From assembly GCA_012861695.1 (NCBI GenBank), contig JAAOOA010000203.1, forward strand, positions 207,501 through 271,500: 64,000 nucleotides of DNA, in the 5' to 3' direction. Below the pieces are notes generated by a model. That model searched no databases. It was given only the letters and a program-made list of their open reading frames with translations, and was not told the origin of the DNA. Shown here in pieces: positions 1 to 64,000 of the stretch. How positions within the stretch are numbered: position 1 is the stretch's first letter; each line of letters begins with the position of its first letter. Source of the stretch: Trematomus loennbergii (Eukaryota > Chordata > Actinopteri > Perciformes > Nototheniidae). The position numbers were made by a program, and so were the translations under genes.

Positions 1-88
1 TTGATTCTAACACAAACATCACAGGTGGGCGGGACTTTCAGGGGGGTGCCCATTGGCTACTCAGTTTTTGAGTGACAGTCCACTACAC

Positions 89-1616
<1,528 letters not shown>

Positions 1617-1713
1617 CACTACACCACAGATCATACAGAGCATTGATCCGGACCAGTGACCTTGTATAAAGTTCACAACTGGACCTTTAATAAAAAGTTT
1701 GAGTACCCCTGGC

Positions 1714-1760
1714 CTAGTTGTTCAGTGTAATTGCTATAGCATATTACACTGAACAACTAG
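1714..1760. repeat. 47-bp near-perfect palindrome
   Basis: Left arm CTAGTTGTTCAGTGTAAT (1714-1731) is exactly the reverse complement of 1743-1760. The centre contains TGCTATAGCA, itself self-complementary. It starts two bases after the MITE end at 1711. It could be a hairpin left by a transposition event or the core of a tiny foldback. Confidence 0.8.
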
Positions 1761-2904
1761 CAAACGGAGGTTAGCATATTAGCTGGCAAGCTAGCTGTGT
1801 TGATTAGATAGATAGATAGATTAGATAGATCCTACCACAACTACTACTAATGAATCTAAAACAACTAAGTTTGCATTTGATTTCGTCCAGCCAGATCAGG
1901 AAACTCCTGGCGTATCTGGCGGACAACACACAACGGGATGACCCACTCTGATGCCTCGTCCTAAAAAGCCCGGCAGCCGCTTACAAAGCTGCGATAGGCA
2001 AGATGCCGAAAACGCCTATAAGGGGAGGAATGGATGATATACAGTGTATATATGTATATTTACGCATGTTCATTTTGTACATTTCTAAAAATAAAGTTGA
2101 TGGAAATACTTAGTAGGCCTATCCTTTCTTCCCTGAATGATTTGCTCCTATAACATATCATTCATATATAGCAAACCATGATTTGATTTCTCATCAAACA
2201 GTAGTAGTTTATTACAGGTAAAAATAACTTACTCTTCTATACAACAGTTGTAGGTACAGTTCGGTTAGTTAGCCTATAAATATACGGCTGCACCGAGGCC
2301 ATTATAAGACTGATGTTCCGCTCGCTGATCAGAACAGAGTGGCCGAGCTGACCAATCGGAGCACACTAGGCTCACAGGGAGGGGGGGGCAAGAGCTCCAA
2401 CGAGCCGTTTAGTGGAGAGAGTGAATACTGCTGAATACACATACTTGACAGAGATGCTGTATGCGAAACCAATGTGAGTTTGGAAAATTGCACAGTATAA
2501 ATCTATTTTAGTATACCTCAACAATGTAATTATGATCAGTGGAAATGGCCATGACACCTGTCCTTTAATACGAGTAGCCTATGTGTAGCATTTTGCAATG
2601 CATAGAAGAGAAGCCAAAGCTCAACATTTGTATGACAAATAAACTCAGCTCAGGGGCATCATGGACGGTGGGTTTTCCTTCAAAGAGAAGTAGTAAACTC
2701 AGCCTCCATTGATTTTCATATCAAATGAGCGTGTTAATAAAATAAACTATCATGGCTTATACTTGCATATCTAAACAGAATCATGAACGCATGTTGGTAG
2801 AGTCAAACAGGCACACGAGTCAGTTTGAGTGTGTGCCGGTGTCTGACCGCTCACACACTGCTAGCTAGTAGCTAACTGTCCCTGGTTATTCTACTTAGCT
2901 TGCA
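1761..2904. other. Intergenic, no gene recognised
   Basis: This holds a short (GATA)n-like tract at about 1803-1830, an AT-rich stretch, and a G-run at 2380-2390. Short open frames here look random. I recognise no exon, RNA gene or closed transposon. Confidence 0.5.
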
Positions 2905-3079
2905 TTGTTATATTTTATAGAAAAGAAAATAATAATAATAATATACAATACGATAAACTACATGTCCCACAATGCCTCTCGTTCTGTGACCTGCGCACCT
3001 CCGTCTTTATATCAGCCGTTTGGGAAGAGTCAGTGCACCCTCTCTAGCTATATCTGGTTTTCACAGGACATGGTTACAC
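2905..3079 (+). promoter_or_regulatory. NLR 5' region, copy A, distal part
   Basis: Closely matches 28800-28990 (copy C): the same AT-rich run, then 'aaactacatgtcccacaatg', 'tctttatatca' and 'gtgcaccctctct', ending at 'ttcacaggacatggttacac'. In copy C that sequence runs straight into what lies here at 3762-3787 and 7302 onward. Two transposons have therefore split copy A. It is inferred to be upstream sequence of an NLR gene because copy C lies at the 5' side of NLR exons. The promoter itself is not demonstrated. Confidence 0.6.
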
Positions 3080-3761
3080 CATACTGCCAACCCTACCGAT
3101 TTGGGCGGTAGTCTACCGCTTTTGACATGTTTCTACCGCCTACCGACTTAGCTGACTTTCCCTACCGATTTTCAATCTTCCCAAACTATAACAAATAAAA
3201 ATGACACTACATAGACACTGGACTCAACTTTTGGCGGACACCGTTTAAACCTGTACATTATTTATATCACACTTTATCAATAGAACAAGCAGGAAATGAC
3301 TTTTTTAATGCAGTATTTTCTGATTTATGGCGCAACACAAAGATATTTCGCTCTGTGCAACCTTTGACTCTAATATGTCAACAACATGAAACAAGAATAT
3401 GAACCTGGCTTTATCCAATGTTCACACAAGAGTTCTACATCCTGACACATCCTTCATCTACACTGTCTCAACTGAAAGAGGACCAGAAACACATTACAAT
3501 ATAATAAAATGTGGAGACTTATAGATATTTATCTCCCATCTTTTACCTTTCGGGCATTTTACAGACCAAACATGTCGTTGATGTCACTGTTTACCAAACT
3601 ACCACTTTTTCTGAAAAATGCATAAAATGATGCAATATATGTTAAATACATGACTTATACGTGTAATTACTGGGGTTCCATTTCTTCTGATTACCTAATT
3701 TGGGCGTGTACATTTGTCGCGCACAACCTACTCTTTTGGATTTGGAAAGTTGGCATGTATG
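3080..3761. mobile_element. hAT-like MITE, 682 bp
   Basis: Ends are catactgccaacc and ggaaagttggcatgtatg, which are imperfect inverted repeats. The 8-bp TSD ggttacac (3072-3079 and 3762-3769) is exact. The homologous locus at about 28970-29000 lacks the insert and shows a single ggttacac, which confirms the boundaries as an empty site. No open frame of note. Confidence 0.88.
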
Positions 3762-3882
3762 GGTTACACAAATAAGATATCTTAGAACAGTGGTTCCCAC
3801 CTGGGGGGCGCAGCGCTATTGCAGGGGGGGTGCGTGAAGCTTGGGAAGAAGTTGTAAACAAACATTGTTTGCTCGGTAAAAC

Positions 3883-5520
3883 ACCGCGGTGAAGTTAGTT
3901 TTAGGTTGGATATTCGACGGACATTCGCGGACCGCCAGCAGCGTCAGTTTCCCGACCCGCCAGTAGCGTCAGTTTAACGGGAGATCTTCTCCGCGAAACG
4001 AGGCTTTCACTTAGGGACCATCAACAAATGACTTTTACAATTACACAAGAAAAATGTTCTTTTTAATAAATCGACAGCTTCTCGATCGGTGAATGTGAAG
4101 CAAATTCACTCTAGAGCATACATTTATTGAACACACCTCTTTTTATTGCATTTTAATACTTTAAATACGTTTTATTAATATTTTTGATGGAAACATTTGC
4201 ATATTTCTTCAATAACTGCTAGGTATTGTGACATAATGACTCAAAATCAGTGCTGGATCAAATAACTACACTTGCTGCATAGGACACACCTCTTTTTATT
4301 GCATTTTAATACTTTACATATTTTATATTAATATTTTGATGGAAAAATGAGCATATTGCTTCAATACCTTCCAGGTCATGTGACCTAATCACTTAAAATC
4401 AGTGCTGGGTCAAATAACTACACTGGCTGCATAGGACACACCTCTTTTTATTCCATTTTAATTCTCTAAATATTTTATATTAATATTTTTGATGGAAACA
4501 TTTGCTTATTTCACGAGGACACAAGACAGGATGACAGGGAAATAAGTAACGCACAGCCACAGTCTGAGATAGACACAGAAGAGTCAGACCAGCAAAGTAC
4601 AGAGACAGCCACCGAAATGACAACAAAAATGAACGGAAAGGGACAAACAGGCAAGGACAAGAAAGGGCCAGAAAGGATAGAAAACGGAAACCAGACCCAG
4701 CACTGATTTTGAGTGATTAGGTCACATGACCTGGAAGGTATTGAAGCAATATGCTCATTTTTCCATCAAAATATTAATATAAAAATATTGATATTAAAAT
4801 GCAAAAAAAGAGGTGTGTCCTATGCAGCAAGTGTAGTTCTTTGACCCAGCACTGATTTTGAGTGATTAGGTCACATGACCTGGAAGGTATTGAAGCAATA
4901 TGCTCATTTTTCCATCAAAATATTAATATAAAATATTTAGAGTATTAAAATGCAATAAAAAGAGGTGTGTCCTATGCAGCCAGTGTAGTTCTTTGACCCA
5001 GCACTGATTTTGAGTGATTAGTCACATGACCTGGAAGGTATTGAAGCAATATGCTCATTTTCCCATACAAATATTAATATACAAATATTTAAAGTATTAC
5101 AATTCAATAAAAAGAGGTGTGTCCTATGCAGCAAGTTTAGTTATTTTATCCAGCACTGATTTTGAGTCATTAGGTCACATGATCTAGAAGTTATTGAAGA
5201 AATATGCAAATGTTTCCATCAAAATATTAATAAAACGTATTTAAAGTATTAAAATGCAATAACAAGAGGTGTGTTCAACAAATGTATGCTCTAGAGTGGA
5301 TTTGCTTCACATTCACTCGATCGGGAAGCTGTTGATTTATTAAAAAGAACATTTTCTTGTGTAATTGAAAAGTCATTTGTTGATGGTCCCTAAGTGAAAG
5401 CCTCGTTTCGCGCAGAAGATCTCCCCGTCGTAATACAGCCAGCAGCAGGGGAAACTGACGCTGCTGGCTGGTCCGCGAATGTCCGTCGAATATCCAACCT
5501 AAAACTAACTTCACCGCGGT
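3883..5520. repeat. Foldback with arms built of ~153-bp tandem repeats
   Basis: The left outer sequence, accgcggtgaagttagttt at 3883, is the reverse complement of the right outer sequence ending at 5520. Both arms contain tandem copies of a unit of about 153 bp, marked by 'acacacctctttttattgc' or its complement: about three copies on the left (from 4131, 4284 and about 4437) and four on the right (about 4806-5280). The single-copy centre is about 4500-4690. Inverted arms made of direct repeats recall Drosophila FB elements in architecture. No homology is claimed. Confidence 0.8.
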
Positions 5521-5674
5521 CGTAAAAACAATGAAATTGACACATTTTTAACACAACCGGCAGTTAAAAGAAAGGTGGACGAGCCCACGACAGGTCTTTT
5601 AGCTATAATGCCCAATCAACAAAGTATGATGAGGAATATATCTCCTTTGACATCTGTGTTCGGTGCGGAGATCG

Positions 5675-5675
5675 A

Positions 5676-5706
<31 letters not shown>

Positions 5707-5730
5707 CTTTCCCTCTCTCTCTATCTCTCT
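5675..5730. repeat. (CT)n microsatellite
   Basis: A CT-rich simple repeat abutting the left end of the element at 5731. Part of it is repeated as the possible target duplication at 6449-6457. Confidence 0.9.
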
Positions 5731-6448
5731 GGCCCAATCCCAAACCACGCCCTACACCCTACCCCTACACACTACCCCTCCGTTTGCGCGTTCGCGCGGA
5801 GGGTCCGCCACGTTAAGTGCTGTTCCAAACCAACGAATGTGGAGCGGGGTGGAGGGGGAGTGGACTATCAAGCCCTCAAACAGTGAGTCTGCAGCGGTGC
5901 TGACTTGAGACTGGTCTCTACCTGACCGGAGGCACGCTGTGTGTGTCCGTCAGGAAACACGCTGTTTACAAGTAGTTCCAGCAAACATCCACTGATAAAT
6001 TGCGATGTTAACAACCTCATGATAACCTCATATTTGTTTAACTTAGGATCATACCTGTGTTTAGTCTAGAAAAAGGTAAATGTGTGCATTTTATTATAAA
6101 GTTGTGTATATTTACAGACTGTTGCAAAAACTAAGAAGCTTATAAACATCAGGTTTAAAACTAAAAGAGCTTTACAAATAAGTAACACAATGAAAGATGT
6201 TTGGAGTTTTATTTGAGTTATTAATTTACATGTTTTTGTCTAAGAGATGCTGATTTGAAACCGTTGTTACATACAGTTACGGAATTTCCTGTTTCTGCCG
6301 GAGAGAGGGGAGTTTGTCCCAAAGCTTGCCGCTGTATTTACTCCCTCCATCTGACAGGAGGGAGCCTCATTCAGCTGCGAGTGTGGCTACAGACGGAGTT
6401 CACTCCGTCACGGAGGGGTAGGGTCGAGGAGTGGTTTGGGATTGGGCC
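5731..6448. mobile_element. TIR element with GGCCCAATCCCAAACC ends (copy 1)
   Basis: Begins GGCCCAATCCCAAACC and ends GGTTTGGGATTGGGCC, a perfect 16-bp terminal inverted repeat. Flanking 9-mers tatctctct (5722-5730) and taactctct (6449-6457) match at 8 of 9, suggesting a 9-bp TSD. GC-rich sub-terminal regions contain 'gaggggtagggtcgagg'. A second copy starts at 31606. The superfamily is uncertain; a 9-bp TSD would be Mutator-like. Confidence 0.75.
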
Positions 6449-6712
6449 TAACTCTCTCGTCTGTGTGTGGGGCGGGGCATCTCGCTCACAGACTCGCTGC
6501 AGCACTGTGCACACAGAGATCCGCGGTGGAGAACATAGCGTTCAAAAGTGACAATCTAATATACAGAGCTCGATGTGGTTAATGCTCGTTGCCATAAGAT
6601 TTTCGCGGAAACACGAGCAATCTGTCCATCAGCTGGCATCATATTCATACGGAAAAATGCACCGTTTTCCACTTCCTTAACTCTTGAGTTATGTTGCCAC
6701 AATTACGTGTAA

Positions 6713-7005
6713 AGTGGGAGAAGTACTCAGATCAAGTACTTAAGTAAAAGTAGTATACTGCAGGGTAGCTTGTGAATTTACTCCAGCTGTAACTAAAGTC
6801 TGATTTAACACTTGATTAGATTTCACTCATTCATCCACATCTGTAAAGTAACTAAAGGTATTAAATACATGTAGTGGAGGAAAAGTACACCATTTACCTC
6901 TGAACTGTAGTGGAGCAGAAGTAGGCTACAAAGAAAGCAAAGTGGAAATACTTAAGTACCTACAAATAAGTAAGTACTAAATCTACTTAGTTACTACCAC
7001 CACTG
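6713..7005. mobile_element. MITE of the 'AAGTACTTAAGTA' family
   Basis: Contains the recurrent motifs gtactcagatc, aagtacttaagtaaaagtag and gtagtggaggaaaagtac. Further copies lie at 13926-14506, at 43810-57243 (split) and, in decayed form, near 46860-47030. The ends AGTGGGAGAAG and CTACCACCACTG are inverted repeats. I could not close a TSD for this copy. Confidence 0.7.
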
Positions 7006-7301
7006 CAGGTATGTCATGTCCTGCTAGCTGCCCATAATCCACACATAAAATAAATCAATGTGAATTCTGTTTCTAATTTGTTTAGTTTTTCCCTAAAAAA
7101 AACCTTTTGTTCATGTTCATCCATAATAAAAATAAAATGATAGTTGGACCTTTTTGTCTTGTTATTATTAGCAGAGAAAATGTAATGTTTGTACAACTAA
7201 TAATTAATTCTACCAATCTCGGTGGAACCGGATTGGGGAGGGCTCGAAAATATTTCCAATTACACAAGGGGGGCCTGACTGAAAAAGGTTGGGAACCACT
7301 G

Positions 7302-7880
7302 TTTTAGAATATGATGCATTGCTGCAGATTAACTAACCAACAGAATATCAAGGAGTTAAAACATCTAGAGCAGAACACTGCAATACATGCAGCAGTACAC
7401 CTGCACACTTTAACTTTAAGTGAGGTTTCTTTTTTAATGCAGGATGGTAACTTGCCCTGGGTTATTTTCACACTGTGGTTTTTATTTAATAACTTTGTTC
7501 TGCTTGTGTTTAGCTGCATGTCTATTTGAATATAATCCCTGTGTGTTCCTGTTCGGCTGATAAGGCTGGTTATGAAACAAGGGAGGAGCTGCAGACAGGT
7601 GAGGACGTTGAAAGTCAAAGTAGGAAGTGAGACGGCCAGACTCCATATTACACTTCGACGGAGCAGGAGGAGGAAAACAGGTGAGTGTTAACACGGGCTC
7701 TGCTGCGTGTTTATGACATGAATAATGTACTCTGTTAAACTGTATGTATAAAAAAAGTAGTTATCAAAACAAAAACAATTCCTAGGTCCAGGTGACATTT
7801 TCAAATGTTGTAAACTTTTTAATATCCCGGTTTCTGATTCAGTTTACATAACAGCAGGTTCGAGTTATGTGGAGCCAATG
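7302..7880 (+). promoter_or_regulatory. NLR 5' region, copy A: proximal part and first exon
   Basis: Homologous to copy C (about 29000-29460), and its 3' half to copy B (14935-15320). The conserved core runs from 'tgtttagctgcatg' through 'gaggagctgcagac' and 'acacttcgacggagcaggag' to a splice donor, gaaaacag|gtgagt, at 7680/7681. No long open frame crosses it, so it is probably an untranslated first exon with upstream sequence. No NACHT or LRR exon follows before copy B, so this start appears orphaned. The function is inferred from position relative to the exons downstream of copy C. Confidence 0.6.
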
Positions 7881-8228
7881 GGAGCTGAGCTCCCATAAGG
7901 AGGGGCCTGAGCTCCCACGGACGCAGTGAAATCATACATCTGTGGGGGTCGCTAATACATTACCACAACCATTATTTTAATCTCAAATAATGCATGTGTC
8001 ATGTATGAGTATTATTTACGTTAACGAGGTAATGGGCTACAAGAAAAACATGTTTTCCAAAAGAACTAAGCATCTCTTGAATGACATATGCCTGCACTGC
8101 ACCTCCAAGGTGAACAATACATTATTGCGCAATCTATGCCTGTGAGCGTGCTGCGCGAGCCGAGATGATGTGTGTGCGTAGTTGAACCTTTTCATATTTA
8201 AGTTTGTAGCAAGTTGAGGGCTGCTGCT
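7881..8228. other. Non-coding stretch, no gene recognised
   Basis: Starts with a short inverted sequence around 'gagctcccataagg...gagctcccacgg' (7885-7920), possibly a transposon edge. Otherwise unremarkable. Confidence 0.4.
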
Positions 8229-8273
8229 GTGTGTGTGTGTGGTGTGGTGTTTGAGTGTGGTGTGTGTGTGTGT

Positions 8274-8324
<51 letters not shown>

Positions 8325-8341
8325 TTGTGTGTGTGTGTTGT

Positions 8342-8402
<61 letters not shown>
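8229..8402. repeat. (GT)n microsatellite with interruptions
   Basis: TG tract of about 175 bp with several TGG and TTG interruptions. The cysteine-valine or histidine-threonine frames in it are not genes. Confidence 0.97.
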
Positions 8403-9082
8403 ACGCGTTAGTTTTAAAGACCCCCATAGAGCTCAGTTTATAACTCGAACCCTGCATAACAGGTAACCTCCCGGCGGGTAGATCGACGCTCGTGAATTGT
8501 CAAAGGGGAGGGGGGAGGAGGTGCTCATGAATTCTTAAAATAAAGGGCGGTGCCGGACTTCAGCAAACCGGTTTTTTAGGTTGCCATCAGGCTGTTGACA
8601 GTATTATCAGTGCGGGTAGAAATATGTTGGAGGGTGGCCAATCTGGAAAGTAAAACCGCAGAAATATATGCCCCAATTTCTAGATAATACATTATAGAAT
8701 AAATGCAAAAGACACAACTTCACATATACAATTGTAATGGTCCAGATATGAAATACTACAATAAGGTATATTATAGTTAGAAATTATGTGTATGCATTTA
8801 GAATTACACAGCCGCAGGAGCAAAAAACACTATTAGCATAAAATGATATCTTGACAATATTAAATCAGATTTGAAACAGGAATACTATTTTCTATTAAAT
8901 GGCAGACATTTCAATATGGGCCTATTTATTTTACAATCAAAACGCATACAGTGTTAAGGGATGCACGGACATCATTAAATCACAAGAGATCTAATGATGA
9001 TTCCTGACTTGTAAGTTGTTGGAACTACGCTGGTTCTTATGTAATATTTCGAGGTTAAATACCCTGTAGTTGGGATGGTGTT
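8403..9082. other. Intergenic, no gene recognised
   Basis: A G-rich patch at 8500-8520 is followed by AT-rich sequence. I see no conserved exon or closed transposon. Confidence 0.45.
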
Positions 9083-10039
9083 CAGGGCTCAACGCTAACT
9101 TTTAAAAGTGGTTGCCAGGCTGGCAACCAGGCATCAGCTTTTGGTTGCCAAAACTGAAAATACGGTTGCCATTTTTAGTCACCTTATATTTAAATAATCA
9201 ACTTAATAATGAAAATGTTCAAATGCTTTACAATAAGTAATTAACACAATTATTTGAACTTAAGTGGTAGGAACCCTCAATTGCTGGTATACAAAACACC
9301 AGTAGTGCAGCTGTTGTCATGTTCTTCACAGATCCCCCAAAAATGAATTGAGCAAGTCACTAGTTTCATCATCCGTTGTCTCCCTTTAAAATGTGGTTTC
9401 CCTGACCTTTGTGCTGACCCCCACCACAGATCCACTGGCCCTTCAGCATTGAAGTCTGGATTGGCCAGACTAATACATTTCTAATGTTAATAAATGAAAA
9501 CCATTCACAGTTAAGAATTAGATATTCATTATTAATGCTGTAAGTTACCTTTAATATGTCTAACTATATTTAAAATGTGTTACCTTTTTATAGAAGTGAT
9601 TATATTGTATGCCAATATTTTCCTATTCCTATATTCACCTTGCGCTTTATCAGTTTAATCACTTTGAACATTCGTTGAGATGTTGACGGGTTGGCCGAAC
9701 TTTTTACCCCACAGTCAAACAACTTAATTTGCTTCGCCATTTTTTGTAAACAAACACACGGCGCACGCGAGTAAACGTGCATCGCTTTATGGCTCCGTAA
9801 TCACACCAATGCACGTGCTTAAGTATCAGGTTCCGACTGTCACAACAATAATTAAATATCACTCTTAATACAACAAATAATTAACATTTATCTATTGGGT
9901 GCACATTTTGCTGTTTGCTGTCCTTTTCTTTATGTTAAAAAACTGGTTAGCACTGATGGCAACCAAAGGCAAGAAGTGGTTGACATTTTTTCTGAATGGT
10001 TGCCAATGGCAACCTGGCAACCGTTACTGTCGAGCCCTG
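9083..10039. mobile_element. hAT-like MITE, 957 bp
   Basis: Left end CAGGGCTCAACGCTAAC and right end GTTACTGTCGAGCCCTG are inverted repeats. Sub-terminal copies of 'ggttgccaggctggcaacc'-type sequence occur near both ends (9108-9170 and 9998-10022) and can pair. The flanking 8-mers, atggtgtt and gtgtggca, do not match, so no TSD is shown. The interior is AT-rich and non-coding. Confidence 0.7.
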
Positions 10040-11095
10040 GTGTGGCACAGGAGTGGGAAGCCTCTGAGGCACAGCATTGTGTCCCTCCACACAACAGAAC
10101 ATTTGTTACATTTGTTATTATGCATTAAAAGGTTAGACCTTCATTAAAAAAGATATATGTTTCAGCACACATATTGCAATTATTAATTGTTCATGATTAA
10201 GAAATAACATTAACTTCATAAAGTCATTGATGACTACATTACCTTTACTAGCTGAATGCAGATCTGCTGATGATGTTCCTTTGTTCGTTTCAGCAGGTTC
10301 ACCAGTCAGTACATTTCCTAGGAAAATAGACAAAAATACAACACATCATTCAAATATTTATCCAAATTGAAAAAAACATTGCGAATCAACAAAGGGTTGG
10401 CTGCCATTGTGATGGTTGTATTTAGTAGTTAAACCTCTTATGCTACATGGTTAAACCTCCCTTTGGTCTCTAAATGCACTGATACACATACCTTGATTTG
10501 CAGAAGATGCAAGGACTGCTGCTCATTTTGTTGTTCCTGTCTCTCTCCTTCTCTGTTCCCTACTTCAGCTCTCTCTTTTCTTAGGAGTGAAAAAGCTCTC
10601 AATATTTTGAGGCCTTTTCATTGTTCCCTTCTCTTTTCTCTCCCTGTCTACTTTCTGCGCCTGAAGATATAATAATGAATATTTTTCAATTACTCAATTT
10701 AGTTATAACACAAGAAATACGTCAGCTTCATGCCTGTTATCATGACGTATATGTTACATTTGGTTGTATTCACTTTATACATTGATAACTCTGATAACCG
10801 CATTTAGCATAAGCAAAATGAGTAACTGGCATGACAATGACTGAGCACGTTAGTCAGGGTGTTTTAATCATTAGATAAAATACAGTACATGCAAGGGACG
10901 TGTTGGTGGTATTTTCTTTTGAAATTGACACTGAACTTTCGCTTTATTAACATGCTGGTACCGCATCATGTGAGTCCACAGAAGGTAAAGAGTTATTAAG
11001 AAAAACTGACGCTTTTTTTCAATTTTACTGCTAGCGTTAGCTTACCCAGGACTGTCTCCTCAGCAATATAATCATTTCTAAGTGAGTTTACTTTT
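10040..11095. other. Intergenic, no gene recognised
   Basis: Pyrimidine-rich at 10530-10660 and otherwise AT-rich. Open frames of 60-80 codons lack any recognisable motif. Confidence 0.45.
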
Positions 11096-11103
11096 GTCTT
11101 AGT

Positions 11104-11914
11104 TAGGGTTGCAAAATTCCGGGAGTTTTCAAAGATGGAAACTTTCCACGTGAATTAACGGGAATTAACTGGGAATTTTCAAAACTGAAGGTTAGCTCTT
11201 CATAGGGAACTTAAATATAGTTGGGGAAAGTATATTTTAGCATAATCTTGACTAAAACAAACAGATGCCATTCAAGTACACTTGAATCCATGCCATAGCA
11301 CACTGCTTACTGCATGGCTATTGAGACCACACAAAGGTTCGCAACAGGCTCACAAATGTGAGAGTGGAAACACTGGTTGGCATTCGGGCAAACCTAAGCT
11401 CTTTGAGCCGGACACACAGCCATCCTCAACAAGGCTGGACAGTGACACTGAGAGGAAGAGGAAGAGTGATGTTGATGAGGCCCAGGAAGAGCCCGTTGAC
11501 TGAAAGGGTTTAGCAAACATGCAGAGGGTTGCTTGAAGGAAGGTTTGCATGTTTAATGGGACTTTGTGGAGGGAGAAGGGGCTCTTTTCATTTAACATGT
11601 TCAATGGGACTTTGTGGGGATTTTTGGATGGGGGGTGCATTTTTGTTCATTTTTTAATGAGTGGGGTTGGGGGGGATGAGTAACAGTTAACTCAACATTC
11701 CTGTTTTCGTTCTTCAATGACACAAATAATTGTTCAATAAAATAATTAAAACTTGTTCTGTTCTACTTAAAAAAAAAAAAAATCTGTTGAAATGTCATGT
11801 TTTTTGTTTAATTTTGCATCGAATATTTCCAAAATTCCCCAGCTTAACTTCCCATGGAAATTTCCGGAAATTTCCGGAAACTTTCAGGAAATGTTCCGCC
11901 CCTTTGCAACCCTA
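11104..11914. mobile_element. hAT-like MITE, 811 bp
   Basis: Ends are TAGGGTTGCAAAATTCCGGG and CCCTTTGCAACCCTA, with sub-terminal GGAAATTTCCGG repeats. The TSD is gtcttagt (11096-11103) and gtcttaat (11915-11922), 7 of 8 identical. A 73-codon frame at 11282-11503, rich in charged residues, could be a relic of a parent element's coding region but shows no motif. A poly(A) tract lies at 11768-11782. Confidence 0.82.
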
Positions 11915-11922
11915 GTCTTAAT

Positions 11923-12687
11923 CCAAACGTATCGTCCAATAACTGCATTTCAGTCAGACAACTCACGTATCTCTTTAACATGTTTATTAGAAGCAGCATA
12001 TAGTTGAGTTTGGCGTCTAGGCTCGGGCCTCATCACTCCACAGATATACATAGCACCATGAGTGATGATTAAATAACTAACCCCCCCGAGCCTACAGGTG
12101 GAAGCTGGGGTGGACGCTGGGGTGGTGGTGGGGCAGCAAGCAGCAGCGACGTAGAGTAGCTGCAGCAATAGCAGCAGCAAGCAATGCATAGAGAGATCTG
12201 GCAGGTTAAATAGAGCGGCATATTAAGGACACTCTGTTTGGTTGGTTGTAGAGTGGCAAGGGGCGTTATGTATGAATGCAGCAGAAGTGCTCGAGTTGAC
12301 TCCTGAACTAGCTCGCAGGTTTCACTCCATTTCACGCGATACATTGCAAACGTAGGTTTACTTACTGTGGCGTCTTCGTCCATTATCTTCTTGAAACTCC
12401 TCTTCTCTTTTTCCGTCTTCTTTTGTTTGTAACTATTGTAACTATGGTAACTAGCTTTCTCCCGCTGCTAAGTGGTGCGCTCTCTATTCAGTCCGATAAA
12501 AAACGTCCTCGGTTCAATGAGTTTTGCTCACGGACGTAAAACAACATCGATTAGAGACACAACCCAGATGTCTCGACATATCACACAATAATATTGATAC
12601 ATTTGGCAATAACAAAGCACTGTAAAAGATTAGCTTTGGTTAAGATAAATGTTACTTCTACTTTTTGGCTAACCACCTCAAATTTCA
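11923..12687. other. Intergenic, CAG/CTG-rich patch
   Basis: No gene recognised. A patch of irregular GCA/CAG triplets lies at about 12130-12185. The frames through it on both strands look compositional. Confidence 0.45.
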
Positions 12688-12801
12688 GGGTGGCACTTGG
12701 GTGGCCACTTAGATTTTGGGGTGGCCCTTGCCACCCCAGGCCCCCCCTCTGGCCCTGCCCCTGGGTGCACATAACTGGTACGCAGCATGGATGTTTAATA
12801 A

Positions 12802-12930
12802 ACTGGATACAGCGTGGGAGGCGGGGTTAATAAGAACTGGATACAGCGTGGGAGGCGGGGTTAATAAGAACTGGATACAGCGTGGGAGGCGGGGTTAATA
12901 AGAACTGGATACAATGTGGGAGGCGGGGTC
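12802..12930. repeat. 34-bp minisatellite, ~3.8 copies
   Basis: 'actggatac' recurs at 12802, 12836, 12870 and 12904, giving an exact 34-bp period. The unit contains 'gcgtgggaggcggggttaat'. The last copy has one substitution cluster (acaatgtggg). It lies just downstream of a C-rich transposon-like edge at about 12700-12770. Confidence 0.95.
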
Positions 12931-13925
12931 TCGTTCTTTCCTATGAGAGCTGCTCATTGGCGCATGATGACAAAATGGCCCAACTTTTGAGAGAGCGAAA
13001 CGTCACAGATTACCCATCATGCCTAGCTGTCAGAGCAGAAGAACCCGTATGTGCGCTCACAGAGCATGCGCCCCTTAAGCCCCGCCCCTCGAGCTCCCAC
13101 TCTCGGCTCACTAGAATGAATGGAGAGAGAAAATAAATCTAGATTCGGCTTTTAGTGCATTTTACAACTTTAAGGACTGAATGATTCTAATAAGGGCTAT
13201 AAGATAGTTCATACTGGGTAGTTTTTTAGTTTAAAAGAAATTATCTGCTGATTTACAGACGTCTCTTTCCCAATGTTAGTCAATGGGGAAAAGTTGTTTT
13301 GGGCCGGGTGACGTCACGACTGATACGGGAGTTGCATTACCGCCGTTTGGACACATCGAATATTGGCACAGAGTCCGGCGCACTTCCTGGGGGCTTGGCA
13401 CGCAGGTACGCATACGCGGAACAAATCTGAATTGCGTAACGTCACTTGTGTCACTACGCGCCTTTGCGTACTTGTGTTCGTCTACACATGTTTCTTGTAA
13501 ACTATTAGACATGTCAAAAAAAAAAAGACATTAAGCAGCTACGTTGCCGTTTCGCTCCCTGCAAAAAAAAATCGGACTTTCTATGACTGATTGAACTGGT
13601 GCTGGCCGAGCTGCGCAGGACATAACCGACGGACCTGGGAAGCTTTACAGGAGGCAGAGGCTTAGATCACTGGACGACAGAGTTGTTCACTGTGTGCACA
13701 GACAGGGTTAACATCGGTATGAACAACAGAATTGTGCCAAAACTCTGCCAACTGGCTGCAGTTGGGAGATCTCCCCCCGCGCACACACTGGAGAACTGCG
13801 CAAAATCAGCTGATCACAACGTTCACGTCCTGTGCTGTGCTGCTGCAGTTTTATTTACACCAAAGTGAAGTAAAACACACAGTTGCAAACTTACTCAGGG
13901 TGTTAATGAAGAGTTTGAAATCAGA
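12931..13925. other. Mostly non-coding; possible transposase relic at the end
   Basis: GC-richer around 13030-13110. No gene recognised up to about 13870. From 13879 an open frame runs into the MITE at 13926 and resumes after it, as described in the next entries. Confidence 0.4.
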
Positions 13926-14656
13926 CAGAGGTGGAAGAAGTACTCAGATCTTGTGTAGGAATACTCTGTTACACTAAAAGCATTCAAATGTTCCTCAAGT
14001 GAAAGTATAAAAGTATTCTCATCAAAATATAGTGAAAGTAGCGACAGTAAAAGTAGTCATTGTGCAGATTGGTCCATTTCAGAATAATATATATGATATG
14101 TTTTATAATGATTGATCATTAAAGTGTTCTCAAAGCTGGTAAAGGTGCAGCTAGTTTGAATGACTTTGTATACTGCAGGGTAGCTTGTGGATTTACTCCA
14201 GGTGGAACTAAAGTCTGATTTAACACTTGGTTATATTTCACATCATTCATCCACATCTGTGAAGTAACTAAAGGTATTAAATAAATGTAGTGGAGGAAAA
14301 GTACACCATTTACCTCTGAACTGTAGTGGAGTAGAAGTACACCATTTACCTCTGAGCTGTAGTGGAGTAAAAGTACACAATTTACCTCTGAGCTGTAGTG
14401 GAGTAGAAGTACACAGTAGCATCAAAGTCAAGTAAAGTACAAATATCTCAAAGTTGTACTTAAGTACAGTACTTGAATAAGTGTACTTAGTTACTTCCCA
14501 CATCTGAAATCAGATATGACTTCAAGTCATGTGATGATTTCTTAGTATTTGATCCTTCAACTTGGCCTCAGGAAATGCAAGGACTTCACAGTTTTGGCAA
14601 CAAGTTTTGGAGAAAGCAAATCGGAGGCTTAAAAAGAGACAGGGAGGTGCATCTTC
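13879..14656 (+). pseudogene. Possible hAT/ZNF862-like coding relic interrupted by a MITE
   Basis: One frame is open just before the MITE (…TQGVNEEFEI) and continues in the same frame after it. It reads RYDFKSCDDFLVFDPSTWP in the downstream piece, up to about 14580 and beyond. The 'D..FDPS.WP' pattern resembles the C-terminal part of hAT-derived ZNF862-like proteins. That resemblance is from general knowledge and is not a search result. Downstream the frame becomes HL-rich and stops; a neighbouring frame is serine-rich. Treat it as a decayed fragment of uncertain identity. Confidence 0.3.
13926..14506. mobile_element. MITE of the 'AAGTACTTAAGTA' family, complete
   Basis: Starts CAGAGGTGGAAGAAGTAC and ends TTACTTCCCACATCTG (inverted repeats). 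The exact 8-bp TSD is aaatcaga (13918-13925 and 14507-14514). It is internally duplicated: 'gtagtggagtagaagtacac' with 'atttacctctgagctgtag' recurs three times between 14285 and 14415, period about 50 bp. Non-coding. Confidence 0.9.
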
Positions 14657-14934
14657 ATCATCTTCATCATCTAGCATGCAAGAAGTGTAAATAGAGGACA
14701 GTGAAAGAGACACTGAGGAGGACCATGCTTCGTGTGGGGTGAGTACCCCACACTGTCTCCTGGTACTCATCTGAGTAACTCACTAAAAAAGTTATGTGCA
14801 CCCTGAATATAATACATTAACCGTGCTTTACCTGAACCTCATCATGACACTAGAGAGGGGACGGCAGGATTGTGATTTCCCGTGTCAGTGAATGCAAAGG
14901 CTAAGCCCCGAATGTTTCCAGGTCCAGGATACGC
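14657..14934. other. Spacer, no gene recognised
   Basis: Ordinary sequence between the possible relic and the copy B NLR 5' region. Confidence 0.4.
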
Positions 14935-15320
14935 CTCTGGCTCTGCTTTGTTTAGCTGCATGTTTATTTGAATATAATCCCTGTATGTGTTCCTGTTCAG
15001 CTGGTAAGGCTGTTTGAACAAAGAGAGGAGCTGCAGTCAGGTGAGGGACGTTGAAAGTTAAAGTATGAAGTCAGACTGGTCAGACTAGTCAGACTGGTCA
15101 GACTCCGTTTTACACTTCGACGGAGCAGGAGGAGGAAAACAGGGTGAGTGTTAACACCAGGCTCTGCTGCATTTTTAAGACATTACACATGTACTCTGTT
15201 AAACTGTATGTATACAAAAGTAGTTAACAAACAAAAACAGTTCCTAGGGTCCAAGGTGACATTTTCAAATGTTGTAAACTTTTTATTTTCCTGGTTTCTG
15301 ATTCAGTTACATAACAGGGA
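14935..15320 (+). promoter_or_regulatory. NLR 5' region, copy B, with first-exon donor
   Basis: Nearly the same sequence as copies A and C from 'gtttagctgcatg' through 'gaggagctgcag' to 'cttcgacggagcaggaggag'. The donor is agg|gtgagt at 15143/15144. The following approximately 170 bp of intron also matches copy A to 'tctgattcagttacataaca'. Within the exon, 'cagactggt' is repeated (15078-15105), extending this copy relative to A and C. The distal upstream block seen in A and C is absent. Inferred to be the start of a second NLR unit. Confidence 0.62.
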
Positions 15321-15539
15321 ACAGCCCAGCGCAGACAAAATGGAGAGCGGCCTGTCTGACTGATTTGTTGCATTTAAACCAACGTTTTGCATCATGATGG
15401 TTTAGATTTAAATAAGTGTGTTATATAGTGTATGGCTGCACCCAATAAAAAAAAGTATTTCTCTACTAAATTTCATTAGTCTATTAGTAAAAAAAAAAAC
15501 CCTCAGACTTCATTCAGAGCTGAGTCTGGTCACAAAGTG

Positions 15540-15663
15540 TGGATCCTGAGCGAGTAAAGGACGAGTCCCACAAGCTGACATGCAAACTCTGCAGGAAAAA
15601 AGTCTCCTCCATATCGACGCCATCACAGCGCAGCTTCCTGAATACCGGCTTCATAACAAAGCA
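15540..15663 (+). pseudogene. Possible BED-type zinc-finger relic
   Basis: A frame reads …ERVKDESHKLTCKLCRKK and continues to a KHG-containing end before a stop. A C-x2-C pair followed by a distal H fits the start of a BED finger, which hAT transposases carry at the N-terminus. It is short and isolated, with no other transposase segment nearby, so the identity is tentative. Confidence 0.25.
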
Positions 15664-15989
15664 CGGAACTTAATTATCCACACGTGTGTTCCTTTCTCAG
15701 ACTCTGAGGAAAACAGCAGTAGTGAGTCAGGCAGTAGCCTAGCTTGTATCAACATATATAGACCTATAATATATAATCATTATGACCTCAGAAAACGATA
15801 AAGATTTCATTTCATGACGAGGGCGTAATGCTCATTTTCAGTGTTTCCGTTCCTCTGTAGTATTTATTGGGTTGTTATATTCAGATATGAATAATAGAAA
15901 CTATAACTAAATGTGTGTGTACGTGTGTGTCCTCGCTGCTTGTTCACACACACACACACACAATCGCGGTATAAGAGCAATAAACGGCT
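15664..15989. other. Non-coding spacer with short (CA)n
   Basis: Contains a short CA repeat at 15944-15962. Nothing else recognised. Confidence 0.4.
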
Positions 15990-16207
15990 AGAATGTGAAA
16001 ATACGTATCCGTAACGAGCCAGCGGGTTGTTCTGGTGGACCTTACGCCATCCCCCGATGTCTCACGGAGAGATACCGCAGGTCCTTCCTTCCTGCAGCGG
16101 TCAGACTATACAACCAGCACGGCCCCTAGTAGACCCCCCATACACACAGACACACACACACAGCAACACAGACTATAACACCTCTTGTTGTTAAATACCA
16201 ACTATTG
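15990..16207 (+). pseudogene. LINE ORF2 C-terminus and start of 3' UTR
   Basis: A frame ending at about 16131 reads …TERYRRSFLPAAVRLYNQ… then stops. This is the typical end of a fish non-LTR retrotransposon ORF2. The 3' UTR follows, is interrupted by the MITE at about 16208, and resumes at 17355. The 5' part is missing, as expected of a truncated LINE copy. Confidence 0.65.
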
Positions 16208-17354
16208 CCCCTTTCACACCAACGCGTTTTCAGCGCCGGCTCGGAGCTGGAGCTGAAAAGTACCGGTTTTTCCTGTTCACACTGCAGCGGCGCCGCCTAT
16301 TAGCTCCGGAATCCGGTTCACTTCCAGCTCCAAAAAATTGTCGGTCTAGAGGCAAGAGCTTCGGAGCTAAGAGGCGGCGTCGCTTACGTCTCTCTTACGT
16401 CGAGGCGTGCAGGAAACTAAACCCACCTCCCCTGAACATGGGTCGACTGAAGAGTCTCGTCATGCCTGCCTACAAGCAGTAGCGCTGAGCAAAGTGACTA
16501 GAAGGCAACCACACACTTACAAAAAAAAACACACTTTATAAAGTCAGCAACACTAACCAGGCTTCGTGTGATTCTGTTTATTTGTACCTTACTTTGACCA
16601 TCCGTTTGCTGTTATTGATCATTGTGGAGAGCAGGCAGACGTTTTGTTTGTTATTATAGCAGCTATCGGATGGAATCAATACATGGGCTGCACAGGTTGT
16701 CATGTCCGACTATCACAAGTAGAATCATAATGAAAAATACGTCGGTAAAATGTGCCTGTAGAAAACGGCTTAGCAAGTAGTCAGTTTAGCTTCGGTTGCT
16801 ATGCTAACATCACCCATGTTATACCAGAGAAACTTTCATAACAGCGTTGTGATGCCAAACAGCGTCAATTCAGACTGACACACATTCACTTAAGGGAACT
16901 GGGGATATGTATCAGCTGCTTGTGTGACAGTCAGACAGTGAATACTTTAGAGCCGTGTGAGCTAACCCGGAGCTAACGGGAGAATACACTCCCGTGGAAG
17001 AGCAGCCAGCACTGCAGCGGTCGGTAAATGCCGCTGAAAACACATTAATAAACAATGAACCACGGCACTCTGGAGAAAAGTATAAGGTTGGAGAAGTCGT
17101 TATTTAATTTAATCTGGCTTCGTATGATTAAAAGCAACACGATCATCGACCCGACGCAGTCCCCGGCCCGTTGTTGTTGTTGTTGTTGTGAGCTCCGTTG
17201 GGGAGAAAATCAGCGACGTAAACTGTGACGTCATGACGCAGCAGCGGCAGCTCTGGGCGGTGTGAACAAAGCGGGAGCAGAAAAGGGAAACCGGAGCTGA
17301 ACCAGAAAAGCTCTCGCGAGGAGCTAGAAAGGGAAAAGCGCTGGTGTGAAAGCC
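16208..17354. mobile_element. TIR element 'CCCTTTCACACCAACGCG', copy 1
   Basis: Left end cccctttcacaccaacgcg and right end aaaagcgctggtgtgaaag are inverted repeats. It sits in a LINE 3' UTR. A second copy at 40342-40946 shares the left terminus and about 600 bp, including 'gcttcgtgtgattctg' and 'ggatggaatcaatacatgg'. Short (TTG)n at 17172. No transposase frame. I could not define a TSD. Confidence 0.7.
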
Positions 17355-17582
17355 GCATATGTGCAATATTTGCAATATATATATATATGCCGTTAAAAAC
17401 TGTGCAATATATACCTGGCTGCTAAATCCTCAGAACTGTTACAGGATGTGTATTATGTAAATTGTATAACTTTTTATTTACTTTAATACTTTTTGATGCA
17501 TGTAACATATGTAACATTAAGCCGTCTGTGGCTCTTTTTCTGCTGTAACAACGTAAATGTCCCTCTGTGGGACATAATAAGG
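17355..17582 (+). mobile_element. LINE 3' UTR and tail
   Basis: AT-rich sequence ending 'cctctgtgggacataataa' would continue at 27879 with 'aataaaggtattctgattctga', a polyadenylation-like signal plus a short-repeat tail. The hAT-like element 17583-27878 is inserted exactly in this tail. The family (L2, CR1 or another clade) is not resolved. Confidence 0.6.
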
Positions 17583-20500
17583 CAGGGCGGTTTTTGGCAT
17601 AGGGCCTAGGGCGCCAGATCTGGGGGGCGCTGCGCTGGTAGCTCTGGGAGGGAAAGAAATTGCGACTGTTTATAATTAAGTAAATGTAACACCCTTTTCA
17701 CCCGGTTACACTTTCCATTTGCCCTGTACGATGGGCGCTGTAAGTGATGAACTGGGGGGTGTTGGCTTATCAGGCGTCCACAGCTCACAGCCAAAGTGGG
17801 CGTGGGAGCAAGCAAGAGAGATAAATGCAATTTACGTAAACAAATATTTCCAAGACACTCCTTTATAATTAATGGATAAACAGGTTTGAAATCGTTTCAA
17901 TGTAAACTATAGGACAGTAAACCGAAAATATCGTTTAAAGTGGAATATTAAACATATGCATAAATAAATGTTAACTGGGTAAAATAAGATATGAATGAAC
18001 AGAAAAATAAAAATAAGTTAGGCCTACATTTATTTTGTATTGGCTATGGTAGGTTATTGGTTATGTTCACATAACCAATACACCATAGGTTATTTGGTTA
18101 TTAAAATGTAAACCGATCTTTTTCATATGGGTGTTTAGAGTTGTACCCCCTAGGTCTAATCAATAGTAATTGTGTGCTCAAAGTGCACCAGATTGAAGCA
18201 TTTTACTTTAAAATAAATGAATTTATACTACTGCTGTTTGGCACAGTTTCCCTTTCCACAAATATATTGATTGAATACAAAATAAAAATATCAGGTCGGG
18301 AGATTAGACTGTGAAGTTCCTATGCTCTCTCTACCCTCCCTCCCTCTCCGCGTCTCGCTCACAGCGGTGCGGACATCGGCAGTCCCTTCAGACAGACAGG
18401 TAGCAGCACTCCCACTTTACAGTCCCTTCAGACAGACAGGTAGCAGCACCTTCCACTTTACAGTCCCTTCAGACAGACAGTAGCAGCACCTCCCACTTTA
18501 CAGTCCCTTCAGACAGACAGGTAGCAGCACCTCCCACTTTGCAGTCCCTTCAGACAGACAGGTAGCAGCACCTCCCACTTTACTGTCCCTTCAGACAGAC
18601 ATGTAGCAGCACCTCCCACTTTAAAGTCCCTTCAGACAGACATGTAGCAGCACCTCCCACTTTACTGTCCCTTCAGACAGACATGTAGCAGCACCTCCCA
18701 CTTTACTGTCCCTTCAGACAGACAGGTAGCAGCACCTCCCACCTGACAGTCCCTTCAGACAGACATGTAGCAGCACCTCCCACTTTACTGTCCCTTCAAA
18801 CAGACAGGTAGCAGCACCTCCCACCTTACAGTCCCTTCAGACAGACATGTAGCAGCACCTCCCACCTTACAGTTCCTTCAGACAGACAGGTAGCAGCACC
18901 TCCCACCTTACAGTCCCTTCAGACAGACAGGTAGCAGCACCTCCCACCTTACAGTTCCTTCAGACAGACAGGTAGCAGCACCTCCCACTTTACTGTCACT
19001 TCAGACAGACAGGTAGCAGCACCTCCCACTTTACTGTCCCTTCAGACAGCAGGTAGCAGCACCTCCCACTTTACTGTCCCTTCAGACAGACATGTAGCAG
19101 CACCTCCCACTTTACTGTCCCTTCAGACAGACAGGTAGCAGCACCTCCCACTTTACTGTCCCTTCAGACAGACAGGTAGCAGCACCTCCCACCTTACAGT
19201 TCCTTCAGACAGACATGTAGCAGCAACTCCCACTTACTGTCCCTTCAGACAGACAGGTAGCAACACCTCCCACCTGACAGTCCCTTCAGACAGACAGGTA
19301 GCAGCACCTCCCACTTTACTGTCACTTCAGACAGACAGGTAGCAGCACCTCCCACCTTACTGTCCCTTCAGACAGACAGGTAGCAGCACCTCCCACTTTA
19401 CTGTCACTTCAGACAGACATGTAGCAGCACCTCCCACTTTACTGTCCCTTCAAACAGACAGGTAGCAGCACCTCCCACCTTACAGTCCCTTCAGACAGAC
19501 ATGTAGCAGCACCTCCCACCTTACAGTTCCTTCAGACAGACAGGTAGCAGCACCTCCCACCTTACAGTCCCTTCAGACAGACAGGTAGCAGCACCTCCCA
19601 CTTTACTGTCACTTCAGACAGACAGGTAGCAGCACCTCCCACCTTACTGTCCCTTCAGACAGACAGGTAGCAGCACCTCCCACCTTACTGTCCCTTCAGA
19701 CAGACAGGTAGCAGCACCTCCCACTTTACTGTCCCTTCAGACAGACAGGTAGCAGCACCTCCCACTTTACTGTCCCTTCAGACAGACAGGTAGCAGCACC
19801 TCCCACTTTACTGTCCCTTCAGACAGACAGGTAGCAGCACCTCCCACCTTACAGTCCCTTCAGACAGACAGGTAGCAGCACCTCCCACTTTACTGTCCCT
19901 TCAGATAGACAGGTAGCAGCACCTCCCACTTTACTGTCCCTTCAGACAGACAGGTAGCAGCACCTCCACCTTACTGTCCCTTCAGACAGACAGGTAGCAG
20001 CACCTCCCACCTTACAGTCCCTTCAGACAGACAGGTAGCAGCACCTCCCACCTTACAGTCCCTTCAGACAGACAGGTAGCAGCACCTCCCACCTTACTGT
20101 CCCTTCAGACAGACAGGTAGCAGCACCTCCCACTTTACTGTCCCTTCAGACAGACAGGTAGCAGCACCTCCCACTTTACTGTCCCTTCAGACAGACAGGT
20201 AGCAGCACCTCACACTTTACTGTCCCTTCAGACAGACAGGTAGCAGCACCTCCCACCTGACAGTCCCTCCAGACAGACAGGTAGCAGCACCTCCCACCTT
20301 ACAGTCCCTTCAGACAGACATGTAGCAGCACCTCCCACCTTACAGTTCCTTCAGACAGACAGGTAGCAGCACCTCCCACCTTACAGTCCCTTCAGACAGA
20401 CAGGTAGCAGCACTCCCACCTTACAGTTCCTTCAGACAGACAGGTAGCAGCACCTCCCACTTTACTGTCACTTCAGACTGACAGATAGCAGCACCTCCCA

Positions 20501-23500
20501 CTTTACAGTCCCTTCAGACAGACAGGTAGCAGCACCTCCCACTTTACTGTCCCTTCAGACAGACATGTAGCAGCACCTCCCACTTTACTGTCCCTTCAGA
20601 CAGACAGGTAGCAGCACCTCCCACTTTACTGTCCCTTCAGACAGACAGGTAGCAGCACCTCCCACCTTACAGTTCCTTCAGACAGACATGTAGCAGCACC
20701 TCCCACTTTACTGTCCCTTCAGACAGACAGGTAGCAGCACCTCCCACCTGACAGTCCCTTCAGACAGACATGTAGCAGCACCTCCCACTTTACTGTCCCT
20801 TCAAACAGACAGGTAGCAGCACCTCCCCCTTACAGTCCCTTCAGACAGACATGTAGCAGCACCTCCCACCTTACAGTTCCTTCAGACAGACAGGTAGCAG
20901 CACCTCCCACCTTACAGTCCCTTCAGACAGACAGGTAGCAGCACCTCCCACTTTACTGTCCTTCAGACAGACAGGTAGCAGCACCTCCACTTTACTGTCC
21001 CTTCAGACAGACAGGTAGCAGCACCTCCCACCTTACTGTCCCTTCAGACAGACAGGTAGCAGCACCTCCCACCTTACAGTCCCTTCAGACAGACAGGTAG
21101 CAGCACCTCCCACCTTACAGTCCCTTCAGACAGACAGGTAGCAGCACCTCCCACCTTACTGTCCCTTCAGACAGACAGGTAGCAGCACCTCCCACTTTAC
21201 TGTCCCTTCAGACAGACAGGTAGCAGCACCTCCCACTTTACTATCACTTCAGACAGACAGGTAGCAGCACCTCCCACCTTACAGTCCCTTCAGACAGACA
21301 GGTAGCAGCACCTCACACCTTACTGTCCCTTCAGACAGACAGGTAGCAGCACCTCCCACCTTACAGTCCCTTCAGACAGACAGGTAGCAGCACCTCACAC
21401 CTTACTGTCCCTTCAGACAGACAGGTAGCAGCACCTCCCACCTGACAGTCCCTTCAGACAGACAGGTAGCAGCACCTCCCACTTTACTGTCCCTTCAGAC
21501 AGACAGGTAGCAGCACCTCCCACCTTACTGTCCCTTCAGACAGACAGGTAGCAGCACCTCCCACTTTACAGTCCCTTCAGACAGACAGGTAGCAGCACCT
21601 CCCACTTTACAGTCCCTTCAGACAGACAGGTAGCAGCACCTCCCACTTTACTGTCCCTTCAGACAGACAGGTAGCAGCACCTCACACTTTACTGTCCCTT
21701 CAGACAGACAGGTAGCAGCACCTCCCACTTTACAGTCCCTTCAGACAGACAGGTAGCAGCACCTCCCACCTTACAGTCCCTTCAGACAGACAGGTAGCAG
21801 CACCTCCCACTTTACTGTCCCTTCAGACAGACAGGTAGCAGCACCTCCCACCTTACAGTCCCTTCAGACAGACAGGTAGCAGCACCTCCCACTTTACAGT
21901 CCCTTCAGACAGACAGGTAGCAGCACCTCCCTTTACAGTCCCTTCAGACAGACAGTAGCAGCACCTCCCACCTTACAGTCCCTTCAGACAGACAGGTAGC
22001 AGCACCTCCCACTTTACAGTCCCTTCAGACAGACAGGTAGCAGCACCTCCCACTTTACTGTCCCTTCAGACAGACAGGTAGCAGCACCTCCACCTTACAG
22101 TCCCTTCAGACAGACAGGTAGCAGCACTCCCACTTTACAGTCCCTTCAGACAGACAGGTAGCAGCACCTCCCACCTTACAGTCCCTTCAGACAGACAGGT
22201 AGCAGCACCTCACACTTTACTGTCCCTTCAGACAGAGGTAGCAGCACCTCCCACCTTACAGTCCCTTCAGACAGACAGGTAGCAGCACCTCCCACTTTAC
22301 AGTCCCTTCAGACAGACAGGTAGCAGCACCTCACACTTTACTGTCCCTTCAGACAGACAGGTAGCAGCACCTCACACTTTACTGTCCCTTCAGACAGACA
22401 GGTAGCAGCACCTCCCACCTTACAGTCCCTTCAGACAGACAGGTAGCAGCACCTCCCACCTTACAGTCCCTTCAGACAGACAGGTAGCAGCACCTCCCAC
22501 TTACAGTCCTTCAGACAGACAGGTAGCAGCACCTCCCACTTTACAGTCCCTTCAGACAGACAGGTAGCAGCACCTCCCACTTTACAGTCCCTTCAGACAG
22601 ACAGGTAGCAGCACCTCCCACTTTACTGTCCCTTCAGACAGACAGTAGCAGCCCTCCCACTTTACTGTCACTTCAGACAGACATGTAGCAGCACCTCCCC
22701 TTTACTGTCCCTTCAAACAGACAGGTAGCAGCACCTCCCACCTTACAGTCCCTTCAGACAGACATGTAGCAGCACCTCCCACCTTACAGTTCCTTCAGAC
22801 AGACAGGTAGCAGCACCTCCCCTTACAGTCCCTTCAGACAGACAGGTAGCAGCACCTCCCACTTTACTGTCACTTCAGACAGACAGGTAGCAGCACCTCC
22901 CACCTTACTGTCCCTTCAGACAGACAGGTAGCAGCACCTCCACCTTACTGTCCCTTCAGACAGACAGGTAGCAGCACCTCCCACTTTACTGTCCCTTCAG
23001 ACAGACAGGTAGCAGCACCTCCCACTTTACTGTCCCTTCAGACAGACAGGTAGAAGCACCTCCCACTTTACTGTCCCTTCAGACAGACAGGTAGCAGCAC
23101 CTCCCACCTTACAGTCCCTTCAGACAGACAGGTAGCAGCACCTCCCACTTTACTGTCCCTTCAGACAGACAGGTAGCAGCACCTCCCACTTTACTGTCCC
23201 TTCAGACAGACAGGTAGCAGCACCTCCCACCTTACTGTCCCTTCAAACAGACAGGTAGCAGCACCTCCCACCTTACAGTCCCTTCAGACAGACAGGTAGC
23301 AGCACCCCCACCTTACAGTCCCTTCAGACAGACAGGTAGCAGCACCTCCCACCTTACTGTCCCTTCAGACAGACAGGTAGCAGCACCTCCCACTTTACTG
23401 TCCCTTCAGACAGACAGGTAGCAGCACCTCCACTTTACTGTCCCTTCAGACAGACAGGTAGCAGCACCTCACACTTTACTGTCCCTTCAGACAGACAGGT

Positions 23501-26500
23501 AGCAGCACCTCCCACCTGACAGTCCCTTCAGACAGACAGGTAGCAGCACACCTCCCACCTTACAGTCCCTTCAGACAGACATGTAGCAGCACCTCCCACC
23601 TTACAGTTCCTTCAGACAGACAGGTAGCAGCACCTCCCACCTTACAGTCCCTTCAGACAGACAGGTAGCAGCACCTCCCACCTTACAGTTCCTTCAGACA
23701 GACAGGTAGCAGCACCTCCCACTTTACTGTCACTTCAGACAGACAGGTAGCAGCACCTCCCACTTTACAGTCCCTTCAGACAGACAGGTAGCAGCACCTC
23801 CCACTTTACTGTCCCTTCAGACAGACATGTAGCAGCACCTCCCACTTTACTGTCCCTTCAGACAGACAGGTAGCAGCCCTCCCACTTTACTGTCCCTTCA
23901 GACAGACAGGTAGCAGCACCTCCCACCTTACAGTTCCTTCAGACAGACATGTAGCAGCACCTCCCACTTTACTGTCCCTTCAGACAGACAGGTAGCAGCA
24001 CCTCCCACCTGACAGTCCCTTCAGACAGACATGTAGCAGCACCTCCCACTTTACTGTCCCTTCAAACAGACAGGTAGCAGCACCTCCCACCTTACAGTCC
24101 CTTCAGACAGACATGTAGCAGCACCTCCCACCTTACAGTTCCTTCAGACAGACAGGTAGCAGCACCTCCCACCTTACAGTCCCTTCAGACAGACAGGTAG
24201 CAGCACCTCCCACTTTACTGTCCCTTCAGACAGACAGGTAGCAGCACCTCCCACTTTACTGTCCCTTCAGACAGACAGGTAGCAGCACCTCCCACCTTAC
24301 TGTCCCTTCAGACAGACAGGTAGCAGCACCTCCCACCTTACAGTCCCTTCAGACAGACAGGTAGCAGCACCTCCCACCTTACAGTCCCTTCAGACAGACA
24401 GGTAGCAGCACCTCCCACCTTACTGTCCCTTCAGACAGACAGGTAGCAGCACCTCCCACTTTACTGTCCCTTCAGACAGACAGGTAGCAGCACCTCCCAC
24501 TTTACTGTCACTTCAGACAGACAGGTAGCAGCACCTCCCACCTTACAGTCCCTTCAGACAGACAGGTAGCAGCACCTCACACCTTACTGTCCCTTCAGAC
24601 AGACAGGTAGCAGCACCTCCCACCTTACAGTCCCTTCAGACAGACAGGTAGCAGCACCTCACACCTTACTGTCCCTTCAGACAGACAGGTAGCAGCACCT
24701 CCCACCTGACAGTCCCTTCAGACAGACAGGTAGCAGCACCTCCCACTTTACTGTCCCTTCAGACAGACAGGTAGCAGCACCTCCCACCTTACTGTCCCTT
24801 CAGACAGACAGGTAGCAGCACCTCCCACTTTACAGTCCCTTCAGACAGACAGGTAGCAGCACCTCCCACTTTACAGTCCCTTCAGACAGACAGGTAGCAG
24901 CACCTCCCACTTTACTGTCCCTTCAGACAGACAGGTAGCAGCACCTCACACTTTACTGTCCCTTCAGACAGACAGGTAGCAGCACCTCCCACTTTACAGT
25001 CCCTTCAGACAGACAGGTAGCAGCACCTCCCCCTTACAGTCCCTTCAGACAGACAGGTAGCAGCACCTCCCACTTTACTGTCCCTTCAGACAGACAGGTA
25101 GCAGCACCTCCCACCTTACAGTCCCTTCAGACAGACAGGTAGCAGCACCTCCCACTTTACAGTCCCTTCAGACAGACAGGTAGCAGCACCTCCCACTTTA
25201 CAGTCCCTTCAGACAGACAGGTAGCAGCACCTCCCACCTTACAGTCCCTTCAGACAGACAGGTAGCAGCACCTCCCACTTTACAGTCCCTTCAGACAGAC
25301 AGGTAGCAGCACCTCCCACTTTACTGTCCCTTCAGACAGACAGGTAGCAGCACCTCCCACCTTACAGTCCCTTCAGACAGACAGGTAGCAGCACCTCCCA
25401 CTTTACAGTCCCTTCAGACAGACAGGTAGCAGCACCTCCCACCTTACAGTCCCTTCAGACAGACAGGTAGCAGCACCTCACACTTTACTGTCCCTTCAGA
25501 CAGACAGGTAGCAGCACCTCCCACCTTACAGTCCCTTCAGACAGACAGGTAGCAGCACCTCCCACTTTACAGTCCCTTCAGACAGAAAGGTAGCAGCACC
25601 TCACACTTTACTGTCCCTTCAGACAGACAGGTAGCAGCACCTCACACTTTACTGTCCCTTCAGACAGACAGGTAGCAGCACCTCCCACCTTACAGTCCCT
25701 TCAGACAGACAGGTAGCAGCACCTCCCACCTTACAGTCCCTTCAGACAGACAGGTAGCAGCACCTCCCACCTTACAGTCCCTTCAGACAGACAGGTAGCA
25801 GCACCTCCCACTTTACAGTCCCTTCAGACAGACAGGTAGCAGCACCTCCCACTTTACAGTCCCTTCAGACAGACAGGTAGCAGCACCTCCCACTTTACTG
25901 TCCCTTCAGACAGACAGGTAGCAGCACCTCCCACTTTACTGTCCCTTCAGACAGACAGGTAGCAGCACCTCACACTTTACTGTCCCTTCAGACAGACAGG
26001 TAGCAGCACCTCCCACCTGACAGTCCTTCAGACAGACAGGTAGCAGCACCTCCCACCTTACAGTCCCTTCAGACAGACATGTAGCAGCACCTCCCACCTT
26101 ACAGTTCCTTCAGACAGACAGGTAGCAGCACCTCCCACCTTACAGTCCCTTCAGACAGACAGGTAGCAGCACCTCCCACCTTACAGTTCCTTCAGACAGA
26201 CAGGTAGCAGCACCTCCCACTTTACTGTCACTTCAGACAGACAGGTAGCAGCACCTCCCACTTTACAGTCCCTTCAGACAGACAGGTAGCAGCACCTCCC
26301 ACTTTACTGTCCCTTCAGACAGACATGTAGCAGCACCTCCCACTTTACTGTCCCTTCAGACAGACAGGTAGCAGCACCTCCCACTTTACTGTCCCTTCAG
26401 ACAGACAGGTAGCAGCACTCCCACCTTACAGTTCCTTCAGACAGACATGTAGCAGCACCTCCCACTTTACTGTCCCTTCAGACAGACAGGTAGCAGCACC

Positions 26501-27878
26501 TCCCCCTGACAGTCCCTTCAGACAGACATGTAGCAGCACTCCCACTTTACTGTCCCTTCAAACAGACAGGTCAGCACCTCCCACCTTACAGTCCCTTCAG
26601 ACAGACATGTAGCAGCACCTCCCACCTTACAGTTCCTTCAGACAGACAGGTAGCAGCACCTCCCCTTACAGTCCCTTCAGACAGACAGGTAGCAGCACCT
26701 CCCACTTTACTGTCCCTTCAGACAGACAGGTAGCAGCACCTCCCACTTTACTGTCCCTTCAGACAGACATAGCAGCACCTCCCACCTTACTGTCCCTTCA
26801 GACAGACAGGTAGCAGCACCTCCCACCTTACAGTCCCTTCAGACAGACAGGTAGCAGCACCTCCCACCTTACAGTCCCTTCAGACAGACAGGTAGCAGCA
26901 CCTCCCACCTTACTGTCCCTTCAGACAGACAGGTAGCAGCACCTCCCACTTTACTGTCCCTTCAGACAGACAGGTAGCAGCACCTCCCACTTTACTGTCA
27001 CTTCAGACAGACAGGTAGCAGCACCTCCCACCTTACAGTCCCTTCAGACAGACAGGTAGCAGCACCTCACACTTACTGTCCCTTCAGTCAGACAGACAGG
27101 TAGCAGCACCTCACACTTTACAGTCCCTTCAGACAGACAGGTAGCAGCACCTCCCACTTTACAGTCCCTTCAGACAGACAGGTAGCAGCACCTCAACTTT
27201 ACTGTCCCATGTTATGCCGGCTTTTCTGGCTTGTTTGAAGCTGAGTGGTGATGAACAAATGACTAAACTGCCAGTGCTCGAGTTTACAGCTAATTAGCCA
27301 AAAGACAAAAACAAATATAGGCATTGCAGGTGAAAAGGATAAAACTAAAAACAAACAAAAAAACACATCACCTCACAACTTCCCCAGATACTTACTTACG
27401 TCAAGTCAGTATTTTCCCCTGAAATGTTATGTTTAAATGCAGATTAGCTTTAAATCTATAGATACATTCAGACATGTTAATAAAAACGAACACCCATTTA
27501 TATGTTTTTTGAAGTTTCCATTAGAGTGAAAGAAAACATGGAAGCAAAATAGACCAAAATAACAAAATATACATGAAAAAGGATCTTTTTGCCTGTAATG
27601 TCCTTAAACAGTAACTTCATCATTTTGATTGTTGGCTGCACATTTAATAACTATTAATTGTACTAGTTGTCTGCTCTTGTGCGTAGTGAATACTAAAGAA
27701 GACCATTGTCTCTGTGTTAGCTGATTATTTTGTAGAATTATGTTGAGTATTAAACAATTGCGTGAGTGTGAGGGTATTAAATAAATTGGTCAGTAAGTCA
27801 GAGATGTGCAACTATATTTAACCTTTTGCGCCAGCTAAAATCTCGCCTAGGGCAGCAAATTGGTTAGAACCGGCCCTG
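17583..27878. mobile_element. 10.3-kb hAT-like element hosting a giant minisatellite
   Basis: Left end CAGGGCGGTTTTTGGC…TAGGGCGCC and right end GCCTAGGGCAGC…AACCGGCCCTG are inverted repeats of a common fish hAT type. Flanks are ata-ataagg (17574-17582) and aataaagg (27879-27886). They agree if the left copy lost one A, and the LINE tail outside is then restored. About 1.5 kb is unique sequence, and the other 8.8 kb is the 41-bp array at 18380-27208. No transposase is seen. Confidence 0.72.
18380..27208. repeat. 41-bp minisatellite array, ~215 copies
   Basis: The unit begins cagtcccttcagacagacag, continues gtagcagcacctcccac, and ends with a variable ctttact/ctttaca/ccttaca/cctgaca. The period is 41 bp. 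Recurrent variants are: t at the first 'gt' (acatgtag), 'ttcaaacag', 'cagttcc', 'ctgtcac' and 'cctcacac'. Blocks of variants recur, giving higher-order repeats. Scattered copies have one-base losses (for example gcactccc and cctccacc). Both edges are sharp and no long open frame exists in the array. It lies in a transposon and not between genes. Confidence 0.98.
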
Positions 27879-27898
27879 AATAAAGGTATTCTGATTCT

Positions 27899-28522
27899 GA
27901 AACTACGATCTCAACAGCTCGCTTAACGGAACTTTGACGCTGGTATCAGTTTGGTTTCCCACCAATCACGGGAGTATTGTGTATAGAAAGTGTTGAGTTT
28001 ATTTCTCGCGCTACCTAACATCCATGAAGGCAACATGACAGAGGGAGTGCTGTCACTCAGGATGCCAAACTACTCTTTGTTAAGCCCTGCCCCCCAAGCA
28101 CATCAGGGCCAAAGTTTGAACGCGAAAAAAAAAAGATCTGAAAGCGGATAAAACGGTCAAACCTGAAAAAAACAAGATTTGAAAATGAAAAAATAATGTT
28201 TTGAATCTGAAAATGTAAAATCTGCAACTGAAAAAAAATAGGATTTCAAATATCAAAATATGTATAAAAGTAAAATATGAAAAATAAATATTTTATTCTA
28301 AATAATTGCTGAACCGAATCAAATAATATTAAACCTGAAAAATTATTTCAAATATTTATTTTTTGTTTGAATACATCATTATATTTTTCAAAGTTCAGGA
28401 TAAAAACTTGATCTTTCAAATAAATTGTATTTTTTTTGAATGATCAAAACTTATGACCCTGATATAGCTCCATATATATGTGTGTGTGTGTGTGTCTGCA
28501 GTGTTACTAGTTTATCTCTCAG
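27899..28522. other. Spacer 5' of NLR exon
   Basis: Contains purine-rich 'tgaaaatgaaaaaa'-type imperfect repeats (28120-28440) and a short (GT)n at 28481-28495 just before the exon. No gene recognised. If the copy B start belongs to this exon, this is intron. Confidence 0.5.
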
Positions 28523-28643
28523 ACTGGAGAAGATGATGAGCAAGAGGACAAGTCTCCAGTCTCCAGCTGTCTGTCTCTGAAAAGTGACTTTTCCATAGAG
28601 AACCCTATAAACTCAGTAATGAACCTGGACCCTCAGACACAAA
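28523..28643 (+). CDS. NLR (NLRC3-like) N-terminal exon
   Basis: A 121-bp exon bounded by ctctcag|actgg and cacaaa|gtaaga. The open frame reads TGEDDEQEDKSPVSSCLSLK and continues to a LDPQTQ end. This is the acidic, serine-rich N-terminal exon typical of fish FISNA-NACHT receptors, which precedes the RING or NACHT exon. It lies 5' of NLR 5' region copy C and so cannot belong to a transcript starting there. It may pair with copy B, 13 kb upstream beyond the minisatellite. A decayed sister copy with matching downstream intron is at 42022. Confidence 0.72.
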
Positions 28644-28789
28644 GTAAGAGTTTCTACTGTAAACTGACCTGAAGAGGATTCCGTTTTTATATAATCTGAT
28701 CATCTAAACTGTTCTTTAATAATGTGCGCAGTATAATAAAAGAAAACACGGAGAGTACTTACTTTTCCCATGGGCAATGTGTATTACTA
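28644..28789. other. Intron sequence after the NLR N-terminal exon
   Basis: The first 95 bp match the sequence after the exon copy at 42022-42143 (tttctactgtaa, tgacctgaagaggatt, gaactgttctttaataat), so exon and intron were duplicated together. Confidence 0.7.
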
Positions 28790-29460
28790 CTGTTACAACA
28801 TATTTTAGAAAGAAAAATAATAATATACGTTTATCGAAGTACAATGCCCATAAACTACATGTCCCACAATGCACCTCGTTCTGTGACCTGCCACTGAGAG
28901 TCTTTATATCAGGCCGTTTCTAGCAGCGGAACAGTCAGTGAGTGCACCCTCTCTTTAGCAATAAGTGGTTTTCACAGGACATGGTTACACAAATAAGATC
29001 TCTTAGAATATGATGCATTGCTGCAGATTAAACTAACCAACATCATTTTAAGGAGTTAAAACATCCGAGCAGTAAACTCAATACATGCAGCAGTTCACCT
29101 GCACACTTTAACTTTAGTGAGGTTTTTTTTAATGCAGGATTTTACTTGCACTGGGTTATTTTCAAACTGTTTTAATAGCTTTGTTCTGCTTGTGTTTAGC
29201 TGCATGTCTATTTTTATCTTACTGAATATAACCCTGTGTGTTCCTGTTCAGCTGGTAAGGCTGGTTTGAAACAAAGGGAGGAGCTCAGACAGGGAGGGAC
29301 GTTGAAAGTTAAAGTACGAAGTCAGAGTGGTCAGACTGCCAGACTCCATTTTCACTTCGACGGAGCAGGAGGAGGAAAACAGGGTGAGTGTTAACACCAG
29401 GCTCTGCTAGGTTTTTTAGACAATAATAATTTACTCTGTTAAACTGTCAAAAAGGATTTG
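28790..29460 (+). promoter_or_regulatory. NLR 5' region, copy C, intact, with first exon
   Basis: This is the uninterrupted version of copy A, from the AT-rich block through 'tttatatcaggccgttt', 'ttcacaggacatggttacac', 'tctcttagaatatgatgcat' and 'gaggagctcagac' to the donor agg|gtgagt at 29383/29384. It serves as an empty site for both transposons in copy A. It is the nearest candidate start for the RING-NACHT-LRR exons downstream. Promoter activity is inferred from this position and from conservation among three copies. Confidence 0.65.
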
Positions 29461-29646
29461 ATCAATAAATTAGTTTACATTTTTCCCATATATAACAATT
29501 TATGCTTTTCTACTGAATTTCACAAGTTGTCATTATTTCAACTGAGCTTTAAAAGCCAGTTCAATGACCGTTGAATTCACCAGTGTGAAAATCCTCAGTC
29601 CGGACTCTGCGTCGGTCTTCACCCCAGATGACCCTCAACCACTTAA

Positions 29647-30026
29647 AGGTGGGGTAGGTAAGTTTGAGAAACCGCGCTCAAGATACACTTTTTGTTATAT
29701 TCCATGGAATGCTCTTAACATCCCGATAGCAATGAATATCTTAAGTGCTTTGACAAAAAATCCATAACAAAATGTCATCTGTGGAAGCCGTAGTACTGTA
29801 AAAAGCACGACCAATCATTTTAGCCGGCCCGGCTAAAATAACTGGATGGCCTACCTGCCTGTCAGCCTTCCATCTGTGCACAAACTTATCTCGTGCCCTC
29901 ATTGGTCATGTGCACGTTCGTGTGTGTTGGAGGAGGGTCTGTAAGGAAGTGGCAGATTTTCTCCGGTTGTGTAATTTCAAATTCTAGCGATCTCGAGCTG
30001 GTTTCTCAAACTTACCTACCCTACCT
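29647..30026. mobile_element. piggyBac-like MITE, 380 bp
   Basis: AGGTGGGGTAGGTAAGTTTG at the left and CAAACTTACCTACCCTACCT at the right are inverted repeats of about 30 bp. Both ends are flanked by TTAA (29643-29646 and 30027-30030), the piggyBac target. No coding sequence. Confidence 0.85.
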
Positions 30027-30945
30027 TTAAGCTTCTTTTAAATGTTGAGAAAACCAAGGTAATGCTTTTTTCAAAAGCAAAAAGACTCCAGAGACTGCTT
30101 TGGATATTGTTACTATGCAAGGACAAGTACTCGAATGGTTACCTGTTATAAATACCTAGGTATCTGGCTTGATGATTGTCTTACTTTTAAACTTCAGGTC
30201 ATTATCTGCTTAAAAAGCTGAGGACTAGGTTTCTTTTTTAGAAACAATTCCTGTTTCTCACTTGAGGCCAGGAAAAGGCTAGTCTCTGGTGACTTTTTAC
30301 CTGTGCTGGACTATGGTGATCTGGTCTATATGAATGCACCTGCGCGCTGTGATAGGCGGCATCTAACTTTCCAGGCAATGGCCTGGAAAGGTTAGATGCC
30401 GCCTATCACAGCGCTCTGAGATTTGTTACTAACTGTAAAGCACTTACACATCACTGTACCCTGTATGCCAAGGCAGGTCTGCCTTCACTTACTGTACGGA
30501 GGCTCAGTCATTGGTACAAGTTAATTTATAAAGCCATGCTGGGTAAACTCCCAACTTATATCCACTCTCTGATTTCACAGAGAGTCGCAAGTAGCTATTG
30601 CCTCAGATCCCAGGATGTGTTTTTATTACATGTGCCAAGTGCTAGGAGTACTAAAGCTTGTATGTGCGCTGCTCCTCTAGCTTGGAACACTCTGCAATTT
30701 TTTTTTAAACTCAGCATTTGGTTCCTTGCATCATTTTAAAGCACGGCTGGATGAGATGTTATTTGATACCTGTCATTGTGAATAGGTTGCTAATTTGTAC
30801 CCCTGTAATTATGTGTATGATGTCCTTTTTGTTTTCTGTTGTTTTATGTGTAACCATAAACCGCAGGTCTCCCTTGAAAAAGAGATCGTTGATCTCAATG
30901 GGATTCACCTGGTTAAATAAAGGCTACAAACAAACAAACAACATG
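30027..30945 (+). pseudogene. L2-type LINE, 3' fragment of reverse transcriptase ORF
   Basis: Frames read LLLNVEKTKVMLFSKAKR, then DFLPVLDYGDLVYMNAP, HWYKLIYKAMLGKLPTYI and CAAPLAWNTLQ. These are the C-terminal thumb-side motifs of L2/Maui-type reverse transcriptase. The 3' end, 'tctcaatgggattcacctgg' then ttaaataaagg, followed by (ctacaaacaaa)-like repeats, is the L2 tail. The 5' part is truncated at the TTAA next to the piggyBac-like MITE. Several frameshifts make it inactive. Confidence 0.85.
30344..30414. repeat. 33-bp-arm hairpin inside the LINE ORF
   Basis: Arm 30344-30376 (gcgctgtgataggcggc… ) is the reverse complement of 30381-30414 with one extra G, around a 4-nt loop. The right arm (cctatcacagcgctctgag) is in frame with the LINE coding sequence. 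The left arm is an inverted extra copy of it. Confidence 0.85.
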
Positions 30946-31605
30946 CACGTTTTGTTCAGCCGGATAATCTCCACATGTTCTACCCTACTTTTATAATTTT
31001 CGTATCATAAATCTAGTCGCCAGAAGCAAAATGCTAAGTAATAATAAATAATAAACGAACTACAGCAGGGTCGCACAACTTCAACGTCACGCCAACTTAA
31101 GATCGATTTTAGTGGAGCACGCTCATGTACTGTCAAGTCGCCGGAGCCTCGTAGCGGGGGCAACTGCGGAGCGCATAAAGCAGACTCTTCACGCTAACCA
31201 AGGATCACTTCTTCTTCAGGGCAGGGAAGGCTACGCAGTACGCAGGCTACTGTCCCGCAGCCGCGGGCCGCCAGTTGATGGTCACTGGTTTACGTGTTCG
31301 GCGTAATGACGTACAACGTCCTCGACAACTTTTGTAGTCCTATTCAGCCACTTGTTAACAACCATCGTTTTTCAGACACGTCAACTCTTCAGAAATCACC
31401 AGTGGGGTCACTGCTGATGGATTTAATGTCGTAGAACAAAATGTGATCTGTCTCTTCAATTTGTGTCAACCACAGACCTTATTTCCAGCTATTTACCAAA
31501 ATCCTATGGAGAAATCCCATTGGCTCTGAGACGAGGGAACAGGAAGTGGTGAAATGCTAACTCACTTCCGGTTTTAGGACTCGACTCGTATTGTGTAAAG
31601 ACTAG
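30946..31605. other. Spacer, no gene recognised
   Basis: Mixed composition, GC-rich at 31190-31280. Short open frames without motifs. Confidence 0.45.
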
Positions 31606-33956
31606 GGCCCAATCCCAAACCGCCCCCTACACCCTATCCCTACACACTACCCCTCCGTTTGCGCGTTCGCGCGGAGGGTCCGCCACGTTAAGTGCTGTTC
31701 CAAACCAACGAGTGTGGAGCGGTGTGGAGGGGGAGTGGGCTATCAAGCCCTCAAACAGCGAGTCTGCAGCGGTGCTGACTGGAGACCGGTCTCTACCTGA
31801 CCGGAGTCCCGCTGTGTGTGTCCGTCAGGGAAACACGCTGTTTACAAACAGTTCCAGCAAACATCCACTGATAAACTGCGATGTTAACAACCTCATGATA
31901 ACCTCAACTTAGGATCATACCTGTGGTTAGTCTAGAAAAAGGTAAATGTGTGCATTTTATATTAAAGTTGTGTATATTACAGACTGTTGCAAAAACTAAG
32001 AAGCTTATAAACATCAAGTTTAAAACTAAAAGAGCTTTACAAAAAGTACACAATGAAAGATGTTGGAGTTTATTTTGAGTTATTAATTTTCATTTTTTGT
32101 CAAAGAGATGCTGATTTGAAACCGTTGTTACATACAGTTACGGAATTTCCTGTTTCTGCCGGAGAGGGGAGTTTGTCCCAAAGCTTGCCGCTGTATTTAC
32201 TCCCTCCATCTGACAGGAGGGAGCCTCGTTGAGCTGCGAGTGTGGCTACAGACGGAGTTCAAACAGGTTGAAATCGTTTCAATGTAAACTATAGGACAGT
32301 AAACCGAAAATATCGTGAGCGTCCATTCCCATTGGATAACGGAGAATTGTACACCCGGAAGTAACTATTCCCCTTACTGTATTGATTTGACAGTGATATC
32401 TCCACTACTCATCAACTCAAAAACACCAGATTATCCTTGTTAATTAAATGACATTGATAGGTTTAGTGTGTGTACAATGCTTTTGTCACGTTTTCCCCTT
32501 CAATTCTGAGAAACAAGTCGTTTTCTGTGAGTTTTGGATGGCCGAAGACATTACATTACCCACAATCCTCTGTAGCAACCATAGACTGTATATTGCAACA
32601 GGCAACAGCTTCGGTCATGTTAATTTACAAACTCTTCAACTACAACCGTAGTATATTTAAAAACATGTTAGAAGGCCTCACGAAATACTTTAATGTAAAT
32701 TAAAATGTAAATGTGAAGGAATGTGTGTATATTAACTGTGGGTTTTTCTCTGGAAGTTTTTCCTTGTACGATGTGAGGGTCAAAGGGCAGATGATGCAGT
32801 TTTTCTCATACTGATATCCGCTATGCACGCTGGGATTTGGTGTTTATGCGATGTGAAATCCAAAAACATTTAAAAAAAATTAAATAATACATTATTCCGA
32901 GTGTGCTTGCTTTTCTCTTTGAAAGTCATCACATAACGGCATTGTAATACACGTTTCAGCTGCATTAAATATTACATATCTGCCGTAGTTAACTCTGCCC
33001 TGATGAGAACACTTCTAGACAAACAGGAACTGCCGCCAAAACTGAAAACTTGACGTGGATCTTAAATATATAAGCAATTAAACAACACTTACATTTCTTT
33101 TCACACAATACGTCTCCTTGCAGTATCAACACTAATTCGGCTGACTTTTATATTTGATCCAATTGGTAGATAGGCTGTATTTACGCCATAACGGTGCACA
33201 GCTGATAGAAAGGGACACCTACTGGTTAAAGCACGTTATTGCATTTTATAATTTTATTATTAGATATTAATAGGATCCCTATAAAGTATATTCTTTACTC
33301 GTCGTTATTCTCTACTAATAGTTAATTAAAGACTGTATATAATGACTATTTTGCACATCCCATTCAAGATTTCAAGATTTTCTAAGGTTTATTGACATAT
33401 CATATTATACACAACTACGGTGTAGTTATGCAATGAATGAAAAACTTGGGTCGCAGGTTCCTCAACAGTGCATTACAAGACATCTATCAATATGTGTGTA
33501 CCTCCACCATTACATTGTCATATTCTGCACATTTCTTATACTATCTACATACATCTTATAAGAGTATAATACATATGTATAATATCAGTTAAAATAAGTG
33601 CTTAAACATAGTTAACATTGCAGGAAAGCAATATATTAGACGTTAAGTACTTTGTCAGGCTTAATATTTATCTGTAGATACAAATTTCACTGTGTGTGCT
33701 GTGTGCTCTGCATGTGTGACCATCAAAGAGGGTTTCATCCCTCCATATTCATCTTCTATACCCCCAAAGCTTTTTTCTTATTCAAAAGAAGACCTTAACC
33801 TAAAGTATTCTTTAATGTTTAAATAAAGCCTTATTAGTTTGTCTGTTTTGCACATCCTCCTATTAATATCTAATAATACAATTATAAAATGCAATAACGT
33901 GCTTTAACCAGTAGGTGTCCCTTTCTATCAGCTGTGCACCGTTATGGCGTAAATAC

Positions 33957-35062
33957 TAGGGATCGACCGATATGGCTTTTTCAAGACCGATACCGATACC
34001 GATTATTAGTAATCAAGGAGACCGATAACCGATATTTGGAACCGATATACATTTGCAGTAAAATCAGAAAATCTTGGTGTCAAAATGTAGAATAACACAA
34101 CTCCAACACAACTTCTTTGAAATGCATTTAAGCATATATTATGTTTAATGAACTTTTAAACATCTTACAACTGGTTTCCTCTCTGTGCCCTTTTCTTTAG
34201 TGCAGCCATCGCAATGAGTTAGAGACAGAGAGTTAAAAGTGGGGCTGCAAGCTGACATGCTTAACTAACAATAATGCTTAATTTATTATATCAAAAACTG
34301 CCTGTCTATCTAGCATAAAATCCCAATAAGCTGCTAGCAACTGCAAAACACTAGCTAATGTTTTGCAAAATATTAAAAGTGAGGCTATTACAGTAGACCT
34401 AACGCTAGTCTGGTAGCCTCAGTTCTAATATTTTGCTAAACATTGCTAGATACATGTTGGCTAGCTAATGAGCTTCACATATCAACCTGAAAACTGCGAG
34501 GCTCCACTCGCAGCCCCCCCCCTCGCACGACAGTTACTCCGCTGCAAGACGCTGCACGCACCCCCAACTCTGACTGACTTCCCCGTCCCTGTGTAACTGG
34601 GAAACTGATAGAATTGGATAAGATCGTGGTGTTTTTGCAACTTCAGCATAGGGATTGGGATGTTATTGAACTTCGGCTTTCAACTGACTTACCTTCGAAA
34701 CACATGTATGGCTCTGCCGCTCAGCGCTGCTGCTTGCTTCAGTCTGTGTCTGCGTTCTTTCGCACCGTGCCACCTGCCTGTAATCTGAGAAGGTCCCGCC
34801 TCTCTGGCTGGCTCCCGCCCGGAAAATCTTCAGTGTTGATTGACACTTCAGTGATAGCCTATCAGATAGCGCTGTGGGCGGGACATTGCTCGTGTACACA
34901 GAGGTGGTGACTGCAGCCAGAGAAACGCGCCGCATCAGAGCCAAAGTTTTATCGGCAATTTGATTTGAAAAAAGGCCGATACCGATAATCGTCAAATGCG
35001 GATTAAATGCGGAATATCGGCCCGATAATCGGCCAGGCCAGGCCGATTATCGGGGACCCCTA
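33957..35062. mobile_element. hAT-like element, 1.1 kb
   Basis: Ends are TAGGGATCGACCGATATGGC and ATTATCGGGGACCCCTA, with repeated CCGATA motifs just inside both ends (33970-34050 and 34975-35050). The exact 8-bp TSD is gtaaatac (33949-33956 and 35063-35070). Frames of about 100 codons inside (34614-34995) have no recognisable motif. Confidence 0.9.
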
Positions 35063-35323
35063 GTAAATACAGCCTATCTACCAATTGGATCAAATATAAA
35101 AGTCAGCCGAATTAGTGTTGATACTGCAAGGAGACGTATTGTGTGAAAAGAAATGAAGATGTTGTTAATTGCTTATATATTTAAGATCCACGTCAGTTTT
35201 CAGTTTTTGGCGGCAGTTCCTGTTTGTCTAGAAGTCTGTCATCAGGCTCTATACATAGAGTTAACTACGGCAGATATGTAATATTTAATGCAGCCGAAAC
35301 GTGTATTACAATGCCGTTATGTG

Positions 35324-37445
35324 CAGTGACGTGCGGTGAGGTTCATGGCTGGTGAGGCACTGACTCTTCAGAGTCAGATTTACAAATATTAATTTTGACC
35401 TTAATCGAAATATTCTGTTTTTTCAAAAGCCTTTTAGTCTGATGCTTATGATTAATAAACAGACCGTTCAACAAAAGGATACCAAAATCTAAATATTGGA
35501 TGTTCTTTCTTAGTAAGATCCCATTTTCATTACAGTTGTGGTCTTACCTTGACTTGAAGATGAATAGAAGTCCATGCTACCCTTCTGGACAACAATCTCT
35601 ATTACTGTTTTGTAAAAGTCCTCCTTATCTCCCTCTAGTTCAAAAGTCTAGTTTGTTGTTTGCGTCTACCGTCTCTGCGTAGAATTACAGTAGCAACAAG
35701 AACCTGTGGGCTCACGTGCGCCCCCTTCAGTGCGGCAGAGTTAGCTGCCTCCCCTGGTGCTTTTTCATTGCCGTTGTATGATGAGACCAGCGAGCCTAAA
35801 TATCATACAGATGGAGCGTCTTATTTTGGACAGTTGAAACGCGAGGGTCGTGATTGGCTCGTGCACGGTCCGTGATCGGCCTGTGATCGGTTCGTGATGA
35901 AGAGCCGGCCCCCAGTCTGACTTGATACCGCCCCCGTGATAAATAAATGTAATTATTGTGAAGCCAGCTGCAATGGATCATTGATCCACCGGGGGTGCAG
36001 GGGTTCCACACTGGAGCTCATGTGAAATCAACTTCGATACAGTAAGCTGGATGTACAGTATGTCTGGTACTAATGTATAGCGGATCTTTGTTAAGATCCA
36101 TATGTCACGGATAGGATCATAGTCTGTGCTAAATAAGACATGCAATCATTTACAAAACATCACCATGTTGTTATTTAACAAAAAATGTTGTTTAGTCGAA
36201 AAAAAAACGAACGAGAGGAAATGCAGCCGGCTCTCCCGATTTTTTATCCTAATTTAATCATCATCTTCACCACGATCATTTATGTTTATGTTCGCGAATT
36301 GACATGAAATCACTGACAAATGAATATTCTGTATTTAACTTCATTAAACGATCAGGATCCCTGGGTGTTATTTTTCCCCACAAGAGAAATAGTCAGAAAA
36401 GCAGAAAAGAACACCCAACCCGAGAGATGAGTTATTATTACAACGTGACTTCACTATTATTTAACAACTGTTTTTACTGAAATTAATCATTTTTTATTAG
36501 TATTAAATATATATGTATTTTTACAGCTTGTATTTTTAGCTAATGTTTTTATTGCTCTTGGGGCATTAAAAACAAGATTTTAACTTTTTTATATAATATC
36601 TGCATTTTCTCTTGTGAAAAACTAAGTCTTAGTTAGGCCATAGTTATTTAATATATAAAGACTATATATTATTGAATTACAAGATTAGATATACTTCATT
36701 GATCTAAAAATATTGATGTATTGATTCAAATGCTCTTCGAAACAAAACTGAAAGTCCATGAAAAGTTGTCTTCTGTTTTTGTGAAGGAAGCGCCATCTCC
36801 TGGTTAAATCCTGAAATTGAAAATCCCTCTTGGAAAATAGTGGGAGGGCTTAACATTCCCAGATACTGGTCTTTGGCAGGTCTTAGGCAGGTAACTGGCA
36901 GGTAGTAGGCAAGCAGTAAGCTGAGTCTGAAATAAGATGCTCCATCTGTATATACGTGAAATAAGTTATTTAGAGACTATGGATGGCGAGGAAAATGTAA
37001 TAAAGGGATCTACAAACATTACATTGGTGACCTACAGTGAGATGGTAACAGGCATGCGCTTAGGGCCCGCTTTCCAGCCAGTTCTGTGGGGTGACGCATT
37101 CTGAGGTGAGGCAGATCTCATCTGTGCCTCACCTTACCCACAGTAACTGGCTTGAGCGCGCTCACAAAATAAGTGCCCGCGCTAAATTAGTGCCCGTTGC
37201 TCCAGCAAGTTATTGTGGGCTTACGTGAGGCAGAGCACGTCCCTGCCTCACTTCTCATCGCCCGTAGCGGAGCTCGGCAAATTTGCTGATTTTGACTATA
37301 AAAAGCGATTGGAATCATACAGAAATCACATTTACACAAGATCAGTGGAGACATTTAATTATTATTATTATTTAGTTTTTCTTTAATTGTTTTTCCGTTA
37401 CATTGGAGTATGACAGGCTCTGCCTCCCCTGACTGCACGTCGCTG
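35324..37445. mobile_element. hAT-like element, 2.1 kb
   Basis: Ends are CAGTGACGTGCGGTGAGG and CCTGACTGCACGTCGCTG (inverted repeats). The exact 8-bp TSD is gttatgtg (35316-35323 and 37446-37453). Sub-terminal 'ggtgaggcac' and 'gcctcac' motifs recur (37090-37260). AT-rich interior without a transposase frame. Confidence 0.9.
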
Positions 37446-37980
37446 GTTATGTGATGACTTCCAAAGAGAAAGCAAGCACACTCGGAATAATGTATTATTT
37501 AATCTTTTTAAATGTTTTCGGATTTCACATCGCATAAACACCAAATCCCAGCGTGCATAGCGGAATATCAGTATGAGAAAAAACTCATCATCTGTCCTTT
37601 GACCCTCACATCGTACAAGGAAAAACTTCCAGAGAAAAACCCACAGTTAATATACACACATTCCTTCACATTTACATTTAAATTTACATTAAAGTATTTC
37701 GTGAGGCCTTCTAACATGTTTTTAAATATAACTACGGTTGTAGTTGAAGAGTTTGTAATGAACATGAACCGATGCTGTTGCCTGTTGCAATATACAGTCT
37801 ATGGTTGCTACAGAGGATTGTGGGTAATGTAATGTCTTCGGCCATCCAAATCTCATAGAAAACTACTTGTTTCTCAGAATTGAAGGGGAAAACGTGACAA
37901 AAGCATTGTACACACACTAAAACCTATCAATGTCGTTTAATTAACAAGGATAATCTGGTGTTTTTGAGTTGATGAGTAGT

Positions 37981-38666
37981 GGAGATATCACTGTCAAATC
38001 AATCGACAGTAAGGGGAATAGTTACTTCCGGGTGTACAATTCTCCGTTATCCAATGGGAATGGACGCTCACATTGCCTTTAACAGCCTCCGACACAAACG
38101 AATGCCGTGCTTCCATGAGCGTCAAATCCCGCCGCAGATGGGAATACATTGCAATCAGTTGAAAGCTATTTGCGTCTGTTTATGAAGCTGAAGGAGCCTA
38201 GGAGCGTCACAACTGGACGCCTCGGACCCTGACAAAGCGTCGCTCCTGGACGTTTATGGAGTGAGAGTGTGTTGCGGAGGGGTAGGGTCGAGGGAGTGGT
38301 TTGGGATTGGGCCTAGTATTCAATTCAGAAAGTGATTTGAGTGATTATGTCACATGACCTGGAAGTCATTGAATGAGATATCACTGTAAAATCAATCGAC
38401 AGTAAGGAGAATAGTTACTTCCGGGTGTAAAATCCTCCGTTATCAATGGGAATGGCGCTCACATTGCCTTTAAATGCCGCCGACATGGACCGATGCGGTG
38501 CTTCCCTGAGCGTAAATACCGCTGCCGATGGGAATACATTGCAATCAGTTGAAAGCTCTTTGCGTCCGTTTATGAAGCTGAAGGAGCCTAGGAGCGTCCC
38601 AACTGCACGCCACGGGACCCTGACCAAGCATCGCTCCTGGACGTTTAGGGAGTGAGAGTGTGTTGG
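37981..38666. repeat. Direct duplication of a ~290-bp module
   Basis: 37981-38274 and 38376-38666 are about 85-90% alike by eye. Both run from 'gagatatcactg' through 'aatagttacttccgggtgta', 'gaagctgaaggagcctagga' and 'gagtgagagtgtgttg'. The 38-bp right end of the GGCCCAATCC element and a fragment of the ~153-bp foldback unit (38330-38375) lie between them. Confidence 0.75.
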
Positions 38667-39111
38667 CTGTCGTAATACAGCCAGCAGCAGGGGAACTGAC
38701 TCTGCTGGCGGGTCCTCGAATGTCTGTCGAATATCCAACCTAAAACTAACTTCCCCGTTGTGCCAAAGCCAGGGTTATATGACTTTATCCATCAACATTT
38801 TCAGCTCGCACTAACCAGCCCAGAGACGGTGCCTCGCACCGTCTTGTTCATTAAACGAGTAATGCTAATGCCTTAATTGTGTTCAAACAAAGCATTTCTA
38901 CCGTGTATACATGTCACATTTCACTCCTAAAATGTGGGAGCTGCCATGGGGTTTGCAGCTAAACTCTGTTATTTGGTGTAAGTTTCACGAAAGAGAAGGG
39001 AACTGAAAAGTGATGCTAATGTTAGCGGCTAATTACGCAGTGAGTACAAAGAAAGTGGCATGGTGGGTGCCGTGTCCGTACTTTCACTTTCCATGGGCAA
39101 TGTGTATTACT
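38667..39111. other. Fragment matching the right foldback arm end, then spacer
   Basis: 38668-38755 matches 5432-5520 (gtcgtaatacagccagcagc, aatatccaacctaaaactaa), a displaced end of the foldback in the 3788-7301 element. The rest has no gene. 39086-39111 (ccatgggcaatgtgtattac) matches 28776-28796 upstream of NLR copy C. Confidence 0.6.
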
Positions 39112-39840
39112 CAGGGTTCGTACGGTCATTGAAAACCTGGAAAAGTCATGGAAATGTAACTAAAGTTGCGTCAACTATAATTTACATTTTATCTAATCGC
39201 CGAAATAATCTGCGGTCGCGAGCTGTTATGTGCCATCGTTTGGCTCAGGGAGTGGACGCGGATCAGTGAAACTTCCTGCAGACTCGTGCGGACTCAGAGC
39301 CGTGGGTGCGGAGTCTGCGGACAAAAGTGGGAGAGATTTCAACAACAGTAACATGAAGTTTTTCAAATGTACACCATTCGCAGCCATTCTCCAGCACCCT
39401 ACTTCCCGCGGCTATTGTGCACAAGTCAACAGCAGACTCAGAGATTTGCAAATCCTGACTCACTGTGCAACATAGCAGACTCGTGCGGACTCAGAGCCGT
39501 AACCGTATAGCAGCAGATCCGAGATCCAGCAGACTCGTCGTCATGCACGAGTCAACAGCAGACTCAGATTCGCCAAATCGTAAAATAACCCTTTTTTTTT
39601 ATCAACATTTTTTATTAAAGCAAAAGACACTGTGTAGCAGAGGTTAATGTATGTTATTTTAAAATGCTCGTGAAATGCAGCAACTTTTCGGTTTCACCGG
39701 TAGGATTTTTACGCTCTTGGTGATGCTGACTCATATGACTCAAAAGACTCGTATGATCCGGTTCCCTTCAATGACTGACTGAGAAGACTCCGAGTCCGTA
39801 AAAGGATCCGGATTTGCCATCTCTATTCAGATATGAATAA
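39112..39840. mobile_element. Transposon remnant with CAGGGTTCGTACGGTC left end
   Basis: Begins cagggttcgtacggtcattg then aaaacctggaaaagtcatgg, a common fish MITE terminus. A matching right end is not found. Inside, 'gcagactcgtgcggactcag' and related sequence recurs (39279-39300, 39476-39500, 39527-39570). No coding content recognised. Confidence 0.45.
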
Positions 39841-40341
39841 TAGCAGGTCGTTGAACGCGGGGGATCGCCGTCTCCCCACTTATTTGGAGTCCCCACTTTT
39901 TTGAAGCATGATTTTTTTTTTAATAGTCAAGTCTAAGCATTTATGCAACTTAGGCCTATCAATTGTTTATGTAACACATGTAAAATTTATGTGCGGTGTG
40001 TCCATGGTTTTGAGTCTGTGTGTGTGTTGAGCGAAGCGCTGTCTGCTTTTTGCAGTACAGTAACTAAAGTAGGACTAAGCATACTGGTAGTTTCTGTAGA
40101 CCTGCTGTCTTCCCGTTTTATGAGTGCACTGCGCACTTGTTTGGGATGACTAGGGTGACCAGATGTCCCTTTTGCAGGACTGCACAGTATTTTTATCATT
40201 TGTCCCGTCCCACAAATTGAGACTATGTCCCGCATTTGAGAGACAGTCGCGCAGAAAGTTTGGCTCGCTGACGTCCGGCACCGCCCTTCATTATTATATT
40301 TTAAACAGCATCATGTAAGTTGCGCTGACAGCCGACAGATG
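39841..40341. other. Spacer with a further transposon edge
   Basis: 'tagggtgaccagatgtccct' at 40151 looks like a transposon left terminus. No mate is seen before the element at 40342. Confidence 0.4.
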
Positions 40342-40946
40342 CCCCTTTCACACCAACGCGGTTCCAGGGCCGGTTTCGGAGCTAGAGCCTGAAAAGCACA
40401 GTTTTTTCCTGTTCACACACCGCAGCGGAGCCGCCTCTAAGCTCCGACAAACGGTGCTTTTCAGCACCACATTTTTCCGCCTAGAAGCAAGAACCGCATA
40501 CGTCGCGCTTACGTCGGAGGCGGGGGCGGGGGCAGGGGCGGGATCAACCTGAGCAATAACAGTTTACGGCGAGTACGGCAAATGAAAGTTGTAACAAGCA
40601 GTAGTGCTGAGCAAAGTGACAAGAAGGCAACCACACCTTATTAAAAAAACACACTTTATAAGTCAGGCAACACTAACCAGGCTTCGTGTGATTCTGTTTA
40701 TTTGTACCTTACTTTGACCATCCGTTCGCTGTCATTGATCATTGTGGAGAGCAGGCAGACGTTTTGTTTGTTATTATAGCAGCTATCGGATGGAATCAAT
40801 ACATGGCTGCACAGGTTGTCATGTCCGACTATCACAAGTAGAATCATAATGAAAAATACGCCGGTAAAATGTGCCGGCTTATGCCACAATAGGATAGCAA
40901 CAGTAGTCAAGATAGTCAGTTTAGCTTCGGTTGCTATGCTAACATC
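40342..40946. mobile_element. TIR element 'CCCTTTCACACCAACGCG', copy 2, truncated
   Basis: Shares its left terminus and about 600 bp with 16208-16811, then diverges at 'atgctaacatc'. The right half is missing. Non-coding. Confidence 0.72.
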
Positions 40947-41612
40947 TTGTGTTAATTTCGTCAGCTATTTTTTTATTTAGTTTTAGTCTTAGTCCTGTGT
41001 TAAATTCCTTTTTAGTTTTAGTCATATTTAGTCACCTTCATCCTGTTTTTATTTAGTCAAGTTTTCGTCGACTAAAAGTATTTTAGTCTTATTTAGTCAA
41101 AGAAAACTAACTATTTTAGTCTACTTTTTCAATGAAAACTGTTGAGTCTTTTTTATTCATCAGATTATATAGAACATTTCAGTCAAACTAGTCTAGCCAA
41201 AACCAATAATTGTCATTTTAGTCAAATTTATTTCACAATAAGATGATATCTTGTCCTTATTGATGAAAAACACAGGTTGAATGATTAAGAGAGCAGCTTT
41301 GCAGTCAGAGAGTATCTGTCAGGTTGTGGTGTGTTTACCAGCTGTGTTATGGCTACATTGCTTCCCTTCTGATAAATCAATGCATTCGCTTTTTTCTCCG
41401 CCTCATTGTAGCGAAAATGGGCCCAAATATCACATCGTTCTTTCCCCAAGCAGTGTGGCGTTAGACTTTTTCGTTGTCAGTCATTTTGACGGACAGGATC
41501 CTAACATTTCCGTCATAATCCATTATTACCGTCGAGTCTGTACACAACTCGTCACTCACTCGCACTGACGGGGGGGGGTTAGACCCGAGTCTTCCTGACA
41601 GTTCACGAGCGT
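40947..41612. other. AT-rich repeat remnant and spacer
   Basis: 40970-41240 is dominated by 'tttagtcttagtc/ttttagtcaa' motifs, a recurrent fish repeat. A G-run is at 41570-41578. No gene recognised. Confidence 0.5.
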
Positions 41613-41629
41613 GACACACACACACACAC

Positions 41630-41665
<36 letters not shown>

Positions 41666-41674
41666 ACACACACA
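41613..41674. repeat. (CA)n microsatellite
   Basis: Short interrupted AC tract. Confidence 0.95.
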
Positions 41675-41856
41675 ATCCTTACCGGAGCTTCTGCTGTTTA
41701 CACCGCTGCGTCCGTGCGCTGTGACTCTCATGGCTCTCTACATTTAATTTATATTTTAAAGGTTCATTATTACAGTTTTATTTTATATTGTATGTGAAGC
41801 ACAACGTACCATGCTGTTATAATAACGCTCTTTATCAGCCTTTGAAACTGAAACCT

Positions 41857-41887
<31 letters not shown>

Positions 41888-41952
41888 TGTGTGTGTGTGT
41901 GTGTTTTGTGGGTGTGTGTGTGTGTGTGTGTGGTGGTGTGTGTGTGTGTGTG

Positions 41953-42018
<66 letters not shown>
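41857..42018. repeat. (GT)n microsatellite abutting an NLR exon copy
   Basis: TG tract of about 160 bp with TTTTG and TGG interruptions that runs to within four bases of the decayed exon at 42022. The related exon at 28523 has only a short GT tract 27 bp upstream. Confidence 0.97.
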
Positions 42019-42019
<1 letters not shown>

Positions 42020-42021
42020 TA

Positions 42022-42143
42022 ACTGGAGAAGATGGGTGAGGAGAGGACAAGTCTCCAGTCTCCAGCTGTCTGTCTCTGAAGAGTGGCTGGTCTATAGTGC
42101 AACCTCTAAACCTCAGTAATGAACCTGGACCCTCAGACACAAA
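42022..42143 (+). pseudogene. Decayed copy of the NLR N-terminal exon
   Basis: About 85% identical to 28523-28643 and followed by the same intron sequence. Three lesions are visible. The acceptor cag is replaced by taa (tgtgtctaactgg). A TGA arises early in the ancestral frame (gatgggtga). An extra C near 42110 (aaacctcag) shifts the frame. A short frame from ATG at 42035 also ends in TGA. It sits at the expected position upstream of the RING exon. Confidence 0.75.
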
Positions 42144-42318
42144 GTAAGAGTTTCTACTGTAATCTGACCTGAAGAGGATTCAGTTTTTATATCATCTGAT
42201 CATCTGAACTGTTCTTTAATAATCGCAGTAAAGACACACGTATTGTAACACAGTTTAATTGAACTGTTGCTCCTTAGCAGCAATAGTAAATGATCTACTA
42301 GTGAAATCCTCCTCACAC
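42144..42318. other. Intron after the exon copy
   Basis: The first ~90 bp parallel 28644-28740. No other feature. Confidence 0.6.
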
Positions 42319-42322
42319 TTAA

Positions 42323-42744
42323 CCCTTAGATGCATAAGTGGGTCTTTTTGGACCCGGTGAGGTGGTTTTCTTGAAGTATCTTTATTAAAAAATGTTATCA
42401 TTTCATATTCCAGCTATTCCTCAAAAAACATGTTTTGGATATCATGCCATTCAAATGTTATATTTACATTTTAATAAATTGTATAGTTTTGTATTACTAC
42501 CCCAAGCTTCCATAAGTGGGTCAAAAATGACCCGCATGCATTTTCTATGGAAAGACGTTTTTTTCTAAATGTAAAAAGAATGTCTAAAATTATAAATAGT
42601 GAAAAATTAAATATAAAATATTTCTAGTGATCTTTCTTAACCAAAATGACAAAAATGGCATAAAAACACATATTATTCTAATACGGGTCCTTTTTGACCC
42701 ACTTATGGAAGAGTGTAGGGTCCAGTCACTCGGGCATCTAAGGG
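42323..42744. mobile_element. piggyBac-like MITE, 422 bp
   Basis: Bounded by TTAA at 42319-42322 and 42745-42748. The inverted ends are CCCTTAGATGC and GCATCTAAGGG. Repeated internal motifs 'cataagtgggtc' and 'gacccacttatgg' (42332, 42510 and 42697) are sub-terminal repeats, as seen in LOOPER-like elements. Confidence 0.88.
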
Positions 42745-42748
42745 TTAA

Positions 42749-43376
42749 GATGTTGGACTTTGTGTTAAAGAAAGCTTATCAAATACAAACATGTACAACT
42801 TTTCACTCTCAAATGAAATGTAACAGCAGAAACCAACAAGCAAGACTAAAAAACAAAAGATTCAGAAAAAACAGTGATCATGTGAAAAGACAGAAATCAA
42901 AAGCAATGTTAGCTTAGCTTTAATGAAACTGATCTCATTCGGAAAACAAACTTTATAAAGTGTTTTGCTCGTCGCGTTTCAGACGGACCTGACAAAGCAT
43001 TAGCTCAGGGTGTTTACAAATCACTATCATTACGTTGTTATTTCGGCATCCTTTCCATATTTGTATTGGAAATTCTATGTATAATGGTTTTATAATGTTA
43101 TTATTATTATTATTATGTTGTACCAGATGAATACAGCTTGGTGTGTCTCAGTAGATACAGTGAACATGTGCTCCTCTGGATGATGTCATGAATCCAGACA
43201 GGATGCTGTTTGCTTTTATAATAATGTGAAGCTTAAACTACCTACCTGATCATGCAGATATATTAAATAGAGATATAGACCTTTTTAAAATGTGAAACTT
43301 TCCTCCTTGTCGTACGATTGGTGAAATCCTCGACCACTAATGTAAAGAGCTATAAAGGATGTGTTCATCTCCACAG
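42749..43376. other. NLR intron, no further feature recognised
   Basis: AT-rich with (ATT)n at 43098-43115. It ends in the acceptor of the RING exon. Confidence 0.5.
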
Positions 43377-43612
43377 AGGGAAGAGGAGAAGTTATGTTCC
43401 TGTGGAGGAGCAGCTGTACAGCTGTGCTCTGTGTCAGGACGTCCTGAAGGATCCAGTCTCTACCAGCTGTGGACACTGGTTCTGCAGACAGTGCATCACC
43501 TCATACTGGGAGCAGAGACCTCCATCAGGAGACCCCTCCTGTCCCCAGTGTGGAGAAAGACCCAGAACCAGAGCTGGACTGCAGACAGCCAGTCAGACCA
43601 GCTCTGTACGAG
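43377..43612 (+). CDS. RING-finger exon of an NLRC3-like receptor
   Basis: About 236 bp between ctccacag|aggg and cgag|gtaaga. The frame encodes YVPVEEQLYSCALCQDVLKD followed by a C3HC4 RING: C-x2-C (CALC), CGHWFC-x2-C, and CPQC. This zinc-finger exon occurs between the N-terminal exon and the FISNA-NACHT exon in many fish NLRs. It could confer E3 ligase activity or mediate protein contact, but activity is not shown. The frame is intact across the exon. The next exon of this unit lies 14 kb downstream, past the Gypsy insertion. Confidence 0.85.
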
Positions 43613-43809
43613 GTAAGAGGCCGGACACATGCAGCATCTTTACCTCCATCTGGGCGCTGGGTGTTTTCTCTTCTTAAGAAACACTATCATCTGATCTTTT
43701 CTTTAAGGCATTATTTTTAAACTTTGTTCAAAAATATTAACCTACAAAAAGCTTTCAGTCTAAATCAGGAAAACATTAGTCCTGCACAAATATAACACTT
43801 GCGTATGAT
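43613..43809. other. NLR intron
   Basis: Ordinary intron sequence up to the MITE. Nothing recognised. Confidence 0.5.
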
Positions 43810-44040
43810 CAGAGGTGGGAAATAACTAAGTACATTTACTCAAGTACTGTACTTAAGTACAATTTAAAGGTACTTAATGCTACCTTGTACTTCTACTCCA
43901 CTACAGTTCAGAGGTACATGGTGTACTTTTCCTCCACTACATGTATTTTAGTTACTTCACAGATCTGGATGAATGATGTGAAATATAATCAAGTGTTTAA
44001 ATCAGACTTTAGTTCCACCTGGAGTAAATCCACAAGCTAC

Positions 44041-44339
44041 TGTAACAGGCCCCACTATGCAGGGTGCGATAACAGATTATATTCCTGTAAAACAGGAGAA
44101 ATTATGAGCAGAGAATTCCTTTTGCTGCTCGTTTGGCGGGTCTTGCCAGAATGGCAAGCTAACGACAGCTCCGTCATCACGTCAGACATTTTACGGCAGA
44201 CGCGTAAATAATAACCAACCCCTTAGCGGCAGTGATACCCTGCCATCTACTGCCCCTGCTGTCCATTGTTAAACAGGTCATATAAAATCATATTAAATAT
44301 AAACATACAATTGTGATTACACACTTTGTGTGGGTCACA
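44041..44339 (-). repeat. 3' LTR, 299 bp
   Basis: Begins TGTAACAGGCCCC and ends TGTGGGTCACA. Compared with the other LTR, it lacks the segment between two direct repeats (see findings) but is colinear on both sides. Identity outside the gap is high by eye. Confidence 0.88.
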
Positions 44340-44350
44340 CACTCCCCGAC
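44340..44350 (-). other. Polypurine tract of the Gypsy element
   Basis: On the minus strand, GTCGGGGAGTG lies immediately 5' of the 3' LTR (TGTGACCC…). This is the expected position and composition for plus-strand priming. Confidence 0.75.
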
Positions 44351-44533
44351 AAAGAAAAATGGCTCCCGACATTAACCATCAACCTCTTAACTTGTGCCCC
44401 TTCTCTTTGAACTTAAAACACTTATACACATCTCACAAAGGGCACTTCTTTAAATGTGCAGGTGAATAAAATATGTATGAGAGTGGGTGTAACCATCTTT
44501 CCTTCTCAATATGCATGTATGTATGGCAGCATT

Positions 44534-44750
44534 ACAGTGTAAGGCAGTGTCTGGTGTGTAGTGTAAGCAGTGTCTGGTGTGTAGTGTAAGGCAGTGTCTG
44601 GTGTGTAGTGTAAGGCAGTGTCTGGTGTGTAGTGTAAGGCAGTGTCTGGTGTGTCGTGTAAGGCAGTGTCTGGTGTGTGGTGTAAGGCAGTGTCTGGTGT
44701 GTCGTGTAAGGCAGTGTCTGGTGTGTCGTGTAAGGCAGTGTCCGGGTGTA
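44534..44750. repeat. 24-bp tandem repeat, ~9 copies
   Basis: The unit, agtgtaaggcagtgtctggt plus gtgt, repeats about nine times with small variants (gtcgtg, gtggtg, gtagtg). It lies in the 3' untranslated part of the Gypsy element between pol and the polypurine tract. The repeated ALPYTT-like frames on the minus strand come from the repeat. Confidence 0.93.
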
Positions 44751-44967
44751 GTGTAATGTGGCATAGGAAGGGGCTGCATTCCCCAGAATGGCAGGCTTGT
44801 ACAGTATAGAGTCCCGCTGGGTCTGTAGGCCCACATGATCTGGAGGATGGCTGATCAAGGGAGTCATATGTCAGCGTTTGAGAAGGTCTCCTGTCCCGTG
44901 GGATTTCCTCACTGGCTCATCCTGAGGTGTCACAGGTCGGTCATAGCCATAGGGTACTTGTACATCC

Positions 44968-45221
44968 TCATGCTCTTCGGTGCTTCAGAATCCACAGGCA
45001 GGTCTTCCTCATCAGTCTGTTCTTCTGATTGTTCTTGTCTGGTTTCTCTCTCAGGTGTAACAACTCGATGTTGTTCTGGTGTATGATATCTCGATGGCAC
45101 TCTATATCTATGTGGTTCAGGTCCCTTTTCAGACCGTCTGTGTTTTGCTGAGATCCAGAGCTAGGTTCAACATTCTGTGAGTGAAGTCCAGCTTGTGGGG
45201 GTACTCTTAGCCAGTATCGTA
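44968..45221 (-). pseudogene. C-terminal tail of Gypsy pol
   Basis: The minus-strand frame reads VRYWLRVPPQAGLHSQ from just left of the nested element. It is in phase with the integrase frame that stops artificially inside that element at 49668, since both sides read P-R across the ctctaggt duplication. It ends at a stop at 44968. This part holds no catalytic motif. Confidence 0.7.
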
Positions 45222-45229
45222 CTCTAGGT

Positions 45230-48200
45230 CGGGCCCGGCGCCACGAGGGGGCAAAAGGGGGCATTGCCCCCTCAGTTGTATTCTTTGCCCCCTCACCTTG
45301 AGCATCATTCATCCATCAAAAAGTACAATAAATGTCACAATTATTAACAACCCGGTATCACGGCAAGACGTGAACATGTGACGATCTACCATGCTGGGAG
45401 ACGTGAATATGTCACGGTTTCGTCCCTTCAAACGTGACAGTTACACGGTATTGTTAACATGGCCCAACCAGTGGAGAAATACCCGGAAGTGCCTAGCAAA
45501 TGGCCGCGCCTATTGGTCGGTTTTTATTGTCAAAATTAGATGTTTTTAATTTATTTTGTAATCGTCACACTCGATTTCGCCAATGTTCTTGTTGCCCTAG
45601 CTGGTCGACACCTCTTTTAGCAGAAACAAAGGCTACATTAATGTATTAAATCGATGTTAATCCATGTGTGTGGAGGTGAGGATGTGGAATTAACGGACGT
45701 GACGTTGTGCGATTGCGTTGCCAGGCAACGCAATTTACAAACTCTTCAACTACAACCCGAATTATATTTTAAAACATTTTAAAATGCCTCACGAAGGCCT
45801 CACGAAATACTTTAATGTAAATTAAAATGTAAATGTGAAGGAATGTGTGTAATGTGGTGAATGACATTATTCACCCACGGATCTATGGGTTGGGGGTATT
45901 GTTGCGCACGGACATTTTAGTTAACCGGACTCCTGTTCATGTGAAATCCGAAAACATTTAAAAAAAATAAAATACTTTATTCCGAGTTTGCTTGCTTTTC
46001 TCTTTGGAGGTCATCACATAACGGCATTGTAATACACGGTTTGGCTGCATTAAATATGACATATCTGCCGTAGTTCTGTATTTATAGAGCCCTGATGAGA
46101 AGACTTCTGGACAAACAGGAAGCACTGCCGCCAAAACTGAAAACGTGACGTGGATCATAAATATATCAGCAATTAAACATCTTACATTTCTTTTCACACA
46201 ATACGTCTCCTTGCAGTATCAATACTAATTCGGTTGACTTTTATATTTGATCCAATTGGTAGATAGGTTATATTTACACCATAACGGTGGACAGCTGATA
46301 TAAAAGGACTTGTCGTTTTTAAAGATATTACTGATTTTCTTTGAATATAAGAATGTAAATACTGAGTTGAGAGAATAGTCAGGGGATTTGGGTGATGGGA
46401 GACACATCTATGGATTCAGAATTGCAATAGCTTACTGTTAAATGACGGATATACCTTTCTGTCTGTGATGTTTTACAAATCAGATATTAGAAGTAAAACA
46501 TGTGAAATAATATAGCAATATCCTGTACAATTATGTGAAAACATATAAAACTACACATCTTCAGATGTTATACATACACAAGTGTCCTACACTCATAATA
46601 CAAAGTTATTATGGCTGTGTGTACCTTGTGTGCAACACCTAGTGGTTAAAGCACGTTATTGAATTAGTTGTGTATATGTCAATGAACCTTAGAAAATCTT
46701 GAAATCTTGAAAGGGATATGCAAAATAGCCATTATATACAGTCTTTAATTAACTATTAGTAGAGAATAACGAGTAATGAATATACTTTATAGGGATCTGC
46801 AGATAAATGTTTAGTCTTCTCAAGCAGCAACTATCAAATATCTCTCCTTATTGTTGGCACTTGACAATCACCTTTCCCTGAATTTTACTCAGGTGTAACT
46901 AAAGCCTGATTTAAGGGTTGTTTATATTTCACATCATTAATCAGAATCTGCAAAGTAACTAAAATAAATGTAGTGGAGTAAAAATACCAGGTTAACCTCT
47001 GAATTGTAGTGGAGTAGAATTGCTGTTTTGTTTAGTAATGGATATTGAATATGGAATAAAGGTTTTGACAAGACCTGGTGTAACAATAATCAAAAAGGAC
47101 ATTAAAAGAGCTCCAGATGTTAATGATCAAAACAAATCAGTGTAAGTGTCATAGACAGTGTTACATTGCTATTATTATCCTTAAAATATATGTAAAACAA
47201 AACCACTTATGATTTTTTTTATTTGAGTGGTTTACTAATGACAGTTAATTCTGTTTTTGCTATTGATGGTTTCATTTTTGTGAAAAATAAAAAATAATAA
47301 AATGCAATAACGTGCTTTAACCAGTAGGTGTCCCTTTCTATCAGCTGTGCACCGTTATGGTGTAAATACAGCCTATCTACCAATTGGATCAAATATAAAA
47401 GTCAGCCGAATTAGCATTGATACTGCAAGGAGACGTATTGTGTGAAAAGAAATGTAAGATGTTGTTTAGTTGCTGATATATTTATGATCCACGTCACGTT
47501 TTCAGTTTTGGCGCAGTGCTTCCTGTTTGTCCAGAAGTCTTCTCATCAGGGCTCTATAAATACAGAACTACGGCAGATATGTCATATTTAATGCAGCCGA
47601 ACCGTGTATTACAATGCCGTTATGTGATGACCTCCAAAGAGAAAAGCAAGCAAACTCGGAATAAAGTATTTTTTTTTTTTTAAATGTTTTCGGATTTCAC
47701 ATGAACAGGAGTCCGGTTAACTAAAATGTCCGTGCGGAACAATACCCCCAACCCATAGATCCGTGGGTGAATAATGTCATTCACCACATTACACACATTC
47801 CTTCACATTTACATTTTAATTTACATTAAAGTATTTCGTGAGGCCTTCGTGAGGCATTTAAAATGTTTTAAAATATAATTCGGGTTGTAGTTGAAGAGTT
47901 TGTAAATTGCGTTGCCTGGCAACGCAATCGCACAACGTCACGTCCGTTAATTCCACATCCTCACCTCCACACACATGGATTAACATCGATTTAATACATT
48001 AATGTAGCCTTTGTTTCTGCTAAAAGAGGTGTCGACCAGCTAGGGCAACAAGAACATTGGCGAAATTGAGTGTGACGATTACAAAATAAATTAAAAACAT
48101 CTAATTTTGACAATAAAAACCGACCAATAGGCGCGGTAGACCATTTGCTAGGCACTTCCGGGTATTTCTCCACTGGTTGGGCCATGTTAACAATACCGTG

Positions 48201-49668
48201 TAACTGTCACGTTTGAAGGGACGAAACCGTGACATATTCACGTCTCCCAGCATGGTAGATCGTCACATGTTCACGTCTTGCCGTGATACCGGGTTGATTA
48301 TTAAATAATCATTTAAATAATTATTTTCCCCAATACACGTTACTATGTTTGGATCAGATATGTGGGCAGGCAGTCAAGCAACGTGTAAAAAGCCTCAACC
48401 CCAAGTGAGCTTGTAGTCTTAATTAATGTTAGCGTGTGTGCTTAGCTGTAAACACAGTCGGATGGGTGACCAAAACGTCCCCGTTTTCCGGGCAAAGTCC
48501 CCGTTTTCGGTGGCCGGTACCCGGTTGAAACTCCCGAAAATGTTCCCGTTTTTGACTGTGCGTTAAAAAACATAGAGCACGGTGAAATAAAACGTTACAT
48601 GTCAGTAAAAACAGAGTAACAGTGTTGTGCCTGTTTGTAGCGTTAGCGTATTTCTCCTTCTTCTTCTTCTTCTTCTTCTACTTCTAATTCAATGCCCGCG
48701 AGATATTGGACAAAAGAAACCTAGTGTCAACTAAATCCATAGTATTACAACAAAAGTGCTTTAAACGAGGTAAATTACGAATTTATGTTCTCAATCTCCA
48801 AGTGTGGGATTGAATATTAAATTAGTTTAGATTAGATGTATTGTCCCCAGGGGGAAATTCATTTTCACAGCTCTGTGAAAACAATATCAAATCAACAAAA
48901 AATAAGACAGACAACTATAGATAGCACCACACATGATGGTTACTTGTTATTATTTAGGGTTGCCTGTATGGAACAGGTTTCTGCCAAAGCGAGCCCTTTT
49001 ACTATAATAATAATAATAATAATATGTTAGGCCTATGTATTATATAACCATATGGGTACAATGAGCGACATCTAGTGGCGGATTGTGGAACATTGATCAG
49101 ATTTTTCTCATGGCAGTTAGACTCTAGAGATAAACCAGGGGACTTTATGTTTATGTTTAATCTGTGTCTGTCCATTTGGTGTAGTGTTTGATCCAATATT
49201 ACATTTGGTTTATATATTAGTCACTTTCTTATGAAATGCCAGGTTTTAAGCCTTGGTTTGAACATTCAATCCAGGAAATAATTGTTCTTTAATCCTGACA
49301 TGACTAGAGTAGATAGCTAGTAAGTAAGTCTGATAGGAAGAGGAGTTAAGGGATAGAGGAGTAAAGGTTATGGTATAATTACAGAGCCTGTCAATGTATA
49401 AATGGAGGAAATCAATGTTAGTCTGTTAACCAAAGTGCAGCCATCTAATAAAGTACTATTATTAAAGATCAGAGGAAAATAACCGAACGAGAGGGGTAAA
49501 TCCGGAATTAAAATAAAGAAGCAAAGAGATTGTAGAGCAGTGAGAAGGGAAAAAGCTTGGTGTGTCAATTCATTACATTGCCGTTTTTTTTACGTTGTTG
49601 TGAAAAAGAATCGCCACCTCGGATTTGTTAACAGCCCCCTCAGTCATTTCATCCTGGAGCCGGGCCTG
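45230..49668. mobile_element. hAT-like element, 4.4 kb, inserted in Gypsy pol
   Basis: Ends are CGGGCCCGGCGCCACG and CCTGGAGCCGGGCCTG (inverted repeats). The exact 8-bp TSD is ctctaggt (45222-45229 and 49669-49676). 'gccccctca' repeats lie inside both ends. It contains the foldback 45348-48296. Outside that, the right part (48305-49630) is AT-rich with (TTC)n at 48655-48678 and (ATA)n at 49004-49024, and has no transposase. Confidence 0.88.
45348..48296. mobile_element. Foldback element, 2.95 kb
   Basis: Begins caacccggtatcacggcaag and ends with its reverse complement at 48296. The exact 8-bp TSD is attattaa (45340-45347 and 48297-48304). The arms exceed 1 kb and are nearly identical in reverse, e.g. 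gccctagctggtcgacacct (left) against its complement near 48035. The loop (about 46690-47280) includes a decayed MITE copy at 46860-47030. The inner arms match those of the 32316-38075 foldback but the outer ~400 bp do not. Confidence 0.88.
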
Positions 49669-49676
49669 CTCTAGGT

Positions 49677-50323
49677 GCCTCATCATCAGAGTTTTCTGAG
49701 TCACTGCTTTGTGATGTCTCTCTCTGTCGTTGTTTCTCAACATGATGACTCTTGCTCTTCCCTCTAGGTGGTAGCAGATTTCCTGTTGGTTCAGGCAAGT
49801 TTACAGGTAGGTCATTGACAACGTGTAGGAGATTTCGATGGAGGGTACGGATCTTATGACCACCTGTCTCAGAGCACACTTTGTACACAGGAATGTCACC
49901 AACTTGTTCTTTGACGACATACACAGTTTGTTCCCAGTAGGACCTCAATTTTCCAGGTCCACCTCTCTCACTCATGTTGCGGACTAGGACTCTATCACCA
50001 GTTTGGAGCACAACTCCCTTGATGTGACAGTCGTAGTACTTCTTGTTTCTTGCACTGGAGTGTTGACTGTTTTCAGATGCAATCCGGTAAGCCTCTTTCA
50101 TTCTCAGAGCCCATTTCTTAGCATAGCCCTGTGTTGTTTCAGTCTGACCTTTGGCTGACAGACCAAACATTAAATCTACTGGGAGACCCGGGTGCCGTCC
50201 AAACATGAGGTAGTGGGGTAAGAAGCCTGTTGCCTCATGCCTGGTGCAGTTGTATGCATGTACAACCAGGGGTAAGTGGTCTTTCCAGTTGCTCTTTTCT
50301 GTTTCTCCCAGGGTCCTCAACAT
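49677..50323 (-). pseudogene. Gypsy integrase, C-terminal part
   Basis: The minus-strand frame contains [20 protein letters not shown], the conserved segment after the integrase catalytic core, and then GDRVLVRN and [12 protein letters not shown], the GPY/F-like C-terminal module. It overlaps the upstream integrase frame with a frameshift at about 50320. Its own stop lies in the nested hAT-like element and is not original. Confidence 0.88.
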
Positions 50324-50922
50324 TTGGAGCAGCGTCTATTGAACCTCTCAGCTGGGTTTCCTTGGGGGTGGTATGGGGTTGTCCTCGAATGCGCAACTCC
50401 AGCCAGATGCCTCAGGGTCTTGAACAGGTCATTTTCGAACTCTCTGCATTGGTCGTGGTGTAACCTGGTCGGGTAGCCGAATCTTGGAATGAAGTAATTA
50501 TAGATTTTTTCAGCAGCTGTTCTGCCAGATTTATTTTTTGTTGCGTAGACTTGAGCAAATCTGGTAAAATGGTCAATAACTACTAAAATGTACTTGTAGC
50601 CCCCTTTGCTAGTTTCCAGGTGCATATAGTCTATAGACACAAGCTCAAGTGGTGCAGATGAAGTGATGCTGCCCATTGGTGCTCTGACGTGTGTCACAGG
50701 TTTCTTTTGTTTGATACAGGGGCACTTTCTGGTTACATAGGTTTCAATGTCCTTTTTCATGAAAGGCAAGTAGAAATGGTCTCGAGCCAGGTGGATGACC
50801 CTTTCAGCCCCAACATGTCCCATGTCGTCATGGAGATGCTTTAGTACCAGGGGGTGGTATCGTGATGGTAAGACGAGCTGCTGCCGCTGACTGGCTGTCC
50901 GGTACAACAGTTGATTTTCCAT
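50317..50922 (-). pseudogene. Gypsy integrase, zinc-binding and catalytic core
   Basis: The minus-strand frame has an HHCC-type zinc finger (H in [12 protein letters not shown], then CPCIKQKK). The core follows, with SIDYMHLE, then [13 protein letters not shown], where the usual D is preserved within HHDQ, and AERFNR near the last acidic residue. A frameshift after ERFNR ends the frame at 50317. Function in an active element: joining cDNA to host DNA. Here it is broken. Confidence 0.88.
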
Positions 50923-51860
50923 TTCTCTGATGTAGGTGTCAATAAAAGAGGGAGACGAGAGAGCGTGTCTGCGTCTATGTTCACTCTTCCTGGCCTGTAT
51001 TTGACATCAAACCTAAAGTCTGCTAGCTCACCTACCCATCGGTGGACCACAGCATTCAGCTTGGCAATACTCATCATGTATGTGAGGGGATTATTGTCTG
51101 TGTATACTGTGAAATGGGGTGCATAGAACAGGTAATCCCTAAATTTCACACATATCGCCCACTTAAGAGCAAGAAACTCGAGTTTCCCTGAGTGCATGTT
51201 GTAATTCTTCTCAGCGGGAGACAGAGTTCTTGAACCATAGGCGATGACTCTCAATTTTCCCTCCTGTCGTTGATACAACACAGCGCAGAGTCCCTGCTGA
51301 GAGGCGTCAGTGTGAAGCACAAATGGCAGTTCGAAATCCGGATAGGCCAACACAGGTGGGTGTGAAAGTGTGTCAATCAGCTGTTCAAGGATCCTTTGGT
51401 GATCATCAGTCCACAGGACAGGTGTCCTTGAGGGCAGCTGAGCTCCTTTTCCAACCTTATGTTTCCCCTGGGTCACGGTAGAGCTTCCTTTAATTTTTAA
51501 CAGATCATAAACTGGTTTTGCAATGCTTGAGAAGTTTTGAATATAGGCTCTATAGTAGCTTAAGAAACCCAGTAACTTCCGCACTTCTCCAACTGTGCTT
51601 GGCCTCTTCTCTTTCAGGGACATGATGGCATCAATGTCTTTTGGGTCAATCCTGACACCGTCTCCAGAGACCAGCCTCCCAACATGCCTGACCTCTTTCT
51701 GGAACAGCTCACACTTTGTTGGTCGAAGCTTGACACCATGGGACTGCAAGGCTCTCAGGACTTGACGTACTACCTCAACATGGCTAGTGAAGGAGTCAGA
51801 GTAGCAGAGGATGTCATCGAGGTAAGGGATACAGCAGTTGTCACACAGAGAGTCCAACAT
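50841..51860 (-). pseudogene. Gypsy reverse transcriptase (palm onward) and RNase H
   Basis: The minus-strand frame starts just after a TAA at about 51861 and reads CIPYLDDILCYS, the YxDD catalytic motif. It continues through the connection (FLSYYRAYI) into RNase H (FVLHTDASQQGL, EKNYNMHSGKLEFLALKW and VYTDNNPLTY). Upstream, the motif-A side ('ILDQGKA') is present at about 51990, but the preceding fingers region is missing. The frame ends by overlapping the integrase frame. Confidence 0.9.
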
Positions 51861-52153
51861 TTACTCCATGCTGCGCTGAAAAGCAGCAGTGGCGTTGGAG
51901 AGTCCAAAAGGTATCCTCACCCACTCATATAGACCCCAGGGGGTGATGAACGCCGTCATGTGTCTGGATCCTTCAGCAATGTAGCCTTGGCCTTGCCTTG
52001 GTCTAAAATGCTATTTATTTATAAAGGGGCTTGGTCACTGCACTGTATGTGCGCTGAACTGGGATGTTGTCCTTTAAGTTGATGTCCCCATCATCTTTAG
52101 CAAAGGCTGCCGATTCCTCGTGTAACATCTGTTCCACCTTCATCTGTTGCTCA
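51861..52153 (-). pseudogene. Gypsy RT, N-terminal part with a large internal deletion
   Basis: Minus-strand sequence reads a pre-RT segment ending in …TKPLYK (about 52020) and passes directly to …ILDQGKA… (about 51995). The fingers and early palm expected in this family, roughly 80 codons, are missing. An in-frame stop (tggagtaaatg on the minus strand) follows at about 51862. Together these abolish RT activity. Confidence 0.75.
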
Positions 52154-53300
52154 TCACTCAGGTGGCTGACATCCACAGGTGGTGCCACAGTGCAGAAGTG
52201 GGTTTGTCACTGTTAGAGAAGAACTGGCTATATTTGCCTGGGCTTGATTGTCCTTGCTGCTTGGGTTGTCTGTCTCTATCACTCTATCAATGGTTTCGAT
52301 GGTGCCTAGAACAGTACAGCTGGGCAGAGTCACAGCACTTCTGGAATGGTTTGACACAGGCACCTTTACGAAAGGTCTCCCTGTCTGTTGGATCGCCATT
52401 AGTCCTTCTCCAACACTCAGCTGTGCCAGTGGTGTAGCTTCTAGATTGGGTTCGAAAAGCACAAGTGAGTCAGATTCACTAATATCTACTGGTACCCTGC
52501 ACTTAATATAAGCTACCTGGCCAGGATAAATAGTGACTTCTTTCCTGCCTATCTTTACTGCAGCACTCTGTTGTTTCTGTTTTTGCTCAGTCTTTATGAA
52601 ACTCACCATAGCTTCTGCCATAGCACTGTCAGTCTCCAAAGCACCAGTAAGCAAGTTGACAAGGATAGATATCACTTTGGGTCTACTTTCATGACTCCTA
52701 AAGAGTTCCTGGATGACATTAAAACCAACTATTGGTCTGTCTATTTTTATTCGACTCACTAGGAAAGGCACTCGAATAGATAAGTCTGGATCATCGTTTC
52801 CCTGCAGGTTTACTACCACTTCAATCCATCCTTCATAAGGTACTGCATCTCCTGTGACAGCCGTCACGTAGAGATCATCCTCCATGAGTTCACTGAGGGG
52901 TTAATAATATTGTCCAGGTAAGTATCTGTCTTTCCAAGCACTGTCTATTATGCTCACATTGGCCCCAGAGTCTAAAAGAGCGGTTATGGCGTAACCGTTC
53001 ATGCTACATCTCAATAGCGACTTTCGGCCAATTAGCGGAGCTATCTTTTTGATTGGGTGTTGTTCGTTATTTTTCTGCGTGTTGATAGGTGTATGACCAG
53101 TGCTTTGTCTTGCTGCTGTAACCTCCTGGGGGAGGGACTTGTCCTTTGGGTCGGTCAGTGGTCGTCCCGTTGCCCTGACCGGCGCCCGTTTCCCGCCTGC
53201 TTCTGTCTTTTCAAGCAGCCTATAGCACGATGACCCTCCTCCACAGAAAAAGCAGTGGCTACAGTTTGGTTGAGCCTGAGCTATGCATTGTGGGCACCCA
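52154..53300 (-). pseudogene. Gypsy nucleocapsid end and aspartic protease
   Basis: At about 53200-53300 the minus strand encodes a cysteine/histidine cluster (CPQC…NCSHCFFC), a knuckle-like motif. At about 52960-52978 it encodes ALLDSGANVSI, the DSG active site of retropepsins. A stop (QYY*) near 52900 separates this from the 243-codon frame 52885-52154, which carries the rest of the protease and a linker to RT. Several in-frame breaks. Confidence 0.82.
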
Positions 53301-53307
53301 TACGCTC

Positions 53308-54704
53308 TCAGAGCAACACTGGTGGGTGGTTGATGTAGCCCTCAGGCACCTGGGTCGTTGTTGATAGCTGTTTCAGTGTTTCCATTGCCTGTGTTAAAGC
53401 CTCAACCTGAGCACTCAATCTCTGGATGACATTATCCTTACTTTTGATTTGAGTCTCTCCCACACTGCTGAGTATTTCTTCAGGTTCAGCGAGTATGCTG
53501 TGTGCTTGAGTCAACTTGCGGTTGGAACTGCGTCCCAGTCTGCGCTTTCTTTCACTTTCTTCCATTGTAGTCTTGATAACCTGCCTTAACAGAGCTTCAT
53601 CAGACACAGTGGGGTCAGCAAGCAGTGGTTTCAGCTCCCGTCTGACATCCTCATGTCTCTCTCCCATGCCTTGATAGACTGCATTCAAAAACACACCCTG
53701 CAGTGTAGACGCATCATACTTAATAAGTGCATTTGCCTGTCTGGAGGTGAACATTATTTTTTGTTTCAGTCCTATCATGCGGTATAGGAATTGCTGTGGA
53801 GCTTCATTTTCATGCTGTCTAGCACACATCAATTCCTGGAAGAGCTCTGTGCTGCTCTTCTCGCCAAGGTGGGACTGCAGGAAACTCTTCAGCTCCGTGA
53901 CTGTAAGATCTTCCTTGTTTGTCAGCATGTCTTTAAAGTTTCCACCCTTTATTATGCATAACACCCCTCTAATGATCTCGTCGTCAGTGTGTTGCTCTCT
54001 GCAGCCCTCCTCAATCTGTTTACATATGCTGTTAAAGCTAATGTCTGATGAAGTGTCAGTTATCTGCCCTCCATGAATCTTAAACTCCCTTCTATGCAGA
54101 AGTGAAAGATCTTTAAGGGAAATCATGCTCTCTCGGGTGGGATTAGAGAGTCCTTCTGTAGATGTATGTTGTGAGTTAGGTATATGCTGCTTACTGGGTT
54201 GGCTAGAGTGAGGTTGCGGTGTATCTGAACTAGGTGTAGTGACACCTTGTTGAAGTTTGTTTTGCACCTCCTCTAAGCCCCTTAACAGTTTCTGTAAGTC
54301 TGTGTCATGAATGCCAGTCTCAGTTGGATTGTCTAATGGCTCAAGTGGTTGGTTAGCGTTAACAGTAGCAGATAACATCAGAGGTGACTTAACAGAAGTA
54401 TCAATTTCACCCTCTTTGGACACAGTATCTTGTAGACACAACAACATTGACATTCCCTCATCTTCTAGGTTTAGTAGAGTCATACTGTTCCTATTCGCAG
54501 CAATATACTCACACAGCCCTCCTCGTCGTCCCTGTTTAGCTCTGATGAGTCAAGTCCTTCCACTGGATCGAGGTGTGTGGCAACTTCATACACTTCATCT
54601 GCTGTTAACTGATGAAGTCTTTTCTTGATGGACCAGCTTAGTCTCTTCTTCTCGTTGTCAGCCATCCTGTGTGTTGTGGGCAACTGTGGCAAACAGTTCT
54701 GCAC
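53308..54704 (-). pseudogene. Gypsy gag
   Basis: Two minus-strand frames make up gag: 54704-54480 (starts MADNEKKR-like sequence, basic then acidic) and 54483-53308 (391 codons). The junction is a frameshift at about 54480. The long part has a Gag capsid-like segment (ELFQELMCARQHENEAPQQF, YRMIGLKQKI) typical of fish Gypsy gag, then a basic region and a predicted coiled-coil (QRLSAQVEALTQAMETLKQL). Gag would form the cytoplasmic particle. Confidence 0.8.
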
Positions 54705-54849
54705 TCCTAGGCATAGATCCCCTTTAACCTGGTCTCTCTAACTCTTGAGTCGCTAACTGGAAGCACCTTCACTCCGGCAAAACGTCGTCAGTCCTGTCCT
54801 TTAGGTCCAATATCACTGGATCAGCATATGGTCGTCTCAAACGATGCTG

Positions 54850-54867
54850 ATCCCGGACGAGCCCCCA
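54850..54867 (-). other. Primer-binding site, tRNA-Pro type
   Basis: The minus strand reads TGGGGGCTCGTCCGGGAT, the 18-nt site known to pair with the 3' end of tRNA-Pro in murine leukaemia viruses. It lies six nucleotides (gattat) inside the 5' LTR end, so there is a short spacer. Confidence 0.88.
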
Positions 54868-54873
54868 ATAATC

Positions 54874-56952
54874 TGTAACAGGCCCCACTATGCAGGGCAC
54901 GATAACAGATAATATTCCTGTAAAACCGGAGAAATTATGAGCAGAGAATTCCTTTTGCTGCTCGTTTGGGGGTCTTGCCAGAATTGATTAACAATTGGCA
55001 CAAAACAAAACACAATTGTTCTTGCCCTTTTTCTACTCTCAAATAAACACATGTTTATATGTTCATGTCTTCAAAATATACTTTTAACATGCTTGAAGTA
55101 TTCAAAATAAACACATTTGTCTATAACCAAGTGTCATTAACATCATGACTAAAAATAAGAATGTACTGTTAACCTGTTACGCACAGCCCACCCGGTACCG
55201 GGCGGATAAACGCGTCATTTGCAGGAAACAACGTCTAAGGAATCTTAATATTGAATAAACTATGAATGTTTTATATCCATGTAACGGGAAGAAATCCAAA
55301 AAAAAAAAACATGCTAGCACTCAGCCTCTGAATTATCCACGAGCGAAAAAATGTAACCTAAAACGGCACTTAAACTCACAAACTCCCTTATTACTTATCC
55401 TAGATGCACAGCCAACCACTCGTTTTTGGTCTCTTGGAGACACAGAATCTAGGGGTGCCCACCTCAACACTCAGTGATAAACATTTGCGACGCTATAAAC
55501 GAAAGCGTACATCATAACATGTGGAGCTAGGTAGCTAGAAACGCTAACATGGCTTACCTTGGTCAAAACTGGTCTTCAATGGCATTAAAACGATAAAAAA
55601 CGATGCTGCAGTTAATCCATAGGTTAATCCAATGTGTCTGTGTCCTCTTTGAAATTATTTCTGATAATCCATAAGCAATAAAACTGCTTTTTCATTTCCA
55701 AATGCCAGAGCTAGAGATCGGTCCACTCTGCTGCACATTTACATGCTCGCAGCCCCCACCTTTTCTCTTCACAACGTGTGTGTGGGGGCCTCCCCCTCCG
55801 ATTCTATTGGCTCTAACAGTCAGAAAGAGGTGTCAACCATCAAAATCGACCAAGGGGGGCCAGAGATATGGATAAAAAAACATTTTCACCCAAATAACCT
55901 CAGAGGTGGGGTGGTTTTGGCTAAACCTCTCTAAAAAGGTCAAATGTCACTTGTTTTGCATCAATCTTGATACAGGGTACTTATTATATGTTGTACTTTG
56001 GGTTCCTAAAGCTTTTAGTCTACTAACCCATCATCCAAGGGTAGTTTTCACTATCTGTAAAAAAGAATGTTTGGACGGACACTATAATTTACAGTTTTTT
56101 ACTATGTAAAATCTGAATTTTCTTTAAATAAAAAACATTTATATTGATTCTGACACTTCTACATCCAACTCACAGATGTAACCTTGCTTTAATAAAATAA
56201 ATTATTCATATAACCCTTTTAGAAGTTAAGTTGTAGTCATTTGTTTTGGGCATGTCATTTTCGAGCCTGAAACATGAAAAACAGGCTTGGTGCTTAACAG
56301 GTTAAGTACCTTTTCAGGATAACTATTAGCATTAGTCTAAAATGTGCTAGCATTAGCATCTAACAAGCATTTACAATAATTAAAGAACGACTGACCATAG
56401 TACACATAGGCTATAGATAATACAGAGGACACATTGTCATTTGGAATATAAACACTGAAAATAGGTAGCTAATAAAGTGCACAGGAGCTATAAACAATTA
56501 ACTTGCATTCACTTTCATCAGGGAGCGTGATTCTACTACATCTAAATAGCGACCGCCATTACACATACACACACAGACACCACGAGGTGGTCTTCTATGC
56601 GGCATTAAACATAATAAACAACATCTAAACATCACTTCAAACTTAAGACATTGCGATTTATAACATTTGTGACAGTCTGTACACATTACTGACCTGGAGA
56701 ACAGGAGAAATTATGAGCAGAGAATGCCTTTTGCTGCTCGTTTGGCGGGTCTTGCCAGATTGGCAAGCTAACGACAGCTCCGTCATCACGTCAGACATTT
56801 TACGGCAGACGCGTAATTAATAACCAACCCCTTTGCGGCAGTGATACCCTGCCATCTACTGCCCCCTGCTGTCCATTGTTAAACAGGTCATATAAAATCA
56901 TATTAAATATAAACAAACAATTGTGATTACACACACTTTGTGTGGGTCACAC
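54874..56952 (-). repeat. 5' LTR, ~950 bp plus a nested MITE
   Basis: Starts TGTAACAGGCCCC and ends TGTGGGTCACA, like the 3' LTR. Removing the TTAA-flanked element 55173-56301 leaves about 950 bp. Two copies of a ~57-bp direct repeat ('ggagaaattatgagcagaga'…'ggtcttgccaga') lie at about 54926-54982 and 56705-56760. Confidence 0.8.
55173..56301. mobile_element. piggyBac-like element, 1.1 kb, inside the 5' LTR
   Basis: TTAA at 55169-55172 and 56302-56305. Inverted ends are CCTGTTACGCAC and GTGCTTAACAGG. AT-rich, with no transposase frame. Confidence 0.82.
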
Positions 56953-57243
56953 TACCCTGCAGTATACAAAGTCATTCAAACTAGCTGCACCTTTACCAGC
57001 TTTGAGAACACTTTCATGATCAATCATTATAAAACATATCATATATATTATTCTGAAATGGACCAATCTGCACAATGACTACTTTTACTGTCGCTACTTT
57101 CACTATATTTTGATGAGAATACTTTTCTACTTTCACTTGAGGAACATTTTGAATGCAGGACTTTTACTGTAACAGAGTATTCCTACACTCTGGTACTTCT
57201 ACTTTTACTCAAGTACAAGATCTGAGTACTTCTCCTACCTCTG

Positions 57244-57692
57244 CGTATTACAGTTAAGATATCTGCCAGCTAGTATGTGTTTCCTTCTGAAGTCTTCATG
57301 TCCAGAATGTTTTATTTGTGTTTGGTTTGGTGTCGAGTTGTGAAGCATAGACGGCGGGGCGCTGGGTGTCTACTCTTGTATCAACTTGTATTGGCCCACT
57401 GTATCATCGGATCTTCTTCCAGGTGTTTTTTTTAAAGTGTGCATTAACACCGACAGTAGAAATACTGTATAGATCTTAAGCTCAGGGGAACGTTAGACCT
57501 GCAAAGACAACTTACAGAAGATAGTCAAGATGTCTGATGGCTAGAATTGTTGTCAGGATTCTTCCTGGTTCATCTGTTCTTGGATAAGTATGGAGTTGTA
57601 CAACGTAGACATCAAGCTGTTTTATTAAAATCATAACTTTTTAAACCCTGTACAACATGTTCCTGATTCTCTCCTGTTTCCTTCTCTTTCAG
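57244..57692. other. NLR intron before the NACHT exon
   Basis: Ends with a pyrimidine tract, cctgtttccttctctttcag. No other feature. Confidence 0.6.
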
Positions 57693-59483
57693 CAGATAGT
57701 GGTCTGCAGGAGGTTTTAGATGAACATAGGCTCAGTCTGAGGAGGAGATGTGAACGTGTGACTGAAGGAACTGATCAAAGTGAAACCCTCCTCAACAGGA
57801 TCTTCACTGAGCTCTACATCACACAAGGCCTGAGTGAAGAGGTTAATACCCAACATGAGGTGAGGCAGCTGGAGACAGCTTCCAAGAAAGAGACCCTCCA
57901 TGACACTCCAATCAAGTGCCAGGACATCTTTAAAGCCTTACCTGACCAACAGACTCTCATCAGAGCGGTCCTGACCAACGGAGTCGCTGGAGTTGGAAAA
58001 ACCTTCTCAGTGCAGAAGTTCACTCTGGACTGGGCCGAGGGTTTGGAAACCAAGATGTCAGTCTGGTGATCCCGCTCTCCTTCAGGGAGCTGAACCTGAT
58101 CAAAGGTGAGCAGTACAGTCTTCTCAGGCTGCTCCATGTTTTCCATCCAACCTTACAGAAGGTCACAGCAGAGCAGCTGGCTGTCTGCAAAGTGCTGCTC
58201 ATCTTTGACGGCCTGGATGAAAGCAGACTTTCTCTGGACTTCAGAAACAATGAGGTTGTGTCTGATGTCTCACAGCAGTCCTCAGTCAACGTGCTGCTGA
58301 CAAACCTCATCAGGGGGAAGCTGCTTCCCTCGGCTCTCGTCTGGATAACTTCCAGACCTGCAGCGGCCAATCAGATCCCTCCTGAGTGTGTGGACAGGGT
58401 AACAGAAGTACGAGGCTTCACTGACGCCCAGAAGGAGGAGTACTTCAGGAGGAGATCGAGTGATGAAGACCTGTCCAGCAGAATCATCTCTCACATCAAG
58501 AGCTCCAGGAGCCTCCACATCATGTGTCTGATCCCAGTCTTCTGCTGGATCACTGCTGCAGTTCTGGACCACATGTTGACTACAGACCAGAGAGGAGAGC
58601 TGCCCCAGACCCTCACTGACATGTACTCACACTTCCTGCTGGTCCAGACCAAGAGGAAGAAGCAGAAGTATGAAGAGGGACATGAGACGAGTCCACAGCA
58701 GCTGACGGAGGCTGACAGGGAGGTTCTTCTGAAGCTGGGGAGGCTGGCGTTTGAACATCTGGAGAAAGGAGACATCATGTTCTACCAAGAAGACCTGCAG
58801 CGCTGTGGTCTTGATGTCACCGAGGCCTTGGTGCACTCAGGAGTTTGTACAGAGATCTTCAAAGAGAGAGAGTGATCTTCAGAAAACAGTCTACTGCTTT
58901 GTTCATCTGAGCATTCAGGAGTTTCTGGCTGCAGTCTACATGTTGCACTGTTACACCAACAGAGACACAGAGGTACTGAAGGACTTCCTGAAGAGAGACT
59001 ATACAAGTAGCAGTGATCAGGATTACCCATCCCTGGATGTCTTCCTAAAGGAGCCAGAAATCCCTCAGAAGTGAAAATGGCCACCTGGACCTGTTTGTCC
59101 GCTTTCTCCACGGCCTCTCTCTGGAGTCCAACCAGAGACTGTTAGGAGGCCTGCTGGGTCGCACAGACAACCGTCCAAAATCATCCAGAGAGCCATCAGC
59201 AACCTGAAGGAGATGAGAAGTGATGAAATCTCTCCTGACAGGAGCATCAACATCTTCCACTGTCTGACAGAGATGAAGGACCACTCAGTCATCAGGAGAT
59301 CACAGAGTTCCTGAAGTCAGAGAACAGATCAGAGAAGGAACTCTCTGAGATCCACTGCTCTGCTCTGGCCTACATGCTGCAGATGTCAGAGGAGGTTCTG
59401 GATGAGTTGGACCTGAGAAGTACAACACATCAGATGAGGGACGAGAGACTGATTCCAGCTGTGAGGAACTGCAGGAAGGCCAA
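57693..59483 (+). pseudogene. FISNA-NACHT exon of an NLRC3-like receptor, frameshifted
   Basis: One large exon of about 1.79 kb, acceptor ctttcag at 57692 and donor ggccaa|gtaagt at 59483. FISNA domain first (DSGLQEVLDEHRLSLRRRC… ILTELYITQGL-like, ending HDTPIKCQDIF). NACHT follows, with Walker A GVAGVGKT (about 57980-58003), Walker [11 protein letters not shown] (about 58200-58230), sensor-like WITSRPAA, and the winged-helix/NACHT-associated segments (CFVHLSIQEFLAAVYM). Frames shift near 58047 (one base short), 58866, 59071, 59175 and 59290, and probably 59421-59446. A functional copy would be a cytosolic innate-immune ATPase. This copy cannot be translated as it stands unless the indels are sequencing errors. 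Confidence 0.93.
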
Positions 59484-59919
59484 GTAAGTCCAGATGTGAT
59501 TACTTTATAAACTCGATCAGAAGTTTAGTTCTTCAAATATCAGTTATTTATTTATTATTATAATTGTTACCTTTTACAGTTTTTAGTTCTCTTCATATTC
59601 CTTGTCAAACTAATGAAGGACTTTAGAGGTGTTCTCACAGCAGCATGTGATCACAACATACAGCAGTATGTTACAGTTATCAGTGAATGCAGTCATTCAT
59701 AGATCATTCAGTTTGTTTGTCATCACATCTGTTTTTACCACAGTGTTTAAGAGTTTAAATATGTGTGATGAATGAACTATCTATCTACCTACCTATCTAT
59801 CTATCTTTCTAGTTACTTTGAAACCATGAAATGCGGAAATGTCTTCATCAGCAGGCCATCACGTGGGTTTCCGAAAACACATTTTAGCCGAGACCGGCGG
59901 AAAGTTTGTGTCAAAACTC
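59484..59919. other. NLR intron
   Basis: Includes (CTAT)n at 59779-59808. Nothing else recognised. Confidence 0.55.
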
Positions 59920-60313
59920 AGGGTGTTTCTCAATCGCGAGTAAAGCTGCTTCAGAGCCACTATTTCAAGAATACTACGTCATCGAGTGCCGCCGAAGTAC
60001 TGTTCCAATCTCCAGTATACTTGGAAATATACCGAGCCCGGCGTACTCCGTTTGGAGAAATATCGAGTCTGCACATGAGTAGACTTCGCGGTCTTAAAAT
60101 TCCCACAATGCTTTGCGCACGGACCAATTTCCCCAAATCTGTGGCGGAAGATGTAAGGCGGGGCCTCTCATATGACGCACACCTGCACACTTGCTAGCGT
60201 GTTCCACTCTTTGTTTTCCGAATGTCAGGAAGTATTCTTGACTCGCTTCTGAAGCAAGATGCTCGGCAGACATGTGCTACCAAGCAAGCGTACTCGCGAT
60301 TGAGAAACACCCT
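59920..60313. mobile_element. MITE with 23-bp perfect terminal repeats, 394 bp
   Basis: Starts AGGGTGTTTCTCAATCGCGA followed by gta, and ends with the exact reverse complement at 60313. Sub-terminal inverted matches continue (ctgcttcagag, cttctgaagca). The 3-bp flanks are ctc and cag, so no TSD is established. Non-coding. Confidence 0.8.
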
Positions 60314-60666
60314 CAGTGTGTGTAAAAAGACGATCCACAAGCGCATTTTTGGTCGACGAATACAAAATGGTTTCACAAATGCCGGATCAAAAGTTGTCAA
60401 TGTAGAGAGAGACTCACAAATTCCTTTTGTTTATTCGTAAACTAATTATAGTATTCACAGATTTTTTTTTCATTTTTGAAAACATGTTGCGTATTTGCAG
60501 ATCCATTTTACATTTGCAAAATTGTAAAACTTTTTGTGAGTTTGCAAATCGTTTGAATGCATCTGTGGAAGGTGTTTTACATTTACATGTTTATACAAAT
60601 ATTATTGAGACATATATAACCCCATACATTGATTACAAGTAACGTTACAACTTCAGGTGCGCAGAG
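60314..60666. other. NLR intron, AT-rich
   Basis: No feature recognised apart from T-runs at 60462-60475. Confidence 0.5.
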
Positions 60667-61027
60667 GTGGGAGAAGTACTCAGATCTTGTACTTTATTAA
60701 AAGTAGAAGTACTCAGATCTTGTACTTGAGTAAAAGTAGAAGTACTCAGATCTTGTACTTGAGTAAAAGTAGAAGTACTCAGATCTTGTACTTGAGTAAA
60801 AGTAGAAGTACTCAGATCTTGTACTTTAGTAAAAGTAAAAGTAGAAGTACTCAGATCTTGTACTTTAGTAAAAGTAGAAGTACTCAGATCTTGTACTTGA
60901 GTAACAGTAGAAGTACTCACATCTTGTACTTGAGTAAAAGTAGAAGTACTCAGATCTTGTACTTTAGTAAAAGTAGAAGTACTCAGATCTTGTACTTTAG
61001 TAAAAGTAGAAGTACTCAGATCTAGTA
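60667..61027. repeat. 33-bp tandem repeat grown from a MITE terminus, ~11 copies
   Basis: The unit, agaagtactcagatcttgta followed by cttgagtaaaagt, repeats with ttga/ttta variants and one copy with an extra aaaagt. The sequence is the terminal part of the 'AAGTACTTAAGTA' MITE family (compare 57205-57243 on the other strand). It starts with the MITE end 'cagaggtgggagaagtactc' at about 60663. It lies in the NACHT-LRR intron. Confidence 0.92.
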
Positions 61028-61068
61028 CTCTCTTTATGCTAACACTTTTTGTAATATTTGTGTGACAG

Positions 61069-61242
61069 ACTTTCTGGCTGTGGACTCTCAGAGACTCACT
61101 ATGAAGTCGTGGCCTCTGTTCTGAAGTCTGACCCCTCCCATCTGAGAGATCTGAACCTGAGTCTCAACAAGCTGAAGGGTTCAGGACTGGAGCTGCTGTG
61201 TTCTGGACTAAAGAGTCCAAACTGCAGACTGGAGACTCTCAC
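61069..61242 (+). CDS. LRR exon of an NLRC3-like receptor
   Basis: Exactly 174 bp, between gtgacag|actttc and ctcac|gtgagt. The frame reads [20 protein letters not shown], then [20 protein letters not shown] and [15 protein letters not shown]. This is one pair of ribonuclease-inhibitor-type leucine-rich repeats, the standard modular LRR exon of fish NLRs. It is intact. Such exons normally occur in series; only this one is in the window before an LTR and palindrome fill the next intron. Ligand sensing is the presumed role of the family. Confidence 0.9.
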
Positions 61243-61494
61243 GTGAGTTCAATAACTGTATATAATAAAAATAATAATAATGTCATTATTATAATTATAT
61301 ATTTGTACTCGTTATTTATGATTGTAGATTTTGCCTGTGAACAAATACATTTAAAAAAGAAAATCTGTTTTTGCTTGTTGTTGAATATTATCAGAATAAC
61401 AGAGTGAAGGTGAATGTGTGAAGGAGAGTTTTTCATCTTCCAAAGACTCACTCTGTGCTCCATGAGTCGGTGAAGATGCTGTCAGTACTGATGA
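61243..61494. other. NLR intron, AT-rich
   Basis: Follows the LRR exon donor and contains (AAT)n at 61265-61280. No exon recognised. Confidence 0.55.
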
Positions 61495-63837
61495 TGTCAT
61501 GGTCTTTTTAGTTTTATTTTGAAATGTATTACCTCTTGTTTTTCTAGTTTTACTTCCTGTCTTTAGTTTCCCAGTGATTGTCTGAATGTGTTCACCTGTT
61601 GCCCTTGTGTTTCTGCTTGCCCTCCCCAGCTGTGTCTGGTCTTGCGATTAGTCTTGTGTCTCTGGGTCGATCTCAAGTTACTTATTTTTCATTTCCTCGC
61701 TCCTCGCTCCTCGGTATCACCGGAAGTTGATTTGTCTGCGCCATCTTGAGGAGCGTCCCATTGCCCTTATTGTGCCGGAGGACCGAGGAGCGAGGAGCGA
61801 TAACGGAGGAGCGATAACTGAGGAACCACCGGACCATCCGGTGAAATCCTCAGCCACTCGCCCCGCCCCCTTACTGTGTATCGCTCACTGATTGGACGAT
61901 GCAGCGCATGCACTGATCTGATGCTTCTTAGCATGAGAGCAGTTTCCCAGCGGAGTGAAGAAAACACATGAAACTCACGGGACTCACTCCTCAGTTTATA
62001 CTGTGTTTTGTTTCAATTCATGCATCATCTAGTTACAAATATGTGATATATCTGAACAACAAAGTGGTCAAAAATCATTTTATTAATTTATTGGAAACAT
62101 TTTTCATGATCTCCAATTTTTATTATGAACACAATACAATTAAAAGAGAGACAGATTTAATGTCTGTCAGCAGGAACAGCTTTTTCCGTTTTACATTTTT
62201 ATTTATTGTCATTTCCATTCAGTCACAGCTGAGACATGAATTATGTGATTTGTCTCAGTTTAACAGCCAACACAATTGTAGTGCCGTTACTTCATGTCAT
62301 TTTTATGCCTAACAATACCGTTACGATAATGTTGTGCTTTCTCTTCTCTCAATTATTTTCTTCTATTGTGCACTCAAATAAATATGTTGTTTGTTTATAC
62401 ATTTTAAGAATGGCTGTTCTTATTTTATTTATTTAGGTCTACAACAGCAGGTGGGGGGGGGTGTTTGTGTGTGTCAGACGATCAGCTGTGCGGCGTCATC
62501 AAAAACGGGCGTCGCTCCAGAGGAAAGGACGTCCCATTGCTCTTAAAACTCATTTCCCTGCTTCTTCTCCCTTCTCGTGCTTTCCTTATCTGCGTCTCAC
62601 TTCTCTTAACTTCCATCCTTGCGTCCCTCACTTGCGTCTTAGTCCCTCCCACCAGGGAAGCATGGAGAGACGCCCTGGTGGGAGGGACTGAGTTTTAAGA
62701 GCAATGGGACGTCCTTTCCTCCGGAGCGTCACGTCAAGCGACGCCCGTTTTTGATGACGCCGCACAGCTGATCGTCTGATCAGACAAAACACCCCACCCC
62801 CCCCCCCACCTGCTGTTGTAGACACAAATAAATAAATAAGAACAGCCATTCTTAAAATGTATAAACAAACAACATATTTATTTGAGTGCACAATAGAAAG
62901 AAAATAATTGAGAGAAGAGAAAGCACAACATTATCGTAACGGTATTGTTAGGCATAAAAATGACATGAAGTAACGGCACTACAATTGTGTTGGCTGTTAA
63001 ACTGAGACAAATCACATAATTCATGTCTCAGCTGTGACTGAATGGAAATGACAATAAATAAAAATGTATAACGAAAAAAGCTGTTCCTGCTCACAGACAT
63101 TAAATCTGTCTCTCTTTGAATTGTATTGTGTTCATAATAAAAATTGGAGATCATGAAAAATGTTTCCAATAAATGAATAAAATGATTTTTCACCACTTTG
63201 TTGTTCAGATATATCACATATTGTTAACTAGATGATGCATGAATTGAAACAAAACACAGTATAAACTGAGGAGTGAGTCCCGTGAGTTTCATGTGTTTTC
63301 TTCACTCCGCTGGGAAACTGCTCTAATGCTAAGAAGCATCAGATCAGTGCATGCGCTGCATCGTCCAATCAGTGAGCGATACACAGTAAGGGGGCGGGGC
63401 GAGTGGCTGAGGATTTCAACGGAGGATGGTCTGGTGGTTCCTCGATTATCGCTCCTCGATCCTCGATCCTCCGGCACAAATAAGGCAATGGGACGCTCCT
63501 CAGATGGTGCAAAAAATCAACTTCCGGTGATACCGAGGAGCGAGGAAATGAAAAATAAGTAACTTGAGATCGACCCACAGCGTCTCTCTGTGCATCGCTG
63601 GGATGGAAGTTAAGAGAAGTGAGACGTAGCTTAGTCTTGTCTTCCCTTGTGCTTCTTGTTGGGTCGTCGTTGTGTTCCTGGTTTGGTTCCTGTTCCCGGT
63701 GTGTGCATGTTACGTTTGTCCTTGTTATCTTGGTAATCTGCTTTTTGGTGGATTAAAGCTCGCTTGTTGTTTAACTACTTGACCTCTTGTTTGTTTTTTG
63801 CTGGGTTTGGGTTCTCCCTTCCTTCCAAACCCTGACA
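61495..63837. mobile_element. Solo LTR (~360 bp) split by a palindromic element
   Basis: Starts TGTCATGGTC and ends AACCCTGACA (TG…CA, short inverted ends), with the 5-bp TSD gatga (61490-61494 and 63838-63842). Removing 61658-63630 and one 10-bp duplicate leaves about 360 bp. An attaaa signal lies at 63754-63759. No internal retroviral sequence or second LTR, so this is a solo LTR, probably Gypsy-type by its ends. Confidence 0.75.
61658..63630. mobile_element. Palindromic (foldback) element, ~1.97 kb
   Basis: Arms run from 'tgggtcgatctcaagttact' (61663) inward to about 62545 and mirror about 62690-63577. The 10-bp direct repeat ttagtcttgt flanks it (61648-61657 and 63631-63640). The loop, about 62550-62690, contains its own hairpin (ccctcccaccaggg…ccctggtgggaggg). 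The right end has about 50 extra bases (63578-63630) that also occur inverted in the loop (62592-62625). Arm 1 has sequence lost at the outer left end. Mirror-image short frames are not genes. Confidence 0.82.
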
Positions 63838-64000
63838 GATGATCTTTGTGAGGGAGATGAAGGAGTTTGTAAAGATCTGATGAGAAAAACTGCTGCAGAG
63901 TTTGAGCTTGGATTATTAGGGATTTGTTTCTACATCATTGTTGACATTAAAACCTTCTTCAGCTCTGAACAGATTATTAAACCTTCACTTATTTGAAAAA
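63838..64000 (+). other. NLR intron or unrecognised exon start at window edge
   Basis: One frame stays open for 54 codons to a TGA-like stop at 63996 and reads DDLCEGDEGVCKDLMRKTAA, then a hydrophobic LGLLGICFYIIVDI. No family recognised. The first five bases are the LTR target duplication, so this joins 61494 in the ancestral sequence and is probably intron. Confidence 0.3.

Follow-up and report, generated by a model that had tools for sequence, protein, structure and literature searches.

A 41-bp minisatellite of 216 units inside a likely hAT-type element among NLR-like sequences of a fish

How does a minisatellite of 8.8 kb come to lie within a mobile element of ~1.5 kb, and by what route did it reach this length? 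We address this question for a locus within a 64-kb stretch of fish DNA (the window). The answer we favour, with moderate confidence, is that a non-autonomous hAT-like element hosts a minisatellite that was probably seeded inside it and grew in place by block duplication. The features that define the array and its carrier are as follows.

17583-18379, plus strand: left part of the hAT-like shell, 797 bases, starting CAGGGCGGTTTTTGG (sequence reading and end scan)
18380-27208, plus strand: 41-bp minisatellite, 216 whole units and 7 bases (Tandem Repeats Finder and decomposition)
27202-27208, plus strand: last partial unit, CTGTCCC, which pairs with CAGTCCC at 18380 (decomposition)
27209-27878, plus strand: right part of the hAT-like shell, 670 bases, ending CCGGCCCTG (sequence reading and end scan)

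The array and its edges are read directly from the sequence. Tandem Repeats Finder placed the array at 18380-27208 with a period of 41, 216.2 copies, 94% matches and a score of 15182, bearing out the original prediction of about 215 copies of a 41-bp unit at the same coordinates. Wrap-around decomposition resolved it into 216 whole units, in 59 distinct forms, plus a 7-base remainder, and 95.7% of unit columns matched the consensus when columns absent from the truncated final unit were scored as differences. The head-to-tail arrangement of 41-bp units falls within the range of roughly 10-100 bp that defines a minisatellite. The unit has no other copy in the window: a query of two units run against the array-masked 64 kb gave a longest match of just 13 bases. 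Both edges lie within 17583-27878, as had been proposed from the sequence, with a probable target duplication outside. The shell that remains when the array is removed measures ~1.5 kb (797 bases on the left and 670 on the right), and the array is indeed about six times the length of its carrier (8829/1467 = 6.0).

Nothing that we found indicates a function for the array. Stop codons in six of six frames of the unit consensus rule out a protein-coding array, and no Rfam match reached the gathering threshold within the window. With regard to what might drive instability of the unit, self-folding showed no excess on either strand, comparison with the minisatellite core yielded nothing above chance, and the Chi motif is absent.

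The terminal inverted repeats of hAT transposons are generally 12 bp long and the target-site duplication is 8 bp, according to the available portion of one report (PMC4807377). The shell begins with CAGGGCGGTTTTT and its right end, reverse-complemented, reads CAGGGCCGGTTCT; 11 of the 13 aligned terminal columns are equal, with one gap and one mismatch, and similarity further inside is patchy. The shell has terminal inverted repeats of the hAT kind, in imperfect form. The probable target duplication pairs a left copy, AATAAGG, which falls one base short of 8 bp, with a right copy, AATAAAGG. A scan for inverted ends accompanied by a target duplication in 16901-18379 and 27209-28400, with thresholds fixed after the ends had been seen, returned the shell and one other pair from the real flanks, against three pairs in total from 12 Markov-resampled sets of flanks. 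The second real pair presumably passed by chance. Both the hAT label and the LINE label used below for the flank derive from end motifs and not from a library hit. From this moderate structural evidence we infer that 17583-27878 is likely a hAT element.

No transposase was detected by Pfam in 17606-17896 (96 aa), which alone among the frames of 90 aa or more lies entirely within the non-array shell; the frame at 17422-17697 straddles the left end. When one mismatch was allowed, CAGGGCCGG matched the window at nine places, two of them exact (one being the end of the shell itself) and seven with a mismatch, against a shuffle mean of 4.25, and nine were reached in 2 of 100 shuffles. The other exact match to CAGGGCCGG, at 40365, was rejected as a second hAT element; it lies within a different repeat family that is also present at 16206. 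Comparison of the window with itself yielded one further segment within the left part of the shell.

17878-17934, plus strand: 57-base segment, 98% identical to 32261-32316 (window self-comparison)

This segment is perhaps DNA captured by the shell. Its second site, at 32261-32316, sits between two longer repeat blocks, one at 31606-32261 (also found at 5731-6402) and the other at 32315-32937 (also found, inverted, at 37446-38071).

The DNA on either side of the shell comprises the following parts.

17356-17582 (start approximate, placed by eye), plus strand: left part of a LINE-like 3' end, which ends in the target copy AATAAGG (reading)
27879-27899, plus strand: right target copy AATAAAGG and the remaining LINE-like tail TATTCTGATTCTG (reading)

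When the two flanks are joined and one target copy is dropped, they form a continuous LINE-like tail, judged by eye against a 3'-end motif, on which the presumed LINE identity is based. The original prediction had described two LINE halves rejoining across the element. The tail does read on across the shell; the right "half", however, amounts to only ~21 bases, and no second copy of the tail was found in the window for comparison. This continuity bears on a different explanation of the ends, namely that two separate hAT-like insertions supplied the left and right ends and that the array occupies ordinary DNA between them. Such an arrangement could account for the divergence of the ends past the first 13 columns (except in patches), for the lack of any inverted match above 13 bases between the left and right parts by BLAST, and for the imperfect target duplication, but one would not expect a pair of unrelated insertions to leave a LINE-like tail that is continuous across 10.3 kb. 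We give this explanation very little credence, and treat the shell below as a single, probably hAT-type, element. Another element has two copies, about 80% alike, at 16206-16811 and 40340-40946, with the left end CCCTTTCACACCAACGCG; by eye, its left copy may extend to ~17354, just ahead of the LINE-like tail.

Where within the shell might the array have begun? Its borders are sharp, and beyond them the unit matches only 5 of 30 bases on the right and 4 of 30 on the left. The array opens with CAGTCCC at 18380 and closes with CTGTCCC, a 7-base near-repeat (6 of 7 identical) that bounds the whole units. The simplest ancestral state would be a single 41-bp unit together with this near-repeat, which fits a model, described in the accessible part of PMC6947457, whereby a minisatellite is seeded between flanking repeats of 5-10 bp and then expands. 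In that model, from Haber and Louis, a near-repeat of 5-10 bp bounds the unit, as one may do here, and slippage, conversion or unequal exchange expands it; the near-repeat at this locus, in contrast, is imperfect (6/7) and could be a chance match. If remainders are uniform, chance alone would give one of 5-10 bases in about 6 of 41 cases, so we regard the near-repeat as weak support for seeding. At unit position 2, A (111) and T (106) are close to balance, and the same two letters differ between the array edges; this echo is suggestive only.

Seeding need not have followed the insertion. The element family may already have carried a short 41-bp array before it reached this site, as a mobile minisatellite of which only the present length is new. 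Such a history would place both array edges within the shell, where they are, and elements with internal tandem repeats are described in the portions of two papers available to us (PMC9659126 and PMC6947457). We found no other copy of the shell within the 64-kb window, and we consider this history unlikely. Exact-match scans for the unit and for the shell ends in collections of viral and prokaryotic contigs, and for the 57-base segment in the viral collection, gave no matches, a result that carries no weight for fish DNA. Less likely again is the broader proposition that a hAT family bears the 41-bp seed in all of its copies, with large unstable arrays wherever it has inserted, including NLR introns. 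Were that so, the family would be a recurrent source of rearrangement within NLR immune genes. Seeding inside this one element, followed by growth in place, is the history that we carry forward.

The variant map of the array units, which is newly given here, bears on how that growth may have occurred. This map and the repeated blocks within it are observed directly. At a lag of 80 units the proportion of identical units was 0.40, against 0.066 expected. Local alignment of the array as a string of unit forms matched units 26-150 to units 106-211 with a score of 138, where the maximum in 15 shuffles was 11.7, and 75 of the 106 unit pairs in this best alignment were identical. Unit pairs taken at fixed lag (n = 106) differed by 14 substitutions, or ~0.3%, whereas random draws (n = 1000) averaged 195 substitutions with a minimum of 156. 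The lag was 80 units in the first part of the alignment and 61 units in the last part, with a poorly matching seam between them, and the array can be divided accordingly.

19442-22704, plus strand: 80-unit block, copy 1 (units 26-105, numbering from 0; unit-string alignment)
22705-26060, plus strand: 80-unit block, copy 2 (units 106-187, at lag 80 from copy 1; alignment)
26061-27035, plus strand: partial third copy of the block (units 188-211, corresponding to units 127-150 at lag 61; alignment)

The array thus contains two copies of a block of ~80 units (~3.3 kb) and part of a third. Copy 2 ends in the poor seam, with 6 of the 14 substitutions falling within pairs 105/185 to 107/187. The third copy seems to be without about 19 units, as judged from the change in lag, and ends short near the right edge. 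Private unit forms were commoner near the ends of the array, at 7 of the 15 whole units within 8 units of the ends against 31 of the 201 inside (one-sided p = 0.007, for an 8-unit cut of our own choosing), and 4 of the 7 private forms at the edges bear indels that are possibly errors. Repeated blocks in an array with decaying ends are what either unequal exchange or duplication of blocks should produce; from the map we infer unequal exchange as the process.

The same map raises the question of whether the array is as long as it appears. The 80-unit blocks could be joined haplotypes or repeated read paths, and the private deletions read errors, in which case the 8.8-kb length would be inflated; this reading is compatible with growth of a minisatellite inside the element. 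The blocks differ by ~0.3% (14 substitutions over 106 unit pairs), as alleles might. Moreover, among the 106 matching pairs, 142 of 156 substitution variants were held in common, as compared with 0 of 35 deleted columns, suggesting that many of the deletions in the array may be sequencing errors and that long reads would be required to establish the order of the blocks. The NACHT region elsewhere in the window is also broken across shifted frames. Weighing on the other side, unequal exchange also yields block repetition, and the partial third copy, at its different lag, would require more than one joining error. We judge an inflated length to be less likely than not, though it is the most probable of the alternatives that we consider, and the blocks could in part reflect a haplotype joining error.

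With regard to the deletions themselves, the 216 whole units contain 40 deleted columns, and 34 units bear indels. Twenty-five of the deleted columns lie inside homopolymer runs two or three bases long and 15 outside, such runs making up 15 of the 41 consensus columns. Unshared deletions of this kind are the residue that a noisy long-read consensus would leave; very recent mutation is possible but seems less likely. Three deletion-bearing forms nevertheless recur (S twice, P three times and T twice), always at non-matching places, so some of the deletions may be true variants, which argues against a reading of pure error and against an inflated length. Errors of sequencing or assembly may account for some of the indel variation and possibly for some of the repeated blocks, and proof of the 8.8-kb length would have to come from single reads. 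For studies of repeats more generally, near-identical blocks with unshared deletions are the trace to be expected of assembly and read errors, and arrays that show it should be backed by single reads before being counted.

The preferred history, of seeding inside the element and growth in place, would then run as follows. A LINE-like tail within a region of fish NLR genes would have received the insertion of a non-autonomous hAT-like DNA transposon of ~1.5 kb. A 41-bp stretch inside this transposon, bounded by CAGTCCC and CTGTCCC, would have been duplicated by slippage or unequal exchange, and the resulting short array would have diversified into unit variants. Growth would then have proceeded through a small number of large steps, most recently the tandem duplication of the ~80-unit (3.3-kb) block together with its partial third copy. 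Should its length be borne out, the locus would offer a readable record of minisatellite growth, with a bounded carrier, a candidate 7-base seed and an ~80-unit block duplication.

The origin of a tandem repeat within a transposable element is a known phenomenon, to which this locus belongs, and the suggestion that a transposon is an unusual place for a minisatellite is weak: the available portions of three papers document minisatellites derived from transposable elements (PMC9659126, PMC3389668 and PMC6947457), and those of a fourth describe the comparable case of hobo (PMC4807377). In a survey of the human genome, as far as the accessible text reports it, 7,276 of 31,472 minisatellites derive from transposable elements (PMC3389668). 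Their edges lie inside the element, as here, but the families named are retroelements (LTR12, L1PA, Alu, HERV-K and SVA), unlike the shell with its hAT-type ends (PMC3389668, same portion). hobo, a hAT element of Drosophila, contains an internal tandem repeat (TPE) of variable number; its repeat encodes three residues (presumably 9 bp), falls within the transposase frame and is present in 3, 5 or 7 copies in the part of the report available (PMC4807377), in contrast to the 41 bp and 216 copies found here in a shell without a detected transposase. The MITEs miDNA4, of Xenopus tropicalis, and Xstir, of Xenopus laevis, are comparable in being non-autonomous DNA transposons with an amplified tandem monomer. 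According to the available portion of PMC9659126, they are element or satellite families, miDNA4 being of the Tc1/mariner type, whereas here a single locus with hAT-type ends is involved. Among the literature matches listed, which were open-licence papers judged by title and opening of the abstract, none described a minisatellite of such size in a fish hAT element.

The array lies among sequences that resemble NLR genes. An exon-1-like block occurs in three copies (7304-7854, 14942-15317 and 29003-29447), each of which carries AGGAGGAGGAAAACAG followed by GTGAGT, two of the copies having one additional G in the former. The GTGAGT is a possible splice donor, and the blocks are possibly NLR 5' exons. 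A six-frame search with peptide patterns gave five hits, including one at 15062, inside the second exon-1-like block, and one at 28574, in a frame that we take to resemble the N-terminal repeat exons found in NLR genes of fish; the sequence surrounding 28574 recurs at 41980-42230. The array does separate the second exon-1-like block (~15 kb) from the NLR-like frame at 28574, in line with the claim that it parts an NLR start from the nearest N-terminal exon. It may thus be intronic, flanked by candidate first (15 kb) and second (28.6 kb) exons.

Elsewhere in the window, Pfam identified an open frame in which the beginning of a NACHT domain follows a FISNA domain, a domain specific to fish that makes a fish origin of the window most likely. 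No further NACHT exons were found by Pfam in 30 of the 75 frames of at least 90 aa, nor when the NLR frames were compared with the masked window by tblastn, which gave one extra, weak hit (E 0.34). At 57629-59074, the FISNA, NACHT, winged-helix and HD2 (below cut-off) domains of one NLR are spread over shifted frames, which could represent a decayed gene or indel errors. LTR-retrotransposon-like frames occupy 50317-53341 on the minus strand, with matches to integrase, RNase H and reverse transcriptase and, below cut-off, to a protease; Pfam matched none of the three frames 49649-50335, 52154-52900 and 53308-54549. A RING-finger frame lies at 43279-43677 on the plus strand, and the frame at 43780-44211 is without a Pfam match. 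Finally, 45341-46309 and 47330-48304 form an inverted pair, ~1 kb apart, with 97.6% identity over 977 aligned columns.
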